Shown here piece by piece: positions 1 through 64,000 of a stretch of 64,000 nucleotides of DNA. The notes under the pieces are model-generated. The model saw nothing but the letters and a program-made list of their open reading frames with translations, ran no database searches and had not been told where the DNA came from. Source of the DNA: Rhodobacter capsulatus (GTDB lineage Bacteria; Pseudomonadota; Alphaproteobacteria; Rhodobacterales; Rhodobacteraceae). The translations under genes were made by a program, and so were the position numbers. The stretch covers positions 1-64,000 of the forward strand of contig NZ_SWJZ01000022.1 in NCBI RefSeq assembly GCF_005144475.1, written 5' to 3'. The first letter of the stretch is position 1. The number at the start of each line of letters is the position of its first letter.

Positions 1-200
1 GCAAAGTCCTTTTCCACCACCGCAATCGACAGCCCGGGCTGCGCCTGCTTCAGGTAATAGGCGGTCCAAAGCCCGGTGAAGCCCGCACCGACGATGCAAA
101 CGTCAACGTCGATATCCCCGGGCAGGGGCGCGCGGCAGGGCGGAACACCGCCCATATCGGCGAACCAGAAGGAAACATCGCCGTTCTTCGGTGCCCTCAT
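1..200 (-). CDS. FAD-dependent amine/amino-acid oxidoreductase (3' end outside window)
   Basis: The first 66 codons are visible, starting at the ATG complementary to 198-200; the rest lies beyond the window edge. The N-terminus shows a dinucleotide-binding motif, VCIVGAGFTG, about 35 residues in, followed by a helix and an acidic strand end (VVEKDF). This is the usual start of DAO-type FAD oxidoreductases such as glycine or gamma-glutamylputrescine oxidases. It is the last visible gene of a minus-strand run with a polyamine ABC importer, so an amine substrate is plausible but inferred. A second FAD oxidase of the same broad family lies at 10,933-12,234. Confidence 0.8.
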   Translation of the reverse strand, partial: MRAPKNGDVSFWFADMGGVPPCRAPLPGDIDVDVCIVGAGFTGLWTAYYLKQAQPGLSIAVVEKDF

Positions 201-244
201 GGCTGTTTTCCCATCCTTGGCCTGCGCAGGGCTGTCCTGCCGCA

Positions 245-715
245 TCATGCCGCCTGCGATCTGTGAACCTCGTAGCAGGACACCAGCACGCCGCCCTCGA
301 TATCGTCAACGGTGCCGATGAACAGCGACCGGTTGAGCCAGTCATGCTGGCCGGTCGGGGCGATGAAGGCCGGGCGGGTGACCAGGTAATCCCGGCCACG
401 GGGACCGAACTCCGGGGCATCGTAAAGCCCGTGGTTATGCACGACGATGATCGTGCCATCCTCGGCGCGGATGCGATACAGCGCATCGACTTCGCAAATG
501 CCATCGGGGCGCAGCACCGAGATATCGGCACCAGAGCCGATCACCGCGCCGCGGATGTTGCGGCCGACAAAGCACCCGCCAGTGATCGGATAGTTCCGCC
601 GCAGCCCGCCTGCGCAGGCGCCCATCTCTTCGTCGGGGCCAAGCGTCACCGCCAGTCGCAGCGCGAGGCGCAGCCCAAAGCGGGCGCTGTCGTCGTCAAG
701 GGTGGGAAACATCAT
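245..715 (-). CDS. DUF3237 domain protein
   Basis: The 156-residue protein matches the DUF3237 family in length and pattern: an N-terminal strand region, a G-R-N-I-R-G segment, a D-G-I-C-E-V-D-A-L-Y-R stretch followed by 'DGTIIVVHNHG', and a C-terminal domain ending in a Y-E-V strand. The family is thought to form a small beta-barrel and has no firmly established reaction. The start ATG overlaps the stop of the upstream esterase (ATGATG), and GGAGAG lies just upstream, so the two are probably translationally coupled. Members often sit beside esterases and oxidoreductases of small-molecule catabolism, as here. Confidence 0.8.
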   Translation of the reverse strand: MMFPTLDDDSARFGLRLALRLAVTLGPDEEMGACAGGLRRNYPITGGCFVGRNIRGAVIGSGADISVLRPDGICEVDALYRIRAEDGTIIVVHNHGLYDAPEFGPRGRDYLVTRPAFIAPTGQHDWLNRSLFIGTVDDIEGGVLVSCYEVHRSQAA

Positions 716-2349
716 GCGTTGCTCTCCTTTTGGGCGCCGGCACAGGGGGCGGCATTGCGGCCGACGAACGTCGTGCCAAGCGTCTCGTTCCAGAAATCCT
801 GTCGCGCGCCCAATGGCTTGCAGGTGACATGGCTTTCTACCGGATCGAAGATCATCGTCGCGCGGTCGGCCGGATCAAAGCGCGGCCAGTCCGGCAGGCA
901 GGGCGCGGCGGGACTGCCGTCGCGGATAAAGGCGAGCAGCGCGCCGGCCATCTCGGCGCAAAGCCGGTCGCGCAGGGCGACGGCATCGGGGCCGCTCGCA
1001 GGGCCGATCAACTCCTCGCTGCAAGCTTCATGCGGGCGGGCGAAGAAGAACGGCAGGTCGGCCGCATGCATCGCCTTGCGGGTCTCGTCCACCTCCAGAT
1101 CGAAGCGATACATCCAGACCTTTGCGCCACGTGCGGCGGCGCGTTCGGCAAACCACGTCACCGGCAGGGTGAAGCCGCAGTCCGATATCAGATGCATCGC
1201 CTGCACGCCGGGCGGCTCGGTCGGGAAGAATTGCGCATAGGCCGCGACCGCGGCGGCCTGCGTCTTGTCCGACAGGAAGCCGAAGCGTTCGGCAATCCAG
1301 GCCGGGTTGCGCTCCAGCAATTCGGGGTTCCAACTCAGCCACAGCCCGGCCTCGTAATTGGTATAGCCGATCATCAGGTCGATCCCGTCGAGCGCGCCCG
1401 CCGAGACTGCCGCCAGCGGCTCTTGTGCCCAGGTCTCCCCGTCAAGCCCGGGGTAGAACTGCCCGTCGAGGCCGAAGAGCTCCTCGCCACAGGGAATGGC
1501 GCCGATGCGGGCGCACAGGTCATGCCCGGAAAGACCGGTCAAAGCCGCAGCCGTATCGATCCCGGCGCGGGTCATCACGTCAAGGCTGATCGCCCGGACC
1601 GTTTGCGGATCATGGCGATAGGCCGGGCCGTCGCCACCGATCCCGGCAGGGCCGATGACATCGCTCATCACCACGGCGCGGCGGATCATCCCGCGCAACC
1701 GTCCTGACACCAGATGCCAGCTGACATCCATGCCGCCCGCGGATTCCCCGCCCAGCGTGATGTTCTCGGGATCGCCCCCGAAAGCGGCGATGTTGTCGCG
1801 GATCCAGTGCAGTGCCAGAAACTGATCGCGCAGCCCGTTGTTGAACGCGCCGCGATACTCCGGTCCAAGGATCGGTTCCACATCCATGAAACCGAAGGCC
1901 CCCAGCCGGTAATTCAGCGACACGACGACGATATCGCCCAGCCTGCACAGCGCGTCGCCGTGATAGATCGGCAGGCGGCTGCTTTCCAGATGGTTCGCGC
2001 CGCCATGAATCCAGACATAGACCGGGCGCAGGCCCCCATCGAGCGCGGGGGTCCAGACGTTCAGCGTCAGACAATCCTCGTCGCCGACGACAGTCACCGG
2101 TCCCTCGGGCGGCACGTCGTAAAAATCGACGGGCGGGCCCATCTCGGGCATGTAGACCTGAACCGCCGCCGCACCGAAACGCGTGGCCTCGCGCGGCGCG
2201 GTCCAGGGCCGGACCGGACGGGGCGGACGAAACCGCAGATCACCGACGGGCGGTTCGGCATAGGGAATGCCAAGGAAAGCAAGGCAGCCGTTTTCAGCCT
2301 GCGTGCCGCAAAGCGGCCCGCTTCGGGTCTGCACGAAAGGGGAGGACAT
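712..2349 (-). CDS. Type-B carboxylesterase / lipase family hydrolase
   Basis: The 545 residues cover a full type-B carboxylesterase. Visible motifs are the EDCLTLNVW signature (about 91-99), the oxyanion HGG (115-117) and the nucleophile elbow GGESAGG with Ser203. The family hydrolyses carboxylic esters with a Ser-His-Glu/Asp triad. No signal peptide is seen, so the enzyme is probably cytoplasmic. It lies directly after the polyamine-binding protein gene in the same direction, separated by a hairpin, and is coupled to the DUF3237 gene downstream. The substrate cannot be read from sequence; an ester or amide-like conjugate imported by the neighbouring system is only a guess. Confidence 0.88.
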   Translation of the reverse strand: MSSPFVQTRSGPLCGTQAENGCLAFLGIPYAEPPVGDLRFRPPRPVRPWTAPREATRFGAAAVQVYMPEMGPPVDFYDVPPEGPVTVVGDEDCLTLNVWTPALDGGLRPVYVWIHGGANHLESSRLPIYHGDALCRLGDIVVVSLNYRLGAFGFMDVEPILGPEYRGAFNNGLRDQFLALHWIRDNIAAFGGDPENITLGGESAGGMDVSWHLVSGRLRGMIRRAVVMSDVIGPAGIGGDGPAYRHDPQTVRAISLDVMTRAGIDTAAALTGLSGHDLCARIGAIPCGEELFGLDGQFYPGLDGETWAQEPLAAVSAGALDGIDLMIGYTNYEAGLWLSWNPELLERNPAWIAERFGFLSDKTQAAAVAAYAQFFPTEPPGVQAMHLISDCGFTLPVTWFAERAAARGAKVWMYRFDLEVDETRKAMHAADLPFFFARPHEACSEELIGPASGPDAVALRDRLCAEMAGALLAFIRDGSPAAPCLPDWPRFDPADRATMIFDPVESHVTCKPLGARQDFWNETLGTTFVGRNAAPCAGAQKESNA

Positions 2350-2373
2350 GTCGGGCTCCGCAGAGGGGATGAG

Positions 2374-2396
2374 GCCGGAGGGAAAGCCCCTCCGGC
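2374..2396 (-). promoter_or_regulatory. Intercistronic hairpin between potF and the esterase gene
   Basis: GCCGGAGGG and CCCTCCGGC form a perfect 9-bp stem around a 5-base loop, between the potF stop and the esterase start. No U-run follows on the minus strand, so it looks like an mRNA-stabilising or attenuating stem rather than a terminator. Such stems often follow binding-protein genes of ABC operons and help raise their relative expression. Confidence 0.6.
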
Positions 2397-2430
2397 AGAT
2401 GATCTTGGGCGTCCGGGGCAGAACCCGCCT

Positions 2431-3516
2431 TCAGTTGGCGGTGCGGAACCGGGTCCATTCGCGGTTCAAAAGCCGCGTCACCTTGGGGTTTTCGGCGCTG
2501 CCGGTGAACAGCCGCTGCATCGTCGCGTCATCGGGGAACATCACCGGATCATTCGCCATCTCGGGCGGCAGCAAGGCGCGCGAGCCCTCGACGCCATTGG
2601 CATAGCCCAGCGTCAGCGACATCACCGAGGCCTGCTTGGGATCAAGCAGATGGTTGATGAAGGCGTTTCCGGCCGCCGGATTGGGGGCGTTCTTCGGGAT
2701 GGCGAGGGCGGAAATCCAGGCCAGCGTCCCCTCTTTCGGGATCACATAGGTGATGTGCTGGCCATTGCCCGCCTCGGTCGCGCGCATCCTTGCACCGATC
2801 AGATCGCCCGAAAAGCCGATGGCCAGACAGATGTCGCCATTGGCCATGTCGGTCATCATCCGGCCCTTGTCGAGCGTGACATAGGGGCGGATCTGCGCCA
2901 GCACCTCCATCGCCTGCCTGATCTCGTCGGGGTCGGTCGTTTCGGGGTTCAGCCCCAGATAATTCAGCGTGATCGGCACGATGTCGGTCGGGCTGTCGAC
3001 CATCGCGATGCCGCAGTCCTTCAGCTTCGCGGCATTTTCCGGTTTGAAGATCAAGTCATAACTGTCAAGCGGGGCATCGGGCAGCAGCGCCTTGACCTTG
3101 TCGAGATTGTAGCCAAGCCCGGTCGTCCCCCAACCGCCGATCGCGGCATATTCCAGCGTCGGATCGCTTTTCTTCAGCAACTCCAGAAGCGCGGGGATCT
3201 GTTTGTCGTAATTCGGGATCAGGCTCTTGTCGAGTTTCTCCAGCGCGCCGGCCTGAATTTCGCGCATCAGGAACGGCGAGGCCGAGGGCACGATGAAATC
3301 ATAGCCGGTGTCCCCCGACAGCAGCCGGGTTTCCAGCGTTTCATCGGAATCATAGCTGTCATAGACCGTCTTCAGGCCGGTTGCAGCGGTGAAATCGTCA
3401 AGGATCTGCGGCGCGAACAGATCCTGCCAGGCGTAGATATGCAGCCTGTCCTGCTGCGCCATCGCGGGCAAGCTCAGGCAGGCGAAAGCGCCAGCCAGGA
3501 GGAGAGCTTTTTGCAT
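2431..3516 (-). CDS. potF: Polyamine (spermidine/putrescine-type) ABC transporter substrate-binding protein
   Basis: The chosen ATG (complement of 3514-3516) gives 361 residues with a typical signal peptide ending in AMA-Q and AAAGGATG upstream; longer in-frame starts would place coding sequence before the signal peptide. The mature protein begins RLHIYAWQDLF and shows the PotD/PotF layout: a YDSYDSDETLE segment, a 'YDFIVPS' strand and a Y-A-N-G-V-E-G-S motif near the C-terminus. It should capture a polyamine or related cation in the periplasm and pass it to PotH/PotI. Its gene is separated from the permease genes by an outer-membrane protein gene, which is unusual. Confidence 0.9.
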   Translation of the reverse strand: MQKALLLAGAFACLSLPAMAQQDRLHIYAWQDLFAPQILDDFTAATGLKTVYDSYDSDETLETRLLSGDTGYDFIVPSASPFLMREIQAGALEKLDKSLIPNYDKQIPALLELLKKSDPTLEYAAIGGWGTTGLGYNLDKVKALLPDAPLDSYDLIFKPENAAKLKDCGIAMVDSPTDIVPITLNYLGLNPETTDPDEIRQAMEVLAQIRPYVTLDKGRMMTDMANGDICLAIGFSGDLIGARMRATEAGNGQHITYVIPKEGTLAWISALAIPKNAPNPAAGNAFINHLLDPKQASVMSLTLGYANGVEGSRALLPPEMANDPVMFPDDATMQRLFTGSAENPKVTRLLNREWTRFRTAN

Positions 3517-3539
3517 CGGATCATCCTTTCTTTGGTGGT

Positions 3540-4247
3540 TCAGCTCTTCGGTCCGAAGAGGCTGGCGAAATCGGTATCCCAGGACAGGGAGACACCAAGG
3601 ATATCCTTGGAAAAGTTGGAATCGTAATATGTTGCCTTGACCGACAGGCTGTCGGTCAACTGCTGTTTCACACCGAAGTTCCAATCATTGTTGGCATCGG
3701 CGGAATTGGTCATCCACTCATAGCTCAGCGTTGTTTTCGGGGTCAGGTCGTAGCTCGCATGGACGCCGTAGACCTGCTCGTCATCATAGGTCCCGCCTTG
3801 GGCCAGCCGCAGTTTGCCCCCGACAAGGAAGGCGTCGGTAAGGTGATAATCGACAATGCCGATGAATTCGTCATAATCGAAGCCGGTGTGATCGTAATAA
3901 TACCGGTAATAGCTGAGGTCATAGGAGACTTTCTGAAAGCCGCCACGATAGCCGATATAGGCGTCGAATTCGAAATTGTCGTCCAGACCGAATTCGGAAT
4001 AATCCATCTGCGAGGTCCACAGCCCCGCATAAAGCCCATTCGCCCAATTATGCTCGACATAGGCCTGAAAGGCCGGTTGTTCATGGTTCTGACTGACCGA
4101 ATAAAGGACGTAATCCGAATTCAGCGAAACGCCGACAAAGGTCATCCCGGTGGCGGGAAACGGTTCGGCGGCATCCTGTGCAAAGCCTGCACCGGCAGAT
4201 AGAAAGGCGGTCGCTGCCGCACAGGCAAACGTCTGGAGGTGTTTCAT
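3540..4247 (-). CDS. TorF-family (Gcw_chp) outer-membrane porin-like protein
   Basis: The 235-residue protein has a cleavable signal peptide (cut near GAGFA-Q) followed by alternating aromatic-rich beta strands: a 'VSLNSDYVLYSVSQN' opening, YIGYRGGF, YDLSYYRYYYD, YHLTDAFLVGGK and a final strand ending at FASLFGPKS. This is the pattern of the TIGR02001/Gcw_chp putative porin family, including the short N-terminal 'S-x-D-Y' strand and about 8-12 strands. It lies between the permease and binding-protein genes of the polyamine importer, 23 bp upstream of potF, so it may supply the matching outer-membrane channel. Specificity for polyamines is inferred from position only. Confidence 0.82.
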   Translation of the reverse strand: MKHLQTFACAAATAFLSAGAGFAQDAAEPFPATGMTFVGVSLNSDYVLYSVSQNHEQPAFQAYVEHNWANGLYAGLWTSQMDYSEFGLDDNFEFDAYIGYRGGFQKVSYDLSYYRYYYDHTGFDYDEFIGIVDYHLTDAFLVGGKLRLAQGGTYDDEQVYGVHASYDLTPKTTLSYEWMTNSADANNDWNFGVKQQLTDSLSVKATYYDSNFSKDILGVSLSWDTDFASLFGPKS

Positions 4248-4355
4248 GTGGTCCCTGTCGTTTTTTATGGTGTCGTCTTGTTCTGGTGCCGTGGGGGATC
4301 GGACTGCGGGGTATCGGGCCTCCTTGCCGGGAAAAGCGGGTGGGGTGTCGGGCGG

Positions 4356-5171
4356 TCAGGTTTCGTCTTGCCGGGCCAGTCGGCTGGCCCGTACCGCCGC
4401 ATGACGGGTGATCAGCGAGGAAACGATGACCCCCAGCGTCACGATGCCGATGATCAGGGTGGAAAGCGCGTTGATCTGCGGCGAGACGCCGGTCCGCACT
4501 GCCGAAAACAACCGCACCGGCAAGGTGGTCGCCTCCGGCCCCGCGATGAAGGCAGCCATCACCAGATCGTCCAGTGACATCGAGAACGCCAGCAGCCAGG
4601 CCGAGATCACCGCCGGGGCGATGATCGGCAGCGTCACCAGCCGGAAGGCCGCAAAGGGCGTGCAGCCCAGATCGAGGGCGGCTTCCTCCATCGCGCGGTC
4701 GTGGCTGGCAAGGCGGGCCGAAACGACGACGCAGACAAAGCACATCAGCAAGGTGGTCTGCGCCACCACGAGCGTCGCCTGCCCCCGGTTCACCCCGGTC
4801 GCGATGAACAAGAGCAGCATCGACAGCGCGGTGATCACCTCGGGCATCACGAGGGGCGCAAAGATCATCCCCTGAAACACCGTGCGCCCCAGAAACTTGC
4901 CGGCCCGCACAAGCACATAGGCGGCCATTGTCCCCAGCACGACCGACAGCGTCGCCGCCGCCAGCGCCACCCGCAGCGAAATCATCGCCGCGGTGATGAA
5001 CTGGTCATCGTGAAACAGCGCCGCATACCACCTGGTCGAGAACCCGCCCCAGACCGTGACCAGCCGCGAGGCGTTGAAGCTGTAGAGGACCAGAACCACC
5101 ATCGGCAGATAGAGGAAGGCCAGCCCCAGCATCAACGAGGTGATATTGAACCAGCTTGGTGCGCGTCTCAT
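4356..5171 (-). CDS. potI: Polyamine ABC transporter permease, PotC/PotI type
   Basis: The 271 residues contain about six transmembrane segments beginning with 'SLMLGLAFLYLPMVVLVLYS'. The EAA loop that docks on the ATPase reads EEAALDLGCTPFAAF, at about residues 160-180. The size and motif placement fit the shorter inner-membrane permease of Pot systems. The start ATG overlaps the PotH stop (ATGA), indicating coupled translation. A 108-bp gap with no clear terminator separates it from the porin gene downstream. With PotH it forms the membrane channel energised by PotG. Confidence 0.92.
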   Translation of the reverse strand: MRRAPSWFNITSLMLGLAFLYLPMVVLVLYSFNASRLVTVWGGFSTRWYAALFHDDQFITAAMISLRVALAAATLSVVLGTMAAYVLVRAGKFLGRTVFQGMIFAPLVMPEVITALSMLLLFIATGVNRGQATLVVAQTTLLMCFVCVVVSARLASHDRAMEEAALDLGCTPFAAFRLVTLPIIAPAVISAWLLAFSMSLDDLVMAAFIAGPEATTLPVRLFSAVRTGVSPQINALSTLIIGIVTLGVIVSSLITRHAAVRASRLARQDET

Positions 5172-6070
5172 TTCCGGACCTCCTCCGCTTGCAAACGGTC
5201 CTGGGCGCGCTGAAACAGCATGATCGGCACCACGAGGATCAGCAGCAACACCACCGCCACAGCCGAAGCGACGGGCCAGTCGCGGTTCGAAAAGAACTCT
5301 TCGTAAAGCACCTTGCCGATCATCAGCGTGTTCGATCCGCCCAGGAGCGTGGGGATGACGAATTCGCCGATCGCCGGGATGAAGACGAGGAAACAGGCTG
5401 CAATCACCCCCGGTCGCGACAGCGGAACCGTCACCAGCCAGAACGCCTTGAGCCGCGAACAGCCCAGATCCTGCGCCGCTTCCAGCAGCGATTCATCGAG
5501 CTTTTCCAGCGTCGCAAAGAGCGGCAGCACCATGAAGGGCAGATAGGCGTAAACGATGCCCACATAGACCGCGAAGGGCGTGTTGAGGATATGCAGCGGC
5601 GCGGTGATCGCGCCGATCCTTTGCAGGACCTGGTTCACCAGCCCCTCGTTCGACAGGATGCCGATCCAAGAATAGATCCGGATCAGAAACGAGGTCCAGA
5701 ACGGCAGCACGACCAGCAGCAGCATCACGCTGCGCCAGCGATCGGGCAGCCGCGCCAGCGCATAGGCGATCGGATAGGCCACGATCAGGGTGAACAGGGT
5801 GGCGATCAGCGCCGTCTTGACGCTGGAGACATAGGCCTTCCAGTAAAGATCGTCTTCGGTCAGGAAGACATAATTGTCGAAGTTGAGCTGCGACAGGCTC
5901 TCGCGCAGCGCCGCGAGGTCGCCGGACAGATCGAAGGTCGGCGCATAGGGCGGGATTGCGGTTGCGGCTTGCGAGAGCGAGATCTTGACAGCGATCAGCA
6001 CGGGAACTGCAAACAGCAGCAACAGCCAGAAGAACGGGATCGCGATAAGGGCGGTGCGGCGCAGGGTCAT
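5168..6070 (-). CDS. potH: Polyamine ABC transporter permease, PotB/PotH type
   Basis: The 300-residue protein opens with an N-terminal membrane anchor, then a periplasmic stretch of about 70 residues, then five further hydrophobic segments. The EAA loop reads LEAAQDLGCSRLKAFWLV. The long first periplasmic loop is typical of PotB/PotH rather than PotC/PotI. Its gene begins 4 bp after the PotG stop and overlaps PotI by 4 bp, so G-H-I are translated as a block. It should form the inner-membrane translocation path for a polyamine-like substrate. Confidence 0.92.
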   Translation of the reverse strand: MTLRRTALIAIPFFWLLLLFAVPVLIAVKISLSQAATAIPPYAPTFDLSGDLAALRESLSQLNFDNYVFLTEDDLYWKAYVSSVKTALIATLFTLIVAYPIAYALARLPDRWRSVMLLLVVLPFWTSFLIRIYSWIGILSNEGLVNQVLQRIGAITAPLHILNTPFAVYVGIVYAYLPFMVLPLFATLEKLDESLLEAAQDLGCSRLKAFWLVTVPLSRPGVIAACFLVFIPAIGEFVIPTLLGGSNTLMIGKVLYEEFFSNRDWPVASAVAVVLLLILVVPIMLFQRAQDRLQAEEVRK

Positions 6071-6074
6071 CGCA

Positions 6075-7217
6075 TCACCGTGTCAGGATCAGGCCGGCGG
6101 TGTCGGTCCACGACAGCCAGACCGTATCGCCCCAGGTGAAGGCGCGGCGCGAAAGACGCTGGGCATTGGTCATCTGCGCCTTGACGCGCTGCCCGCCCGC
6201 CAGCTCGACATGATAGGTCGAGACATTGCCGACATAGGCGATGTCGATGATCTTGCCGCCAAAGCAGTTCGCCCGTTCGGTCGAAGGCTCGGCCGAGACA
6301 TAGATCTTTTCCGGGCGCAGGGCGTAAAAGACCTTTTGGGTCTTGCGCAGGGTCTTGTCCGTCACGGCGCGGATCGGTGGTTGTCCTTGCGCGAAGGTGA
6401 TGGCGAAGGCGCCGGTTCCGGCCCGGTCGGGCGTGCCCTCGATCACGTTCACCTCGCCGACGAAATCAGCGACATAGACCGAATTCGGCGTCTCGTAGAT
6501 GCCCGCGGGTGTTGCCACCTGAATCAGCTGGCCATGATCCATCACCGCGATCCGGCTGGCGACGGTCATCGCCTCTTCCTGATCATGGGTGACGATGACG
6601 AAGGTCGTGCCGGTGCGTTCCTGAATGTCCATCAGTTCGAACTGGGTTTCCTGCCGCAGCTTCTTGTCGAGTGCCGCCAGCGGCTCATCGAGCAAAAGCA
6701 GTTTCGGCGCGCGGGCGAGCGCGCGCGCCAGGGCGACGCGCTGACGTTGCCCGCCGGAAATCTGTTCCGGCTTGCGGCGGGCGAATTTTTCCAGCCGCGT
6801 CAGGCGCAGCATTTCCTCGACCCGTGCGGCGATCAGATCGCGTTTCATCCCCGCGCGACGCAGCCCGAAGGCGATGTTGTCCCAGACATTGAGATGCGGA
6901 AACAGCGCGTAGCTCTGAAACATCATGTTGACCGGGCGTTCGTAGGGCGGCACCGGACCGATGTCGTTGCCGTCCAGAAAGATCGTCCCGGCACTTGGCG
7001 CCTCGAACCCGGCCAGCATCCGCATCATCGTCGTCTTGCCGCAGCCCGACGGGCCCAGCAGGGCGAAGAACTCGCGCGGGTAGATCGACAGGTTCAGGTT
7101 TTCGATGGCGGTATAGGTGCCGAACCTCTTCGTCACGTTCTCGAAGCGGATCAGGGGGGATGCCGCAGGATCATCCCAAGGGGCGAAGGTCGGGGAACTG
7201 GAGGTCGATGGGGCCAT
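6075..7217 (-). CDS. potG: Polyamine ABC transporter ATP-binding protein
   Basis: Starting at the ATG complementary to 7215-7217 the protein has 380 residues, as expected for PotA/PotG. It shows Walker A (GPSGCGKTT), the signature ISGGQRQRVALARAL, Walker B (LLLLDEPLAALD), a switch histidine (VTHDQEEA) and a C-terminal TOBE-like beta domain from about residue 270. It should hydrolyse ATP on the cytoplasmic face for PotH/PotI. The frame stays open far upstream, but that part is low-complexity antisense of the amidohydrolase gene and was not accepted. The ribosome binding site at the chosen start is weak. Confidence 0.93.
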   Translation of the reverse strand: MAPSTSSSPTFAPWDDPAASPLIRFENVTKRFGTYTAIENLNLSIYPREFFALLGPSGCGKTTMMRMLAGFEAPSAGTIFLDGNDIGPVPPYERPVNMMFQSYALFPHLNVWDNIAFGLRRAGMKRDLIAARVEEMLRLTRLEKFARRKPEQISGGQRQRVALARALARAPKLLLLDEPLAALDKKLRQETQFELMDIQERTGTTFVIVTHDQEEAMTVASRIAVMDHGQLIQVATPAGIYETPNSVYVADFVGEVNVIEGTPDRAGTGAFAITFAQGQPPIRAVTDKTLRKTQKVFYALRPEKIYVSAEPSTERANCFGGKIIDIAYVGNVSTYHVELAGGQRVKAQMTNAQRLSRRAFTWGDTVWLSWTDTAGLILTR

Positions 7218-7291
7218 GGGTGCTTCAGGTCTGCTCGCTGGGGAAGGAAGCCATCGCGTGCCGCCCGCCCCGGCCGGGGCGAGCAGATCAC

Positions 7292-8959
7292 TCAGGCGCG
7301 GGAAAGGGGGGAGATCGTATCGTGGGTCACCTGTCCGTCGCAGATCGTCAGGCGGGCGGTCGTCGTGGCGATCTCGGACAGCGGACAGACGGACAGATCG
7401 CGGTCGAGCAAGGTCAGATCGGCCAGCATCCCGGGCGTCAACCTTCCGCGCTCGGCTTCGTCGAAGGCAATCCAGGCGGCGGCCCGGGTGATCGCGCCAA
7501 GCGCCGCGGCCAGACCGACGCGGTGATCGCGCGCCCCCGGCCAGTCGGGACGCGCCAAGGCCGCCTCCAGCGTGAGAAAGGGAGAAAGCGGCGCGATCGG
7601 CCAATCGGTCGAAAAGACGATCTCGGCGCCGGCATCGCGCAGATCGGCAACCGCGAAAGCGGCACTTGAACGCTGCGTGCCGATCAGGTCCAGATAGCCC
7701 TCGCCTGCCTCGGGAACATGGGTGGGCTGCGTCGAGGCGACGACCCCCCACCGGGCGAACCGGCCCAGATCCCCGGCATCGACCAGTTCGATATGCTCGA
7801 TCCGGTGGCGTGCCTCGCGCCAGCCATTCTGCCGACGCGCCACTTCGAAAGCATCCAGCACCTGCCGCACCGCGCCGTCGCCGACGCAATGCACCGCGAT
7901 CTGAAACCCCAGCCGATCCGCCTCGACGACAAGGGCGCGCAGATGATCGTCGCACAGCAACGGCGCGCCGCTGTGACCGGGCAGATGGGCGTAATCCGCC
8001 ACGAGGTTCGCTGTGCCCGACTCGATCACCCCGTCGGCAAAGATCTTGACGAAATCACAGCGCAGCATCGGCGTCGCATAGCTGCGCCGCCACCGCGCGG
8101 CCTGTGCCAGCGCCTCGGGCGACATGCCTTCGGTGATCTGAAACGGCATCCTGACCCGCACCGGCAGGCCGCGGTCGCGGTCGAGTTCGGCCAGAAGGTC
8201 CAGTTGATAAAGGCTGCCATCCATGTTCTGCACCGCCGTCAGCCCCTGCGTGGCGCAATGGAGCAGCGCCTGCCAGAGCACCTCCTTGTCGGCGGCGCGT
8301 TCGGCCTCGGTCACCTCGGGCAGCTCAAGCGGCGCCTGCGCGGCGCGGGAATGGGTTTTCGCCGCCGGGTTGCAGGCGCGCACGCTGTCGATGGCGGCAA
8401 ATTCGCGCAATTCCCCGCTGGCGCGCCCGCCGGCGTCCAGAACGATCTCGGAGCCCTCGCCGACATCTGCGCCCTGCGCGATGCCGGCCAGCTGCAGCGC
8501 CGCCGTATTGGCCCAGGCGGTGTGGTAATCAGCCGCCATCACCAGCATCGGAATATCGGGGCAAATCGCGTCAAGCGCGTGTCGGTCGAGCGGTGTCTGG
8601 CCCAGGATGCGATAATCGCAGCCGCTTGCCGCGAGAAAGCTCAGGCCGGGGCGGCTGGCACGATAGGCTGCGACGGCGGCGCGGAAGTCCGTCTGCCCCG
8701 ACACGCCGACCAGCGACAGTTGCGACAGCGACAGCCCGCCCGCAAAGAGATGCAGATGCGCGTCGTTCAAGCCGGGCAGCACCGTCGCCCCGCCGGCATC
8801 GACGACACGCGTTTGCGGTCCGATATGCCTTGCGGCCGAGCCAAGACCAAGGGCGCTGACGGTCCGGCCCGAGACGGCGATCCAGTCGGCTTCGGGGGCC
8901 CCCGGTTGCTGGGTCATAACCCGTGCATTGTGGATCACGATATCGGCGAAGCTGTTCAT
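7292..8959 (-). CDS. YtcJ-like metal-dependent amidohydrolase
   Basis: The 555-residue protein fits the YtcJ-like branch of the amidohydrolase superfamily. The metal-binding DAHLH lies at residues 66-70 (His68, His70). A long insert follows, then YHTAWANTAAL, 'IAVHCVGDGAV', RHRIEH and STDWPIAPLSPF, all characteristic of the subgroup. The C-terminus returns to the small beta-sandwich (LADLTLLD). These enzymes hydrolyse C-N bonds in amides or cyclic amides. It is the first gene of the minus-strand polyamine-import run, 74 bp before potG, so an N-acyl or cyclic amine substrate is possible but unproven. Confidence 0.88.
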   Translation of the reverse strand: MNSFADIVIHNARVMTQQPGAPEADWIAVSGRTVSALGLGSAARHIGPQTRVVDAGGATVLPGLNDAHLHLFAGGLSLSQLSLVGVSGQTDFRAAVAAYRASRPGLSFLAASGCDYRILGQTPLDRHALDAICPDIPMLVMAADYHTAWANTAALQLAGIAQGADVGEGSEIVLDAGGRASGELREFAAIDSVRACNPAAKTHSRAAQAPLELPEVTEAERAADKEVLWQALLHCATQGLTAVQNMDGSLYQLDLLAELDRDRGLPVRVRMPFQITEGMSPEALAQAARWRRSYATPMLRCDFVKIFADGVIESGTANLVADYAHLPGHSGAPLLCDDHLRALVVEADRLGFQIAVHCVGDGAVRQVLDAFEVARRQNGWREARHRIEHIELVDAGDLGRFARWGVVASTQPTHVPEAGEGYLDLIGTQRSSAAFAVADLRDAGAEIVFSTDWPIAPLSPFLTLEAALARPDWPGARDHRVGLAAALGAITRAAAWIAFDEAERGRLTPGMLADLTLLDRDLSVCPLSEIATTTARLTICDGQVTHDTISPLSRA

Positions 8960-9539
8960 TGTCGTCCTCGTGGCGGGTCACGCCGAGGCTCCGGACGCAA
9001 GACCAAGGCCGGTCCGGCAGGCCGGATCGGGGCAGGTTCTGGCGTCGGTTCGAAAAACGCAGCCCGTTCCGGCTGGCGCCTTGTTTGCGATGCCCTCCCG
9101 GTTGGTCCGAAATGTGACGTCGCTCGGATGACCCTGTTGGTGTCGTTTATAAGGGGATACTGGCACCCGCTGGCGACTCGGGCAACACAGGATCGGCCCA
9201 CCGAGGGTCTCTGTATGACCGCTTGACCGAACAATTGGCGACAGTTGTTGGGCGATTCTTCGCAAGACATTCCCTAAATCGCATGGCAACCTGAGGCTGC
9301 GGGGCCAAAAGGGCCGCCTGGGATCGGGCTGATCCGGGGCTCCGGTGGGGAACACGGATCGGCAACGATGCGACACCCCGCCACCGCGACAGTCAAAAAC
9401 ACAAGAAAATATCCCTTGGGAGGGACGTACGGCGCATGACCGGAGACCGCGTGAAAAGCCATGGACCTGCGCAAGCGCGCAGCGCAACGACACTGACCCG
9501 CCCCCGGGCGGCGCAAGGCCGATCGGCGGGGGGGAAGCC
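8960..9539. promoter_or_regulatory. Divergent intergenic region between the pot run and puuA
   Basis: These 580 bp separate the minus-strand import run from the plus-strand puuA-puuB genes and must hold promoters for both. I see no reliable coding frame. CAATTGGCGACAGTTG at about 9226-9241 is a weak inverted repeat that could be an operator. I cannot place -35/-10 elements with confidence. Confidence 0.5.
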
Positions 9540-10916
9540 GTGAGCGATCCCTTGCACCCGTATTGGCAGGACGCTCTGCCCGAGGCGTTCCGCCTGCATC
9601 GCGGCACGCGCAAGATCGAGGAAGTGGAATGCATCATTCCGGACCTCGTGGGCATGTCGCGCGGCAAGGCGATGCCGTTTTACAAATTCACCCCGGATCA
9701 GTCGTTCTATCTGCCCAATTCGCTGTTTTACGAAACCGTCACCGGCGAATATGTCGATGTCGAGGGGCTGGCGGACCAATGGACCGAAATGGACATGGTG
9801 TTGCGCCCCGACATGAGCACGGCCTCGGCTGCGCCCTGGGCGAATGACCTGACGCTGCAGGTGATCTGCGATCTGGAAACGCGCGAGGGGGCGCCGATCC
9901 CGATTGCCCCGCGCAACGTGCTCAAACGGGTGCTGAAACTCTACGCCGACAAGGGCTGGGCACCGATCGTCGCGCCGGAAATCGAGTTTTACCTGACCCG
10001 TCCCAATCTTGACCCGAACGAGCCGATCGAGCCGCCGGTGGGGCGCACCGGGCGGCCCGGCGCGGGGCGGCAAGCGTTTTCGATGGTGGCGGTCGATGAA
10101 TATGGCGCGGTGATCGACACGATCTACGATTACACCGAAGCGCAGGGGTTACAGATCGACACGCTGATTCAGGAAGGCGGGGCGGGCCAGCTGGAGATCA
10201 ACCTGCAACATGGTGACCCGCTGAACCTTGCCGATCAGGTGTTCTACTTCAAACGGGCGATCCGCGAGGCGGCGCTGAAACACGGGGTTTTCGCCACCTT
10301 CATGGCCAAGCCGATGCGCGATCAGCCCGGCTCTGCGATGCATGTGCATCAAAGCGTCGTGGACATCGCCACGGGTCGCAACATCTTTGCAGGCGAGGAC
10401 GGCAAGCCCTCGGAAGCCTTCTTCCATTTCATCGGCGGCTCACAGCAGCATATCATCGAGTTGATGCCCTTGATGGCGCCCTATGTGAACAGCCACCGGC
10501 GCCTGACCGGGGGGATGAGCGCGCCGACCAATCTCGAATGGGGCTATGACAACCGCACCACCGGGTTGCGCATCCCCAATTCGAAACCCGAGGCCCTCCG
10601 GGTCGAAAATCGCGTCATCGGCATCGATGCCAACCCTTATCTCGCGCTCGCAGCGACCCTGGTCGCGGGCTATCGCGGCATGGTGGAACGGATCGAGCCC
10701 AGCCCCGCCGCGCGCGGCGAAATCTTCCGCAACGGCGCGCTGCTGCCCGAAGGGCCGTTCGACATGCTTGCCGCCTTCAACGAGGCGCAGGAAATGCACG
10801 ACCTGCTGGGCAGCGAGTTCTGCAAGCTGTTTTCGGCGATCAAGCTGGCCGAGTTGAACGAGTTTCAACGCGAGATTTCTCCGTGGGAACGCAAGCATCT
10901 CTTGCTGAACGTGTGA
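9540..10916 (+). CDS. puuA: Glutamine-synthetase-family gamma-glutamylputrescine synthetase
   Basis: I chose the GTG at 9540 (Val-Ser-Asp-Pro-Leu) because GGGGGGAAG precedes it and upstream codons look non-coding. This gives 458 residues, close to PuuA/GlnT proteins. Glutamine-synthetase motifs are visible: an N-terminal beta-grasp, PEIEFYL in the active site, a GGAGQLEINL strand, MHVHQS, and the NRTTGLRIPNSKPEALRVENR region of the substrate pocket. The E. coli Puu enzyme ligates glutamate to putrescine with ATP. Sixteen bp downstream is a PuuB-like oxidase gene, and the importer lies opposite, so import and catabolism sit together. Confidence 0.88.
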   Translation: MSDPLHPYWQDALPEAFRLHRGTRKIEEVECIIPDLVGMSRGKAMPFYKFTPDQSFYLPNSLFYETVTGEYVDVEGLADQWTEMDMVLRPDMSTASAAPWANDLTLQVICDLETREGAPIPIAPRNVLKRVLKLYADKGWAPIVAPEIEFYLTRPNLDPNEPIEPPVGRTGRPGAGRQAFSMVAVDEYGAVIDTIYDYTEAQGLQIDTLIQEGGAGQLEINLQHGDPLNLADQVFYFKRAIREAALKHGVFATFMAKPMRDQPGSAMHVHQSVVDIATGRNIFAGEDGKPSEAFFHFIGGSQQHIIELMPLMAPYVNSHRRLTGGMSAPTNLEWGYDNRTTGLRIPNSKPEALRVENRVIGIDANPYLALAATLVAGYRGMVERIEPSPAARGEIFRNGALLPEGPFDMLAAFNEAQEMHDLLGSEFCKLFSAIKLAELNEFQREISPWERKHLLLNV

Positions 10917-10932
10917 CGGAACCGGGGACGGC

Positions 10933-12234
10933 ATGGACATTCTGACGATCAATGACAGGCCCGGCGTTCATCCGGGCAGCTGGTATGCTGCGACGGCGAC
11001 GCCTCCCGCGGCGTTTGCCCGGGCGCATGGTGCGATGAGCGCGGATGTCTGCATCGTGGGCGGCGGCTATGCCGGCCTGTCCGCGGCGCTGCATCTGGCG
11101 CGGCAGGGCTTTTCGGTGGTGCTGCTCGAGGCGTCGCGACTGGGTTCGGGCGCTTCGGGGCGCAATGGCGGTCAGGTCGGCATGGGGCAGCGGCTTGATC
11201 AGGAGACGCTCGAGCAGATGCTTGGTGTCCCCAGGGCGCAGCTGCTCTGGAATTGGGCGGCCGAGGCGGTGGCGCTGGTGCGCGCGTTGATCGCCGCGGG
11301 CGATATTGACTGTGGCTGGACGGATGGCGTCATCCACGCGATGCATCGCGCCCGGTTCGAGGCCGAGACGCGCCAGCATGTCGAACACATGCATCGCCAC
11401 TACGGCTACGAGCAGATCCGGTTTCTGGACCGCGACGAGATCCGGGCCGAAATCGGCAGTCGGGACTATCATTGCGGATCGCTCGACATGGGCAGCGGGC
11501 ATCTGCACCCGCTGCGCTATGTCTTTGGTCTGGCGCGCCTGGCGCAGGAGGCGGGGGCGCAGTTGCACGAATGTTCCCGCGCGATCCGGATCGAGACCGG
11601 GGCACGGCCACGGGTCCACACCGATCACGCCACGATCGAGGCGGATCATCTGATCCTGGCGCTGAACGGCTATCACAACAACATCCTGCCCGGATTGGGA
11701 GCGCATGTGATGCCGATCAACAACTTTATCGCGGTGACGGAGCCACTTTCCCCCGAACGCGCCAATCAGCTGATTCCGAACCGTTATGCCGTTGCCGACA
11801 GCCGCTTCGTGATCAACTACTTCCGTCTTTCACAGGATAACCGGATGATCTTTGGCGGGGGTGAAAGCTATGGCTACCGCTTTCCGGCCGATCTGCGCGC
11901 CAAGGTGCTGCGCCCGATGCTGCAGGTGTTTCCGCAGCTGCGCGGCACGCGGATCGACCATGCCTGGGGCGGCACGCTGGGCATCACGATGTCACGCCTG
12001 CCGTTCTTCGAGCGGTTCGGGCCTGCGACCCTGTCGGTGGGCGGCTTTTCCGGTCAGGGCGTGGCGCTTGCGACGCTCGCGGGCAAGATGGCGGCCGAAG
12101 CGGTGGCGGGGCAGGCCGGACGCTTCGACGTGCTCTCGGCCCTTCCAACGCCTGCCTTTCCGGGCGGACCCCGCCTGCGAACGCCGCTCCTTGTGGCGGC
12201 GATGACGTGGTATTCCCTGCGCGACAAACTGTGA
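10933..12234 (+). CDS. puuB: Gamma-glutamylputrescine oxidase-like FAD enzyme
   Basis: The 433-residue protein has a Rossmann motif (VCIVGGGYAGLSAAL at about 37-51), the FAD contact SGRNGGQVGMG, and a C-terminal 'GGFSGQGVALATLAGK' typical of PuuB/OrdL-type DAO oxidases. The length agrees with E. coli PuuB (426). It should oxidise gamma-glutamylputrescine to the aldehyde with release of ammonia and peroxide. It follows puuA by 16 bp. The next gene should be the aldehyde dehydrogenase PuuC, but only a stub remains, so the product aldehyde would need an enzyme from elsewhere in the genome. Confidence 0.88.
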   Translation: MDILTINDRPGVHPGSWYAATATPPAAFARAHGAMSADVCIVGGGYAGLSAALHLARQGFSVVLLEASRLGSGASGRNGGQVGMGQRLDQETLEQMLGVPRAQLLWNWAAEAVALVRALIAAGDIDCGWTDGVIHAMHRARFEAETRQHVEHMHRHYGYEQIRFLDRDEIRAEIGSRDYHCGSLDMGSGHLHPLRYVFGLARLAQEAGAQLHECSRAIRIETGARPRVHTDHATIEADHLILALNGYHNNILPGLGAHVMPINNFIAVTEPLSPERANQLIPNRYAVADSRFVINYFRLSQDNRMIFGGGESYGYRFPADLRAKVLRPMLQVFPQLRGTRIDHAWGGTLGITMSRLPFFERFGPATLSVGGFSGQGVALATLAGKMAAEAVAGQAGRFDVLSALPTPAFPGGPRLRTPLLVAAMTWYSLRDKL

Positions 12235-12242
12235 GGACGTTC

Positions 12243-12434
12243 ATGATCCCCCTCAAGACTTGTCAGTTCTTCATCAATGGCGAATGGGTCGAGCCACGGG
12301 GCTCGGACCGGCCGGCCGTCGAAAACCCCGCGACCGAAGCCCAGATCGCGACGATCGCCATGGGCACCGCAGCCGATGTCGATGCGGCCGTGGCGTGCAA
12401 GCACGGGGCGGCATCGGTCATCCGAATGGCGTGA
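12243..12434 (+). pseudogene. N-terminal stub of an aldehyde dehydrogenase (puuC-like)
   Basis: The ATG at 12243 has GAGGACG upstream and opens with QFFINGEWVEP, then NPATEAQIATIAMGTAADVDAAV. This is the unmistakable N-terminus of an NAD(P)-dependent aldehyde dehydrogenase. After about 52 residues the similarity stops and the frame ends at codon 64, whereas the family has about 480 residues. No catalytic Cys or Glu segment is found downstream in any frame. It therefore looks like a gene cut by deletion, with the break near 12,395-12,430, directly after puuB. The ribosome binding site is intact, so a short peptide could still be made. Confidence 0.82.
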
Positions 12435-12476
12435 TCCCGGCCGGGGGGCGGATTTGCGGCCAGTCCGCGTCCCGGT

Positions 12477-13247
12477 TCAGTGCCGGATCAGCGCATTCTC
12501 GATTTCGGGCGGCAGGGCGATTTCGGCGGCAAGGTAATACCCGCAGTCGCCGATGGCCTTGCGCAGGTCGGGCTTTTCGCCCAGCCACAGCCAGACCACC
12601 GGAAAGCTGAGGATCCCTGCATTCCCCTCGGGGTCGGAGCCGACGGCGGTGCCGTGCAATACCCGCGGGTTGGCAAAGTCGCCGACGCTGAGCACGGTGA
12701 ACCAGGTCGAGCGGCGGTGCCGCACCTCCTGCATCAGGCTGAACAACCGCCCCGCGCGCAAAAATCCGGTGCCCTCGTATTTCAGCACTTCGGGCAGGGT
12801 CAGGGCAGGGCGCTTGTAGCGTTCCATCAGCTTGATCACGATGCCGCCGCTGGCTTCGGACAGGCGCATGACGGCGCGGTAGAAAATCGGCGAAGCAGGT
12901 TCCGGGCAGAAGATCAGATGGTAATAGCCCATCGCGATCCGCCCGGGCGGCTCGCCGGTGAACAGGCGGGTCTGGATATCGCGAAACGGATCGGCCACCT
13001 GCGTCAGTTGCGGTGGCCGCAGCCGGATCACGTCGCGGAAGCTTTTGCGATCCAGCAAGATCTCGTGTTCTTCCACCCCGAAGTAATCGCACAGGCGGCG
13101 CAGGTTGCGCAGGCTGGGCAGGGTCTCTCCGGCCAGATAGCGGTGAAATTGCGTGCGGTTGACCCCGCAGGAGCGGCAGATGTCGCTGACGGATTTGGCA
13201 TAGCCCGCCAGGACGCGCAGGTTTTCGGCGAAATCATCGGTGGACAT
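12477..13247 (-). CDS. XRE-family transcriptional regulator
   Basis: The 256-residue protein has an N-terminal helix-turn-helix (about residues 18-62: SVSDICRSCGVNRTQFHRYL, then SLRNLRRLCDYFGVEEHEIL) of the Cro/CI class. A roughly 190-residue C-terminal domain of unknown type follows, with aromatic strands such as MGYYHLIFCPEP and HRRSTWFTVLS that could form a ligand-sensing domain. It lies at the end of the puu genes in opposite orientation, so it might regulate polyamine uptake or use, but no operator could be assigned. The start is supported by GAGAGG about 8 bp upstream. Confidence 0.8.
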   Translation of the reverse strand: MSTDDFAENLRVLAGYAKSVSDICRSCGVNRTQFHRYLAGETLPSLRNLRRLCDYFGVEEHEILLDRKSFRDVIRLRPPQLTQVADPFRDIQTRLFTGEPPGRIAMGYYHLIFCPEPASPIFYRAVMRLSEASGGIVIKLMERYKRPALTLPEVLKYEGTGFLRAGRLFSLMQEVRHRRSTWFTVLSVGDFANPRVLHGTAVGSDPEGNAGILSFPVVWLWLGEKPDLRKAIGDCGYYLAAEIALPPEIENALIRH

Positions 13248-13368
13248 GGGGCCTCTCCCGATCAGGTTGCAACAGGCGCCATGGCCTTTGCCCGGACGGC
13301 TTGACCGATCTTACTTCCTCTCCTGACCGGGCTCGTCAAGGCTGTTCGCATCCGATCCGCGCGCCCCG

Positions 13369-13786
13369 GTGTGACGATCATGCTGTCGCTGCCTCTGGCG
13401 ATCGGCGGAGCGATCTTTGCGCTCTCTCTTTACGGCGCCGGGATCGGGCTTTCGGTCGTCATCGGCTTGTTGATGCTGATGGGGATCGCGGCCAAAACGC
13501 GATCATGCTGGTGGAATTCGCGCAGGAAACCATCCGCCGGGGGGCGACCCGCGCCGATGCAATTCTTGCCCTTGCCCATGCCACCGGCGGCGCGTTTCGC
13601 GCGCCGATGGCCGTGGCCGTGATCGGCGGGTTGATCCTGTCCGCTGGGCTGTCGCTGCGGTTCGTGCCCGCGTTGTTTTCGGTCATCGAAGGCGGCAAGG
13701 ACCAGCTTCGTCAGCAGCGGCAGTGGCGCCCCGGGGGGTTTTTGCGCCTTGTCCGGGGCAAGACATCCGCCGCGCGGGTCGTCTGA
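13369..13786 (+). pseudogene. Decayed C-terminal fragment of an RND efflux pump (AcrB/MexB type)
   Basis: The segment reads TIMLSLPLAIGGAIFAL, then IGLLMLMGIAAK in one frame and continues as NAIMLVEFAQETIRRG in another. This is the conserved transmembrane region of HAE1-type RND pumps. One base is missing near 13,493, where GCC-AAA-AAC is expected but GCCAAAACG is present. A further internal deletion joins ILALAHATGG directly to FRAPMAVAVIGGL, losing the usual stretch between them. The 5' part, over 850 codons, is absent. The fragment still ends with the family's 'VPALFSVIEG'. It is non-functional. Confidence 0.85.
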
Positions 13787-13846
13787 GCTTTCACAGCTTC
13801 GATGCGGCCGCAGGACGGGCCGCATCGCGCCCGTCGTGGCCGCCGT

Positions 13847-14303
13847 TTACGCCTTGTCAGGTGCCGATATGGCCCCGGACAAGGCCGCCGCGACATGCAG
13901 CGCGATCTGCGCCTGCACCGCATCGGTCAGGCTTTGCCGGGGCGCGGCGACAGCCCCGATCTGACCCAGCAGATCGCTTCCCGCCGCGACCAGAACCAGC
14001 GCCGTCGCCAGTGCCTGCGTATCCGTGCCGGGGGGCAATTGCCCCTGCCTCCGCGCCGCCTCACAGGCGGCTGCGATCCGTTCGGACCAGGCGGTCAGCG
14101 CCTCGCGCATCGGCACGCGAAGATCGTCGCTCAGCCGGGCCACCTCGATCGCATCGCGGCACAGGCTCTGCCCGATCGGATGCTCCGCCCCGATCTCGGC
14201 GCCCCCGTGAAAGGCCATGACCCGGCGCATCGGATCGAGCGGCGCCAGCAAGGCATCGCTTTGCGCAAGGCTGCGGCGGGTCCGTTCTCGAAACGCCTCG
14301 GCC
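13847..14303 (-). pseudogene. TetR-family regulator fragment lacking the DNA-binding domain
   Basis: On the minus strand, from about codon AEAFRERTRRSL to the stop at 13847, the frame encodes an all-helical domain of about 150 residues (RVMAFHGGAEIGAEHPIG, CRDAIEVARLSDDLRVPMREAL, QALATALVLVAAGSDLLGQIG). This resembles the ligand-binding half of TetR regulators. The expected N-terminal helix-turn-helix is missing, because the frame upstream of about 14,303 turns into unrelated arginine/proline-rich sequence. The domain lies beside the RND remnant, which TetR proteins often control, so both probably decayed together. Assignment to TetR is by helix pattern only. Confidence 0.55.
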
Positions 14304-14477
14304 TGCGGAACTGCCGCTGTTGCTTGCCTATCTCTTTGGCCTGACCGCCTCGGCCCATGTCGCGGCCGTGGTGGCGGGCCCGTCCCCCGGCGCCCGTGCC
14401 TTTGGGGGATGGTTTCGCGCCATCCCCCATTGCGGAAAACGGCGGCCATGCTTTGGCGCTGGCCCCGGTTCTGCGCA

Positions 14478-15431
14478 TCACCCCCGGCCCGAGAGCACCT
14501 GCCCGATCAGATGCATCACCGCCTCCGGCGCAACGCCGATGGCCGCCCTTTGCACTGGCACCCCGTCCCAGGGGCTGGGCGGAAAGGGGCGGCCTGCGGG
14601 TTTCAGGATCGTCTGCCCCTCGGCGATACCGCCACAGACGACCCGCATCTGCCCCTCCACCGTGCGGAACAGATCGGGCCGCAGCAGATGAACACAGGCG
14701 CAGGTATCATGGACCAGCATGGCATCGGGGATGATGCGGTCATAAAAATCGATGTATTTCTGCGAGATGTCGTGCAAAAGCGCAAGCGACCCGCCGCCCT
14801 GTGCCAATTGCGCAAGCTCGGCCCGCGACATCTGCGTTTGCGTCGTGACATCGAGCCCGATCACCGTCACCGGCCACGCGGCCCCCAGCACCAGATCGGC
14901 CGCTTCGGGATCGCCGTGGATATTCGCCTCCGCCGCCGGGGTGACATTGCCCTGCACACAGAAGGCGCCGCCCATGATCGTGACATCCTTGACCAGCTCC
15001 GGCAACTGCGGATCGCGCTGCAAGGCCAGCGCCAGATTGGTCATCCGCCCCACCGCAACGATGGACACGTCGCCGGGATGGGCCCGCACCGTGTCGATGA
15101 TGAATTGCGCCCCATCCCGGGGGTCGAGCGCAGGCAGGGTCAGCGGCTCGGGCAAGGCGATGTCGCCCAGCCCGTTGCGGCCGTGAATGGCCTCGGGCCA
15201 TTGTCCCGGCGCGCGGGCGGGGTCGAACGTCACGCCCGCGCCTTGCGCAACGGGCGCGTCAATGCCGAAGGCGGCGCATAAAAACAAGGCGTTGCGGGTC
15301 GTTGTCTCGATCGCGGCATTGCCAAAGACCGTGGTGATGCCCAAAAGCTCGACCTCGGGATGCAGGTGCAAGAACAGCAGCGCCATCGCGTCGTCAACGC
15401 CGGGATCGGTGTCGAAAATCACCTTAGGCAT
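14478..15431 (-). CDS. Inosine/uridine-preferring nucleoside hydrolase
   Basis: From the ATG complementary to 15429-15431 the protein has 317 residues. The N-terminus reads KVIFDTDPGVDDAMAL, the calcium-binding DxDPGxDD signature of nucleoside hydrolases. Further landmarks are 'LLGITTVFGNA', the VAVGRMTNLALAL strand and an ITIMGG-like VTIMGGAF. It should cleave the N-glycosidic bond of nucleosides to base and ribose. Although the frame is open upstream, the chosen start has CAGGAG at proper spacing and begins exactly at the family signature. Its start overlaps the stop of a small Cys-rich ORF (ATGCCTAA), which suggests coupling. Confidence 0.9.
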   Translation of the reverse strand: MPKVIFDTDPGVDDAMALLFLHLHPEVELLGITTVFGNAAIETTTRNALFLCAAFGIDAPVAQGAGVTFDPARAPGQWPEAIHGRNGLGDIALPEPLTLPALDPRDGAQFIIDTVRAHPGDVSIVAVGRMTNLALALQRDPQLPELVKDVTIMGGAFCVQGNVTPAAEANIHGDPEAADLVLGAAWPVTVIGLDVTTQTQMSRAELAQLAQGGGSLALLHDISQKYIDFYDRIIPDAMLVHDTCACVHLLRPDLFRTVEGQMRVVCGGIAEGQTILKPAGRPFPPSPWDGVPVQRAAIGVAPEAVMHLIGQVLSGRG

Positions 15432-15576
15432 GGGACGGCTCCTGCGGGCTGCGGGCAAGGATGGCCACGCTGCCGCACGCCGCACCGGTTGCGCAGGGGC
15501 AGGCCCGGCGGCACAGGGGCTCGGGCCATTGGCGCCGGGTTTTCGGCCAAACGCCGACAGGGATGCAACGGGCCAT
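15424..15576 (-). CDS. Small Cys-rich ORF (50 aa) overlapping the nucleoside hydrolase start
   Basis: An ATG complementary to 15574-15576 is preceded by AGGAGG at ideal spacing, one of the strongest ribosome binding sites in the window. It encodes 50 residues with five cysteines, including C22-RRA-C26-P-C28 (CxxxCxC), and a hydrophobic end (GSVAILA). The stop lies 8 bp inside the next gene. The arrangement resembles short upstream ORFs that control translation of a coupled gene, such as the copper-responsive CxxxCxC leader proteins known in Rhodobacter, but I claim no homology. It could also be a small metal-binding protein or chance. A LysR gene diverges 85 bp away. Confidence 0.5.
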   Translation of the reverse strand: MARCIPVGVWPKTRRQWPEPLCRRACPCATGAACGSVAILARSPQEPSHA

Positions 15577-15661
15577 CGGTCCTCCTGATTTGGAACGGGC
15601 AAGACATCGGTGTTATGGTTCTGGCTGTAAAGCACCGAATGCGAAGGATCGCGTTGCGAAA

Positions 15662-16567
15662 ATGAAACAGATGGATTGGACGGACCTGTGGATTCTGGCC
15701 GCCGTCTCGCGGGCCAAAACGCTGCGGCAGGCTGCCGAAAGGCTGCGCCTGAGCCCGGCCACGCTGTCGCGCAGACTGGATGCGCTGGAGGCGGCCTATG
15801 GCGAGAAGCTGATCGACCGCCAGCGGTCCGGCTGTGTCGCAACGGCGGCCGGGCTGCGGGTCATCGCCTCGGTGACGCAGATGGAAGAGATCGCCGCCGA
15901 GATCGAGCGCGGCCGCGATGTGCAGGGCGCACAGGGGTTGGTGCGGATCAATGCCGACGAATGGATGTCGTATTTCCTGACCATGCGGATGGCCCGGTTC
16001 CGCGCGTTGCATCCGAATGTGGCTGTCGAAATCGTGACCTCGCATCGCCCCTACAGCCTGGGGCGGCGCGAGACGGATATCGGTTTGCGCGCCTTTCGAC
16101 CGGAAAACGGCGATCTGGTGTCGCGCCGGCTGGGCCGGATGACATTCGGCCTGTATTGCAGTCGCAGCTATCACGACCGCCATGGCCCCGCGATTGCCGC
16201 GCAGGATTGGTCCGCGCTGTCTTTCGTGGGCTTTGACGAGGCGCGATCCGGCCTGGCTGCCGAGCGGTGGCTGGCCGCGCTGCCGGGGGTGCCGGCAACG
16301 GGATTGCGGTGCAGCTACGCGCTTGGCATCTTCGACGGTGTCAGCTTCGACTGCGGCCTTGGGGTCTTGGCCAATTTCATCGCCGAGGGGCGTGACGACC
16401 TGATCGCGGTTCTGCCGCACATCCCCGAATTGGATCAGGATATCTGGCTGGCCATGCACCGCACGCTGCGCAGCAGTGTCAGGGTGCGGGCCGTCTGGGA
16501 TCATTTGTGCGGCCTGTTCCCGACGGCGGCAGCCCCGGCCGGATCGCAAGACGGCCCCCTGACTTAA
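15662..16567 (+). CDS. LysR-family transcriptional regulator
   Basis: The ATG at 15662 gives 301 residues starting MKQMDWTDLWILAAV, followed by a winged helix-turn-helix (TLRQAAERLRLSPATLSRRL, about residues 20-40). A substrate-binding-like domain begins near residue 90 (GLVRINADEWMSYF). Length and architecture are standard for LysR regulators. It is transcribed away from the small Cys-rich ORF and nucleoside hydrolase, the usual arrangement for a LysR protein and its target, so it may control nucleoside use. Its stop overlaps the convergent siderophore-interacting protein gene by 4 bp. Confidence 0.88.
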   Translation: MKQMDWTDLWILAAVSRAKTLRQAAERLRLSPATLSRRLDALEAAYGEKLIDRQRSGCVATAAGLRVIASVTQMEEIAAEIERGRDVQGAQGLVRINADEWMSYFLTMRMARFRALHPNVAVEIVTSHRPYSLGRRETDIGLRAFRPENGDLVSRRLGRMTFGLYCSRSYHDRHGPAIAAQDWSALSFVGFDEARSGLAAERWLAALPGVPATGLRCSYALGIFDGVSFDCGLGVLANFIAEGRDDLIAVLPHIPELDQDIWLAMHRTLRSSVRVRAVWDHLCGLFPTAAAPAGSQDGPLT

Positions 16568-17325
16568 TCCTCGAGCGATTTCACCGAGGCGTCTGCCTGA
16601 CCATGGACCCAATAGCCGGATGCCTTGATCCAGTTCGGCGCCATGCCGCGCTCGATCAGCGCCGCGCGCAGGGCCTTGGCGACCCCCGCCTCGGCGGCGA
16701 TCCAGGCGAAGGTGCCGGGCGGCAGCTCAAGCGCGGCAAGCGCCGTCAGCAGCGGTGCCGCGTCCGCGGCCTCGCTCAGTGGGCGGATGACCCAGCGCGC
16801 TTCGTGCTTCGCGGCAGTTTCGAAACCTTGCCGGTCCGCCTCCGAGGGCACGGCGACAAGGCTGGTGACAGGCGTTCCCGCCGCCATTTCCTCGATCCGG
16901 CGCCCGATGGCGGGCAGAGCGGTCTCGTCGCCGATCAAGAGCCAATGCGCGATCGGGCCGGTGATGACCGCCGAGCCACGCGGCCCGCCGATGCCGACCC
17001 TGTCGCCCGGGCGCGCCGCGCGGGCCCAGTCGGCAGCCGGTCCGCCGGGGTGATCGACGAAATCAAGCGTGAGTTCGCGGCGCAGGGCATCGAAGCGGCG
17101 GGGCGTGTAATCGCGCATCTGTGGCCGCGTGCCTTCGCTCTCGGCGCCAAGGAACAGCTTGACGTGATCATCGGGCGCAAGGCTTTCGAAGTCCGCCAGA
17201 TCGTCGCCGCCCAGCACCACGCGGATCATCGCCGGAGTGAGCTGGGTGACGCGCAGTACGGTCAGGGTGCGCCGCTTCGGCTCTTGCCGGAAACGCTGCA
17301 ATTGCGGGGCGGGTGTCTCGGTCAT
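16564..17325 (-). CDS. Siderophore-interacting protein (FAD-dependent ferric reductase, SIP family)
   Basis: From the ATG complementary to 17323-17325 the protein has 253 residues. The N-terminal FAD-binding barrel includes the RDYTPRRF motif (R-x-Y-T-x-R, about residues 82-89), and the C-terminal NAD(P)H domain includes WLLIGDETALPAIGR. This is the ViuB/YqjH layout. Such enzymes reduce Fe(III)-siderophores in the cytoplasm to release iron. Longer upstream starts are unlikely because they add Pro/Arg-rich sequence without a ribosome binding site. No siderophore transporter is adjacent in this window. Confidence 0.9.
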   Translation of the reverse strand: MTETPAPQLQRFRQEPKRRTLTVLRVTQLTPAMIRVVLGGDDLADFESLAPDDHVKLFLGAESEGTRPQMRDYTPRRFDALRRELTLDFVDHPGGPAADWARAARPGDRVGIGGPRGSAVITGPIAHWLLIGDETALPAIGRRIEEMAAGTPVTSLVAVPSEADRQGFETAAKHEARWVIRPLSEAADAAPLLTALAALELPPGTFAWIAAEAGVAKALRAALIERGMAPNWIKASGYWVHGQADASVKSLED

Positions 17326-17515
17326 CGTCGGTCTTTCTGTCCGGCCCGGCCTCGGATGCGGTGATCCAAACGCACCGCAGCACGGGCCCAAAGGGGGCCA
17401 GTGTCGGTGCGTTGAATCACGTTAACGCTTACGATGGATCGGACCCATGTTCTTTCGTGGAGAAGGCGACGGCAAGGGCTGCATCGCCCGATCACGGCAA
17501 TGTCAGCCCCGCCGT

Positions 17516-18010
17516 TCAGGCCATACGGCCCAGGATGTTCGTCTTCCACGCCAATTGATGCACGGCCACCGCCGTCACATGCAGCGCGATCAGGCCCAAA
17601 AGCCCCCCGGCCAACAGCTTGTGCAGCCCGGCCGCCGGTCCGATATGGGCAAAAAGCGCCAGCCCACCCAGAACCGGCATGGCGATCAGCACGGCATAGA
17701 AGGCCGCATGGGTCACGCGTGCAAGCCGGGCCGCCCAGTCGGGTTCGGCTTCGGGCAGCGCCGGAACGCCGTCGCGGCGGGCAATCGCCAAGCGCCACAG
17801 CATCAGGCCAAGGATCGTCAGGCCGGTCAAAGCGTGCAAGGCGACGGTGCCGCCATCGGTGCCACGACCGCCATGCATCGCATGGCCGAAGGCGCGGCCA
17901 ATTTCGTGAAAGACGGTGAATTGCGCCGCCACGAGCAGCAGCACCGCCCAATGCAGGCGTTTTTGCAGCCGGGAATACGCGGCAGGGACGGTTTGGGAAG
18001 GATCAATCAT
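17516..18010 (-). CDS. Cytochrome b561 family membrane protein
   Basis: The 164-residue protein begins YSRLQKRLHWAVLLLVAAQF and has four hydrophobic segments with conserved histidines: H20 in RLHW, the HALTGL histidine, HKLLAG and LIALHVTAVAVHQ. These fit the di-haem b561 (CybB) fold. It should shuttle electrons, perhaps as a superoxide:quinone oxidoreductase, in the inner membrane. The start at 18010 was chosen because the hydrophilic N-terminus then directly precedes the first haem-binding helix. It lies 190 bp from the ferric reductase gene in the same direction, though a functional link is not shown. Confidence 0.88.
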   Translation of the reverse strand: MIDPSQTVPAAYSRLQKRLHWAVLLLVAAQFTVFHEIGRAFGHAMHGGRGTDGGTVALHALTGLTILGLMLWRLAIARRDGVPALPEAEPDWAARLARVTHAAFYAVLIAMPVLGGLALFAHIGPAAGLHKLLAGGLLGLIALHVTAVAVHQLAWKTNILGRMA

Positions 18011-18118
18011 CGTCGTCTCCTGTGTTGGATCGACAACTTTACGCCTGCCGCGCGCCATTCCGTTTCGAAATGACGTGATCGTGTTCGACCTGCGCGAACG
18101 CGGTCCTCTGCCGGGCGC

Positions 18119-19012
18119 TCATGCCCCCACGCTGGCGGCCAACCGGTCGCGCAGCCAGCGTTGCGCGGGGTCTTGTTGCAGCCTTTCGTGCCAGACGAGG
18201 ATCTTGCGAAAGCCCTCCACAGGCACGGGCGGCGGGACGGCGATGATCCCCGCTTCGCCCTCGATCAGCCGGCGCGGCACAAGCGCGAGCATGTCGGAGC
18301 GGCGGATCAGGTCGATCAGGATGGTGAAGCTCGGCACGCTGGCCACGACGCGGCGGCGCTGTCCGATCGCGTCCAGCGCCCGATCCGTCGCCCCGGAAAA
18401 GGCCGTGCCGTCATGTGACATGATTGCGTGGTCAAGCGCGCAGAACGCCGCCAGATCCGCCACCGCCTGCCGCTGCGGATGATCCGCGCGCAGGATCACC
18501 ACATAGGTCTCCTCGAAAAGCCGCCGCGTCCGCAGGGTCTCGGGCGCCATCTCCGGCGTCACCAGCGCCATGTCGAGCGCGCCTTCCGCCATCTGCCGGG
18601 GAAAATCCGCCGCAACGGGCCGCACCGACAGCCGCACCCCGGGCGCCTCCTGCCGCAGCCGCTGGAGGAACGGCAACAGGACCGCCCGCTGCGCGTAATC
18701 CGTGGCCGCAACCCGCAAGGTCAGGTCCGCGCGCTGCGGATCGAAGCTGACGCCCTGCAAGATCGCCTCGATCTCGGCCAGAACGGCCTTGAGTGTCGGC
18801 GCAAGTTCCTCGGCGCGGGGCGTGGGCAGCATGCCGCGTTGGGTCCGCACGAAAAGCGGGTCGTCCAGACGTTCGCGCAGCCGGGTCAACATGCCGCTGA
18901 CGGCGGGTTGCGACAGGCCAAGCCGCTGCGCCGCACGCGAGACTGACCGGGTCTCGAGCAGCGCCTCAAGCGCACGCAAGAGGTTCAGATCGAAGGTTCT
19001 GATATCAGCCAT
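18119..19012 (-). CDS. LysR-family transcriptional regulator
   Basis: The 297 residues begin with a clear LysR helix-turn-helix (FDLNLLRALEALLE, SRAAQRLGLSQPAVSGMLTRL), followed by an effector domain from about residue 90 (DLTLRVAATDYAQRAVLLPFL). The pattern is close to NodD/PbuR-like members that have 'LNLL.ALEAL' openings. It is divergent from the SRPBCC gene at 19,099 with an 86-bp gap, the typical spacing between a LysR gene and its regulated neighbour. Confidence 0.9.
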   Translation of the reverse strand: MADIRTFDLNLLRALEALLETRSVSRAAQRLGLSQPAVSGMLTRLRERLDDPLFVRTQRGMLPTPRAEELAPTLKAVLAEIEAILQGVSFDPQRADLTLRVAATDYAQRAVLLPFLQRLRQEAPGVRLSVRPVAADFPRQMAEGALDMALVTPEMAPETLRTRRLFEETYVVILRADHPQRQAVADLAAFCALDHAIMSHDGTAFSGATDRALDAIGQRRRVVASVPSFTILIDLIRRSDMLALVPRRLIEGEAGIIAVPPPVPVEGFRKILVWHERLQQDPAQRWLRDRLAASVGA

Positions 19013-19098
19013 GGCGATACCTCATAGCGGAATATGCGATTGGAGTTATAAAGCGGGGGCGGCGATATCTCCAGCATCGAAGATCACAGGAGAGATCC

Positions 19099-19614
19099 AT
19101 GTCCGACATTCTCTGGCCGCAAGGCTATGTTCCCGGTTTCACCGACAATTTCTGCTCGAACGAGGTCATCGTCACCGGGCTGACCACGGCCGAGGTCTGG
19201 CCGTTCCTCGCCATCCCGAGCCGCTGGCCCGACTATTACGCCAATGCCGCCGATGTCGAGATCCACGATGGCAAGGGCCCCGAACTGCGCCTGGGCGACA
19301 GTTTCTTCTTCCGCACCTTCGGCTTTCCGGTGCCGTCGCGGGTGGTGGAATGCGTGCCGCCGGTCAAGGGGCAACCGGCGCGGCTGGCCTGGCATGGCTG
19401 GGCGGGCGAGATTGGCGCGGCGGATCGGCTTGACGTGCATCACGCCTGGCTGATCGAGGATCTGTCCGAAGGCCGCGTGCGGATCCTGACGCAGGAGACG
19501 CAAAACGGTGCCCCGGCGCGGGAACTGGCCAAGGCCGTGCCCAATCCGATGATCAACGGCCATCAGGATTGGCTCAACGGCCTCGTTGCGGCCGCCCGCG
19601 CGGCCAAGGCGTGA
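19099..19614 (+). CDS. SRPBCC-family protein (polyketide cyclase/dehydrase-like)
   Basis: The 171-residue protein has the START-like pattern of SRPBCC proteins: 'VIVTGLTTAEVWPFLAIPSRWPDYYANA', a FRTFGFPVPSRVVECVPP strand pair, W-H-G-W-A-G, and a long C-terminal helix (HQDWLNGLVAAARA). These proteins bind hydrophobic ligands, and some act as cyclases or hydrolases; the role here is unknown. AGGAGAG precedes the start. It probably answers to the divergent LysR regulator. Confidence 0.8.
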   Translation: MSDILWPQGYVPGFTDNFCSNEVIVTGLTTAEVWPFLAIPSRWPDYYANAADVEIHDGKGPELRLGDSFFFRTFGFPVPSRVVECVPPVKGQPARLAWHGWAGEIGAADRLDVHHAWLIEDLSEGRVRILTQETQNGAPARELAKAVPNPMINGHQDWLNGLVAAARAAKA

Positions 19615-19658
19615 CCGCAGGGGGCGGCCCGGGCCGGGCTGCCCCGTTCGCGCCGGGC

Positions 19659-20000
19659 CTAGACCACGCCGACCGTGACCGGAAGCCGGGTGTAGAAGAC
19701 CCCGGCGGATTGCGCGGCCAATGCGTCCAGCAGACGGTCGATCTGGTCGCTCGAGGCGATGGCGGTAATCTGCACGGGCACCTCGGCATCGTCGAAAAGC
19801 GTGACCGCGTGGATGACCCCGTCATGCCCCTGTCCTTTCATCCCCGCCACCATCGTCGCGCCGCGCAGGCCAAGACGGGCGATTTCGGCAAACAACCATT
19901 GCGTCAGCGGAATTTCACCGTGCAGGCGGCTTTGCTGGGTGAAGAAGGTCACCTGTTCGGCGGCATGGGGGGCGACCGGGGGGCGGGCTTGCAGCGGCAT
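19659..20000 (-). CDS. DUF190 family protein (PII-like fold)
   Basis: From the ATG complementary to 19998-20000 the protein has 113 residues matching DUF190: EQVTFFTQQSRLHGEIPLTQWLFAEIARLGLRGATMVAGMKGQG, cited in parts as QSRLHGEIPL and LGLRGATMVAG, then VPVQITAIASSDQIDRLLD. The family has a PII-like ferredoxin fold and usually accompanies ion channels or transporters. Here it ends an efflux operon, 19 bp after the HlyD-type adaptor gene. A regulatory or sensing role in the pump is inferred from position. Confidence 0.85.
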   Translation of the reverse strand: MPLQARPPVAPHAAEQVTFFTQQSRLHGEIPLTQWLFAEIARLGLRGATMVAGMKGQGHDGVIHAVTLFDDAEVPVQITAIASSDQIDRLLDALAAQSAGVFYTRLPVTVGVV

Positions 20001-20019
20001 CGGGTTCTCCTGTCCGGGT

Positions 20020-21045
20020 TCAGCGGCGGGTGTCGATTTCGGGCGTTGCGGACATGCCCACGCGCAGCGCCTCAAGCCCGGGCTGATCGGGGTCGAGGGT
20101 GATCCGCACCGGCAACCTTTGGGTGATCTTGGTGAAGTTGCCGGTCGCATTCTGCGCCGCGACCGTGCTGAACACCGCTCCGCTGGCCGGGCCGAGGCTG
20201 GCGACGCGACCGGTGAAGCTCTGCCCCGGAAGCGCGTCGACGCGCACCGTGACCGGCTGACCGGCGGCGACATGGGCCAGTTGCGTTTCGCGGAAGTTCG
20301 CTTCGATATAGAGCTGGTCGAGCGGAACAATCGTCAGAAGCGTCTGACCGATCGCCGCATAGGCCCCGACCCGCAGGGCGGCGCCGGCGACGATGCCGCT
20401 TTCGGGCGCAAGGATGCGGGCATGCGAGAGCTGGAGCTTCGCATTGGCCAGACCGGCCTCCGCCTGGGTCAGCGCGGCATCGGCGCCAGCGATCTGTGCG
20501 GCAATCACCTGGGCCTGCGCCTCGGCCGCATCCAGCGCCGCGCGGCTGGCGGCGCTGTTCGCCTCGGCCGCAAGCAGCGCCGAAACCGCCTCGTCCAGGG
20601 TCTTTTGCGCCGTCGAGCTTTGCTTCACCAGATGGCGGGCGCGTCTTTCCGCGGTGCGCGCCAGATCAAGCGCCGCGTCGGCGGCCTTGATCGTCGCCGT
20701 CGCCCGGGCGATCTCGGCCGTCTGGACGGCTTGCTGCGCCTGAAGCGTCGTCTGTGCGGCGCGTGCCGCCGCTGTCGCGGCTTCAGCCGTTTCAACCCCG
20801 ATCCTGAGATCGCGGTCATCGAGCACCGCCAGCAGATCGCCTTTTGCGACCGGCTGGTTCTCTGTCACCCCCACCTCGGCCACAAGGCCCCCGATCTGTG
20901 GCGCGACATTGGTGTAATCAGCCAGCAAATAGGCGTCGTCGGTGTGCTGATAGCGCGCCTCCGACGGCGGCCGGTTGAGCATCCATGCGGCCCCAAGAAG
21001 GGCCGCACCCAGCGCCGCAAGAATGATATACTTTTGTTTTGTCAT
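20020..21045 (-). CDS. HlyD-family membrane fusion protein of an EmrAB-like pump
   Basis: The 341 residues show an N-terminal transmembrane anchor (IILAALGAALLGAAWML), a biotinyl-lipoyl half-motif (QIGGLVAEVGVTENQPVAKGDLL), an alanine-rich coiled coil (about residues 80-190), the second lipoyl half (LAPESGIVAGAALRVGAYA) and a beta-barrel domain. This is the EmrA arrangement. It bridges the MFS pump and the outer membrane. The start overlaps the pump stop by 4 bp (ATGA), so the pair is coupled. Confidence 0.9.
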   Translation of the reverse strand: MTKQKYIILAALGAALLGAAWMLNRPPSEARYQHTDDAYLLADYTNVAPQIGGLVAEVGVTENQPVAKGDLLAVLDDRDLRIGVETAEAATAAARAAQTTLQAQQAVQTAEIARATATIKAADAALDLARTAERRARHLVKQSSTAQKTLDEAVSALLAAEANSAASRAALDAAEAQAQVIAAQIAGADAALTQAEAGLANAKLQLSHARILAPESGIVAGAALRVGAYAAIGQTLLTIVPLDQLYIEANFRETQLAHVAAGQPVTVRVDALPGQSFTGRVASLGPASGAVFSTVAAQNATGNFTKITQRLPVRITLDPDQPGLEALRVGMSATPEIDTRR

Positions 21046-22634
21046 GATTTTACCGGTTCGGCGGAGGGCGGGGAAGGAAGTGTTGGCGCGGGAATGAAAC
21101 GAAACAGCGCGGCATAGGGAACAAGCAGGAAGGCCAGCGCCCCAAGCAGCCGATAGGCATCCGCCACAGCCAGCACGGCCGCCTGTTCGTTGATCAGGCT
21201 GGCGGCTTCGGCTGCGCCGGGCGGGTGTGGCAGCAGGTTGCGCACCATCCCCCAGCGCTCGACCAGATGCATCGAATGCCCCTCGGCGCGCAGCTCCTCG
21301 AAATGACCGATCAGCGCGACGCCAAGCAGCGTCGCAAAGGCGCGCAGGGTATTCACCAGACCGGCGACAAAGGGCCCCTCCATCGGCTGCACGACGCTTG
21401 TCGACAAAAACAGCATCGAGACCACCGTCATCGGCTGACCGATCGCCTGGAGGATCTGCATCGGGATGAACTGCTGCCAGGTCCAGGTCGCATCAAGCCC
21501 GGCGGCAAGGAAACAGGCCGTGCCCACGCAAAGAAGGCCCGAGGCGAAGACTTTGCGCGCATCGATCCATTTGCGATACAGCAGCAGCGCCACAAGCGAG
21601 CCGAACAGCAGTTGCGGCAGGCCGATGATCAGCCCGAGCGGGGCGCTTTGCAGCGGCCGATAGCCCTGCGTCTGCGCCAGCAGTCCGGCGGGCAGACCGG
21701 CGCCGGAATAGAAGATCGTCAGGATGACAACGAAGGCCGAAAAGCCGATCTGGAGATTGCGCCGCGCCAGCAGTTGCAACCGGATGAAGGGGGCGGGATG
21801 GGACCATTCGAAGGCCCCATAGGCCAGCAGGCACAGCCCCCCCGCCAGCAGGCAGAACGACACCAGCGGCGCGTTGAACCAGTCCAGCCGATTGCCCTGT
21901 CCGATCCCGAGGGCGATCATGAACAGTCCCGGCGCCCCCGTGATCAGCGCGGGCCAGTTCAGCGTCGCAAAGCGTGGCCAGTGGACGGGCTCCTTCGGCA
22001 ACCCCCAACCGACAAGCCCGGTGCAGATCACCGCAGCGGGCAGAAACTGCCACCAAAGGCCATTCGGCAGCGCGACACTATCGGTCCAAAACCCGGCGAT
22101 CCAGATTGCGATGTTGGGCGCAAAGGTCGCCGTCAGCGCGTAAAGCGCGAGCCCGTGCAGCCGGATCGCCATCGGCAGGAAGCGCAGCGCCATCATCATC
22201 AGGATCGGGATCAAGGCCCCCGCCGAAACCCCCTGCACGGTGCGCAGCACCAAAAGCACCGGCAGGTTGATCACGAAGGGGGTCACCAACCCGATCCCGG
22301 CCGTCGTCCAAAGCGCGATCAGGTAGAACCGTCGCACGGTCAGCGTGATTGAAAACCAGGTGGCAAAGGGCATCACCATCAGCTCGCCTGCCGCATAGCA
22401 GACGTTGAGCCACGAGGCCTCGTCGATGCCCAGACCCAGACCGCCGCGCACATCGGCCAGCGCCAACCCGCCCAGACGGCTGTTCAGCCCCGACATCATG
22501 GCCGAGATCAGAACCCCGGTCAGGGCCGCCGCAATGCGCGGCGTCAGCGCCGCGGGGGGTCCCGGGGGCGGGCCCGGAGGTGGGCCGGAGCGGGGGTGCT
22601 GCTGCGGGGTCATGGCGGGCGCCTGCATCGGCAA
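21042..22634 (-). CDS. DHA2-family MFS multidrug transporter (EmrB-like)
   Basis: The 530-residue protein has a proline-rich N-terminal tail followed by about 14 transmembrane segments, as in the DHA2/EmrB branch. Motifs include LNVCYAAGELMVMPFATWFS and the motif-C-like 'GVSAGALIPILMMMAL'. Aromatic and charged content in the central helices fits a drug:proton antiporter. Several in-frame ATGs lie at the N-terminus (22634, 22628, 22613), so the true start may be up to seven codons later. It is divergent from a TetR gene with paired palindromes in between, so expression is probably repressed by that TetR. Confidence 0.88.
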   Translation of the reverse strand: MPMQAPAMTPQQHPRSGPPPGPPPGPPAALTPRIAAALTGVLISAMMSGLNSRLGGLALADVRGGLGLGIDEASWLNVCYAAGELMVMPFATWFSITLTVRRFYLIALWTTAGIGLVTPFVINLPVLLVLRTVQGVSAGALIPILMMMALRFLPMAIRLHGLALYALTATFAPNIAIWIAGFWTDSVALPNGLWWQFLPAAVICTGLVGWGLPKEPVHWPRFATLNWPALITGAPGLFMIALGIGQGNRLDWFNAPLVSFCLLAGGLCLLAYGAFEWSHPAPFIRLQLLARRNLQIGFSAFVVILTIFYSGAGLPAGLLAQTQGYRPLQSAPLGLIIGLPQLLFGSLVALLLYRKWIDARKVFASGLLCVGTACFLAAGLDATWTWQQFIPMQILQAIGQPMTVVSMLFLSTSVVQPMEGPFVAGLVNTLRAFATLLGVALIGHFEELRAEGHSMHLVERWGMVRNLLPHPPGAAEAASLINEQAAVLAVADAYRLLGALAFLLVPYAALFRFIPAPTLPSPPSAEPVKS

Positions 22635-22671
22635 TCGGTCCGGTCGGTGGGAGATCAGGGGCGATTCGAGT

Positions 22672-22723
22672 GGTAACGAGCATTACCGCTTGTTGGTCGG
22701 GTGATATGGTAATAGCCATTACC
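22672..22723. promoter_or_regulatory. Paired TetR operators between the efflux pump and tetR genes
   Basis: Two 16-bp palindromes stand in the 118-bp divergent gap: GGTAACGAGCATTACC (22672-22687) and GGTAATAGCCATTACC (22708-22723). They share GGTAA...TTACC ends and are 36 bp apart centre to centre. Their position between a TetR gene and its divergent pump makes them the likely operators for that regulator. Confidence 0.75.
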
Positions 22724-22752
22724 GGCGCAAGGGAAAAAGGAGATGGCCGCCC

Positions 22753-23376
22753 ATGGAGTCCAGCGCGACGTCCGACCTCGAAGATCCGCGCCGACAGGTC
22801 ATCCTGGAGGCGGCGGCAGAACTCTTTTTCCGCGAGGGCTATGCGGCAACGAGCATCGACGCGATCATTGCCCGGACGGGGGGCTCGAAGCGGACGATCT
22901 ATGCCCTTTTCGGCAACAAGAAGGGTCTGTTCGAAGCGCTCGTGCGGGAAAATTCGCAGCGGCTCTTTGCCGGACTTGCTCCGGGCATGACCGAGACCGC
23001 GCCGCTCGAAACCGTGTTGCGCAGATTTGCCGAGCAGCTTCTTGACCTTCTGATGCGCCCGCGGACCGTTGCGGTCTTTCGCATCGCCGTCAGCGAGGCG
23101 CAGCGATTTCCCGATCTTGCGCAATCGTTCAACGCCCTCGGACCGGGTCCGGCGCGGCTGTGGCTGGCCGATGTGCTTGCGCGTGCGCAGCTGCAAGGCG
23201 AGATCCGCCACGCGGACCCGACGGCTTTGACGGATCAGTTTTTCGGGTTGATCCGGGGCAATCTCTACTTCGATCTGGTTCTGGGGCTGCGCACCCCCCC
23301 GGATCGGGAGGAACTCGCCGGGATCGCGCATGCCGCGACCTCGGTCTTTCTGGACGGCCTTCGCCCTGACCGGTGA
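22753..23376 (+). CDS. TetR/AcrR-family repressor
   Basis: The 207-residue protein has the TetR helix-turn-helix at about residues 14-60 (VILEAAAELFFREGYAATSIDAI, then GSKRTIYALFGNKKGLF), and a C-terminal helical domain of the AefR-like type with 'RTVAVFRIAVSEAQRFPDLA'. It is divergent from the EmrB-like pump, and the gap holds two related palindromes. Together these strongly suggest that it represses the pump operon and itself, with release by a pump substrate. Confidence 0.9.
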   Translation: MESSATSDLEDPRRQVILEAAAELFFREGYAATSIDAIIARTGGSKRTIYALFGNKKGLFEALVRENSQRLFAGLAPGMTETAPLETVLRRFAEQLLDLLMRPRTVAVFRIAVSEAQRFPDLAQSFNALGPGPARLWLADVLARAQLQGEIRHADPTALTDQFFGLIRGNLYFDLVLGLRTPPDREELAGIAHAATSVFLDGLRPDR

Positions 23377-23470
23377 GCGACCGTCTTCGCAATGATGTTA
23401 GCGCCGGAACTGTCCGCCGGACGCGTATGATCCGGCAAAGGGGCGCGGGCCCGAAAGACGGAGACGGAAG

Positions 23471-25012
23471 ATGATCGGACGGCGGATGATGTTGCAAGGC
23501 GTGGCGGCGCTGGCGCTTGGTGCCGCGGGCGGGGTGTTGCGGGCGGGTCCCGCGCGGGCCGAGGGGCAAGGTCTGGCCTTCGACCCCGAAGCGTATGAGA
23601 CGCTGTCGACAACGGTCGAGACCTCGCGTGGGACAGTCGCGGTGCGGTATCGGTTCTGGCGCGCCATTCCCTATGTCGCCCGCCCGGTGGCGCCGCAGTA
23701 TCAGGTGCTCAACGTCTCGGTGCCGATCGAGATCGACGGGGTGACGGTCGATGCGAGCGCCGCGCCGATCCTTTTGGCCAATGCGGTGGGGGGCTACATG
23801 CCCTCGGATGTCAGTGCGGCCAAGGGGGTCGGCGAGGGCGGCATGATGGGGCCGCCGCCGGACATGGCGCCGCCCGCAGGGCCGCCTTCGGGGATGGCCG
23901 CGCCCAGCGGGTCGGCGCTGATGCTGGCGGCGGGCAAGCGGGTCTCGAACGCGAAACTGGCGCTGGCGGCAGGGCTGGTGGTGGTCGAGCCGGGGGCGCG
24001 GGGCCGCACGCTCACCGATGCCGCGGGGCATTACATCGGCACGGCCCCGGCCGTGATCGTCGATCTGAAGGCGGCGGTGCGGTTCATCCGCGCCAATGCG
24101 GGCCGCCTTCCGGGCAATGTGGAGCGGATCGTGTCCTCGGGCACCAGCGCGGGCGGTGCCGTCTCTGCGCTGCTGGGGGCCTCGGGCGACAGTCCGCTTT
24201 ATGCGCCGATGCTGGCCGAGCTGGGCGCGGCCAATGCGAGCGATGCGATCTTTGCCGCGGGGGCCTGGTGCCCGATCACCGATCTCGAACACGCCGATGC
24301 GGCCTATGAATGGTGCTGGGGGCCAAACCCGGTGACCGGGGCCGGGGCTGTGGATCGGGCGCTGTCGGCCACGCTTGCCGCAGCCTTTGCCCCCTATCAG
24401 AACAGTCTTGGGCTTGCCGCGCCGGATGGGTCGGGGCCACTCACCGCGGCGGCTTTCCCCGACTATCTCTTGCGCGCACATCTTGTGCCGCAAGCCACGG
24501 CACATCTGGCGGCGCTCTCCGAGACCGACCGGCAGGCCTATCTGGCCGCGCATCCGCATATCGGCTGGCGGGACGGTCAGGCGGTTCTGGATTGGGCGGG
24601 CTTCATCGCCCATGTCGGCACGCGCAAGAAGTCCCTGCCTGCCTTCGACGGCTTCGATCTGCAAACCGGCGAGAATAACCTCTTTGGTCTGGGCACCGAA
24701 AAGGCCCGCCATTTCACCGCCTTTGCCGCAGCCCGGGCCGGGACGACACTTGCCGCCGACATTGCCGAAACGCTTCGGCTGATGAACCCGATGGGGTTTC
24801 TGCTGTCGGCTCATCCGGGGCGGTCGCGGCATTGGTGGTTGCGCACCGGCACGTCAGACACCGACACTTCGCTGACGATCCTTGCCAACCTTGGCGCGGC
24901 TGCGGCGCGGGCGGGGGATGGTGTCGATCTGCGCTATTATTGGGACGCGGGCCACGGCGCGAACGAGGACGCCGAGGCCTTCATCGACTGGATCAAGACG
25001 ATCAGCGCCTGA
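23471..25012 (+). CDS. Exported tannase-like alpha/beta hydrolase
   Basis: The 513-residue protein starts with a twin-arginine-like signal (GRRMMLQGVAALALG) cut near ARA-E. An alpha/beta-hydrolase core follows with the nucleophile elbow GTSAGG (about residue 234), preceded by the helix FIRANAGRLPGNVERI. Near the C-terminus YYWDAGHGANED supplies the likely catalytic His, and WLRTGTSDTDTS the acid loop. The order and size match subtype-B tannase/esterase-like proteins of proteobacteria, which act on gallate or hydroxycinnamate esters. A Met/Pro/Gly-rich insert lies at about 125-150. Specificity is not provable here. The next genes concern aromatic ring-fission products, which fits aromatic ester use. 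Confidence 0.75.
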   Translation: MIGRRMMLQGVAALALGAAGGVLRAGPARAEGQGLAFDPEAYETLSTTVETSRGTVAVRYRFWRAIPYVARPVAPQYQVLNVSVPIEIDGVTVDASAAPILLANAVGGYMPSDVSAAKGVGEGGMMGPPPDMAPPAGPPSGMAAPSGSALMLAAGKRVSNAKLALAAGLVVVEPGARGRTLTDAAGHYIGTAPAVIVDLKAAVRFIRANAGRLPGNVERIVSSGTSAGGAVSALLGASGDSPLYAPMLAELGAANASDAIFAAGAWCPITDLEHADAAYEWCWGPNPVTGAGAVDRALSATLAAAFAPYQNSLGLAAPDGSGPLTAAAFPDYLLRAHLVPQATAHLAALSETDRQAYLAAHPHIGWRDGQAVLDWAGFIAHVGTRKKSLPAFDGFDLQTGENNLFGLGTEKARHFTAFAAARAGTTLAADIAETLRLMNPMGFLLSAHPGRSRHWWLRTGTSDTDTSLTILANLGAAAARAGDGVDLRYYWDAGHGANEDAEAFIDWIKTISA

Positions 25013-25034
25013 TCGCTCTGAAGCGGGGGGGGGA

Positions 25035-25811
25035 TCAAAGCCCCTCCGCCCCGCGCCGCAGGGCCTCGGCCGCCCGCGCCAGAAGGCCGACATCGACGCC
25101 AAGGCCAAGGAAATCCACCCCGGCCTCAAGCGCCATCGCTTGCAGCACCTTGTCGCCCGTCAGCAGCCCTGCTGGTTTGCCCGCCGCACGGATCCGGCCC
25201 AGCGTGTCGATCACCGTCGCGCGCAGATCGGGATGGGCCTGATCGGCCCCATAGCCCAGCGAGGCCGCCAAATCGGCCGGACCGACGAAAAGCGCGTCGA
25301 TCCCGGGCACGGCGGCGATGCTTTCCAGCGCGTCAACCGCCGCCCCGGTTTCGATCTGGGCGATGACGCAGATCTCCTCGGCCGCGCCCGCCATATAGCC
25401 CTCGATCCGGCCGAAGCGGGTGGCGCGCGTCAGGCCCGAGACGCCGCGAATGCCTTCGGGCGGATAGCGGGTCGCGGCCACGGCGGCCCGGGCCTCCTCG
25501 GCGGTGTTGACCATCGGAATGAGCAATGTCTGCGCCCCGGCATCCAGCATCCGCTTGATCAGCACCGCATCATTCGCCGCCGGGCGGACCCAGGCCGAAA
25601 CCGTGGGGTAGCCCGCAAGGCATTGCAATTGCGGCAGGATCGTCAGCGGGTCAGCGGGGCTGTGTTCGGTGTCAAGGCAGAGCCAGTCAAACCCCGCCCC
25701 CGCCACCACCTCGGTGGCGAAGGCGGTGGACAGCGTCGTCCAAAGCCCGAATTGGCAGCGCCCCGTGGCAAGGCCGCGCTTGAAGCGGTTCTCGATCATC
25801 GCGGCGCTCAT
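25035..25811 (-). CDS. hpaI: HpcH/HpaI-type class II aldolase
   Basis: From the ATG complementary to 25809-25811 the protein has 258 residues. It shows the HpaI signatures FGLWTTL, CLDTEHSP (Glu/Asp near the metal site), VRPAANDAVLIKRMLDAGAQTLLIPMV, GIRGVSG, and IAQIETGAAVDALESIAAVPGIDALFVGPADLAASLG, quoted in part. These enzymes cleave 4-hydroxy-2-oxo acids (such as 2,4-dihydroxyhept-2-enedioate) to pyruvate and an aldehyde. The start overlaps the hydratase stop by 4 bp. Extradiol dioxygenase and earlier pathway genes are absent nearby. Confidence 0.9.
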   Translation of the reverse strand: MSAAMIENRFKRGLATGRCQFGLWTTLSTAFATEVVAGAGFDWLCLDTEHSPADPLTILPQLQCLAGYPTVSAWVRPAANDAVLIKRMLDAGAQTLLIPMVNTAEEARAAVAATRYPPEGIRGVSGLTRATRFGRIEGYMAGAAEEICVIAQIETGAAVDALESIAAVPGIDALFVGPADLAASLGYGADQAHPDLRATVIDTLGRIRAAGKPAGLLTGDKVLQAMALEAGVDFLGLGVDVGLLARAAEALRRGAEGL

Positions 25812-26590
25812 GCGAAGGACACGCCAATGGCGCCAAGCGCGCCGTAATCGGCAAAGATCACATCGCCCGAACCGACATCGACCGGCCGGGTGAACGATCC
25901 GCCCAGAACGATGTCGCCCTTTTTCAGCCCGTCGCCCTGCGCGGCAAGCTTGTTCACCAGCCACGCCACGCCCGCCGCCGGATGGCCCATGATCGCCGCC
26001 GAAACCCCCGATTCCTCGATCACGCCGTTTTTCGACAGTGTCGCCGGGATCCAGCGCAGATCCAGATCGAAGGGTCGCAAGATCCGCCCGCCCAGAACGA
26101 TCGCGCCAAAGGCGGCGTTGTCGGCGATGGTGTCGGCAATCAGTCGCGGCACCTCGGTGCGATAGTCGATGATTTCAAGCGCGGGGGTGACATATTCGGT
26201 CGCCCGCAGCACGTCATGCATCTGGCAGCCCGCGCCCTTCAGATCTTCGCCCATTACGAACGCCAGCTCGGTTTCGAGCCGCGGCTTGAGGAACCGCCCC
26301 GCCGGGATGCGGGCGCCATCCAGGAAGGTCGCATCGTCGAACATCACGCCGTAATCCGGCTCGGTCATCTTCGAGGCCATCTGCATCGCCCGCGAGGTCA
26401 GGCCGATCTTGCGCCCGATCACCTTGGCGCCCTTGGCCGTCTTCAGCCCGGCCCAGCGGCGCTGGATGTCATAAGCATCCTCAAGCGTGATCGCGGGCCA
26501 GGTCTTCGTCAGTTGCGGCATCACCTGCCGGGTCTCTTCGGCGCGCATCAGCGCCTCGGCAGCGGCCTGCCGTTCGATTTCGCTCAGCAT
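25808..26590 (-). CDS. hpaH: 2-oxo-hept-3-ene-1,7-dioate hydratase-like protein
   Basis: The 260-residue protein belongs to the HpaH/MhpD/fumarylacetoacetase-like hydratases: AYDIQRRWAGLK, GRKIGLTSRAMQ, PDYGVMFDD, the metal-binding LKPRLETELAFVMGEDL and a C-terminal VDVGSGDVIFADYG. It should add water to a 2-oxo-3-enoate before the aldolase step encoded directly downstream, with which it overlaps by 4 bp. The gene follows a small membrane protein gene by 7 bp, so the three form one unit behind an IclR-type operator. Confidence 0.9.
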   Translation of the reverse strand: MLSEIERQAAAEALMRAEETRQVMPQLTKTWPAITLEDAYDIQRRWAGLKTAKGAKVIGRKIGLTSRAMQMASKMTEPDYGVMFDDATFLDGARIPAGRFLKPRLETELAFVMGEDLKGAGCQMHDVLRATEYVTPALEIIDYRTEVPRLIADTIADNAAFGAIVLGGRILRPFDLDLRWIPATLSKNGVIEESGVSAAIMGHPAAGVAWLVNKLAAQGDGLKKGDIVLGGSFTRPVDVGSGDVIFADYGALGAIGVSFA

Positions 26591-26597
26591 CCTGTCC

Positions 26598-27029
26598 TCA
26601 GATCGTGCTCAGCACCGCCATCCCGGCGGCAAGGATCACCACCGCAGCGGTGAACAAGGTGACGTTGGCATCGGTCTCAAACTTCAGCCCGGCGAGATTC
26701 CAGTGAAAGGGCGGCACGGGGTTGACGTGATCGACCAGCCAGCCGTCATAGATCGGGCGCATCACGACCGAGGTCCAGAACCCGCCATAGGCACAGCCCG
26801 CCATAATCGCCGCGATCCAGAGCGGGCCGGTCGTGTCGGCGGTCCAGATCAGGTAAAGCGCAAGCGCCCCGATATAGACGTAGGACATCACCTGCCAGAC
26901 GCAGTGAAACCGCGCATGGCCGGTCCAGGACGCGTTGAACCAGTGGGTCTTGTTCGAATCGAACAGGAACGGGATCGCCGAATAGCCGAGGCTGGCGAGG
27001 GTAAGCAGAATTTTCGCAACAAGCAGCAT
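26598..27029 (-). CDS. Small four-helix membrane protein of unknown function
   Basis: From the ATG complementary to 27027-27029, with GGGAGGAA upstream, the protein has 143 residues and about four hydrophobic segments. Distinctive features are 'FDSNKTHWFNASWTGHARFH' with several His and Trp, and PPFHWNLAGLKFETDANV before the last helix. I do not recognise a characterised function; it resembles small uncharacterised membrane proteins with a conserved HARFH motif (DUF6640-like, from memory). It is the first gene of the unit leading to HpaH and HpaI, so it may help take up or sense the substrate. Confidence 0.75.
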   Translation of the reverse strand: MLLVAKILLTLASLGYSAIPFLFDSNKTHWFNASWTGHARFHCVWQVMSYVYIGALALYLIWTADTTGPLWIAAIMAGCAYGGFWTSVVMRPIYDGWLVDHVNPVPPFHWNLAGLKFETDANVTLFTAAVVILAAGMAVLSTI

Positions 27030-27074
27030 ATGTTCCTCCCTTGGCTGCAACGGGCGGTCTCCCAATCGCCCGCG

Positions 27075-27093
27075 TGTATCGTTTTGCGATACA
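27075..27093. promoter_or_regulatory. IclR-type operator upstream of the hydratase/aldolase unit
   Basis: TGTATCGTTTTGCGATACA is a perfect 7-bp inverted repeat with a 5-base spacer, 46 bp upstream of the first gene of the unit. The same half-sites recur at 28097-28115 in front of the ABC operon. The intervening iclR gene is the obvious candidate for the binding protein. Confidence 0.8.
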
Positions 27094-27207
27094 GTGTATT
27101 AATTAATGGGCGGCATGCGACAATCTGTCAAGCGGCTTGATGCCAGCTTTGAGCCGCGCCGTCGCAAGGCGGCGACGGCGGCGCAAGGGGTCAGGCGGGG
27201 AAACGGG

Positions 27208-27981
27208 TCAGAGCGCGCGGCCGAACGCGTCTTGCAACTTGCGGCGAAAGGCCAGCAACGCGGCCTTGATGTCTTCTTCGCGGCGCAGGAAGCGCGATGA
27301 CGGCATGGCGATGGATATCGCCAGCTTGCGCCCGCCGATCTCGGGCAGGGTGGTGGCGATGGCGCAGGCGTCGATGCCGAATTCTTCGCGGTCGATGTAA
27401 AGGCCAAGTTCGCGGAAGGCCTCGACCTGGGCCATCAGCTCCTTCGGATCGGTGATCGTGCGTTCGGTGAAACGCTCCATCCCCTGACCGAGAATCGCCA
27501 GCGCCTCGCTGCGCGGCAATTGGCCCAGATGCGCCTTGCCGTTTGCGGTCGCATGGAGCGGATGCGCCCGCCCCACATAGGAAATCACCCGAATCCCTTC
27601 GTTGGAGGCGATCTGCTCGATGACGATCACCCGGCCGTGGTCATAGGTGGTCAGGTCGATGTTGTCGCCGATCTGGTCGTGCAACTCGGCCATGAAGGGG
27701 GCAAGCAGGCTGCGGGCATCCAGGTTCACCTGCGCGCCCAGCCGGGCCAGTTCCATGCCAAGATGGCACCCCTGCTGGCCAAAACTCCGCGCCAGAAGGC
27801 CTTCGGAGGACAGCGCATTGACCAGACGCTGCACCGTCGAGCGGGCCAGCCCGGTGGCCTTGGCGATCTCGCCCAGACTGGCGCCCGGCCGCTCGGCCAC
27901 GGCGCGCAGCACCGCAACGGCGCGCGAAATCGACTGCCCGTCGCTTGCCCGAAGCTTTTCGGCGCCTTTTTCCGCGTCCAT
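27208..27981 (-). CDS. IclR-family transcriptional regulator
   Basis: The 257 residues contain the winged helix-turn-helix of IclR proteins (ISRAVAVLRAVAERPGASLGEIAKATGLARSTVQRLVNAL, seen in parts as SLGEIAKATGLARSTVQRLV) and the effector domain with NIDLTTYDHGRVIVIEQI, 'PLHATANGKAHLGQLP' and YIDREEFGIDACAIA. Length and motifs are standard. It is flanked by two near-identical palindromes, one in front of the hydratase/aldolase unit and one in front of the ABC operon, so it probably controls both and may sense a ring-fission product. Confidence 0.92.
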   Translation of the reverse strand: MDAEKGAEKLRASDGQSISRAVAVLRAVAERPGASLGEIAKATGLARSTVQRLVNALSSEGLLARSFGQQGCHLGMELARLGAQVNLDARSLLAPFMAELHDQIGDNIDLTTYDHGRVIVIEQIASNEGIRVISYVGRAHPLHATANGKAHLGQLPRSEALAILGQGMERFTERTITDPKELMAQVEAFRELGLYIDREEFGIDACAIATTLPEIGGRKLAISIAMPSSRFLRREEDIKAALLAFRRKLQDAFGRAL

Positions 27982-28096
27982 GTGCCCTCCGTTTCTCTGG
28001 CTCTAACGATCCCGGCGCATCCTGTCCACCGCCGCCGCGACAGGGTGACGCAGATTGGACTTGACATGAGTCCGAAATGCATCGTTAATGGTATGG

Positions 28097-28115
28097 TGTA
28101 TCGTTTAGCGATACA
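28097..28115. promoter_or_regulatory. IclR-type operator upstream of the Liv-type ABC operon
   Basis: TGTATCGTTTAGCGATACA has the same 7-bp arms as the site at 27075-27093 and differs only in the spacer. It lies 112 bp before the substrate-binding protein gene and 115 bp from the iclR start, so it could also serve autoregulation. Confidence 0.8.
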
Positions 28116-28227
28116 TACACAAAGGCATCCGGTGGCGCAAGCCGGGAGGCCGGCGGAGGCGGACGTGGCAGGGAGGTAAGCCCGCGGTCGTCGCAGCGCA
28201 GCCAAGGATGCGATCAGGGAGGACACC

Positions 28228-29493
28228 ATGCTCACCAGACGTCGTCTGTTGAAAGGCGCGGCCATGACCGGTCTCGCCGCCGTAGCCACGCATCTGCCGT
28301 TGCCCGCCTTTGCCGCGGGCCGCACGCTCAAGATCGGCTTCGTCACGCCCACGACCGGGCCGCTGGCGATCTTTGCCGAACCCGATGGCTTCGTGCTCGA
28401 TCAGGTCCGCGCGGCGCTGGCCGAGGGGCTCGACATCGGCGGCACCCGTTACCCGGTCGAGATCATCGTCAAGGACAGTCAGTCGAGTTCGAACCGGGCC
28501 TCGTCGGTGGCGCAGGAACTGATCCTCGAGCATGAGGTGGACATCCTGTGCGCCTCCGCGACCCCCGACACCACGAACCCGGTCGCCGATCAGGCGGAAA
28601 TCAACGGTGTGCCCTGCATCACCAACGACACGCCCTGGCAGCCGCATTTCTTTGGCCGTGGCGGCGATCCGGCCAAGGGCTTCGACTATACCTATCACTT
28701 CTTCTGGGGGCTCGAGGACATCATCGCCGTCTTCATGTCGCAATGGGAGGGGGTGGCGACGAACAAGGTGGTCGGCGCGATGTGGCCCAACGACCCCGAT
28801 GGCAACGGCTGGTCGCATCCCGAACGCGGCTTTCCGCCGGTGATGCAAAAGGCGGGTTTCACGCTTGTCGATCCGGGCCGCTACCAGAACGGATCGGATG
28901 ATTTCTCGGCGCAGATCCAGGCCTTCAAACAGGCCGGCGTCGAGATCGTTTCGGGCGTGATGATCCCGCCCGATTTCACCACCTTCTGGACCCAGGCGGC
29001 GCAGCAGGGCTTTGCGCCCAAGGTTGTCAATGTCGCCAAGGCGAGCGAATTTCCGCAGGCGATGGCGGCGCTTGGGCCCCGTGCCGAAGCGCTTTCGGTC
29101 GAGGTCTGGTGGCATCGCAATTTCCCCTATGCCTCCAGCCTGACCGGGCAAAGCTGTGCCGCGCTGGCCGATGCCTACAGTGCCGCCACCGGCAAGCCCT
29201 GGACGATGCCGCTGGGCGCGAAACATGCGCTGTTCGAGGTGGTGATCGACGCACTGAAACGCGCCGAGGATCTGGATGACGCCGACAGCATCGCCGCCGC
29301 GATCAAGGCGACGAAGCTTGGCACCGTCTTCGGTCCGGTGGACTGGTCCAACGGGCCGGTCCCCAATGTCTCGAAAACGCCGCTGGCGGGCGGGCAATGG
29401 CGGCTTGAGGCGGGGCAGCCCGTGCTGGACATCGTCACCAATCCGGGTCGCCCCGAGATTGCCCTGACCGCTGCGCCACGGCCGATCGCGTGA
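28228..29493 (+). CDS. Liv-type ABC transporter substrate-binding protein
   Basis: The 421-residue protein starts with a Tat-like signal (LTRRRLLKGAAMTG) cut after AFA. The mature part opens KIGFVTPTTGPLAIFAEPDG, then shows 'VEIIVKDSQSSSNRASSVAQELI', as in type I periplasmic binding proteins (LivJ-like, Peripla_BP_6). Such proteins bind branched-chain amino acids, amides, urea or aromatic acids. Because the operator in front matches that of an HpaH/HpaI unit, an aromatic or dicarboxylate ligand is my inference. GGGAGG lies just before the start. The ABC subunits follow in order. Confidence 0.9.
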   Translation: MLTRRRLLKGAAMTGLAAVATHLPLPAFAAGRTLKIGFVTPTTGPLAIFAEPDGFVLDQVRAALAEGLDIGGTRYPVEIIVKDSQSSSNRASSVAQELILEHEVDILCASATPDTTNPVADQAEINGVPCITNDTPWQPHFFGRGGDPAKGFDYTYHFFWGLEDIIAVFMSQWEGVATNKVVGAMWPNDPDGNGWSHPERGFPPVMQKAGFTLVDPGRYQNGSDDFSAQIQAFKQAGVEIVSGVMIPPDFTTFWTQAAQQGFAPKVVNVAKASEFPQAMAALGPRAEALSVEVWWHRNFPYASSLTGQSCAALADAYSAATGKPWTMPLGAKHALFEVVIDALKRAEDLDDADSIAAAIKATKLGTVFGPVDWSNGPVPNVSKTPLAGGQWRLEAGQPVLDIVTNPGRPEIALTAAPRPIA

Positions 29494-29552
29494 CCTGCGC
29501 GTGACGCGGGGCCAATCTCTCGGCCCCGCCTTTTCCTTTCAAGGACAAGATC

Positions 29553-30287
29553 ATGACCCCCCTTCTTTCGCTGAAGGGCGTCGATAAATCCTATGGCGCG
29601 CTCAAGGTTGCGGACGCCATCAGCTTCGATCTGCCCGAGGGGCAGGCGCTTGGCATCATCGGGCCGAACGGGGCGGGGAAATCGACGCTGTTCAATCTTA
29701 TCGGCGGTGCCGTCGCGCCCTCGGCGGGCACGGTGACTTTCGCGGGACGCGCGGTGACCGCCCTTGGCGCGGCGGCCCGTTGTCAGCTTGGCATCGGCCG
29801 CAGCTTCCAGATCCCGCATCCTTTCGTGGCGATGTCGGTCTATGAAAACCTGCTTGTCGCCGCGCAATTCGGCGGTTCGGGCGCGCAAGACCCCGAGGCC
29901 TTCTGCCGCGACATCCTGCATCGCACCGGGCTTTTGCCCCGCGCCAATCGACCTGCGGGCAGCCTGACACTGCTCGAACGCAAGCGGCTTGAAATGGCGC
30001 GGGCGCTGGCGACGGGGCCGAAGCTTCTGTTGCTGGACGAGATCGCGGGCGGGCTGACCGAGGCGGAATGCCACGCGCTGGTCGCCACGATCCGCGAGAT
30101 CCACGCGGCGGGTACGGCGATCATCTGGATCGAACATGTGGTGCATGCGCTTCTGGCCGTGGTCGAGCGGCTGATCGTGATCGATTTCGGGCGCATCGTC
30201 GCCGATGGCGCCCCCCGCGCGGTGATGGCGCAGCCCTTGGTGCGTGAAATTTACATGGGGATTTCGGTCGATGACGATGCTGCTTGA
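29553..30287 (+). CDS. Liv-type ABC transporter ATP-binding protein (LivG-like)
   Basis: The 244 residues include Walker A (GPNGAGKST), Walker B (LLLLDEIAGGL) and a switch His in IWIEHVVHAL. The signature motif is atypical, GSLTLLERKRLEMARAL instead of LSGGQ; this LTL-E-R-K-R-LE variant is normal for a subset of LivG-type proteins. It pairs with the LivF-like ATPase encoded by the overlapping downstream gene. It starts 59 bp after the binding-protein gene behind CAAGGACAAG. Confidence 0.92.
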   Translation: MTPLLSLKGVDKSYGALKVADAISFDLPEGQALGIIGPNGAGKSTLFNLIGGAVAPSAGTVTFAGRAVTALGAAARCQLGIGRSFQIPHPFVAMSVYENLLVAAQFGGSGAQDPEAFCRDILHRTGLLPRANRPAGSLTLLERKRLEMARALATGPKLLLLDEIAGGLTEAECHALVATIREIHAAGTAIIWIEHVVHALLAVVERLIVIDFGRIVADGAPRAVMAQPLVREIYMGISVDDDAA

Positions 30288-30981
30288 AACCGAGGGGTTG
30301 CGGGCCTCCTATGGCGATTTTCAGGCGCTGTTCGGGGTGGATTTCGCCGTAGCCGAGGGCGAGACGGCGGCCATCATCGGCGCGAACGGGGCGGGCAAAT
30401 CCACCTTTCTGCGCGCGCTTGTCGGGCTGCGTCCGACGACGGGTCAGGTAATCCGCTTCGACGGCACCGACATCGGCGGCATGGCGGCAGAGCGCATCCA
30501 CCGGCTTGGCCTTGCGATGGTGCCCGAGGGGCGGCGGTTGTTCCGCTCGCTCTCGGTCGAGGAAAACCTGCGCATCGGCGCGCAGGGCGGGCGCAAGGGG
30601 CCGTGGGATCTGCGCGCCGTCTATGACCTGTTTCCCGACCTTGTGGCCAAGCGCAAGACCCCCGGCACGGCGCTTTCGGGCGGGCAGCAGCAGATGGTCG
30701 CAATCGGCCGGGCGTTGATGTCGAACCCGAAGCTTCTGTTGTGCGACGAGATCAGTCTGGGCCTGTCGCCCAAGGTGATCCGCGACATCTATGCCGCCGT
30801 GCCGCGCATCCGCGCCATGGGCACGACGCTGATCGTGGTCGAGCAGGACGTGGGGCAGGCGCTGGCCGTCGCCGACCGGATCTGCTGTTTCATGGAGGGG
30901 CGGGTCACCCTGACCGGCCCCCCCGCCAGCCTTGATCGCGCGCAGATCGCCAAGGCCTATTTCGGACTGGAGGTGGCCTGA
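30271..30981 (+). CDS. Liv-type ABC transporter ATP-binding protein (LivF-like)
   Basis: The ATG at 30271 (an alternative is 30277) starts a 236-residue ATPase beginning LLETEGLRASYGDFQALFGVD. It shows Walker A (GANGAGKST), the signature LSGGQQQMVAIGRAL, Walker B (LLLCDEISLGLS) and the LivF-typical C-terminal 'KAYFGLEVA'. It overlaps the LivG-like gene by 17 bp and touches the permease gene downstream (TGATG), so translation is coupled. Confidence 0.92.
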   Translation: MTMLLETEGLRASYGDFQALFGVDFAVAEGETAAIIGANGAGKSTFLRALVGLRPTTGQVIRFDGTDIGGMAAERIHRLGLAMVPEGRRLFRSLSVEENLRIGAQGGRKGPWDLRAVYDLFPDLVAKRKTPGTALSGGQQQMVAIGRALMSNPKLLLCDEISLGLSPKVIRDIYAAVPRIRAMGTTLIVVEQDVGQALAVADRICCFMEGRVTLTGPPASLDRAQIAKAYFGLEVA

Positions 30982-31850
30982 TGGTCTGGGTGAATGCACT
31001 TGTTCAAGGGGTTCTGCTGGGTGGGCTTTACGCCCTTTTCGCGGCGGGGCTGAGCCTGATGTTCGGGGTGATGCGCTTCGTCAATATCGCGCATGGCGAT
31101 TTCATCGTCGTCGCGGCCTATCTGATGCTGACCTTCGTCGTCACCTGGGGGCTGCCGCCCGCGGTTGGCGTAGCGGGGGTGGTGCTGATCCTCGGGGTCT
31201 CGGGCTATCTGACGCAGCGGCTGCTTCTGGACCGGGTTCTGGGCAAGGACATCCTGCCGCCGATCCTTGTCACCTTCGGCATGTCGATCATCTTGCAAAA
31301 CGGTCTGCTCGAAATCTTTTCCGCCGACAGCCGCAAGCTTGCGACGGGCGGCTGGGAGACGGCCTCGGTGTTGCTGCCGCAAGGGATTGCCGTCGGGCTG
31401 CTGCCGTTCTTGATGTTTCTGACCGCCGTGGGCGTGATCTGGGCGCTGCAATGGCTGTTCTATCACACTGCGCTCGGGCGGATGCTGCGCGCCACCTCGG
31501 ACGACGCCGAGATGGTGCCGTTGATGGGGGCGAACCGCAACCATGTCTTTGCACTGGCCACGGGGCTTGCTTCGCTGGTCGTCGGCGTCGCCGGGATCTG
31601 GCTGGCGATGAAGACGAATTTCGACCCCGCAGCGGGCCCGGCGCGGCTTTTGTTCGCCTTCGAGGCGGTGATCATCGGCGGCCTTGGCAATCTGTGGGGG
31701 ACGCTTCTGGGCGGGATCGTGCTGGGCGTCGCCCAGACCTTCGGCGCGCAAGTTGACGCAGGGTTCCAGATCCTTGCCGGTCACCTCGCCTTTCTTGCCG
31801 TGCTGATCTTGCGCCCCACCGGGCTGATGCCGAAAGTGAGCCACACATGA
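30981..31850 (+). CDS. Liv-type ABC transporter permease (LivH-like)
   Basis: The 289-residue protein has about eight hydrophobic segments. LivH landmarks are QGVLLGGLYALFAAGLSLMFGVMRFVNIAHGDF, quoted in part as GLYALFAAGLSLMFGVMRF, and the later ATSDDAEMVPLMGANRN cytoplasmic loop that contacts the ATPase. The C-terminus 'RPTGLM' is typical. It shares one base with livF and overlaps the next permease by 4 bp. Confidence 0.93.
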   Translation: MVWVNALVQGVLLGGLYALFAAGLSLMFGVMRFVNIAHGDFIVVAAYLMLTFVVTWGLPPAVGVAGVVLILGVSGYLTQRLLLDRVLGKDILPPILVTFGMSIILQNGLLEIFSADSRKLATGGWETASVLLPQGIAVGLLPFLMFLTAVGVIWALQWLFYHTALGRMLRATSDDAEMVPLMGANRNHVFALATGLASLVVGVAGIWLAMKTNFDPAAGPARLLFAFEAVIIGGLGNLWGTLLGGIVLGVAQTFGAQVDAGFQILAGHLAFLAVLILRPTGLMPKVSHT

Positions 31851-32857
31851 TGACCCTGCCGCTTGCCTCCGATCCGAACGCCCGGTTGCGTCCGGTCCTT
31901 GTCACCCTTGCTCTTGTCGCGCTTGTGGCAGGCCTCGGCTCGGCGCCGCTCTGGGCCAGCCGGTCCGGTCTGCGGCTCTTGATGGAGGGGCTGAGCTATC
32001 TGGCGCTGGCGCAGATGTGGAACCTGCTGGCGGGCTATACCGGGCTTGTCTCGGTCGGTCAGCAGGCCTTTGTCGGCCTTGGCGGCTATCTGTTCTTCGG
32101 GCTTGCGCTGTTTGCCGGGGTGCCGCTGCCGCTGGCGCTTGGTCTTGCGGCGGTGCTCGCAGCGCTGATTGCCCTGCCCACCGGCTGGATCGCCTTTCGC
32201 CTGAACGGCGCCTATTTCGCCATCGGCACCTGGGTCATCGCCGAGGTGTTCCGGCTGGGGGCGGCACAGGTCGGCGCGCTTGGGGGCGGCTCGGGCATCT
32301 CGCTGCCTGCGGCGCTGGTCAAGACGCTTGGTGCCACCCGCGAGGGCCGCGAGACGGTGATGTATCTGATCGCGCTGGCGCTCGGGCTTGGCTCGGTGGC
32401 GCTGATCTGGGGCCTTTTGCGCTCGCGCTGGGGGCTGGCGCTGACCGCGATCCGCGACAGCGAACTGGCCGCCGAGACGGTGGGCATCGCCACCCGGCAG
32501 GTCAAGTTCTTCATCTATGTCCTCACCGCCGGGGTGACCGGATTTGCGGGGGCCTTTCTGGCGCTGCAAAAGCTGCGCATCACCCCCGAGGCGGCGTTTT
32601 CGGTCAATGACTGGACCGCCTTCGTCATCTTCATCGTGGTGATCGGCGGCATCGGCACGATCGAGGGACCGATCCTTGGCACGATCCTGTTCTTTGCGCT
32701 GCGCGAGATCGGGGCGGATTGGGGGGCCTGGTATCTGATCGCGATGGGGGCGGTGGCGATCGGCGTGATGGTGATCGACAAGCGCGGCCTTTGGGGGGCG
32801 CTGAAGGCCCGAACGGGGATCGAGCTGTTCGCCGTCAGCCGCAAGCTTGGCCGCTGA
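31847..32857 (+). CDS. Liv-type ABC transporter permease (LivM-like)
   Basis: The 336 residues contain about ten hydrophobic segments with LivM signatures: AQMWNLLAGYTGLVSVGQQAF, FRLNGAYFAIGTWVIAEVF, ALTAIRDSELAAETVGI (ATPase-contact loop) and VIGGIGTIEGPILGT. It completes a five-gene importer (binding protein, two ATPases, two permeases). No further gene of the transporter follows; the sequence after the stop belongs to a transposon-related remnant. Confidence 0.93.
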   Translation: MMTLPLASDPNARLRPVLVTLALVALVAGLGSAPLWASRSGLRLLMEGLSYLALAQMWNLLAGYTGLVSVGQQAFVGLGGYLFFGLALFAGVPLPLALGLAAVLAALIALPTGWIAFRLNGAYFAIGTWVIAEVFRLGAAQVGALGGGSGISLPAALVKTLGATREGRETVMYLIALALGLGSVALIWGLLRSRWGLALTAIRDSELAAETVGIATRQVKFFIYVLTAGVTGFAGAFLALQKLRITPEAAFSVNDWTAFVIFIVVIGGIGTIEGPILGTILFFALREIGADWGAWYLIAMGAVAIGVMVIDKRGLWGALKARTGIELFAVSRKLGR

Positions 32858-33003
32858 GCCTTTCCTGAAACGCCGCGTGCTTTGGCGTCGTCCTGCACGG
32901 CGGCACGCGGCAAACCAGATCGAGGAACGGTGCCGTCTCCGGACCTTGTGGATTGCAAGGGGCGGACCTGTCCATGGCGCCGAATTTCGGACCAACGAAT
33001 GTC

Positions 33004-33974
33004 ATGTCCCAACCGAGAAAGCCGCTCCAGCATATCCGTGTCGGCCGGGACACAAACCAATCCTGGCTGGGCGAGGTGATCCCCGAACGCCGCCTGCATT
33101 CGCTTTACAGCGCCGCCCGCGAGATCGGCGTGACCGAGGAGCTACTGGAGCCGTTCCTGATCGAGGCCGGTGCGCTCGTGGCGGCCGATCCCCGGTTCTC
33201 AAATCGCCGCGTGTTCAGCGCCGCCGATCATGCCGGGCTTCTTGCCGAAATCCCGATGCTGGTCAGCCTGCGGACGATACGGCGCGAGATCGGTGCCAGC
33301 CGGACCGAATTGGAACGGCTGGTGGCCGAGGGCTGCCTGACCCCGCGCTACCGGTGCGAGACCGTGCGGCTGCGCTGGAGTCTGACGCAAGCCAAAGACC
33401 TCCTGTCCGGCCTGCAGTCCCGGGCCACGTCGGTTCCGGCCGAAGATCCAGCTTGGGAAACGCTCCTCTCGGCCAGCCATCGCAGGCGCCAGAGCCTCTC
33501 GGCGCTTCTTGCGGCGGTCAGGGCGGGGGAGCTGCCGATCGGCACGCTCGGCCCCGGGTTCAACGATCTGCGTTTGCGTCGGGCCGAGATTGACGCTCTC
33601 GTCCCTGCGGCCTCCGCCGCGCAAGAGCCGCTGATCCCCGCCACGGCCTTCGGCATTTCCGTCGGCATCAAGGACAAGGGCCGGTTCCGGGCGCTGATCG
33701 AAGCGGGCCAGACCCCGGCCACCCGGTTGCGGCATCCCAAGACCGGCATCGAAAATATCTACATGACCGAGGCTGATATCGCGGCGTTTCATCGCCGTTT
33801 CGTCACCATTCCGACTCTCGTGGCCCAAACGGGGCGCCGATTCCGGAGCTGCGCGCAGAGTTGAAGCGGGCAGGCGTGGCGGTTTTCGCGCCCGAGGGCC
33901 AAGATTTCGGGCGCCTGTTCCTGCGCGACGCGGCAGAGGCGGCGCTGCGCCGCGAGAGGACGCGCAAACCGTAA
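33004..33974 (+). pseudogene. TniQ-like / repetitive HTH protein with C-terminal frameshift
   Basis: The first frame (33004-33864) encodes 287 residues made of repeated helix-turn-helix-like units (SLRTIRREIGASRTELERLVAEGCL; TAFGISVGIKDKGRFRALIEAGQTP; ADIAAFHRRFVTIPTLVAQTG). At about 33,830 the continuation is found in another frame, PIPELRAELKRAGVAVFAPE and then DFGRLFLRDAAEAALRRE, ending at 33974. The pattern recalls the C-terminal DNA-binding half of TniQ-type transposition proteins, but the zinc-binding N-terminus is missing. I judge it a decayed transposon gene; an intact unrelated DNA-binding protein remains possible. Confidence 0.5.
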
Positions 33975-34177
33975 AACGCGGTGCGCGGCATCGGGGCGGT
34001 ACTCTCAGGCGTCTGGAACCTCGTTCTCCGCCCCGAAAAGTCATTCTTTTATAATAACTTGTGCATCAATCCTCAGAGACGGAGAGGGCTTTGGCTAAAT
34101 CCTCTTGACAGGGGTGAGCACGAAAAGTGCCAAAGTGAGCACGTTTATGCTTCATTGGCAATGCCGTTTTTGGTATC

Positions 34178-34253
34178 TGGTAGGCCCGGAGGGACTCGAA
34201 CCCCCAACCAAGGCGTTATGAGCGCCCGGCTCTGACCATTGAGCTACAGGCCC
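34178..34253 (-). tRNA. tRNA-Ile(CAU) (lysidine-type) or tRNA-Met
   Basis: The minus strand folds as a 76-nt tRNA including an encoded CCA. The acceptor pairs GGGCCTG with CGGGCCT (wobble at 1-72), the D arm is GCTC...GAGC, the anticodon stem GGGCG/CGCCT frames the loop CTCATAA (anticodon CAU), and the T arm is GGGGG-TTCGAGT-CCCTC. The body resembles bacterial tRNA-Ile2, in which C34 is modified to lysidine, more than elongator or initiator tRNA-Met. Confidence 0.9.
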
Positions 34254-34341
34254 CCAGAGTGCGCAAAGCTCTAGGCAAGATGGGCGGGGCGGTCAAGCGC
34301 CGGAATGGGGCAGGGGGCTGGCTTGGGCCGCCCCTCGCCCC

Positions 34342-35391
34342 TCAGCGCAGATGCGCCAGAAAGGCGTCGATCTCGGCTTCGGTCGTGGCCCAGGTGGTCA
34401 CCATCCGCGCGGCCAGCGGTTCCGCATCGGGGCCGTCAAGCGACTGATCGAAGGGCCAGAGATAATAGGATGCCCCGGCCGCATGCGCCGCGCGATGGGC
34501 GGCGCGGGGGAAGGCGGCGAAGACCTCGTTCGCTTGCGTCGGATGGGTGAGCGAAGCCCCCGGCACCGCGGCAATGCCGCCCGAGAGCCGCGCCGCCATC
34601 GCATTCGCCTGCCGGGCAAGGCGCAACCACAGATCGCCCTCGAGGTAAGCCGCCATCTGCGCCGCAAGGAAACGGTGCTTCGAAAACAGATGCCCGCCGC
34701 GCTTGCGGCGCAGCTCGAACTCCCAGGCGCGGGCGGGGTCGAAGATCACCACCGCCTCGACGCCCATGCAGCCGTTCTTGGTGCCGCCAAAGCTCAGCAC
34801 GTCAACCCCGGCCTTCCAGGTGATCTCGGCGGGGGTGCAGCCAAGGCTGACCAGCGCATTGGCAAACCGCGCCCCGTCCATGTGAACGGGCAGCTTGTAA
34901 TCGCGCGCCACGGCGGTCAGCGCGGCGACTTCGGCGGGGGTGTAGATCGTGCCCGCTTCGGTCGCATTGGTCAGCGAGACCATGCCGCGTTGCACGTTGT
35001 GCACGCCCGCCCGCGCAGTATGGGCGATCGTCGCGCGCAGACCCGCCGCGTCCATCTTCGCATGGGGCCCGTCGACCAGCACCAGCTTGGAGCCGCCGGT
35101 GTAGAATTCGGGCGCGCCGCATTCGTCTTCCTCGATATGGGCGTTCCTGTGACAGAAAATCGCCCCCCAGGGCTGGGTGAGAACGGCACAGGCAAGCGCA
35201 TTCGCCGCCGTCCCCGTCGCCACCAGATAGACCGCGGCCTGGGGCGCCTCGAAGATCTCGCGCAGATGCTCGACCACCGCGCCGGTCAGCGGATCGGCGC
35301 CATAGGAGGCCACATTGCCCGCATTCGCCGCCGCCAGCGCCGCCATGATCTCGGGCGCGACGCCCGCGGTATTGTCCGACGCAAAGTGCAT
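34342..35391 (-). CDS. ltaE: Low-specificity L-threonine aldolase
   Basis: The 349-residue protein opens FASDNTAGVAPEIMAAL and has the PLP-enzyme landmarks of threonine aldolases: NAHIEEDECGAPEF, SLTNATEAGTIYT, LPVHMDGARFANAL (the Asp that contacts the pyridine nitrogen) and SFGGTKNG with the PLP-binding lysine. It should cleave threonine or allo-threonine to glycine and acetaldehyde. It starts directly after the stop of the ycgN-like gene, with no gap, so the two are cotranscribed. Confidence 0.92.
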   Translation of the reverse strand: MHFASDNTAGVAPEIMAALAAANAGNVASYGADPLTGAVVEHLREIFEAPQAAVYLVATGTAANALACAVLTQPWGAIFCHRNAHIEEDECGAPEFYTGGSKLVLVDGPHAKMDAAGLRATIAHTARAGVHNVQRGMVSLTNATEAGTIYTPAEVAALTAVARDYKLPVHMDGARFANALVSLGCTPAEITWKAGVDVLSFGGTKNGCMGVEAVVIFDPARAWEFELRRKRGGHLFSKHRFLAAQMAAYLEGDLWLRLARQANAMAARLSGGIAAVPGASLTHPTQANEVFAAFPRAAHRAAHAAGASYYLWPFDQSLDGPDAEPLAARMVTTWATTEAEIDAFLAHLR

Positions 35392-35841
35392 TCAAAGATC
35401 CTCGATGATGTAGTCTTGCCAGTCTTCCTCGGGCACCTCGGCTTCGGAGACGGTCCAGCCGCGCACCGATTGGCCCGCTTCATGCACCGTCTCGGGATCG
35501 CCCGAAATCAGATAGTGCCAGGGTTCCAGCGGCCTGCCCTCGGAACGCAGCCGATAGGCGCAGGTCTCGGGCATCCAGTAAGCGCTTTTCTTCAGCGATT
35601 TCGGCGTCAGCCGCACGCATTCGGGCACGAATTGATGCCGGATTTCATAATTGCGGCAGCGGCAGCTTTCGCCATCAAGCAGCCGACAGGCAACGCGGGT
35701 GAATTCCAGCTCGCCGGTGTCTTCATATTCGAGCTTGTTCAGACAGCATTTGCCGCAGCCATCGCAAAGCGCCTCCCATTCGGCGGGGGTCAGCTTGGCC
35801 AGCGGCAGGGTCCAGAACAGGGGGCGCAGATCACTACTCAT
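35392..35841 (-). CDS. YcgN-family cysteine-cluster protein (UPF0260)
   Basis: The 149 residues match the YcgN/UPF0260 family: WEALCDGCGKCCLNKLEYED near residue 25-45, the DGESCRCRNYEIRHQFVPECVRLTP segment (quoted in parts), CAYRLRSEGRPLEPWHYLISGD and a C-terminal WQDYII. The eight conserved cysteines probably bind a metal or Fe-S cluster. The function is unknown. It sits between ribF and ltaE on the same strand with short gaps. Confidence 0.92.
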   Translation of the reverse strand: MSSDLRPLFWTLPLAKLTPAEWEALCDGCGKCCLNKLEYEDTGELEFTRVACRLLDGESCRCRNYEIRHQFVPECVRLTPKSLKKSAYWMPETCAYRLRSEGRPLEPWHYLISGDPETVHEAGQSVRGWTVSEAEVPEEDWQDYIIEDL

Positions 35842-35883
35842 CGCGCGAAAGGTGACTCGGATTTGGGCATTTGGGAAGTCACT

Positions 35884-36807
35884 TCAGGCTGTGCGCAGGA
35901 TCTCGCGCGCGGTGTCGCAATCTTGCGCCATCTGGCGCATCAAGGCGGGCAGGCCGTCGAATTTCATTTCCGGCCGCAGATAGTCGACCAGCGCGACGGA
36001 AAGGTGCTGGCCGTAAAGATCGCCCTCGAAATCAAACAGGAAAGTCTCCAGATTGGGGGCGTTTTCGCCAAACATCGGCCGCACCCCAAGGCTGGCCGCG
36101 CCCAGATAGGCGCCCGCCTGCGGCCCGGTCAGCACATCGACCTTGACCGCATAGACGCCGAGCTTCGGCAGATGCAGCCGCGCCACCGACATGTTCGCGG
36201 TCGGAAAGCCAAGGCCGCGGCCGCGCTTGTCGCCGTGCATCACCTCGCCCTCGATCCGGTGCAGGTGGCCAAGCATCTTTGCCGCGTCGCGCACCCGCCC
36301 CTCGGCCAGCGCCTTGCGGATATTGGTCGAGGAGACCTCGATCCCGTCGATGTGCAAAAGCGGCGCCACCGTGACGTCAAAGCCGAAGCGGCGGCCCAGC
36401 GCGATCAGCTCGGCCGTGCCCGCCGCGCGGCCCTTGCCGAAGCGGAAATCGCCGCCCACCGTGACATGGGCAACGCCCAGCCCCTCGGCCAGCACCTTGC
36501 CTGCGAAGGTCTCGGGGTCCATCCCCGCCAGCTCGGGGCCAAAGGGCAGCTCGTAAAGCCGCGTCACGCCCAGTTTCGCCAGCCGGTGTTCGCGCGCTTC
36601 GGCGTTCATCAGCCGGAACGGCGCGGCGTCGGGGGCAAAGACCTCGCGCGGATGGGGCTCGAAGGTGATGATGCCCAAAGGCTCGCGGCCGCGGGCCAGG
36701 TCGATCACCGATTGATGCCCCAGATGCACCCCGTCGAAATTGCCCATCGCCACCGAGGCGCCGCGCGCCTCGGGCGAAAGCCCCGTCCAGTGGGTATAGG
36801 TCTGCAT
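35884..36807 (-). CDS. ribF: Bifunctional riboflavin kinase / FAD synthetase
   Basis: The 307-residue protein has both RibF halves. The N-terminal nucleotidyltransferase shows AMGNFDGVHLGHQ (about residues 21-33) and VTVGGDFRFGKGRAG. The C-terminal riboflavin kinase shows GDKRGRGLGFPTANM, 'GVYAVKV', and LETFLFDFEGDLYG with the catalytic Glu region. It makes FMN and then FAD from riboflavin. It is cotranscribed with ycgN and probably the upstream MaoC gene (40-bp gap), a neighbourhood common in Rhodobacteraceae. Confidence 0.95.
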   Translation of the reverse strand: MQTYTHWTGLSPEARGASVAMGNFDGVHLGHQSVIDLARGREPLGIITFEPHPREVFAPDAAPFRLMNAEAREHRLAKLGVTRLYELPFGPELAGMDPETFAGKVLAEGLGVAHVTVGGDFRFGKGRAAGTAELIALGRRFGFDVTVAPLLHIDGIEVSSTNIRKALAEGRVRDAAKMLGHLHRIEGEVMHGDKRGRGLGFPTANMSVARLHLPKLGVYAVKVDVLTGPQAGAYLGAASLGVRPMFGENAPNLETFLFDFEGDLYGQHLSVALVDYLRPEMKFDGLPALMRQMAQDCDTAREILRTA

Positions 36808-36847
36808 GCCCGGTCTTGTCCCGCCTCCGGCGAGGCCGCCGGTCGTG

Positions 36848-37288
36848 TCAGTTCTTGCAGGCGGGCGCCAGAACCTGCGCTTCGCCCTCGATCACCACCG
36901 TATCGCCCACGCGGCAGCGGGTTTCAAGGGTCACGCGACGCTTCACCGGGTCGATCGCCGCCACCGTGACTTCGGCAGTGACCACGTCGCCCGGCCGCAC
37001 CGGGGCGCGGAATTTCAGCGACTGGCCAAGATAGATCGTGCCATGCCCCGGCAGCTGCTCGCCGATCACCGCCGAGATCAGCCCGGCCGACAGCATCCCA
37101 TGCGCGACCTTGCCCTTGAACATCGTGCCCTTGGCGAAATCCTCGTCCAGATGCACGGGGTTGCGGTCGGTCGAGACCTCGGCGAACAGTTCGATGTCGC
37201 GGTCGGTGACTTCCTTGGTCAGGCTGCGCATCATGCCGAGTTCAAGCTGATCGATGCAGATCGTGCCGCGGGGAATGTCGTCGGTCAT
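36848..37288 (-). CDS. MaoC-family (R)-specific enoyl-CoA hydratase-like protein
   Basis: The 146 residues form a single hot-dog domain with the hydratase-2 motif DRNPVHLDEDFAKGTMFKGKVAHGMLSAG, quoted in parts as DRNPVHLDEDFAKGTMF and VAHGMLSAGL, containing the catalytic Asp and His. It may hydrate enoyl-CoA or enoyl-ACP (PhaJ type). An unusual C-terminal Cys (LAPACKN) ends the protein. It lies between a HAD hydrolase gene and ribF on the same strand. Confidence 0.9.
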   Translation of the reverse strand: MTDDIPRGTICIDQLELGMMRSLTKEVTDRDIELFAEVSTDRNPVHLDEDFAKGTMFKGKVAHGMLSAGLISAVIGEQLPGHGTIYLGQSLKFRAPVRPGDVVTAEVTVAAIDPVKRRVTLETRCRVGDTVVIEGEAQVLAPACKN

Positions 37289-37408
37289 GGGGGCGCTCCG
37301 GCTGGGTCATGTTGCGGCGCGCCATAGCATGGCGGCTGCCGCCATGCAAGCGCAGCGAAACTTATGAACCCAAGGGGCGCCGCGGGCGCAAGATAGTTGC
37401 GAGGCCGT

Positions 37409-38287
37409 TCAGCGCAGCCGACCGATCGTGTATTGCGGATCCTGCTGGCGCGCATCGAGCCAGGCCCGGAGCAGATCCGGGTTCGGATTTTCGACATCGG
37501 CGCCGAACTGCTCGGCGGCCAGCCCGCCCGAGACGAAAAGCACGTCCAGGTTTTCGCCGATCGCCCCCGCCACATCGGTGTTGATGCCATCGCCCACCGC
37601 CAGCACCCGGCTGTCATCGGCCAGACCGAAGTCCGCCATGCGGCGCCGCGCCATGTCGTAGATCGGCGGATGCGGCTTGCCGAAATACATCGTGCGCCCG
37701 CCCATTTCCTCGTAAAGCGCGGCCAGCGCGCCGGCGCAATAGATCCGGGTTGCGCCCATGTCGACGACCACATCGGGATTGGCGCAGAGCATCGGCAGGC
37801 CGCGGGTCTTGGCCTCAAGGAAGCGGGGGCGGTAGTCTTCGGGCACTTCGTTCAGCTCGTCGAAGGGGCCGGTGCAGACGATGCCCTCGGCCTGGTCGAA
37901 GGGGACCAGCTGAACATGGGTGCGGCCCTCCCATTCCGGCGGGATTTCGGTGAAGAAGCCGTCGTCCTTTTGCGGCCCGAGATGCCAGAGCCTGCGCCCG
38001 ACCGCGCCCGCGAACATCGCATCCTGCGCCGCATCGCCCGAGGTGACGATGGCATCCCAGGCCTCGCGCGGGACGCCCATGCGGTCGAGCCCCTCGGCGA
38101 CGAACCGGGCCGGGCGCGGCGCGTTGGTGATCAGGATCACCCGGCCGCCCTGACCGCGGAAGCCTTCCAGCGCGGCGACGGCGGCGGGGAAGGGCGCGAC
38201 GCCATTGTGCACGCAGCCCCAGAGATCGCACAGAAGCACGTCGTAACGGGCGGAGATTTCGGCGAGCGACTGGAGGATGCGGGTCAT
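37409..38287 (-). CDS. TIGR01459-type HAD-superfamily hydrolase
   Basis: The 292-residue protein begins its core with VLLCDLWGCVHNGVAPFPAA, the DxWG-x-xHNG variant of HAD motif I seen in TIGR01459 (class IIA, NagD-like) proteins. Motif II is VILITNAPRP, and the C-terminal FGKPHPPIYDMA and VLAVGDGINTDVAGA carry the Lys and the acidic motif IV. It is a likely phosphatase with unknown substrate. One hundred and twenty bp separate it from the MaoC gene. Confidence 0.9.
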   Translation of the reverse strand: MTRILQSLAEISARYDVLLCDLWGCVHNGVAPFPAAVAALEGFRGQGGRVILITNAPRPARFVAEGLDRMGVPREAWDAIVTSGDAAQDAMFAGAVGRRLWHLGPQKDDGFFTEIPPEWEGRTHVQLVPFDQAEGIVCTGPFDELNEVPEDYRPRFLEAKTRGLPMLCANPDVVVDMGATRIYCAGALAALYEEMGGRTMYFGKPHPPIYDMARRRMADFGLADDSRVLAVGDGINTDVAGAIGENLDVLFVSGGLAAEQFGADVENPNPDLLRAWLDARQQDPQYTIGRLR

Positions 38288-38392
38288 GGGGCGGCCTTTC
38301 GGAACGGTTCGGACATCGATGCGGCCAACTTATGACATGGGTGCGACAGAATGACAAAGGGGCACGAGCTGTTGCGGTGCGCCTGCGCCCCG

Positions 38393-38544
38393 CCCGGGGA
38401 AGGGGGGCGCTGCCCCCCTCTGGCTACGCCATTCACCCCCCGGGATATTTCGGGCAAGATAAAATCATGCCCCTTTATCTTGCCTCAAATATCCCGGGGG
38501 AGTCCCGGCACGGGACGGGGGCAGCGCCCCCTCCTTGCCCCGGG
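38393..38544. repeat. Large nested inverted repeat upstream of parE
   Basis: Outer arms CCCGGGGAAGGGGGGCGCTG... (38393-38417) and its near complement (38517-38544) enclose inner arms beginning CCCCCCGGGATATTTCGGGC (38436-38463) and ending AAATATCCCGGGGG (38474-38500). Both arm pairs can fold into one long cruciform. It resembles the intergenic palindromic repeats scattered in Rhodobacteraceae genomes; whether it acts as terminator, mobile MITE-like repeat or mRNA end is open. It fills most of the 310-bp gap between the HAD gene and parE. Confidence 0.75.
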
Positions 38545-38597
38545 GGCCCAAGCTGCGGTATCTGTGCATCTCAAGAACACCAATGAAAGCGAGCACC

Positions 38598-40556
38598 ATG
38601 TCCGGCGATCTTTTGTCCTCGACCCCGAGCGAGACCTATGACGCGTCCTCGATCGAGGTGCTCGAAGGGCTGGAGCCGGTGCGCAAGCGGCCGGGCATGT
38701 ATATCGGCGGCACCGATGAACGGGCGCTGCATCACATGGTGGCCGAGATTCTCGACAACGCCATGGACGAGGCGGTGGCGGGCCATGCGACCCGGATCGA
38801 GGTCGAGGTGAATGGCGATGGCTCGGTCACCGTGCGCGACAACGGCCGGGGCATCCCCGTTGATCCGCATCCGAAATTTCCCGGCAAATCGGCGCTGGAA
38901 GTGATCCTGTGCACGCTGCACGCGGGGGGCAAGTTCTCCAACAAGGCCTATTCGACTTCGGGCGGTCTGAACGGCGTGGGCTCGTCGGTGGTGAACGCGC
39001 TTTCCGATCTGATGGTGGTGCAGGTCGCGCGCAACAAGGAACTTTACGAGCAACGCTTTTCGCGCGGGGTGCCGCAGGGGCCGGTGGCGAAGCTCGGTGC
39101 AGCGCCCAATCGGCGTGGCACCACCGTCACCTTTCACCCCGATCCGGAGATCTTCGGCTCGCTGAGCCTGAAGCCCGCGCGGCTCTTCAAGATGACGCGC
39201 TCGAAGGCCTATCTGTTCTCGGGCGTGGAAATCCGCTGGAAGACGGCGCTTGCCGATGGCGACACGCCGACGGAAGCGACCTTCCATTTCCCGAACGGGC
39301 TCGCCGATTTTCTGGCCGAAAGCCTGACCGGCGCCTCGACCTATTCCGACAAGCCCTTCGCGGGCCGGGTCAGTTTCGAGGAGAAATACAACATCCCCGG
39401 CTCGGTCGAATGGGCGATCAACTGGACGCCGGTGCGCGACGGCTTCCTGCACAGCTATTGCAACACCGTGCCGACGCCCGAGGGCGGTACGCATGAGGCC
39501 GGGTTCTGGGCCGCGATCCTCAAGGGCATCCGCGCCTATGGCGAGCGGATCAACAACAAGAAGGCGGCGCAGATCACCCGCGAGGACATGTTGACGGGCG
39601 GCTGCGCGCTGATCTCGATCTTCATCCGCGAGCCCTCCTTTGTCGGCCAGACCAAGGACCGGCTGTCGACCGAAGAGGCCGCGCGCTGGGTCGAAAACGC
39701 GGTGCGGGATTACTTCGACACCTGGCTGACCACCGATACCAAGGCGGCGGGTGCGATCCTGGATTTTCTGGTGCTGCGGGCCGAGGAACGGCTGCGGCGC
39801 AAGGCGGAAAAGGAGACCTCGCGCAAGTCGGCGACGAAGAAGCTGCGTCTGCCCGGCAAGCTGGTCGATTGCTCGGCGACGAACCGCGAGGGCACCGAGC
39901 TGTTCATCGTCGAAGGCGACTCGGCCGGGGGCTCGGCCAAGATGGCGCGCGACCGGACGATGCAGGCGCTGTTGCCCCTGCGCGGCAAGATCCTGAACGT
40001 GCTCGGCGCGGCCAGTTCCAAGCTCGGCCAGAACCAGGAGATCAACGATCTGGCGCAGGCTTTGGGCGTGGGGCTGGGCACCAAGTTCCGCGTCGATGAC
40101 CTGCGCTATGACAAGATCATCATCATGACCGACGCCGATGTCGACGGCGCGCATATCGCCTCGCTTCTGATGACCTTTTTCTTCACCCAGATGCGGGGGC
40201 TGATCGACAAGGGGCATCTCTACCTGGCCTGCCCGCCGCTTTACCGGCTGACCCAGGGGGCGAAGCGGATCTATGTCGCCGATGACGCCGAGAAGGAGGT
40301 CTGGATGGCGAAGGGGCTGGGCGGGCGCGGCAAGATCGACGTGCAGCGCTTCAAGGGTCTGGGCGAGATGGACGCCAAGGACCTGAAGGACACGACGATG
40401 AACCCGGCGACGCGCAAGCTGATCCGGGTGACGATCGACGACGAATTCGCGGGGGAAACCGCCGATCTGGTGGAGCGGCTGATGGGCAAGAAACCCGAGA
40501 TGCGGTTCCAGTATATCACCGAGAACGCGCGGTTCGTGGAAGAGCTGGACGTGTGA
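38598..40556 (+). CDS. parE: DNA topoisomerase IV subunit B
   Basis: From the ATG at 38598 the protein has 652 residues (an ATG 15 bp earlier is also possible). It shows the GHKL ATPase motifs EILDNAMDEAVAG, DNGRGIPV and GLNGVGSSVVNALS. The transducer domain follows, then TOPRIM with ELFIVEGDSAGGSAK and DADVDGAHI, and a C-terminal FKGLGEMDA. ParE rather than GyrB is indicated by the length and the VEGLEPVRKRPGMYIG-like opening with a short tail. It decatenates chromosomes with ParC, which is not in the window. Confidence 0.93.
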   Translation: MSGDLLSSTPSETYDASSIEVLEGLEPVRKRPGMYIGGTDERALHHMVAEILDNAMDEAVAGHATRIEVEVNGDGSVTVRDNGRGIPVDPHPKFPGKSALEVILCTLHAGGKFSNKAYSTSGGLNGVGSSVVNALSDLMVVQVARNKELYEQRFSRGVPQGPVAKLGAAPNRRGTTVTFHPDPEIFGSLSLKPARLFKMTRSKAYLFSGVEIRWKTALADGDTPTEATFHFPNGLADFLAESLTGASTYSDKPFAGRVSFEEKYNIPGSVEWAINWTPVRDGFLHSYCNTVPTPEGGTHEAGFWAAILKGIRAYGERINNKKAAQITREDMLTGGCALISIFIREPSFVGQTKDRLSTEEAARWVENAVRDYFDTWLTTDTKAAGAILDFLVLRAEERLRRKAEKETSRKSATKKLRLPGKLVDCSATNREGTELFIVEGDSAGGSAKMARDRTMQALLPLRGKILNVLGAASSKLGQNQEINDLAQALGVGLGTKFRVDDLRYDKIIIMTDADVDGAHIASLLMTFFFTQMRGLIDKGHLYLACPPLYRLTQGAKRIYVADDAEKEVWMAKGLGGRGKIDVQRFKGLGEMDAKDLKDTTMNPATRKLIRVTIDDEFAGETADLVERLMGKKPEMRFQYITENARFVEELDV

Positions 40557-40882
40557 TCCGCGGCGCGCGGCAGGCCCCGGGAACGGGCCGGGATCTGGCC
40601 TGAAACCGGCTCCGGATGCGCGCGAAAGGCGATTCGAGTCAGAAGTGGTCGCGTTAAGCATGTGGCGCGCCTCGGGGTCGGCCGGGCGCTGAACCGCCGG
40701 AAAACGGGCCTTTGTGCCTGAACAATGGTCGCGCCACCGTTGCGGGCAGAGTTGTTTTGCAGACCTGTGCGGAATTTGGTTAATTTTACGGGTTTCCAGC
40801 GCCCGCGTTTAGACTTCGAAAATCATCTTAACCTTAACGTGGGCCAGTCTTCGATAGGCAACGATATCAGGAGTGCCGCGCG
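40557..40882. other. Non-coding gap after parE
   Basis: These 326 bp hold no convincing frame. The right half is AT-richer (ggttaattttacgg; atcatcttaaccttaacg), as in a promoter region for the following plus-strand genes, and AGGAG precedes the next start. No clear terminator stem for parE is visible. Confidence 0.5.
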
Positions 40883-41209
40883 ATGCGATCCTATCTCATT
40901 TTGGCGGGAATCGTCGTTCTGACGATTGTCGGCGATTACGCGCTCAAATCTGCCAGCCTGCGTGCCGTGCCGCATGCCTCGGTCTGGTTCTTCGCCGGGG
41001 CCGCGCTTTATGCGCTGACCGCGCTGGGCTGGATGTGGCTCATGCAAAGCCAGAGCCTGGCGCAGATCGCCGTGCTGTACAGTTCGGCCACCATCCTGCT
41101 GCTCACCGGTGTCGGTGTCGTCTTTTTCGGAGAAACCCTCTCGACGCGGCAGATCGCAGGCATTGGCGCTGCGCTGTTTTCCGTCGTGCTGATGCAGGCA
41201 GAAGCCTGA
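40883..41209 (+). CDS. SMR/EamA-like four-helix membrane protein
   Basis: The 108 residues form four hydrophobic helices: YLILAGIVVLTIVGDYALK, VWFFAGAALYALTALGWMWL, IAVLYSSATILLLTGVGVVFF and a last helix ending in QAEA. Size and layout match small multidrug resistance or EamA half-transporters, and GE-T-L-S-T-R-Q-I-AGI fits the conserved loop before helix 4. The membrane-embedded Glu of classical SMR helix 1 is not present; an Asp (D18) takes a similar place. The role is unknown. AGGAG lies 9 bp before the start. Confidence 0.75.
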   Translation: MRSYLILAGIVVLTIVGDYALKSASLRAVPHASVWFFAGAALYALTALGWMWLMQSQSLAQIAVLYSSATILLLTGVGVVFFGETLSTRQIAGIGAALFSVVLMQAEA

Positions 41210-41243
41210 ACGACCCTTCCTCAATGCATAGACGAGACACCCC

Positions 41244-41639
41244 ATGCTTCTTGTAAGCCACTATGTCACCCGCAGCAAAATCCACGGCCTTGGCGTCTTT
41301 ACCCGCGTGCCGATCCGCGCCGGCGCCACGGTCTGGCGCCATGATCCGATGTTTGATGTGGACATACCCGCCGCCACGCTGGCACAATTTCCCGAGGACC
41401 TGGCGCAGACGGTTCTGCACCACGCGGAATATCTTCCGCATCTCGGGATTTTCCGCCTTGGAAATGATGGGGACATGTTCATGAACCACAGCGACGACCC
41501 CAGCCTGATCGACCGCGGCGAGGAGATGGTCGCGGCCCGCGATCTGGCCGCGGGCACCGAACTGACCTGCGACTATGCGCAGGTCTGCGTTCTGGGCTTT
41601 GAAAACGCCCTGCCGCCGCGGCTGGAGGCGGCGGCCTGA
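41244..41639 (+). CDS. SET-domain protein (putative lysine methyltransferase)
   Basis: The 131-residue protein is nearly a bare SET domain: HGLGVFTRVPIRAG at the start, the SAM-binding FMNHSDDPSL (NHS motif) and the ELTCDYAQV strand with the catalytic-type Tyr. Pre- and post-SET cysteine regions are absent. SET proteins transfer methyl groups from SAM to lysine; bacterial targets are rarely known. It shares one base with the following c-di-GMP gene (TGATG) and follows the SMR-like gene by 34 bp. Confidence 0.88.
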   Translation: MLLVSHYVTRSKIHGLGVFTRVPIRAGATVWRHDPMFDVDIPAATLAQFPEDLAQTVLHHAEYLPHLGIFRLGNDGDMFMNHSDDPSLIDRGEEMVAARDLAAGTELTCDYAQVCVLGFENALPPRLEAAA

Positions 41640-43795
41640 TGAGTGGCAACACCCTGCCGCGGCAGATCGTGGTCCTGGTGACCGCGGTTCTGCTCGCGGT
41701 GCTGGCCGTGTTGTGGATGTCGCTTGTGTCGGTGCGCGGCACGATGGACGACAGCGCGGCCGAGGAATCGACCAAACGCGTCGCCGGGCGGGTGCAGAAC
41801 CTGCTGGAACAAGTGTCGCTTCTGGCAAGCGACTACCACAACTGGACAGACCTTTACATCGATGCGCAAGAGCTGGCGATCGACCGGCTGGCCTCGAATT
41901 ACGGGATCACGGCGCATCGCGGCGAGGTGTTCCAGTTTGCCGAAGTGTTCGACGGTCCTTTCGCGCGGCCGCTGTCCTGGCGCGAGGGGGCGGGGCTGGC
42001 GCCGCAACCGGGGTTCCTGACCGAACACACGCGGCAGATCCTGCGCGGGATCGCGCCCGGGCTCGACCCGTCGCACCGCGAGACCCATGATTATTTCGAG
42101 ATGCGCGACAGCCAGCCGGTGATGTTTTCAAGCTCCTATCTGCTGCCCGAAAACCCCGAGCTTCTGGCGCGGGTGGTGCCGCGCAGCGCCGCCATCGCCA
42201 CGATCGGCAAGGTGCTGGCGCCGCAGCGGCTGCGCGACATGGAAAGCGAATTCTCGATCGTCGGGCTTGCGGTGACGATGACCCCGCCCGAGGCCGCACA
42301 GATCGTCTCGGTCGCGCTGCCGGGGGTGGACGGCAAGCCCGTGGCCTGGCTGCGCTGGACCCCGCCACAACCGGGCACGCTGTTGTTCTGGAAGATGTTT
42401 CCGATCATGGCGGGGATCAGCTTCCTGTTCGTGGTGATCTCCTATTCCGCGGCGCTTTTGTTGCGCTCGAAGGCGGCGGGGCTGATCGAGCGCGAGGCGA
42501 TTTCCTTTGACCGCGCCCGGATCGATGCGCTGACCAGCCTGCCCAACCGTTTCGCGATGCGCGAGCATCTTGACAGCCTGCGCGATCAAAGCGGGGTCGA
42601 TTGCGCCGTTCTGGCCATCGATCTGGTGCGTTTCAAGCTGATCAACGACACTGTCGGGCATCTGGGCGGCGACGCCTTTCTGGTCGAATTCGCCGCGCGG
42701 CTGCGCACCATCGCCGACGAAACCGCCTTTCTCGCCCGCTACGGCGGCGACGAATTCTTCGTGGTGTTTTCCGCCGCCACCGACCTTGACCGGATCGTGG
42801 CGGAAAAATGCCGTCAGATCAGTCTTTTGTCGGAACGGCCCATCCTGTGCAACGGGGTCAGCTTCGAAGTTCTGTCCTCCAAGGGGCTTGCCTTCGAGGA
42901 TCGGCGCGGCATGGCTCAGGATGAGCTTTTGCGCCGCGCCGACCGGGCGATGTATTCCGCCAAGCTGCGCGAGACGCTGGAGGTCGTGCGCTATGACAAG
43001 CGCATGGAAAGCGAGGACATCGATCACAAGCGGATCGAAAAGGAACTGCGCCGCGCGCTGAACGAGGGCGAGGGGCTGGAGATCCATTACCAGCCGATCG
43101 TTCCGGCCAGCCTTGGCGCGGCGCCGATCCGCTACGAGGCGCTGGCGCGCTGGACCTCGCCCGAGCTGGGCGCGGTGGCGCCCGACCGCTTCATCAAGGT
43201 GGCCGAGGCGACCGGGCTGATCATGCCGCTGGGCTGGCGGCTGCTGGATCTGGTCTGCGCCGACATGCGCCGGATGGATCAGGCGCGGGTCAGCATCAAC
43301 GTCTCGCCCGCGCAGCTGATGAGCCGCGGCTTTGCCGAGAAATTCACCGCCGTCGTGCTGGCGCAGGGCATCGCGCCCTGGCGGATCGAGGTCGAGGTGA
43401 CCGAGCAGATCGTGGTGCGCGACGATGCCACGATCGAACACGAGCTGATCGCGCTCAGCCACAACGGCTTCACCCTGGCGCTTGATGATTTCGGCACCGG
43501 CTTCGCCTCGATCGGTTATCTGACGCAGATGCCCTTCGACGTGCTGAAGATCGACCGCTCCTTCGTGCGCTCGATCGAGGACGGCCAGCAGGGGATGCGG
43601 ATGGTGCGCTCGATCGTCGGTCTGGCGCGGGCGATGGAGCTGTCGATCGTCGCCGAGGGGGTCGAAAGCGAAGCCGAGGCGGTGCTCTTGCGCCGCATCG
43701 GTGCCGACTTCCTGCAAGGCTATCATTTCGGCCGCCCGGCGCCGGTCTCGGCCTGGATCCGGCCCGGCGCCGCGGGACGGCCGGACCGGGCCTGA
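41639..43795 (+). CDS. CHASE4-GGDEF-EAL cyclic-di-GMP turnover protein
   Basis: The 718-residue protein has an N-terminal membrane helix (about 10-30), a periplasmic CHASE4 domain (about 40-245, with LLASDYHNWTDLYIDAQ), a second helix (about 253-275), then a GGDEF domain with intact RYGGDEF (369-373) and an EAL domain with intact EAL (500-502), LDDFGTG and the ...EGVE segment. Both catalytic motifs look usable, so it could make or degrade c-di-GMP depending on the CHASE4 signal. It is coupled to the SET-domain gene by overlap. Confidence 0.93.
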   Translation: MSGNTLPRQIVVLVTAVLLAVLAVLWMSLVSVRGTMDDSAAEESTKRVAGRVQNLLEQVSLLASDYHNWTDLYIDAQELAIDRLASNYGITAHRGEVFQFAEVFDGPFARPLSWREGAGLAPQPGFLTEHTRQILRGIAPGLDPSHRETHDYFEMRDSQPVMFSSSYLLPENPELLARVVPRSAAIATIGKVLAPQRLRDMESEFSIVGLAVTMTPPEAAQIVSVALPGVDGKPVAWLRWTPPQPGTLLFWKMFPIMAGISFLFVVISYSAALLLRSKAAGLIEREAISFDRARIDALTSLPNRFAMREHLDSLRDQSGVDCAVLAIDLVRFKLINDTVGHLGGDAFLVEFAARLRTIADETAFLARYGGDEFFVVFSAATDLDRIVAEKCRQISLLSERPILCNGVSFEVLSSKGLAFEDRRGMAQDELLRRADRAMYSAKLRETLEVVRYDKRMESEDIDHKRIEKELRRALNEGEGLEIHYQPIVPASLGAAPIRYEALARWTSPELGAVAPDRFIKVAEATGLIMPLGWRLLDLVCADMRRMDQARVSINVSPAQLMSRGFAEKFTAVVLAQGIAPWRIEVEVTEQIVVRDDATIEHELIALSHNGFTLALDDFGTGFASIGYLTQMPFDVLKIDRSFVRSIEDGQQGMRMVRSIVGLARAMELSIVAEGVESEAEAVLLRRIGADFLQGYHFGRPAPVSAWIRPGAAGRPDRA

Positions 43796-43922
43796 CGCCC
43801 CGCCGCCGCGGCCGGTGCAAAAGCCGCGTTTTTCCGGAATATCGGCCACCTGTGCCTGAAAATAAAGCTCCCGGTAACTCGGCCCCGGGTAGAATGTCCT
43901 GTCCTTGAACCGGAGAAGCCCC

Positions 43923-45173
43923 GTGACCCTGCAGAATGATCCGCCGCGCCATGCCGAAGGGGCGGTCGATTTCGGCTTCGACGAGGTGTTCTTTTCGCGC
44001 ACCGACAAGCGCGGCGTCATTCTGGCGGGCAATGACGTGTTCCAGCGCATTTCGGGCCATGGCTGGGGGGATCTTCTGGGGGCGCCGCACAAGATCATCC
44101 GCCATCCCGACACGCCGCGCGCTTTGTTCCGCATCCTCTGGGACGCGCTGGGCAACGGCTATCCGATGGGCGGATATGTCAAGAACCGCGCCCGCAACGG
44201 CGATCACTACTGGGTCTTCGCGGTGATCCTGCCGATGGAGGGCGGCTATCTGTCGGTGCGGCTCAAACCCTCGACGCCGCTTTTCGACAAGGTTCAGGCG
44301 CTTTACGCCGATCTTTGCGCCCGCGAACGGGTCGAAGGGCTCGACCCCGAGGCCAGCGCCCGGATGCTGTGGCAAGCCGTGACCGAGGCGGGGTTCACCA
44401 GCTACACCACCTTCATGGCCAGTGCGCTGGGCCAGGAACTGGCCTCGCGCGACCTGCGCATGCGCCGCCCCGTGGATCCGCGCACGCAGCGGCTGATCGA
44501 TCTGAACGTGTCGCTCGAACAGGTCACGCAGGAGCAGCGCAAATTGCTGCGCAGCTTCGAATCGCTGCAATCGATCCCGAACAACATGCGCCTTGTGGCG
44601 TCACGGCTGGAACCTTCGGGCGGGCCGGTCTCGGCGATTTCCGAAAACTACCGCGCCTCCTCGCTGGTGATCTCGGAACGGCTGCGCAGCTTCGTCACCG
44701 GCCGCGACAACCTGTGCGACCGGGTCTCGCGGCAGGCGGCGCGGGCGCTGTTCCTGCTCGGGGCGGATCGCGTCCTGTCCGAGATGATCGGCAGCTTCCG
44801 TCACGCCGAGGCGGTGGCGGGGATCGACTGGGTGGCCGAGGGGGCGGGGCTGGCCCGGCTGCGGGCCGCCGGGCGGGAGGACAGCCGCGCCGCGCTGAAA
44901 AGCGCGGTCGAGCATGCCGAGGAACTGACCCGGTCCAGTTCGGAAATCCGCCGCCTGATGCTGGGTCTCGACACGATCCGGGTGATGGGGCGGGTGGAAT
45001 GCGGCCGGTTGCGCGCCAATGGCGGCGGGCTGGCCGCGACGATCGATCAGCTCGATCTGTTTCACGCCGAAATCAAGACCCGGCTGGAAACCATCCTGCG
45101 CCTGTCCGAGGAAATCGGCACTGCGATGAGCCGGTTTTCCAACACCGAATTCGGCGCCGCCGCCAAGCGCTGA
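43923..45173 (+). CDS. PAS-domain sensory protein with C-terminal helical region
   Basis: I chose the GTG at 43923 (CGGAGAAG upstream), giving 416 residues; a TTG 18 bp earlier is possible. The N-terminus is a PAS domain of the Aer type (DEVFFSRTDKRGVILAGNDVF, then LLGAPHKIIRHPDTPRALF, quoted in parts), which in Aer binds FAD. The remaining ~280 residues are helical with no HAMP, transmembrane segment or complete methyl-accepting signalling tip that I can see. It may be a cytoplasmic redox sensor linked to motility or c-di-GMP; it follows the GGDEF-EAL gene by 127 bp. Confidence 0.8.
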   Translation: MTLQNDPPRHAEGAVDFGFDEVFFSRTDKRGVILAGNDVFQRISGHGWGDLLGAPHKIIRHPDTPRALFRILWDALGNGYPMGGYVKNRARNGDHYWVFAVILPMEGGYLSVRLKPSTPLFDKVQALYADLCARERVEGLDPEASARMLWQAVTEAGFTSYTTFMASALGQELASRDLRMRRPVDPRTQRLIDLNVSLEQVTQEQRKLLRSFESLQSIPNNMRLVASRLEPSGGPVSAISENYRASSLVISERLRSFVTGRDNLCDRVSRQAARALFLLGADRVLSEMIGSFRHAEAVAGIDWVAEGAGLARLRAAGREDSRAALKSAVEHAEELTRSSSEIRRLMLGLDTIRVMGRVECGRLRANGGGLAATIDQLDLFHAEIKTRLETILRLSEEIGTAMSRFSNTEFGAAAKR

Positions 45174-45304
45174 CCCGCGGCCGCGCGGCGTGGCGATCCG
45201 CCTTTCGCCGTCTTCATGCCGCAAAGCCGCGACTTGCTGTCGCAGTCGGGCTTTGCCTTGCGCCTGCGCTGCCCTAGAACGGGATTTGAAACAGGGAGAG
45301 CGCG

Positions 45305-47344
45305 ATGAGTGACGACGCATTGGTGATTTTCACGCCCTCGGGCAAACGCGGTCGGGTCGCCCGGGGCACCTCGGTTCTGGCGGCGGCCCGCGCGCTGGGC
45401 GTCGATCTTGACTCCGTCTGCGGTGGCCGCGGCATCTGTTCGAAATGCCAGATCTCTCCGGGCTATGGCGACTTTCCCAAACATGGCGTCAGCGTCGGCG
45501 CCGAGGCGCTCAGCCCGCTCAACGCGGTCGAGGAGCGCTACGATCGCATCCGCGGCCTGAAGGAGGGGCGGCGGCTGGGCTGTCAGGCCTGCGTGATGGG
45601 CGATGTGGTGATCGACGTGCCCGCCGAGAGCCAGGTGCACAAGCAGGTGATCCGCAAATCCGCCTCCGAGCGGGTGATGGAGATGGACCCGGCCACCCGG
45701 CCGCTTTACGTCGAAGTTGCCGAGCCCTCGATGCACGAGCCCTCAAGCGATTTCGAACGCCTTGCGGCGGCTTTGGAAAGCCAATGGCAGATCAGGGGCT
45801 TGCAGGTCGATCTTGCAGTTCTGTCGGGGCTGCAGCCGGTCTTGCGCAAGGGCAATTGGCAGGTCACGGCGGCGGTGCAGGAGGCGGGCGACGGTTCCGC
45901 GCCGCGGCTGGTGGCGCTGTTCCCGGGCCTGCGCGAGGCGCCGCTTTACGGCCTGGCGATCGACCTTGGCTCGACCACGATCGCGGGGCATCTGGTGGCG
46001 CTCGATGATGGCCGGGTGCTGGCCTCCTCGGGGCTGATGAACCCGCAGATCCGCTTTGGCGAGGATCTGATGAGCCGCGTCAGCTACGCGATGATGAACC
46101 CGGGCGGCGCGGCCGAGATGACGGCGGCGGTGCGCGGCGCGCTCGCCACGCTGGCCGAGGCGTTGGCGCTGGAGGCCGGGATCGACGCTGCCGCCGTGGT
46201 CGAGGCGGTGATCGTCTGCAATCCGGTCATGCACCATCTTTTGCTCGGCCTCGATCCGGTCGAGCTGGGTCAGGCACCCTTCGCGCTGGCGACGGGGCAG
46301 GGGCTGACCCTTTCTGCCGCCGAGATCGGGCTGACGCCCATCGCAGCGGGCGCCCGGGCCTATATCCTGCCCTTGATCGCGGGCCATGTCGGCGCCGATT
46401 GCGCGGCCGTGGCGCTGTCGGAGGCGCCCGAAACCCGCGAGGATCTGTCGCTGATCGTCGATGTCGGCACCAATGCCGAGATCCTTCTGGGCAACAGCAC
46501 GCGGGTTCTGGCCTGTTCCTCGCCCACCGGTCCGGCCTTTGAAGGGGCGCAGATTTCGTCCGGGCAGCGCGCGGCGCCGGGCGCGATCGAGCGCATCGAG
46601 ATCGATCCGCTGACGAAGGAGCCGCGGTTCCGCATCATCGGCAATGACCACTGGTCGGACGATCCGGCCTTCGGCACGCCGGGGATCACCGGGATCTGCG
46701 GCTCGGGCATCATCGAGGCGGTGGCGGAGATGCGGATCGCGGGGATCCTCGATGCCTCGGGGCTGATCGGCTCGGCCGAGCAGGTGGGCACGGCGCGCTG
46801 TGTGCCGATGGGGCGGACGCAGGAATACGTGATCCATGACGCCAGCGCCGCGGGCGGGCCGCGGATCACCGTGACGCAGGGCGACATCCGGGCGATTCAG
46901 CTTGCGAAATCCGCGCTTTACGCGGGCGCGCGGCTGCTCATGGACGAGATGGGGGTGGACCGGGTCGACCGCGTCGTTCTGGCCGGGGCCTTTGGCGCCC
47001 ATATCAGCCCGAAACATGCGATGGTGCTGGGGATGATCCCCGACGTGCCGCTGGCGGCGGTCACTTCGGCGGGCAATGCCGCGGGGACGGGCGCGCGGAT
47101 GGCGCTGTGTTCGGTGGCGGCGCGGCGGGGGATCGAGGCGCAGGTGCGGCGGATCGTGAAGATCGAGACCGCGATCGAGCCGCGCTTTCAGGAACATTTC
47201 GTGGCGGCCAATGCGATCCCGCACGCGACCGACCCCTTCCCGGAGCTGGCCACGGTGGTCACGCTGCCCGAGGTCAACTTCAACGCGGGCGGCTCGGGCG
47301 ATGGTGGCGGCCGCCGTCGTCGCCGTGCTCAGATCGGCGCTTGA
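45305..47344 (+). CDS. RACo-like ASKHA/2Fe-2S corrinoid-activation protein (DUF4445)
   Basis: The 679-residue protein starts with a ferredoxin-like domain carrying C39-x5-C45-x2-C48 and further cysteines at 93 and 96. A linker and then a large ASKHA ATPase domain follow, with phosphate-binding IDLGSTTIAGHLVALDDG, GTNAEI and a C-terminal AGAFGAHI. This is the layout of RACo/RamA proteins, which use ATP to reactivate Co(II) corrinoid methyltransferases by one-electron reduction. GGGAGAG precedes the start. No corrinoid protein or methyltransferase is adjacent, so its partner is elsewhere. Confidence 0.9.
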   Translation: MSDDALVIFTPSGKRGRVARGTSVLAAARALGVDLDSVCGGRGICSKCQISPGYGDFPKHGVSVGAEALSPLNAVEERYDRIRGLKEGRRLGCQACVMGDVVIDVPAESQVHKQVIRKSASERVMEMDPATRPLYVEVAEPSMHEPSSDFERLAAALESQWQIRGLQVDLAVLSGLQPVLRKGNWQVTAAVQEAGDGSAPRLVALFPGLREAPLYGLAIDLGSTTIAGHLVALDDGRVLASSGLMNPQIRFGEDLMSRVSYAMMNPGGAAEMTAAVRGALATLAEALALEAGIDAAAVVEAVIVCNPVMHHLLLGLDPVELGQAPFALATGQGLTLSAAEIGLTPIAAGARAYILPLIAGHVGADCAAVALSEAPETREDLSLIVDVGTNAEILLGNSTRVLACSSPTGPAFEGAQISSGQRAAPGAIERIEIDPLTKEPRFRIIGNDHWSDDPAFGTPGITGICGSGIIEAVAEMRIAGILDASGLIGSAEQVGTARCVPMGRTQEYVIHDASAAGGPRITVTQGDIRAIQLAKSALYAGARLLMDEMGVDRVDRVVLAGAFGAHISPKHAMVLGMIPDVPLAAVTSAGNAAGTGARMALCSVAARRGIEAQVRRIVKIETAIEPRFQEHFVAANAIPHATDPFPELATVVTLPEVNFNAGGSGDGGGRRRRRAQIGA

Positions 47345-47378
47345 CGGCGGGGGTGGCATCGCTTATCTGACGCTCAAC

Positions 47379-47452
47379 GCGGGTGTAGCTCAATGGTAGA
47401 GCCGCAGCTTCCCAAGCTGATGACGAGGGTTCGATTCCCTTCACCCGCTCCA
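47379..47452 (+). tRNA. tRNA-Gly(CCC), integration target
   Basis: The 74-nt sequence folds as a tRNA with encoded CCA: acceptor GCGGGTG/CACCCGC, D arm GCTC...GAGC, anticodon stem GCAGC/GCTGA-side with loop TTCCCAA (anticodon CCC), and T arm AGGG-TTCGATT-CCCT. Its 3' 67 bases form the left att repeat of the adjacent element, so the complete gene was preserved at this end. Confidence 0.93.
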
Positions 47453-47453
47453 A
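47386..47453 (+). repeat. attL: 68-bp direct repeat, left copy
   Basis: The repeat begins tagctcaatggtagagccgc and ends cacccgctccaa, identical to 53392-53459 and differing immediately outside (g versus t before, c versus t after). It spans the tRNA-Gly from the D arm to the CCA end plus one base. Confidence 0.95.
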
Positions 47454-47508
47454 CAAATCCGACATTTGCAAAGAAACTCAATGGCTTACGCTATTTTGAG
47501 GTCTATGC

Positions 47509-48609
47509 ATGTCCACAAATCTGCCCACGCGTCACACCACTTTGCGCAGCGGCCACCTCTACTACAACCGCCGCGTTCCCTCTCATGCCCAGCGCGCTTT
47601 CGGCCCTCAGCTTCGGATCAGAATCAAGGATCAGGCGGAAGCGGAACGGCTGACCCGCAGGCTCAACGACCTTTGGGCCGAGGAACACGTCACCCTGCCG
47701 ATTGACCTGCAAGCCCTTCTGGCGGCCACAGCCCCCAAGCCGACAACGCTCACCACGATTGCGGCGGAATATGTCGAGGTCCGGGGGATACAGGAAAACC
47801 CCACGATCAGTTCGGCCCTGATGCTGGCGGAATTGTCGGGAGATATCGCGATCCAGAATTACAGCAGGCAGGACGCAAGGAACTTCACCCAAACGCTTCT
47901 TGAGCGGGGGATGCGGTCAACCTCGGTCAGGCGGCGGCTCAACTGCCTTTCGGCGATCTTCAACTATGCCTATGCCGAATATGAGGTGGCGGGCAGAAAC
48001 CCTTTTGCGCGCGTTCTGATCGCCCGTGAGGGGGCCGACAAGGTGCGCAGGCTCCCCTTCCTGCCAAGTGAACTTCCTGCCCTCTATGACGCCTGTATGG
48101 TCTCTGAGAAGCGGTTGCGCTGGGCGGTTCCAGTGCTTGGCGAGACGGGATGCAGGATTGCGGAAGTGATCGGGTTGCGCCGTGCTGACGTGGCGAAAGA
48201 TGCCTCACACATGGCGATCTGTCCCCATACGGCGAGACGGCTGAAAACCTCCGGCTCTGCCCGTGACCTGCCCCTTGTCGGACCTGCCCGAGAGGCAATG
48301 CGCTTGTTGCTGGCAACCTGCGAGGGCGAGTTTCTGTTTCCCGAATACCTGCGGGAGGGCGAGATACTGGCTACCCATGCGGGAAACACGCTGAACAAAT
48401 GGCTCAAGCGGCAGTCTGGCGGCAAGACGGCCCATTGCCTGAGGCATACCTTCAGGGATCGGTTGCGGGCGGTGGAGTGCCCGTTGGAACTTCTTGACGC
48501 GTTGGGAGGATGGAGTAGCGTGCAAGGCGCTGGGCGGCGCTATGGAAGCGGCTACAGTCTTGAGCAGAAGCGGGAATGGCTGCTTCGGATTTCTTTGGCT
48601 CGAATATGA
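47509..48609 (+). CDS. int: Tyrosine recombinase integrase
   Basis: The 366-residue protein has an N-terminal arm-binding region, a core-binding SAM-like domain (about 80-170) and a catalytic domain. Catalytic residues are seen in GETGCRIAEVIGLR (Arg I), HCLRHTFRDRLR (His-x-x-Arg) and GSGYSLEQK (nucleophile Tyr near residue 350). It should carry out integration and excision at the tRNA-Gly att sites, 56 bp away. The 3' end of this gene is partly repeated at 48,926-48,974. A start at 47509 is accepted because the preceding sequence is the att repeat. Confidence 0.93.
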   Translation: MSTNLPTRHTTLRSGHLYYNRRVPSHAQRAFGPQLRIRIKDQAEAERLTRRLNDLWAEEHVTLPIDLQALLAATAPKPTTLTTIAAEYVEVRGIQENPTISSALMLAELSGDIAIQNYSRQDARNFTQTLLERGMRSTSVRRRLNCLSAIFNYAYAEYEVAGRNPFARVLIAREGADKVRRLPFLPSELPALYDACMVSEKRLRWAVPVLGETGCRIAEVIGLRRADVAKDASHMAICPHTARRLKTSGSARDLPLVGPAREAMRLLLATCEGEFLFPEYLREGEILATHAGNTLNKWLKRQSGGKTAHCLRHTFRDRLRAVECPLELLDALGGWSSVQGAGRRYGSGYSLEQKREWLLRISLARI

Positions 48610-48623
48610 ATTGGGGAAGACAC

Positions 48624-48917
48624 ATGAAAAGAACCGTCGCCGCCATTGCCGTTCTTGTTGTTGCGTCGTGTGACGTATCAACTGCGACCAATGTTCACTC
48701 CTACAACGGAAATTCGGTAGAAATTGAACTCTATGGCGACACCTTCGCCTTTGGCACCGAGGAACAACAGAAGGCGCAACTTGATGTAGCCAAGGCGCAG
48801 GCTGAGGGTGTATGCGGCGGCCCCGCCCGTTTCCTCTCGCGTCGGATGGAAGAAAAGCCGCAAAACGGAATTTACTATGTTCCTGCGGCAAATCTTGCAC
48901 TCTTCAAGTGCATGTAG
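48624..48917 (+). CDS. Small predicted lipoprotein, cargo of the element
   Basis: The ATG at 48624 starts 97 residues with the signal MKRTVAAIAVLVVASC, in which V-A-S-C forms a lipobox. The mature part contains NGNSVEIELYGDTF, an acidic helix (EEQQKAQLDVAKAQAEGVC) and ends LFKCM. It resembles the neighbouring 84-residue protein in order of features: NG-x-S-V/L-E, a helix ending in VC, and a final aromatic-x-C-M/L. Two conserved mature cysteines could form a disulphide. The function is unknown. The gene follows int by 14 bp. Confidence 0.7.
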   Translation: MKRTVAAIAVLVVASCDVSTATNVHSYNGNSVEIELYGDTFAFGTEEQQKAQLDVAKAQAEGVCGGPARFLSRRMEEKPQNGIYYVPAANLALFKCM

Positions 48918-48925
48918 GGCCTCTG

Positions 48926-48974
48926 AGAAGCGGCTACAGCATAGACCAGAAGCGGGAATGGCTGATGCGGATTA
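48926..48974 (+). repeat. Second copy of the integrase 3'-end sequence
   Basis: GAGAAGCGGCTACAGCATAG... to GGCTGATGCGGATT matches the end of int (about 48544-48592) with a few mismatches. The translation GYSIDQKREWLMRI parallels GYSLEQKREWLLRI around the nucleophile Tyr. It stands directly before the second small exported-protein gene, as the original stands before the first. Confidence 0.85.
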
Positions 48975-48999
48975 ATCGAAACTTTAAAGGGGTCGCAGA

Positions 49000-49254
49000 A
49001 TGAAGCGATATGTGACTATCATTTGCACTCTGGCATTCCCCGCAATTGCACAGGAGCCAGTAGCAACGCAATTCAATGGCTATTCCTTGGAGTTATCCAT
49101 AGCGTCCACCTCTCCGATAAACTTGGCGTCCATTCCATCCGAAGCAACGATCAAGGCGGAGAAAGTGTGCAAATCTGTCGGGAAAATTCCCGAGGCGCAG
49201 GAGGTACGAAAGGTATCGGATTTCAAATATACAGCCTTCTACTTGTGCCTTTAG
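49000..49254 (+). CDS. Small exported protein, paralogue of the preceding lipoprotein
   Basis: The 84 residues start with a cleavable signal (MKRYVTIICTLAFPAIAQ). The mature part has FNGYSLELSIAS, a helix ending in AEKVCKSVG and the C-terminus FYLCL. The same order of landmarks occurs in the 97-residue lipoprotein upstream, but here no lipobox is present, so the copy would be periplasmic. The pair probably arose by tandem duplication together with the integrase tail and then diverged. The function is unknown. Confidence 0.65.
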   Translation: MKRYVTIICTLAFPAIAQEPVATQFNGYSLELSIASTSPINLASIPSEATIKAEKVCKSVGKIPEAQEVRKVSDFKYTAFYLCL

Positions 49255-49307
49255 CGCCGGACCGCTTCATATGGAAAACCGTGTAAAGAATTCGGAGAGA
49301 GATTGAG

Positions 49308-50024
49308 ATGAAATATAAGGTCACATCCAGAATTTTTTCCGTTTTGACCGCTTACTCTTTTGCCTGTAGCGCAAGTTACGCCGATGATGCAGAATTAATT
49401 TCTGAGGCAAAAAAATGCAGCGCGCTAGATGGTGCAGGTTTCCGCATGACCTGCTACGACTCAATATTCAAAGGCAACGGAAAAGCGCTCCTCCCCGTTC
49501 CTGCGCCTGAGGCCACGCCGGAACCTCAAGCTCAAGGGACTGAGGGAGAGGAAATCATCGATCTGCGAACCGAGGTTAGCCCGGGTGCTCAGTGGCATTA
49601 CTCGGAAAAAAGGAGCGAACTTGACGGGCGCAAAGACGTTTGGCTTAGCAACGAAAGCATCAACACTCATTCCAATCAAATCGGCACCCCGGAACATGCG
49701 ACCCTTTGGTTGAGATGTCAGGGAAACACAACCTCGGTTATCTTGAGTTTCAATAGCTACATCTCGGACAATCAATCGGTCCCCTATCGCTTTGACGAGG
49801 GAAGCGTTCAAAAGATCGGAATGGTGACCGCTGCGGGTGGCGAGGGGCTTGGCTTATGGTCTGGCGGCAAATCAATTCCATTCATCAAGTCGATTTTCGG
49901 AAAATCGAAATTGGTCATATCGTTCAACTCTTACAGCAGCAGGAATATAGAGTTTTCCTTTGATGTCTCTGGGTTGAGGGATAGAATTGACAACTTGGCC
50001 GCCGCTTGCAAATGGAGTCCGTGA
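49308..50024 (+). CDS. Exported VasI/TagO-like protein
   Basis: The 238 residues begin with a signal peptide cut near ASYA-D. A Cys-containing motif follows (KKCSALDGAGFRMTCYDSIF), then a Pro/Glu linker, then a beta-rich domain with DVWLSNESI, ATLWLRCQGNTTSVI and a C-terminal FDVSGLRDRIDNLAAACKW. This pattern is that of the VasI/TagO family, first named from type VI secretion loci but also found alone. No T6SS genes are in the element, so it is probably periplasmic cargo of unknown role. GAGAGATTGAG precedes the start. Confidence 0.65.
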   Translation: MKYKVTSRIFSVLTAYSFACSASYADDAELISEAKKCSALDGAGFRMTCYDSIFKGNGKALLPVPAPEATPEPQAQGTEGEEIIDLRTEVSPGAQWHYSEKRSELDGRKDVWLSNESINTHSNQIGTPEHATLWLRCQGNTTSVILSFNSYISDNQSVPYRFDEGSVQKIGMVTAAGGEGLGLWSGGKSIPFIKSIFGKSKLVISFNSYSSRNIEFSFDVSGLRDRIDNLAAACKWSP

Positions 50025-50158
50025 GATAAATAATTTCAAATATTTCGCTCCGGCGTTCACCTGCAAGGCTTAAACGTAATTCTTTCCTGCGGACTCAGAC
50101 CCGAAAACCCGCCAAGCCGATTTCCCTTGTCAGAAATCTGGGGGGTCCCAAGCCCCCC

Positions 50159-50701
50159 TTACCCGTTCAACGTCCGATGCACGGTCATGCGGCTGATCCC
50201 CATCACCTCGGCGATCTTGTAGGTGGACAACCCCTCTTCGCTCAGTTGCTTGATTCGATCCCTGTCAATCGTTGCCTTGCGCCCCTTATACACCCCTTTC
50301 GCCTTCGCCTTGGCGATCCCCTCTGCCTGCCGCTGCTTGAGAATGGACCGCTCGAACTCGGCAACTGCCCCAAGGATCGAAAGATACAGCTTAGACGCCC
50401 CATCGCTGCCCTCTGGCGGGAAGGTCAGGTTATCTTTAACGAACCGGATCGAGACGCCTTTCGCGTTGAGTTCCTGCACAATCGCCAGAAGGTCTTGCAG
50501 ATTGCGGGCAAGGCGATCAATCGACCACACCACTACGCTATCCCCCTCTCTCACCCAACCGATCAGGTCTTGCAGCGCGGGGCGATCCTTGGCGGTGGCC
50601 CCTGAGACCTTTTCCTCAAACAGCTTGTCCACTTCCCCTATGTCTTGACGATCAAGAGACTGATCGAGGGTAGAGACGCGACGATAACCGACAGTAGCCA
50701 T
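50159..50701 (-). CDS. Serine recombinase (resolvase/invertase family)
   Basis: From the ATG complementary to 50699-50701, with TTGGAGGTG upstream, the protein has 180 residues. It starts VGYRRVSTLDQSLDRQ with the nucleophile Ser in the YRRVST motif, continues with VVWSIDRLARNLQDL and EFERSILKQRQAEGIA, and ends in a helix-turn-helix (LSTYKIAEVMGISRMTVHRTL). It should resolve or invert DNA at nearby sites; palindromic GGTAAC repeats stand directly upstream. Together with the tyrosine integrase the element carries two recombinases of different chemistry. Confidence 0.92.
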   Translation of the reverse strand: MATVGYRRVSTLDQSLDRQDIGEVDKLFEEKVSGATAKDRPALQDLIGWVREGDSVVVWSIDRLARNLQDLLAIVQELNAKGVSIRFVKDNLTFPPEGSDGASKLYLSILGAVAEFERSILKQRQAEGIAKAKAKGVYKGRKATIDRDRIKQLSEEGLSTYKIAEVMGISRMTVHRTLNG

Positions 50702-50718
50702 AGCGACACCTCCAAGGT

Positions 50719-50785
50719 GGTAACTTATGACTCTAGAGTTACCATCGCGACGGTAACATTTCAACGATTCGATCCTATTGTTACC
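50719..50785. repeat. GGTAAC/GTTACC repeat cluster upstream of the serine recombinase
   Basis: Four hexamers alternate in orientation: GGTAAC at 50719-50724, GTTACC at 50738-50743, GGTAAC at 50752-50757 and GTTACC at 50780-50785; another GTTACC lies at 50872-50877. The first pair makes a 25-bp inverted repeat over the recombinase promoter region. They may be resolution (res) subsites or autoregulatory operators. Confidence 0.6.
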
Positions 50786-51268
50786 ATCTCGGCTTGCCTG
50801 CGCAGTAACAGAAGAATGGCAACGCTGGGGTATGCCCTTGAGTGACTACCTTTCCCGCTTGCACCATCACTGTTACCCTTGGCCGATTTCAGGGGGGAGA
50901 TATGCGCTAGATCGCCATTGCCGCTTTGCAACCACCTCCAGACCGTCGAAGAACTGACCCTGGGATTTCCTGCCCCCTCATTGCCTCAACGTGCCCCTGC
51001 CGAGGGGATTAGCGAACTCTGCATTTCCAGAGACGACAGAGAGGCGCAAAACGAGGCGGATTTCCACAAGTGCTTGATATTGCTTTTATATTATGAGCGC
51101 GAGGCAAGAATCGCGGTCAAGCCGCTGAATCGAAAGGCGAATCACGTCGCAACAGCGGCGTATAATCTAACGCTTTGATTTACTTGACTTTTGACGATTT
51201 TTCTTGGTGATCTCCAGAATCCGTGCTATGGCTTCATCGCCAGTCAAGCACTGGCTCAGCACAGCTAC
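50786..51268. other. Region between the serine recombinase and the polymerase-like gene
   Basis: About 480 bp without an assignable gene. One plus-strand frame with a TTG start (50879-51178, 99 codons) remains open but shows no family resemblance and a weak ribosome binding site, so I do not call it. AT-rich sequence with TTGACT/TTGACG near 51,184-51,196 may include a promoter for the downstream gene. Confidence 0.4.
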
Positions 51269-51297
51269 CCCGCACCGAGAGGATCGCGGGCTTTTTT
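51269..51297 (+). terminator. Rho-independent terminator or attenuator 1
   Basis: CCCGC (51269-51273) pairs with GCGGG (51286-51290) and is followed by a run of six T. It lies upstream of, and reads towards, the polymerase-like gene, so it may attenuate its transcription. Confidence 0.65.
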
Positions 51298-51334
51298 GTG
51301 TCTGCACTCTAGAACTTAAAACTGCCTGCCCCGC

Positions 51335-51357
51335 CCCGCAAGGATCGCGGGATTTTT
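51335..51357 (+). terminator. Rho-independent terminator or attenuator 2
   Basis: CCCGC (51335-51339) pairs with GCGGG (51347-51351), followed by ATTTTT. The right half shares AGGATCGCGGG with terminator 1, so the two look like duplicated stems. The following gene starts 25 bp later. Confidence 0.65.
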
Positions 51358-51381
51358 CATTTCAGCAACACCGAGGAAATT

Positions 51382-52800
51382 ATGCCTAAAGATGCGAGAT
51401 CATTTCAACGAGAGTCCGATCAATTTGGGATTCTCCTTGAAGCCAGCAGCCAAGTTTACACAGACTTCGAACCCGCCAATGATTTCACTACCAATTTCAT
51501 TTTGGGGAAACTTCTCGAACTAGGCTTGGAACTCAGCCCAAAGAACAAGCACCATTATAAAAAGATTTGTGCAACCTGCGACTTTTTCGTGGCCGCGAGA
51601 TATGCGCGCAATGGTTTAATTATCTGGTTAGGCGGAAATGATGAATATGTGGGGGCGATGTATGGCGGGGTAATTGCAAGGGAAATGCGCGAGAGGTTCA
51701 TCAATGCCGGATGGATGCGAAAGGTGCAGAAATCCAGCAAAAAAGACAAGTTAGCGAGCATCTACGAAACGTCAATACCATTTGAGACAGAGCAGCTTCG
51801 ATTTAAGCCACATGGAAAAACCCAACCCGTCATTGTCAGATCGAGAAAGAAACGAGCGCCCGATGGGAAAATTACGGGAGGCAAACGTATAAGCGCGAAA
51901 AAATTCGGCGATCAATATGAAAAAGAACTGGATTTCGTCAGGGAAATTAACTCAGCAATGGCTGCAAACCCCCTCACCACCCTTGACGGGCGAGCGTTTC
52001 GGCATGGCAAGCGCATTTTTAATAATGGAAGTTTGACACAAGGCGGAAGGATGTACGGTCCTTGGCAGCAATACAGAGAAGTAGAGCGGTTGGAAATGAC
52101 AATAGACGAAGAACCCGTCTGCGAAATTGACCTAAAGGCTTCATACCTGAACCTTGCGAACATCCACTACGGAAATGGGGCACCTTTGCCACAAGACCCT
52201 TATCAAAGAATCTGGTTTGTAGAGAGAGAAATTGATCCTGACAGAAAGCATAGCATGCGAGCATTAGCGAAAAAACTCTTAAGCACTGCTGTTGGAAATG
52301 AAAGCGAAACCGGAGCACTAAACCGCACCACCTTTCCAAAAGGAAGAGAGTATTGGGACAGAGACGCAAAAAGGATGAAAGCCACCCCGATAAGAAAAGA
52401 ATTTAACCTGCCTAAGGGTGCGAAAGCAAAAGACTACTACGCAGATATTTTCCGGGCATATCCATTCCTAACAGAGGCCGAGGGAAAATGGGCGGAATTA
52501 ATGCATCTGGAAAGCCAAATCATTCTTGGCGCAGTTCACAAGTTGGCACAGGAAGGCATAGCAACCTATCCCGTACATGACTCCTTGATCTGCAAAGTAT
52601 CAGATAAAAATAGAACCATCGAAGCCATTCACGCAATGATGATGCACTATCTAGGAGCAACCTTCTATGTGGATGCGAGCATTTTAGGTCAAGATGTGGA
52701 AATTGTCCCGCCATTAGGCAACATAACTTATCAGTGCAACAGAACAGTATCAGTGGATTGGGGGGTAGATGAAGATATATCACTTATAGAAGAAGATTAA
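51382..52800 (+). CDS. Polymerase-palm-like protein of the integrative element
   Basis: The 472-residue protein is AT-rich (many aaa, att, gaa codons) unlike the host genes. No close characterised relative is recognised. Conserved-looking blocks, in order, are RIFNNGSLTQGGRMYG (211-226), CEIDLKASYLNLA (247-259), MRALAKKLLSTAVGN (292-306) and TYPVHDSLICKV (395-406). The order Asp block, Arg-x3-Lys block, His-Asp block matches motifs A, B and C of family-A DNA polymerases and T7-type RNA polymerases. The first 200 residues are basic. I infer a divergent nucleic-acid polymerase used by the element; this needs structural comparison. The gene follows two terminator-like stems. Confidence 0.6.
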   Translation: MPKDARSFQRESDQFGILLEASSQVYTDFEPANDFTTNFILGKLLELGLELSPKNKHHYKKICATCDFFVAARYARNGLIIWLGGNDEYVGAMYGGVIAREMRERFINAGWMRKVQKSSKKDKLASIYETSIPFETEQLRFKPHGKTQPVIVRSRKKRAPDGKITGGKRISAKKFGDQYEKELDFVREINSAMAANPLTTLDGRAFRHGKRIFNNGSLTQGGRMYGPWQQYREVERLEMTIDEEPVCEIDLKASYLNLANIHYGNGAPLPQDPYQRIWFVEREIDPDRKHSMRALAKKLLSTAVGNESETGALNRTTFPKGREYWDRDAKRMKATPIRKEFNLPKGAKAKDYYADIFRAYPFLTEAEGKWAELMHLESQIILGAVHKLAQEGIATYPVHDSLICKVSDKNRTIEAIHAMMMHYLGATFYVDASILGQDVEIVPPLGNITYQCNRTVSVDWGVDEDISLIEED

Positions 52801-52845
52801 TTAATTAAGAAGGAAGAGAGAGAACAGAGAGTATAGAGGAAGAAA

Positions 52846-53073
52846 ATGAGTGGAACATTTGGCGCTGAAAAGATGCGCTGCCCGCATTATACGAAACGAA
52901 TCGTCCGTGCGTCGAGGTGGGAGGGCCGATTCAAAGTAGCAGGAGATAGGCAATATTGGGTCTGCACATTAAATACCCCTCCAGAGGCTCGCACCCTTTG
53001 CCCTTACCAACCAAAGTGCGGTGGATGCACAACACGCTGTGACTTTGATGCCTTTGGGCAGACGGACGGTTAG
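52846..53073 (+). CDS. Small Cys-rich, probably zinc-binding protein
   Basis: The 75 residues start behind AGAGGAAGAAA, 45 bp after the polymerase-like gene, so the two are likely cotranscribed. Cysteines at 12, 40, 52, 58, 61 and 65 include CPYQPKCGGCTTRC, which could bind zinc. No known family is recognised. A strong hairpin terminator follows. It may be an accessory nucleic-acid-binding protein for the upstream gene product. Confidence 0.65.
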   Translation: MSGTFGAEKMRCPHYTKRIVRASRWEGRFKVAGDRQYWVCTLNTPPEARTLCPYQPKCGGCTTRCDFDAFGQTDG

Positions 53074-53090
53074 CTCTGGTGATGACACTA

Positions 53091-53118
53091 GGAGGCCCCT
53101 TAGGGGGCTTCCTTATCA
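53091..53118 (+). terminator. Hairpin terminator after the Cys-rich gene
   Basis: GGAGGCCCC and GGGGGCTTCC form a stem with a short TTA loop, followed by TTAT. It ends the unit of polymerase-like and Cys-rich genes. Confidence 0.7.
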
Positions 53119-53133
53119 TAGGTCGGGTCAAAC

Positions 53134-53259
53134 GAGGCTATTGGCGTCGATCTGGACTACACCGAGATCAGTAGCAGCGGGAACATGATCCTGCTTGTGG
53201 CCTCGGGGACGGCTGTTCGCATCGGGGACGGCTGTTCGCATCGGGTGACGGGAAACTGA
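53134..53259 (+). pseudogene. YbjQ-like (UPF0145) C-terminal remnant
   Basis: The frame reads EAIGVDLDYTEISSSGNM followed by ILLVASGTAVRIG, which is the C-terminal half of YbjQ-type proteins (G-V-D-x-D-Y-E...M-x-M-V-x-A-S-G-T-A-V). The N-terminal two thirds are missing. A 19-bp tandem duplication extends and shifts the end of the frame. It lies between the last cargo gene and attR, so it may be a relic of earlier cargo or of a captured host gene. Confidence 0.5.
53203..53240 (+). repeat. 19-bp perfect tandem duplication
   Basis: TCGGGGACGGCTGTTCGCA occurs at 53203-53221 and again at 53222-53240 with no gap. Further right, TGTCCCACAT is repeated (about 53264-53285) next to its inverse TGTGGGA. 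The cluster near attR could hold integrase arm sites, or be simple slippage. Confidence 0.75.
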
Positions 53260-53391
53260 CCCTGTCCCACATCTTGTCCCACATTGTGGGATTTGCTACC
53301 TTGTCGGCAGTTTCCTTGCGGGTGTCGGCCACGGCCAACTCGTTGGGCGGGGACGAAAGATGCCATTGAACTGAAAGGAAAATGGTATCGT

Positions 53392-53459
53392 TAGCTCAAT
53401 GGTAGAGCCGCAGCTTCCCAAGCTGATGACGAGGGTTCGATTCCCTTCACCCGCTCCAA
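53392..53459 (+). repeat. attR: 68-bp direct repeat, right copy
   Basis: Identical to 47386-47453. It lacks the first seven bases of the tRNA (GCGGGTG is replaced by unrelated sequence), so this copy cannot encode a working tRNA and marks the right end of the element. Confidence 0.95.
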
Positions 53460-54277
53460 TACCCCTAAATTCACAAAGAAGATCAGTCGCTTCGGCTTCA
53501 CGCGGTGTCGCGAAGGCACACCGGTCGGCCCGCCGCTGCACCGCTTTGCGCGGCGGTCCCCCGGCGATTGCCGCTGCGTCCCGATCCGCCCCGGCTGTCT
53601 TCGGATGTCCTCGGCCCGGGCAAGACCGCCGACAAGACCGCCACGACGGCGATCAGGATCAGGGCCAGCAGCCCCGCCATGCCGCAGATCGCCGGTTTGA
53701 AGCCGACACGGGCCGGGAAGGCGGCGCCGGGTAAAGAAGCCAAGCCCCTTCTTCGTATTTGTCGCGCTGGTCGGTGCCGTTGCCCGCGACCTCGTAAAGC
53801 AGGAAGAGCCAAGCAAGCGTCCCCGGGCCGAAGCTATAAGCCGGCAAAAGCACCAGCATCCGCAACGCGCCATCGGGAAGCATGAGGGCCGATGGGAGGT
53901 GCCTTTTTGCTGAGGGCTTCGGGCAACAGGTCGGGCCAGGCCCGGCCCAGATCGCGCACAAGATCGCCGATCAGGGTTTCGGTCTTGGGAAAGTCGGCGG
54001 CATCAAACCGCAACCGCCCCGCACGCCCTCGGCGCAAAGCGCATGAGCCGCCGGAACCCGGCCAGAGGTCCGGGGCGGCCAAGGCAGGCGAAAGCCGCGG
54101 CGGCCTCGGGGTCGGGGCGGATGGTTTATGTATTTCCTGAATGCGGGAAGTATATTCCCGGTCCAGGGAAGCTTGCAGGACGATCGGCCGACAGGTCGTC
54201 ATCGGACGGTTCGCAATGCGCCCGTTGCGGGGCGCAAGGCGGTTCCGCGGGCCCGCAGACCAGCGCCTCGGACCGCG
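53460..54277 (-). pseudogene. Degenerate minus-strand coding remnants beyond attR
   Basis: About 820 bp without an intact gene. Protein-like pieces appear in different minus-strand frames: FDAADFPKTETLIGDLVRDL (about 54,000), MLVLLPAYSFGPGTLAWLFL with YEVAGNGTDQRDKYEEG (about 53,750-53,870), and a membrane segment MAGLLALILIAVVAVLSAVL (about 53,640-53,680). They may be one decayed membrane-protein gene with frameshifts. No family was recognised. Confidence 0.3.
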
Positions 54278-56131
54278 TCAAAGCGCGGCCCGGCCCGCCA
54301 GCAGCGCGGCTTCGAAGCGGCGGGTGAAATCCTCGGCATCGCCCAGCGTGCGCTCCCAGGCGCCGGTCGCCAGATGCGCCTTGAGCGCCCCGAGCCGCGC
54401 CGGATCCGTGCCGATCGCCACCGCCAGATCCTCGTAGCCCGCCAGATCCTCGGCGATGCAGTCGGGCAGGCCGATCGCGGTCAGAAGGCTTGCCCCCATC
54501 CGGGCGGCAAAGGCCCGGCCGCGCGTGGTGATCAGCGGCAGCCCCATGCGCAACGCATCCGAGGCGATGGTGCCCGCGTTGTAAGGCGTGGTGTCGAGGA
54601 AGAGATCGGCCAAAGCCAGCCGGGCGCGGTAGCGCGCGGGATCGGTGCGGGCGGCAAAGATCAGCCGCTCGGGCGCCAGCCCCGCCGCGGCCCAGCGCGC
54701 CGTCAGCGCCGCGCGCGATTGCGGATTGTCGTCGATGATCCAGAGCACCGAACCGGGAACCCGGGCGACGATGCGGCCCCAGGCGCCCCAGACCGCCTCG
54801 GTCAGCTTGTAATGATGCGAGACGCAGGTGAAGACGATCGCGTCCTCGGGCAGGCCTTCCTCGGCGCGGGTGACGGCGGGCAGCTGCGGCACGACGCCGT
54901 CATTGGCCTGATAGCAGCCCGCGATCCGCAGCGGGCGCGGGCTGTATTCGGCCTCGGTCCCGGGCGGCACGGTGACCGCGTCGCACAGCAGGTAATCCAG
55001 CTCGGGCAGCGGCACCGGACCGATATAGCCCAGATAGGTCACCTGCATCGGCGCCGGTTTCGCCCGCAAGATCGCCGGACGCGCGCCCTTGGTCAGGCCG
55101 TTCAGATCGATCAGGATGTCGATTTCATCGGCGCGGATGCGCGCGGCGGCGGCCTCGTCGGTCATCTCCTGGATCGGCACGTGATGGTCGAGCGCCGCCA
55201 GCACCCGGGCGCGCACGTCGCTGCCATCGTCGCGGGTGGCATCGTAGCCCCAGATCTCGAAACGCGCGCGGTCATGGCGTTCCAGAAGCTCGGCGATCAG
55301 ATAGCTCATCGCATGGCGGCAGAAATCCGAAGACAGATAGCCGATCCGCAGCCGGTCGTGGGCATAGCCGCCCGCAGGGGCGAGCAGCTGCGGCGCGGCG
55401 GGCACCTTGCGGCCGATCCAGCTGGCGCAGATCTCGGCCTGACGCGCCGGATCATCGACCAGCGCCAGCGCGGCGAGAGGGCCCGCATGCTGCGCCGCCA
55501 TCGTCTCGGAAACGCCGGGCACCGCCACCTCGGTCGCCGGCCAGGCGGTGGTGCGCTGGCGGTTGTGCACCAGATGCTGGATCACGTCGGGCTGGTCGGG
55601 CTCGATGAGCAGCGCCGCCCTCGCCTCCTCGATCGCCTCGCCCAGACGGCCGCGGTCTTCCAGCAGCCGCGCCAACTGGATGTGGATCTGTCGGCGCGCC
55701 TCGGCGGGGGGCAACAGCTCGCGCCAGACGCTCAGCGCGGCATCGGGGGCGCCCGCCGCCTCGAAGGCCAGCCCGCGGCCCAGACCCGCCTGCCAGAGGC
55801 CGGGCCGCAGCCGCTGTGCCGTTTCGAGCGCCGCCGTCGCCTCGCCATGTTGCCCCGTCCGTTGCAGCGCGACACCGAGATTGTACCAGGCCGCCGCCGA
55901 GTCGCCCTTTTGCCCGTGCTGCAGAAGCCAGGCGCGATAAAGCGCCACCCCCTGCGCCGGGGCCACGGCCTCGCCGATGCTGACCAGCCCCTCGATCCCG
56001 AGCGCCGCCACCGCCCGCGCCAGATGCGGCGCCAGATCGCCCTGGGCGGTGAAGCCGCCGGGCTGGTGCAGCGCCGCGGCGATCGTCTGGGTGTCGCCGG
56101 GCAGGGGCAGGAACGGAACGACGGATGGCAA
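54278..56131 (-). CDS. TPR-containing O-GlcNAc-transferase-like glycosyltransferase (GT41)
   Basis: I place the start at the TTG complementary to 56129-56131 because AGAAGGAG lies 7 bases upstream; the frame is open 27 codons further but that part is low-complexity. The 617 residues contain tetratricopeptide repeats (about 80-175, first unit AAWYNLGVALQRTGQHGEA) and a GT41 catalytic region: LRIGYLSSDFCRH (261-273), KPAPMQVTYLGYIG, and DLFLDTTPYNAGTIASDAL (509-527), which correspond to the UDP-GlcNAc site and catalytic loops of OGT/SPINDLY enzymes. GT41 enzymes glycosylate Ser/Thr or Asn of proteins. It is divergent from a Ser/Thr-rich repeat-protein gene, its likely substrate. Confidence 0.88.
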   Translation of the reverse strand: MPSVVPFLPLPGDTQTIAAALHQPGGFTAQGDLAPHLARAVAALGIEGLVSIGEAVAPAQGVALYRAWLLQHGQKGDSAAAWYNLGVALQRTGQHGEATAALETAQRLRPGLWQAGLGRGLAFEAAGAPDAALSVWRELLPPAEARRQIHIQLARLLEDRGRLGEAIEEARAALLIEPDQPDVIQHLVHNRQRTTAWPATEVAVPGVSETMAAQHAGPLAALALVDDPARQAEICASWIGRKVPAAPQLLAPAGGYAHDRLRIGYLSSDFCRHAMSYLIAELLERHDRARFEIWGYDATRDDGSDVRARVLAALDHHVPIQEMTDEAAAARIRADEIDILIDLNGLTKGARPAILRAKPAPMQVTYLGYIGPVPLPELDYLLCDAVTVPPGTEAEYSPRPLRIAGCYQANDGVVPQLPAVTRAEEGLPEDAIVFTCVSHHYKLTEAVWGAWGRIVARVPGSVLWIIDDNPQSRAALTARWAAAGLAPERLIFAARTDPARYRARLALADLFLDTTPYNAGTIASDALRMGLPLITTRGRAFAARMGASLLTAIGLPDCIAEDLAGYEDLAVAIGTDPARLGALKAHLATGAWERTLGDAEDFTRRFEAALLAGRAAL

Positions 56132-56419
56132 GGGCAAACTCCTTCTGGATGCCGACCTTCGCAGAGGCCTCGGCGCAAGCCTCGCATCGCAAGGTAAATC
56201 CGCGGTAAACAACGGCCGGTTTCGCGCCTCAAAGCCGGGGTTGAATTGAATTCGACCTAATTTTCTTCGGGTCCGATGGCCCGGAAGGGGCGGATTTAAC
56301 GGCTCCGTAACGGCTTGTGCGCATCGTCCGATGTCATGTGTGGCCGAGAACCGGCCGATGCCTGTCGGGGGAACGCCCCGACGGAGCAGATTGTTGATCC
56401 TTCAACCCGGGAACGTACC

Positions 56420-59191
56420 ATGACGGCCATTTCCAATATGACGACGACCCAGATTGCCGCGCTGGAGACGGCGGCAATCGCGGCTCTCACGACGGCGGAT
56501 GTCGCCTCGATGTCTTCCGCCCAGCTCGGGGCGCTGACCAGCGACCAGCTGCCGGTGCTCGGCACCGCCAACCTGCGCGTGCTGACCTCGACGCAACTCG
56601 CCGGGCTGACGGCGACCCAGGTTCCGACGCTGCTTGACACCCAGGTCGTGGTGCTGACCACCGCGGGCATCAAGGGGCTGAGCGCGGCGGCGATCGGCGC
56701 GCTGACCTCCGATCAGGCCGCCGTGCTGTCCTCGAGCCAGATCGCCGCGCTGACCACGACGCAGCTTCCCAACCTCACCACGACCACCCTTGCGGGGCTG
56801 ACGGCGACCGGCGTCGGCGGCCTTTCCTCGGCGCAGATCACCGCCCTGAGCAGCGCCGCCGCGGCCGCGCTGACCGCCGAGCAGATTGCCGGCCTCACCA
56901 CGTCCGCCGTCAAGGGTCTGGAATCGAGCGAACTTGCCGCCTTCACCTCGGCGCAGCTGGCGGGCTTCACCACCGCGCAGATCGCCGCGCTCGGCTCGAC
57001 CCAGCTTGACGATCTGACCACCACCCAGGCGCCGCTCCTGAGCACCGCGCAGGTCGCCGCGCTGAACGCCACGGCGATTGCCGGGCTCAGCTCGGGCTTC
57101 ATCGGCGCGCTTGACGGCGCCCGGATCGGCGCGCTGTCGTCGAAACAGGTCGCGGCGCTGACGTCGACGCAGATCGACGACATCACCACCACCGCGCTCA
57201 CCAGCCTGACCACCACGGCGGTGAAGGGGCTCGGCTCGGCCCAGGTGAGCGCGCTGACCAACGCGCAGGTGGGTCAGCTGAGCACCGCCCAGATCGCCAA
57301 TCTGAGCGCCACCGCCGTCAAGGGCCTGTCCTCGGCGGATCTGAACACCAACATGAGCTCGACCCAGGTCGCGGCGATGACCACGGCGCAACTGGCCGCG
57401 CTGTCCTCGGCGCAGCTGGCGGGCGTCAGCACGGCGACCGTCGCCGGGCTGACCTCGACGCAGATCGGCGCGCTCAGCGCCACCGGCATCGTCGGCGTCA
57501 CCACGGCCACCGTCGGGGCGCTGACCTCGGCGCAGGTCAAGGGGCTGACCGACAAGCAGCTGGCGGTCATGACCACGGGCCAGATCGCGGCGATCGGCAC
57601 GGCGGCCATCGACGATCTGAGCACGGCGGCGATCAAGGGCCTCGGCTCGGTGCAGGTCGGTGCGATGACCACGACCCAGCTTGGCCAGCTGACCTCGACG
57701 CAGATCGGCCAGCTTTCGACGGCCGGGATCAAGGGGCTCGCCGCGGCGGATCTGACCGCGCTCAGCTCGACGCAGATCGGCGGTCTGACCTCGACGCAGA
57801 TCGCGACGATGACGACCGCCCAGGTCGGCGGCATCGAAAGCGCCGATATCGCCAGCCTGACCACCGCGGCGGTCAAGGGCCTGACCTCGGCGCAGATCGC
57901 GGCGCTTTCCGATGCCCAGGCGGCGGCGCTGACCTCGCTTCAGATCGGCTTGCTCTCGACCGCGGCGGTCAAGGGGCTCAGCACGGCCGACATGGCGGCG
58001 CTGACCACGGCCGAAGCGCAGGCGCTGACCTCGGCACAGATCGGCGTGCTCAGCTCGGCGCAGGTCCGGGCGATGACCACGGCGCAGATCGCCGCGCTTG
58101 GCACGGCGCAGATCAAGGGCTTCACCGCCGGCAACATTGTTGGCTTCGAAACCGCCGACATCGTGGCGCTGACCACTGCCCAGGCCGCGGCGCTGAGCTC
58201 GGCCCAGGTCGCCGCCCTGAGCACGGCGCTGGTCGCGGCGATGGAAACGGCCGATCTCGCCAAGCTTTCGGCCGCGGCCTTCAAGGGCTTCACCGCGGCG
58301 CAGGTCACCGCGCTGACCACGGCGCAGGCGGCGGCGATCGGCACCGATCAGATCGCGCAGATCACCACGGCGGCGATCAAGGGGCTCGAGAGCGCCGATA
58401 TCGCCGCGCTCTCCAATGCCACGCTGGCGAAGCTGACGACGGCACAGATGGGCGCCCTCAGCTCGGCGCAGCTGGCCGGTCTGACCACCGCGCAGATCAA
58501 CGGCGTGCTGACCACGGCGCAGGTCAAGGCGCTTGGTGCGGCCGCTCTGGCGGGTCTTGGCACGGATGACATCGTGGCGCTGACGACGGATCATGCGGCC
58601 GCGCTGACCTCGGCGCAGGTGGCGGCGCTCAGCACCGGGCAGATCGCCGCGCTTGAGCTTGCGGATTTCGCCAAGCTGGCGACGGCTGCGATCAAAGGCC
58701 TGAGCTCGACCCAGCTCGCGGCTCTGAGCACGTCGCAGATCGACGCCCTGACCACCGATCAGGCGAAGGCTCTGACGGCGACCCAGGTTGCGACGCTGTC
58801 GACCGCCCAGATCGGTGCGCTCGAAAGCCAGGACTTCGGGGCGCTGACTTCCGCGGCGGTGAAGGCGCTGACCACGGTTCAGCTGGCGGCGCTGACCTCG
58901 GAACAGGGGGCGGGCTTCACGACGGCGCAGATCGCCAGCCTGACGAGCGCGCAGATCGGGGCGATGTCCGTCGCGGCGCTGAACGAGCTGACCGCGGGCG
59001 CCGTTGCGGCGCTGGACACCAAGCAGGTCACGGCGCTGACCACCGCCCAGCTTTCGGGCCTTGACGCGGGCATGCTCGGGGCGATGGAAACGGCGGATCT
59101 CGCCGCGCTGACCTCGACCCAGACGGCGGCGTTCAGCACGACGCAGCTCGGCTATCTGAGCGACGAACAGCGCTCGGCGCTGCTGCTCTGA
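56420..59191 (+). CDS. Octapeptide-repeat protein, Ser/Thr-rich, 923 aa
   Basis: From the ATG at 56420 residues 8-921 consist of about 114 tandem octads with the consensus [ST]-[TS]-A-Q-[IV]-x-A-L; two units (SSADLNTNM and TTAQINGVL) have nine residues. Position 8 is almost always Leu, position 6 aliphatic, positions 1-2 Ser/Thr and position 5 often Gln replaced by Ala-V/I-KGL in every few units. No Cys or Trp is seen, nor an N-terminal signal peptide. RTX glycine-rich nonapeptides are absent. The type I secretion genes nearby suggest C-terminal-signal export. A solenoid-like surface or adhesin protein is inferred. Confidence 0.85.
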   Translation: MTAISNMTTTQIAALETAAIAALTTADVASMSSAQLGALTSDQLPVLGTANLRVLTSTQLAGLTATQVPTLLDTQVVVLTTAGIKGLSAAAIGALTSDQAAVLSSSQIAALTTTQLPNLTTTTLAGLTATGVGGLSSAQITALSSAAAAALTAEQIAGLTTSAVKGLESSELAAFTSAQLAGFTTAQIAALGSTQLDDLTTTQAPLLSTAQVAALNATAIAGLSSGFIGALDGARIGALSSKQVAALTSTQIDDITTTALTSLTTTAVKGLGSAQVSALTNAQVGQLSTAQIANLSATAVKGLSSADLNTNMSSTQVAAMTTAQLAALSSAQLAGVSTATVAGLTSTQIGALSATGIVGVTTATVGALTSAQVKGLTDKQLAVMTTGQIAAIGTAAIDDLSTAAIKGLGSVQVGAMTTTQLGQLTSTQIGQLSTAGIKGLAAADLTALSSTQIGGLTSTQIATMTTAQVGGIESADIASLTTAAVKGLTSAQIAALSDAQAAALTSLQIGLLSTAAVKGLSTADMAALTTAEAQALTSAQIGVLSSAQVRAMTTAQIAALGTAQIKGFTAGNIVGFETADIVALTTAQAAALSSAQVAALSTALVAAMETADLAKLSAAAFKGFTAAQVTALTTAQAAAIGTDQIAQITTAAIKGLESADIAALSNATLAKLTTAQMGALSSAQLAGLTTAQINGVLTTAQVKALGAAALAGLGTDDIVALTTDHAAALTSAQVAALSTGQIAALELADFAKLATAAIKGLSSTQLAALSTSQIDALTTDQAKALTATQVATLSTAQIGALESQDFGALTSAAVKALTTVQLAALTSEQGAGFTTAQIASLTSAQIGAMSVAALNELTAGAVAALDTKQVTALTTAQLSGLDAGMLGAMETADLAALTSTQTAAFSTTQLGYLSDEQRSALLL

Positions 59192-59243
59192 TCCGATCCG
59201 ACAACGGCCGCTTCCGCTTCGGCGGAGGCGGTCTTCCCGATCC

Positions 59244-59271
59244 GGGGCTTCCGTCTGGAAGCCCCGTTTTC
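59244..59271 (+). terminator. Terminator of the octapeptide-repeat gene
   Basis: GGGGCTTCC and GGAAGCCCC form a perfect 9-bp stem around GTCT, followed by GTTTTC. It begins 53 bp after the stop codon. Confidence 0.9.
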
Positions 59272-59357
59272 ATGTCCGGCCCCGACTGACGGCCCCGACC
59301 GACGGCGCCTCGATGCCCTTCGGGGCGGCGGGAGCGGGCAGGCGCATCAAGATGCAG

Positions 59358-59389
59358 AAAAAGGCCCGGATCGGATGATCCGGGCCTTT
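59358..59389 (-). terminator. Terminator of the methyltransferase / type I secretion operon
   Basis: AAAGGCCCGGATC and GATCCGGGCCTTT form a perfect 13-bp stem around GGAT. On the minus strand it is followed by TTTTT. It lies 38 bp beyond the methyltransferase stop. Confidence 0.9.
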
Positions 59390-59426
59390 CGCGGTCCTGT
59401 GCTTCGTCTTGTCGGCGCCGGGCCGG

Positions 59427-60035
59427 TCAGGCCGCGGCGAGCCGGGTGCCAACCCCCCACAGCGCGAAGCGGCCGTCGCGTTCGACGGTCACGCCCGCGA
59501 AACCGGCGCGGGTCAGGTGCTCCTTCAGCGACTTGGCGGTGAAGCCGGTGCGATGGCCCATGAAGATGTTGCCTTCGGCCAGCGCGGGGCGATAGCCGTA
59601 AAGGATGTCGAGCGGCGAAATCGGGCCGAGGCTCGACATGTAGGCGGGCTCTTCGAGCTGACCTTCGGCCACAAGCGTCGCCACCTGCTGCAGATCGGGC
59701 ATGGTCACCAGCGCGAAGCCGCCCGGTTTCAGCACCCGGATGAACTCGGCCAGCGCCACCGGAACCTCATGCGGCGCCAGATGTTCGAGGTTGTGCGACG
59801 ACCAGACGGCATCGACGCTGGCATCGCCGACGGCCGACATGTCGGTCAGGCTGGCGACGATATCGGGGGCGACGTCGGGATCGATGTCGAGCCGCAGCTC
59901 GCGCCAGTCGGACAGCGGGAAATAGGCCTCGGGCAGTTTCGCCGGATGCGCGAGACCGCAGCCGACATGCAGCACGGTCCTGGTCTTGGTCATCGGCACC
60001 GCATCGGCGGTTTCGATCGGGGTCGCATCGGTCAT
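59427..60035 (-). CDS. Class I SAM-dependent methyltransferase
   Basis: From the ATG complementary to 60033-60035, with AAGGAG upstream, the protein has 202 residues. Motif I is TVLHVGCGLAHP, the acidic end of strand 2 is RLDIDPDVAPD, then VWSSHNLEHL (motif IV region) and LKPGGFALVTMPDL (motif VI). This is the Methyltransf_11 type found in glycan and small-molecule methylation. It is the last gene of the operon with the ABC and HlyD genes, so it may modify the secreted protein or its glycan. Confidence 0.9.
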   Translation of the reverse strand: MTDATPIETADAVPMTKTRTVLHVGCGLAHPAKLPEAYFPLSDWRELRLDIDPDVAPDIVASLTDMSAVGDASVDAVWSSHNLEHLAPHEVPVALAEFIRVLKPGGFALVTMPDLQQVATLVAEGQLEEPAYMSSLGPISPLDILYGYRPALAEGNIFMGHRTGFTAKSLKEHLTRAGFAGVTVERDGRFALWGVGTRLAAA

Positions 60036-60085
60036 GGGATTCTCCTTCATGGGGCGATCTGAAACGGGGGGAACGGGCATGGCGA

Positions 60086-61402
60086 TCACGGATCGCGCAG
60101 CGCTTCGGCCAATCCGCGCAGGATCGGCTCGAAAAATGTGGACAGGACGGAACGGGTGCCGGTGTGGATCTCGGCCGAAAGCGTCATGCCGGGCAGAAGC
60201 GTGGCAGAGGGCGGCAGGTTGTTCAGCACGGCGCCGGGATCGAGCGCCACATGGGCGGGATGCTGCGCCTCCGAGGCGCCCTGGCTGCGGTAGCTGGCAT
60301 GGCCGACTTCGGTCAGGGTGCCGGTCAGCTGGCCGTGTTCGCGCCAGGGGAAGGCGTCGATCTTGATCGAGACGGGATCGCCCGCGACGACCCGTCCGGC
60401 ATCGGTCGAGCGCAGCCCGATCTCGGCCAGAATCGGCACATCGGTCGGCACCAGAACCACCACCGGATTGCCCGCCGGGATCAGGCTGCCGACACCGCCC
60501 TCGGCGACGCGCAGCACCACGCCCGGACGGGGGGCGACCAGATCGGCCATTTCCCGCAGCGCGCGGGCCTTGGCGATCTGCTCCTCGACGACCTGCAGCC
60601 GCGGCTGCGCTTCGGCCAGCTGCTCGCTGGCGGTGCGTTTCAGACTGGTCAGGAACATCCGATGTTCGGCGATGGCGCGCTCGCGGCGGTCGCGCAATTC
60701 GGCCAGGCGGCTTTCATGGGCGCGCTGGTCGGCCTCGGCGCGCAGCCGCATCAACCGCGCATCCAGCACCGCCAGTTGCGAGCCGCTCTGGCGTTCGGCC
60801 AGGGTGTTGCGCATCGTCTCGACCTCGCGCAGGATCGACAGCTGTTCGCGCAGCCCCGTGCCATCGCGGGTCTCCGCGGCAATCAAGGCCTCGGCCGAGG
60901 CGATTTCGGCCTGCAGCGCCTCGGCCTTGGTGCGGCTTTCCAGCCGCCGCTCGGCCAGCACATCGGCTTCCGCGGCCAGCGCCGGGCCGGTTTCAAGAAG
61001 CGTGCCGCCATCCAGTTCCGCAGTCAGCCGCGCGATCCGGGCCGAGAGCGCATCGCGCTCGGCTTCCAGCGCGGCAAGGTCGGCCTCGGGCTGGGTCGGA
61101 TCGAGCCGCGCCAGCAGCTGCCCCGCCACGACGACATCGCCCGGACGCACCAGCAGCGCATCCAGCCGGGTGCTGGCGGCGGGGCGCAGCATCAGCGGCG
61201 GCTCGGCCGCGGCAAGCTGGCCCGGGGCGCTGACCACCACATCGACGCGCAGAAGCGCAGCCAGCCCGACGAGACCCGCGAGCAGCGCCGCCGCCAGAAA
61301 CGGCCAGAGCCGCAACAGGATCGGCACCGGCTCGACCTGCACCCGGTCGAGATCGTCCTGAAACGCGATTGCCGCGCGGTCGATGCTTCCAAGCCGGATC
61401 AT
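60086..61402 (-). CDS. HlyD-family type I secretion adaptor
   Basis: From the ATG complementary to 61400-61402 the protein has 438 residues. A cytoplasmic N-terminus of about 30 residues precedes a membrane anchor (FLAAALLAGLVGLAALL). A lipoyl half-motif (LDALLVRPGDVVVAGQLLARLDP), a long coiled coil (about 100-285), the second lipoyl half with LVAPRPGVVLRVAEGG, and a C-terminal beta-barrel follow. This fits type I secretion adaptors rather than drug-efflux adaptors. It overlaps the ABC gene by 4 bp. The outer-membrane TolC partner is not in the window. Confidence 0.92.
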   Translation of the reverse strand: MIRLGSIDRAAIAFQDDLDRVQVEPVPILLRLWPFLAAALLAGLVGLAALLRVDVVVSAPGQLAAAEPPLMLRPAASTRLDALLVRPGDVVVAGQLLARLDPTQPEADLAALEAERDALSARIARLTAELDGGTLLETGPALAAEADVLAERRLESRTKAEALQAEIASAEALIAAETRDGTGLREQLSILREVETMRNTLAERQSGSQLAVLDARLMRLRAEADQRAHESRLAELRDRRERAIAEHRMFLTSLKRTASEQLAEAQPRLQVVEEQIAKARALREMADLVAPRPGVVLRVAEGGVGSLIPAGNPVVVLVPTDVPILAEIGLRSTDAGRVVAGDPVSIKIDAFPWREHGQLTGTLTEVGHASYRSQGASEAQHPAHVALDPGAVLNNLPPSATLLPGMTLSAEIHTGTRSVLSTFFEPILRGLAEALRDP

Positions 61403-63576
61403 TCCGTCTGCCCCGCCTGTTGCAGCCAAAGATGGCGATAGGTCGTCGAACGCGCCAGCAACACCGCATGGGGCGCGAAATCCTCGATCCGGCCGCGATC
61501 CAGCACCAGGATCGCATCCGATCGCGCCAGCGAACTCATCCGGTGCGAGACCACGATCACCGTGCGGCCCTGCGCGATGGCGGCGAGATTGCGGTTCACC
61601 ACCGCCTCGGATTCCGGGTCAAGCGCGCTGGTCGCCTCGTCGAGGATCAGGATCGGCGGATCGGCCAGCAGCGCCCGCGCCAGCGCGATGCGTTGCCGCT
61701 GCCCGCCCGACAGGTTCGCCCCGCCTTCCTCGACCGGGGTGTCCAGCCCCTGCGGCAGCCGGTCGATGAATTCCGCCGCGCCCGCAAGCGTCGCGGCACG
61801 CAGCACCGCCTCGTGGCTGGCATCGGGGCGGGCGAGCGCGATGTTTTCGCGCAAGGTGCCGCGAAACAGCACGTTTTCCTGCAGCACGATGCCGACCGAG
61901 CGGCGCAGATGGTCAAGATCGATGTGGCGCGCGTCGTTGCCGTCGTAAAGGATGCGGCCCGATTGCGCCGATCCGATGCCCTGCAACAGCCGCGTCAGCG
62001 TCGTCTTGCCCGAGCCCGAACGGCCGACGATGCCGATCACCTGCCCGGCGGCGATGTCGAGGGTCAGATGATCGAGCGCAGGCGTCGCGGTGCCGGGATA
62101 GGTGAAGCACAGATCCTCGATCCGGATCGCCCCGCGCAAGGGCGGGCGGATCGGTCGCACCTCGGGGCCGCGCTCGGGCGGGTGGTCCATCACGCCGCGC
62201 AGGGTGCGCACGGCCAGCGCCGCTTCCTGCCATTCGTTGATCAGCCCGACGATCTGCACCAGCGGGCCGGTGACCCGTCCGGACAGCATCATGAAGGCGA
62301 CCAAAGTGCCGACGCTGATCTGCCCCGAGAGCACCTGTTCGGCGCCAAGGCCCAGAACCGCGACCTGCATCAGCCGCTCCATCAGCGAGGTCAGCGCGCT
62401 GACGGTGGCGGAAAGTTCCCCCACCTGCCACTGGCTGCGGATGGTGCGTGCGAGCGCGGTTTCCCAAAGCCCGCGCCGCGTGCCCTCCAGCACCAGCGCC
62501 TTCACCGTCCGCATGTTGTGCAGCGTCTCGACCAGATGCGCCTGCCGCCCCGCCTCGGCGTCGTAAAGCGCCGAAAGACGTCGTTGCAGCGCGGGCAGGA
62601 ACAGCGCCAGAAGCCCGGCGATGGTCAGCGCAAAGCCCAGCACGACCAGCGTCATCAGCCCCGACAAAAGCGCCAGAAGCGTCAGCAGCACCGGCAAAAG
62701 CGCCGCATCCAGCATCGTCTGAAACAGCCGCCCCACCAGAAAATGCCGTATCTTTTCGGTCAGTTGCATGTTGCGGGCCAGAACCCCCGCGGCCGTCGTC
62801 TCAAACACCGACAAAGGCAGCGACAAAAGATGGGCATGCACCGCCGCGCCGATCCGCGCATCGAGCCGCCCGCCGCAGATCTGCATCAGGCGTTGGCGCA
62901 CATAGCTGAAGGCCGCGTCGAACAGCACCAGAAACACATAGACCGACAGCACCGCGGCCAGCGTGTTCCAGCTGTGCGAGGAAATCACGCTGTCGATCAT
63001 CACCTGCATCAGGAAGGGCAGGGAGAAGGCGATCAGGTTGCCCGCCAGCACCGCCACCGCGACGCCGCCAAACAGCGCGCGCTGTTCCAGCAGCGCCGGC
63101 ATGAACCAGCCCAGGCCGAACGGCCGCCGCGCCGATGTTTCGGTCTTGCGCAGCCGCGCCAGGATCAGCCGCCCCGACCAGCGCGCCTCGAACTCGGCCT
63201 GCGGCAGGAACAGGATCCCTTCGCCCTCGCGCGCGGGGTCAAGGATCGCGGCATGCGGCCCCGCGGGCAGATCGACGGTATGGGCGAGGATGAACCAGCG
63301 GCCGTCCTTGCCCTCGCACAGCGCCGGATAGGCCGAGCCGAGCCCCTTGGCGCTGCGCCAGCTGCCGCCGGTGATCTGGCGGGTGCGGAAGCCCGCGCGC
63401 TGAAAGGTCGTCTCGATCTTCGGGGCGATGCTGCCCTCTTCGAGGCTGGGGATCTCGGTCACCGGCAGGGTGACGCCGTGGTGCAGACAGATCAGGAACA
63501 GGCCCCGCAACGCCGTCATCTGCGGCGAGCCGAGGGCGATGTCTTCCTGTTGGCGGGGCGAAAGCGCGTGGGTCAT
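61399..63576 (-). CDS. Type I secretion ABC transporter with C39-like domain
   Basis: The 725-residue protein has an N-terminal C39-peptidase-like domain (about 1-140) in which the catalytic Cys is missing (SPQMTALRG where D-C-A-x-A-C is usual), so it is a CLD as in HlyB. A six-helix export domain follows (about 165-440), then an ATPase domain with Walker A GRSGSGKTT (518-526), signature NLSGGQRQRIALARAL (621-636), Walker B ILILDEATSALD and a switch His in VSHRM. It should export an unfolded protein without cleaving a leader. The octapeptide-repeat protein is the closest candidate. Confidence 0.93.
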   Translation of the reverse strand: MTHALSPRQQEDIALGSPQMTALRGLFLICLHHGVTLPVTEIPSLEEGSIAPKIETTFQRAGFRTRQITGGSWRSAKGLGSAYPALCEGKDGRWFILAHTVDLPAGPHAAILDPAREGEGILFLPQAEFEARWSGRLILARLRKTETSARRPFGLGWFMPALLEQRALFGGVAVAVLAGNLIAFSLPFLMQVMIDSVISSHSWNTLAAVLSVYVFLVLFDAAFSYVRQRLMQICGGRLDARIGAAVHAHLLSLPLSVFETTAAGVLARNMQLTEKIRHFLVGRLFQTMLDAALLPVLLTLLALLSGLMTLVVLGFALTIAGLLALFLPALQRRLSALYDAEAGRQAHLVETLHNMRTVKALVLEGTRRGLWETALARTIRSQWQVGELSATVSALTSLMERLMQVAVLGLGAEQVLSGQISVGTLVAFMMLSGRVTGPLVQIVGLINEWQEAALAVRTLRGVMDHPPERGPEVRPIRPPLRGAIRIEDLCFTYPGTATPALDHLTLDIAAGQVIGIVGRSGSGKTTLTRLLQGIGSAQSGRILYDGNDARHIDLDHLRRSVGIVLQENVLFRGTLRENIALARPDASHEAVLRAATLAGAAEFIDRLPQGLDTPVEEGGANLSGGQRQRIALARALLADPPILILDEATSALDPESEAVVNRNLAAIAQGRTVIVVSHRMSSLARSDAILVLDRGRIEDFAPHAVLLARSTTYRHLWLQQAGQTE

Positions 63577-63765
63577 GCGGGCAAGCTACGCCAGCTTGAT
63601 TAACAGCTTCTTTCCGCGACAGAGATTTCGCCGCGATTTCGGGGGCGTGGGCGCGGCACGATTGCGGCGCTTTGCGCTTGTCTCGGCTCTGGCCGCGGCC
63701 GGGCCGATCGCGCTAAGAGGGAGCAGCCCCGGCCCGTTGCGGCCAAGGGACATCGGCAGGACGGG

Positions 63766-64000
63766 ATGATCGGGATGAACGGGATGAACGAAGAGACGCA
63801 ACGGCTGGTCCTGACCGGGTTGACCCTTCTGGGCATGACCGTGGCGGCGCTTGCGCATTGGCTTGCGCCCGGTTTTGGCGGCGGCTGGTTGGAAACGGCC
63901 GCGCTTGTTTCCGTCTTCGGCTTTGGCGGCGTGCCTGCGGCGCATCGGGCCCTTGGCGCGCTGATCGAGGAGCGCCAGCTCGACATCGATCTTCTGATGG
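63766..64000 (+). CDS. Heavy-metal P-type ATPase, N-terminal part (3' end outside window)
   Basis: Seventy-eight codons are visible from the ATG at 63766 (in-frame ATGs also at 63775 and 63784). Two hydrophobic helices (LVLTGLTLLGMTVAALAHWL, ALVSVFGFGGVPAAHRAL) are followed by IEERQLDIDLLM, which is the conserved segment before transmembrane helix 3 of ZntA/CadA-type metal pumps. No N-terminal metal-binding CXXC is seen. It is divergent from the secretion operon (189-bp gap). Assignment to P1B-ATPases rests on this short part. Confidence 0.75.
   Translation, partial: MIGMNGMNEETQRLVLTGLTLLGMTVAALAHWLAPGFGGGWLETAALVSVFGFGGVPAAHRALGALIEERQLDIDLLM

Follow-up and report, generated by a model that had tools for sequence, protein, structure and literature searches.

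Iyer, Abhiman and Aravind described in 2008 the TV-Pols, minimal relatives of Pol A and of T7 RNA polymerase (RNAP) that are found in mobile elements (PMC2579912). These proteins of 400-600 aa have an arginine on a hairpin, two aspartates, a further aspartate in the fingers and an RxxxK motif, lack a nuclease domain and were predicted to have both primase and polymerase activity (PMC2579912). A subset has an extra N-terminal domain; it often occurs with a gamma-delta resolvase, a lambda-type integrase or a transposase, and near restriction-modification operons. A D5-like helicase is fused or adjacent only in a subset and is not required of all, and several Rhodobacterales are included in the alignment legend (PMC2579912). 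More recently Yutin et al. (2024) described divPolA2, a phage PolA whose palm looks active and whose N-terminal domain had no match, for which the passages considered give a variable gene neighbourhood, a Dali Z of about 12 to mitochondrial RNAP and a suggested role as repair DNA polymerase or RNA polymerase (PMC11348598). The divPolA2 section of that paper draws no link to the TV-Pols, which the passages considered name once, as background. According to a literature search the term divPolA2 is confined to this one study and its preprint, and in the few papers searched, most of them represented by excerpts, no link between divPolA2 and the TV-Pol elements was found.

Among integrative elements that carry their own polymerase, SCCmec encodes the A-family polymerase CcPol, which primes with its partner MP; to the knowledge of the authors in 2020 no other TV-Pol had been characterised (PMC7581432, passages on CcPol). 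On its own CcPol carried out only primer extension in the part of the later study considered (PMC10061031). The CcPol-MP or PolA-SSB elements resemble the element described below in combining an A-family primase-polymerase, here a predicted one, with recombinases in an integrative element, and CcPol is likewise without exonuclease domains; most SCC-like PolA-SSB elements also carry conflict genes such as restriction-modification, as far as the excerpts go (PMC7581432, PMC10061031). CcPol-MP, however, has an OB-fold partner and a helicase, neither of which was recognised here, where the polymerase has an N-terminal domain of its own. Pipolins are alike in their tRNA-gene site, recombinases, att direct repeats and possession of their own polymerase, which is self-priming, and restriction-modification genes are common in them; their piPolB is, though, a family-B polymerase amid otherwise variable gene content, whereas the fold here is that of family A (PMC7385651, in the passages considered). 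The PICMI satellites are small integrative elements with an integrase, a regulator and a putative primase, deletion of which lowered the copy number (PMC10803314, in part). The small marine elements of PMC12324425 are unrelated, judging from the part of that paper considered.

The window analysed here is a stretch of 64,000 nucleotides from Rhodobacter capsulatus. Within it two exact 68-bp direct repeats, 6,006 bp apart, bound an element of about 6.0 kb with the following features.

47386..47453, forward strand: attL; the 68-bp core falls within the intact tRNA-Gly(CCC) gene (47379-47452), at its 3' end
47509..48609, forward strand: tyrosine recombinase (integrase) adjoining attL; Pfam Phage_integrase, E 6.9e-15
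49308..50024, forward strand: VasI-like cargo protein, 238 aa; Pfam VasI, E 2e-13, and phrog_1848, E 4e-29
50159..50764, reverse strand: small serine recombinase (resolvase), 201 aa; Pfam Resolvase, E 2.9e-35
51186..51381, forward strand: leader of the polymerase gene, with two similar 42-nt repeats, each a CCCGC...GCGGG stem plus a T run
51382..52800, forward strand: polymerase of the TV-Pol/divPolA2 type, ATG start, 472 aa
52846..53073, forward strand: short ORF of 75 aa with cysteines, directly following the polymerase gene; it matched no family
53143..53391, forward strand: right-end stretch that aligns with the related element L031 at about 92% identity, as far as 53463
53392..53459, forward strand: attR, where the 68-bp core recurs without change; a partial tRNA, matched by the Rfam tRNA model over its positions 8-63

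A reading made from the sequence alone had put a divergent polymerase-like protein in a 6-kb integrative element, and the exact repeat of tRNA-Gly together with the tyrosine recombinase adjoining the tRNA gene bears out the element. Its G+C is 0.52, and that of the polymerase gene 0.45, between flanks of 0.67 and 0.70. The resolvase gene points away from that of the polymerase. No helicase was recognised among the eight element ORFs scanned, neither an SSB partner for the polymerase nor a replication origin was identified in the element, and D5_N had no match in the organism's own genome. The name VasI comes from type VI secretion. Two small ORFs (48576-48917 and 49000-49254), whose starts read as signal-peptide-like and which had no family match above the cut-off, precede the VasI-like gene. 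Downstream of a small cargo ORF the end of the integrase gene occurs again (48929-48973; 45 nt, 93% identical to the end of the L031 integrase), which would suit an insertion of cargo that duplicated this end. Outside the element a 958-aa protein of short LTTAQIAAL-type repeats (56315-59191) stands beside a reverse-strand gene that reads like an O-GlcNAc transferase (54278-56212); the two may be a surface protein and the enzyme that glycosylates it.

The tRNA-Gly site is used by insertions within the genus. The left flank was matched over at least 426 of 553 bases in 14 of the 18 same-genus genomes (own included), and the 68-nt core, allowing up to six mismatches, was present in four of six regions taken from these genomes, and twice in one of the four. 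A simple empty site was not found among the six regions. One of them, L167, has four pieces of the right flank past the tRNA, in order and at 77-81% identity, with the element absent between; they begin about 1.1 kb beyond the tRNA. Beyond tRNA-Gly, L166 and L167 apparently carry different integrase genes, on a reading of their sequence. The tRNA-Gly of the genus looks like an insertion hotspot.

The 472-residue ORF on which the sequence-only reading had rested is present, with an ATG start, and the four strings it had quoted all occur in the order it gave: NNGSLTQGGRMYG (residues 214-226), CEIDLKASY (residues 247-255), MRALAKKLLSTAVGN (residues 292-306) and YPVHDSL (residues 396-402). The product is laid out as follows.

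About residues 22-147: N-terminal domain, winged-helix-like
Residues 172-195: thumb helix, preceded by a linker
Hairpin: carries R223
Palm: D250 and D400
Fingers: D272-x-Y274 and R293xxxK297

Motifs A, B and C of the palm and fingers follow in order as D, RxxxK and HD. Conservation in relatives of Asp250 and of His399-Asp400 had been named as decisive for the assignment, and D250, K297, H399 and D400 proved invariant in all 36 aligned sequences (the polymerase and 35 relatives), R293 being kept in 35 of the 36. These sequences form alignment A7, from which ten of 45 longer ORFs were omitted as duplicates, near-duplicates or oversized (L047, L048 twice, L050, L055, L057, L061, two copies of L072 and the 775-aa L058), as were the short L035, L042, L060 and L074. 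A second alignment, A1, has 27 rows and omits the short L021, L024 and L030. As had been claimed, no exonuclease is recognisable; neither this nor any other domain scored above the cut-off for the polymerase in Pfam or NCBIfam. The single-protein search gave no PDB sequence match, and the sole strong PHROG match was to phrog_4756, of unknown function (E 5e-27), which is matched by all 27 members of A1.

Structure prediction followed by a comparison of the Foldseek type had been proposed as a check, and it yielded the palm fold of a family-A polymerase. The AlphaFold (AF2) model, built from the 36 aligned sequences, has a pLDDT of 85.8 and a pTM of 0.81. Foldseek returned 353 PDB matches, nine of them at E ≤ 1e-3; the best 50 of the 353 are all family-A DNA polymerase entries, with TM-scores that are low (0.20-0.32). 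VIA gave Z 13.1 to 5dkt, the apicoplast polymerase apPol (14% identity and an rmsd of 4.1 over 235 residues); Z was 12.7 for Taq and 11.9 for T7 DNA polymerase, and 207 of 998 chains had Z ≥ 8. T7 RNAP was not in the best 50 VIA rows, which is no evidence against kinship with it. Among predicted viral proteins the best 11 (400-450 aa) match the model at E < 1e-12; most are nameless, two are called 'uncharacterized' and one DNA polymerase. A BFVD match to Rheinheimera phage Barba31A had an E of 2e-14.

Profile-profile comparison with PolA and with single-subunit RNA polymerases, also proposed earlier, gave low P-values for both. With hhalign the A7 profile matched a Pol I profile at P 1.8e-4 over 202 columns, at a probability of only 48%, and a profile of eight T7-like RNA polymerases at P 1.2e-4 with a confident core of 47 columns, at a probability of only 55%; 12 decoys, reversed or column-shuffled, all had P ≥ 0.15. 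The Pol I profile held 21 sequences, namely E. coli Pol I, T7 gp5 and 19 from sampled genomes, the row L114 having been dropped because its longest frame of 1,093 aa was out of line. A longer low-threshold hhalign alignment pairs R223 with R668 of Pol I, D250 with D705, D272/Y274 with D732/H734, R293/K297 with R754/K758 and H399/D400 with H881/D882, while R236 is out of register with R682. The earlier assignment of motifs A, B and C thus stands in register with Pol I, its catalytic residues conserved in the 36 sequences, and predicted fold and profile alignment agree on the palm-domain superfamily: the 472-residue product belongs, as a polymerase, to the Pol I / T7 RNA polymerase superfamily.

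Less is offered by database structures for the N-terminal domain. Residues 22-147 folded alone had a pLDDT of 93.3, and Foldseek gave no match for them at E ≤ 1e-3. The best VIA Z was 5.7, with 37 of 999 chains at Z ≥ 5 and none at Z ≥ 8; among the best 50 rows winged-helix regulators predominate (CodY, Fur and MarR types, and cullin WH), beside some proteins of the ribosome and others. The way helices and strands follow one another in the model also fits a winged helix. These weak matches suit a winged-helix-like domain, for which DNA binding is predicted from the model.

The polymerase shares with the TV-Pols the same minimal palm and fingers, hairpin Arg, fingers Asp and RxxxK, without a nuclease. 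R223 lies in a modelled strand of the hairpin (E210-213, E223-225), D250, D400, D272 and R293xxxK297 occupy the remaining diagnostic positions, and the gene sits in a mobile element with a resolvase and an integrase. There are also differences. The N-terminal domain of TV-Pols was predicted to be all-helical (PMC2579912), whereas here it is modelled as winged-helix-like alpha/beta; their thumb is a two-helix antiparallel structure and that of the model is one long helix at 172-195; and, unlike the subset linked to a D5 helicase, this polymerase is without one, D5_N being absent from its own genome. The only named TV-Pol compared, that of phage Ma-LMM01, did not match the family profile at E ≤ 0.1. 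TV-Pol as defined may therefore be broader than the present family, and the link to the bacterial TV-Pol subset rests on features, hosts and neighbours and not on a direct match. In contrast, AUR84708.1, the modelled example of divPolA2, was matched by the family profile at E 2.2e-34, so that divPolA2 and the 472-aa polymerase make one family. In the passages considered divPolA2 is a phage protein found beside a regular DNA polymerase, in barbaviruses and others, as against a 6-kb integrative element here (PMC11348598). Through the match to AUR84708.1 the TV-Pols of bacterial mobile elements and the divPolA2 proteins of tailed phages appear to be related.

When the A1 profile was run against PDB sequences there were 14 matches at E ≤ 10, the top ten being mitochondrial RNA polymerases (E 0.0027-0.007), followed by Pol nu (E 0.042); two transcription regulators were matched on the N-terminal part (E 0.47 and 0.5) and the remaining match was one unrelated chain. 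Pfam RNA_pol, for which no match was listed for the polymerase itself (E limit 10), was matched by two of the 27 A1 members (best E 0.012), and phrog_414, 'RNA polymerase', by one of the 27 (E 0.0014). The mitochondrial RNAPs as best PDB sequence matches, like the RNA_pol and phrog_414 matches, speak for the main rival explanation, a dedicated single-subunit RNA polymerase whose N-terminal domain would read element promoters and which would transcribe element or phage genes. Such an enzyme, also raised for divPolA2 by Yutin et al. in the passages considered (PMC11348598), is unlikely here, though it deserves to be taken seriously.

Comparison of active-site residues in the 36 family rows, the 21 Pol I rows and the eight RNAP rows bears directly on this choice. 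The last residue of GRx[Y] is Tyr in 29/36 family rows (Phe in five) and 8/8 RNAP rows, as against 0/21 for Pol I, and in DxY the Tyr is found in 36/36 and 8/8 with His in 21/21 Pol I rows. Glu at the fifth position after the motif-A Asp is the steric gate of DNA polymerases; in the polymerase of the element this position is Y255. It is present in 20/21 Pol I rows and replaced by Gly in 8/8 RNAPs, while the family has His in 25 rows, Gln in six, Tyr in three, Asn in one and Ala in one, with Glu in 0/36. After the HD of motif C stands Glu in 20/21 Pol I rows, Ser (six) or Asp (two) in RNAPs, and Ser (29), Cys (five) or Ala (two) in the family. The motif-B Tyr, present in 20/21 Pol I and 8/8 RNAP rows, is mostly Asn (25) or Gly (six) in the family, with Tyr in two. 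Alignment A1 (27 rows) concurs, having one Gly and no Glu at the steric-gate position. As aligned, the active site is mixed, with GRxY, DxY and HDS/C as in single-subunit RNA polymerases: three of the class-separating positions are RNAP-like, one is of neither class and one position common to both is mostly lost. The features of DNA polymerase I, that is the 3'-5' exonuclease region, the steric-gate Glu and HDE, are absent from the polymerase, and the residues expected of a T7-like RNA polymerase, Gly at D+5 and the motif-B Tyr, differ in it.

A dedicated RNA polymerase is thus favoured by its GRxY, DxY and HD[S/C] and by the missing steric-gate Glu; against it are the Gly at D+5 of all eight RNAPs, where the family has H, Q, Y, N or A, the widespread loss of the motif-B Tyr, a length of 472 aa that is about half the 883 aa of T7 RNAP, and the finding that no repeat recurs upstream of several genes within 50000-53500. 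The same residues weigh on a second rival, a repair or gap-filling DNA polymerase that would extend existing primers only, aiding integration or replication of the element or phage. The rows of the fold search are DNA polymerases, CcPol alone only extends primers in the part considered (PMC10061031) and a repair role was suggested by Yutin et al. (PMC11348598, likewise in part), but the steric-gate Glu is absent in 36/36 rows and the RNAP-like DxY is present in 36/36. Moreover, since the host has its own PolA, a 6-kb element would presumably gain little from another repair enzyme, and this explanation is regarded as distinctly improbable.

Relatives are widespread. A match to the polymerase at E ≤ 0.001 was found in 46 of 394 sampled genomes of the family of the window (own included), and 30 viral loci and three plasmids carry relatives; tailed phages contribute 100 records at E ≤ 1, of which 85 are of Vibrio. 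Scans of viral sequences with the polymerase alone (P0001), with A2 and with A4 found no relative. An integrase lies within 8 kb of the polymerase in 20 of 30 bacterial loci (window included) and a small serine resolvase in 17, both recombinases being present in 15; within the stretch available ten loci are without integrase and 13 without resolvase, some of the loci being short contigs. In 18-kb control windows from polymerase-holding genomes there were none of either (0/20 and 0/20). Neighbouring ORFs, the starts of which were not curated, were scanned against Pfam (244 of 261; 14 with a Resolvase match) and PADLOC (129), and several restriction-modification genes were among this second batch of 129. 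One Sphingomonas plasmid has in a row an integrase, an HTH protein, the polymerase, Vsr, an HNH protein, a cytosine methyltransferase and one more ORF. D5_N was found in four of 21 genomes and on the contig of the polymerase in one of the 21. The company of integrase and resolvase points to replication, which argues against a dedicated RNA polymerase.

The phage records have a separate DNA_pol_A match in six of 13 and DNA_pol_B in one, with neither in six, a figure to be read with the proviso that a viral record may be a fragment. A regular DNA polymerase elsewhere in seven of the 13 records rules out the family as the sole phage replicase, and such company in those seven records would also suit a repair polymerase. 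One viral contig, L044, carries two different polymerases of the family, at 3087-4394 and 7816-8832. Another, of 21.4 kb (L072/L174; L174 9699-20000), holds three copies of a unit in the same direction, 99.5-100% identical over 3.1-3.7 kb, the main genes of which encode a 215-aa tyrosine recombinase and a 422-aa polymerase. A spacing of 3,347 bp separates two neighbouring units, and the third is set off by 1.3 kb more; ORFs beside them look like what we take to be terminase, portal and capsid genes. The triple unit may stem from tandem insertion, from a concatemer or from an assembly effect.

An element in another genome of the genus, L031, has the same att site and related ends. Alignment of the two gives 83% identity for the integrase gene, 85% for the resolvase gene and 92% for the right end, and the leader region is 86% identical over 379 nt (51021-51399 against 9641-10018 of L031). 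Where the window has the VasI-like cargo, L031 reads as having a transposase insertion and an Mrr-like restriction gene (6295-8050). Of the 196 nt of the leader 181 are identical, compared with only 854 of 1,416 nt in the polymerase gene, the products of which are 49% identical. The polymerase gene would seem to have been either exchanged or fast-evolving while the frame around it stayed stable, a pattern reminiscent of the swapping of polymerases reported for phages in the part of PMC11348598 considered. So poor a conservation of coding sequence beside a well-kept leader might also be expected of a catalytically dead or decaying relative serving only as a DNA-binding regulator. A dead enzyme, however, would be expected to lose its catalytic residues, and both aspartates and K297 are kept in 36/36 diverse rows and R293 in 35/36; no stop occurs in the matches listed from the 394 sampled family genomes, and this explanation is very improbable.

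The leader itself shows apparent pairing over the ribosome-binding region. Its folding was not significantly better than that of shuffles (z -1.46; 16 of 200 shuffles were as good), and a strict terminator pattern, which in the window and L031 hits only the second of the two repeats, preceded none of the 22 other polymerase genes. The latter count rules out leader attenuation as a rule for the whole family, and on both grounds no claim of regulation is made. Among the 394 sampled family genomes the leader is found only in its own, bar a 28-nt stretch in one. It is speculation that the tandem terminator-like leader might keep expression of the polymerase gene low in the integrated state.

The protein is best regarded as a TV-Pol/divPolA2-type polymerase of minimal size whose catalytic set is intact, and its job is probably to prime, and perhaps to carry through, DNA synthesis of the element. 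The replicase, primase-polymerase or transcriptase of the sequence-only reading coincide with the published options (PMC2579912, and PMC11348598 as far as excerpted), and no measured activity for the branch to which the polymerase belongs was found in the literature searched. The tyrosine recombinase would excise the element, whereupon the winged-helix-like domain would bring the polymerase to an origin on the circle, where it would make a primer de novo. Because GRxY, DxY and HD[S/C] are present and the steric-gate Glu is absent, the enzyme is suggested at least to tolerate ribonucleotides. Extension of the primer would then fall to host DNA polymerase III and a host helicase, there being no recognised helicase among the eight element ORFs scanned and no D5_N match in the host genome, and the serine resolvase would resolve multimers arising from replication or recombination.

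Priming is favoured by the recurrence of the integrase-resolvase-polymerase set in relatives (both recombinases in 15/30), and precedents are offered by the TV-Pol prediction (PMC2579912) and by priming by CcPol-MP in the passages considered (PMC7581432). Against it, the proven primase CcPol requires MP, going by the same passages, and neither a helicase nor an SSB partner was recognised here; phage copies often accompany a regular DNA polymerase (7/13 records); and the motif-B Tyr is Asn or Gly in 31 of 36 rows. A stronger version is put forward tentatively, and is itself doubtful: the polymerase may be a self-sufficient, one-polypeptide origin-binding primase on the T7-RNAP-like side, in which the winged helix would stand in both for the helicase or SSB partner that CcPol has and for the domain with which T7 RNAP binds promoters. 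Priming would be with ribonucleotides, and a recombinase and a polymerase alone, as in the 3.35-kb units, would make a minimal replicon.

Polymerases of this kind have already been described and are widespread, so that a divergent polymerase alone is no discovery. What is new compared with the literature searched, as far as the passages go, is the link between TV-Pol and divPolA2, the winged-helix-like reading of the N-terminal domain, the RNAP-leaning residue comparison and the repeated two-gene units. The polymerase clearly exemplifies a kind of enzyme that is known but has been little tested, and the residue comparison leads to a direct test between DNA polymerase, primase and RNA polymerase. 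TV-Pol and divPolA2 look like parts of one common family, for which the small att-bounded 6-kb element is a tractable test system. If the self-sufficient primase were true, one enzyme would be common to phages, as divPolA2, and to tRNA-integrating elements, and it would represent an extant intermediate linking primase, DNA polymerase and RNA polymerase.
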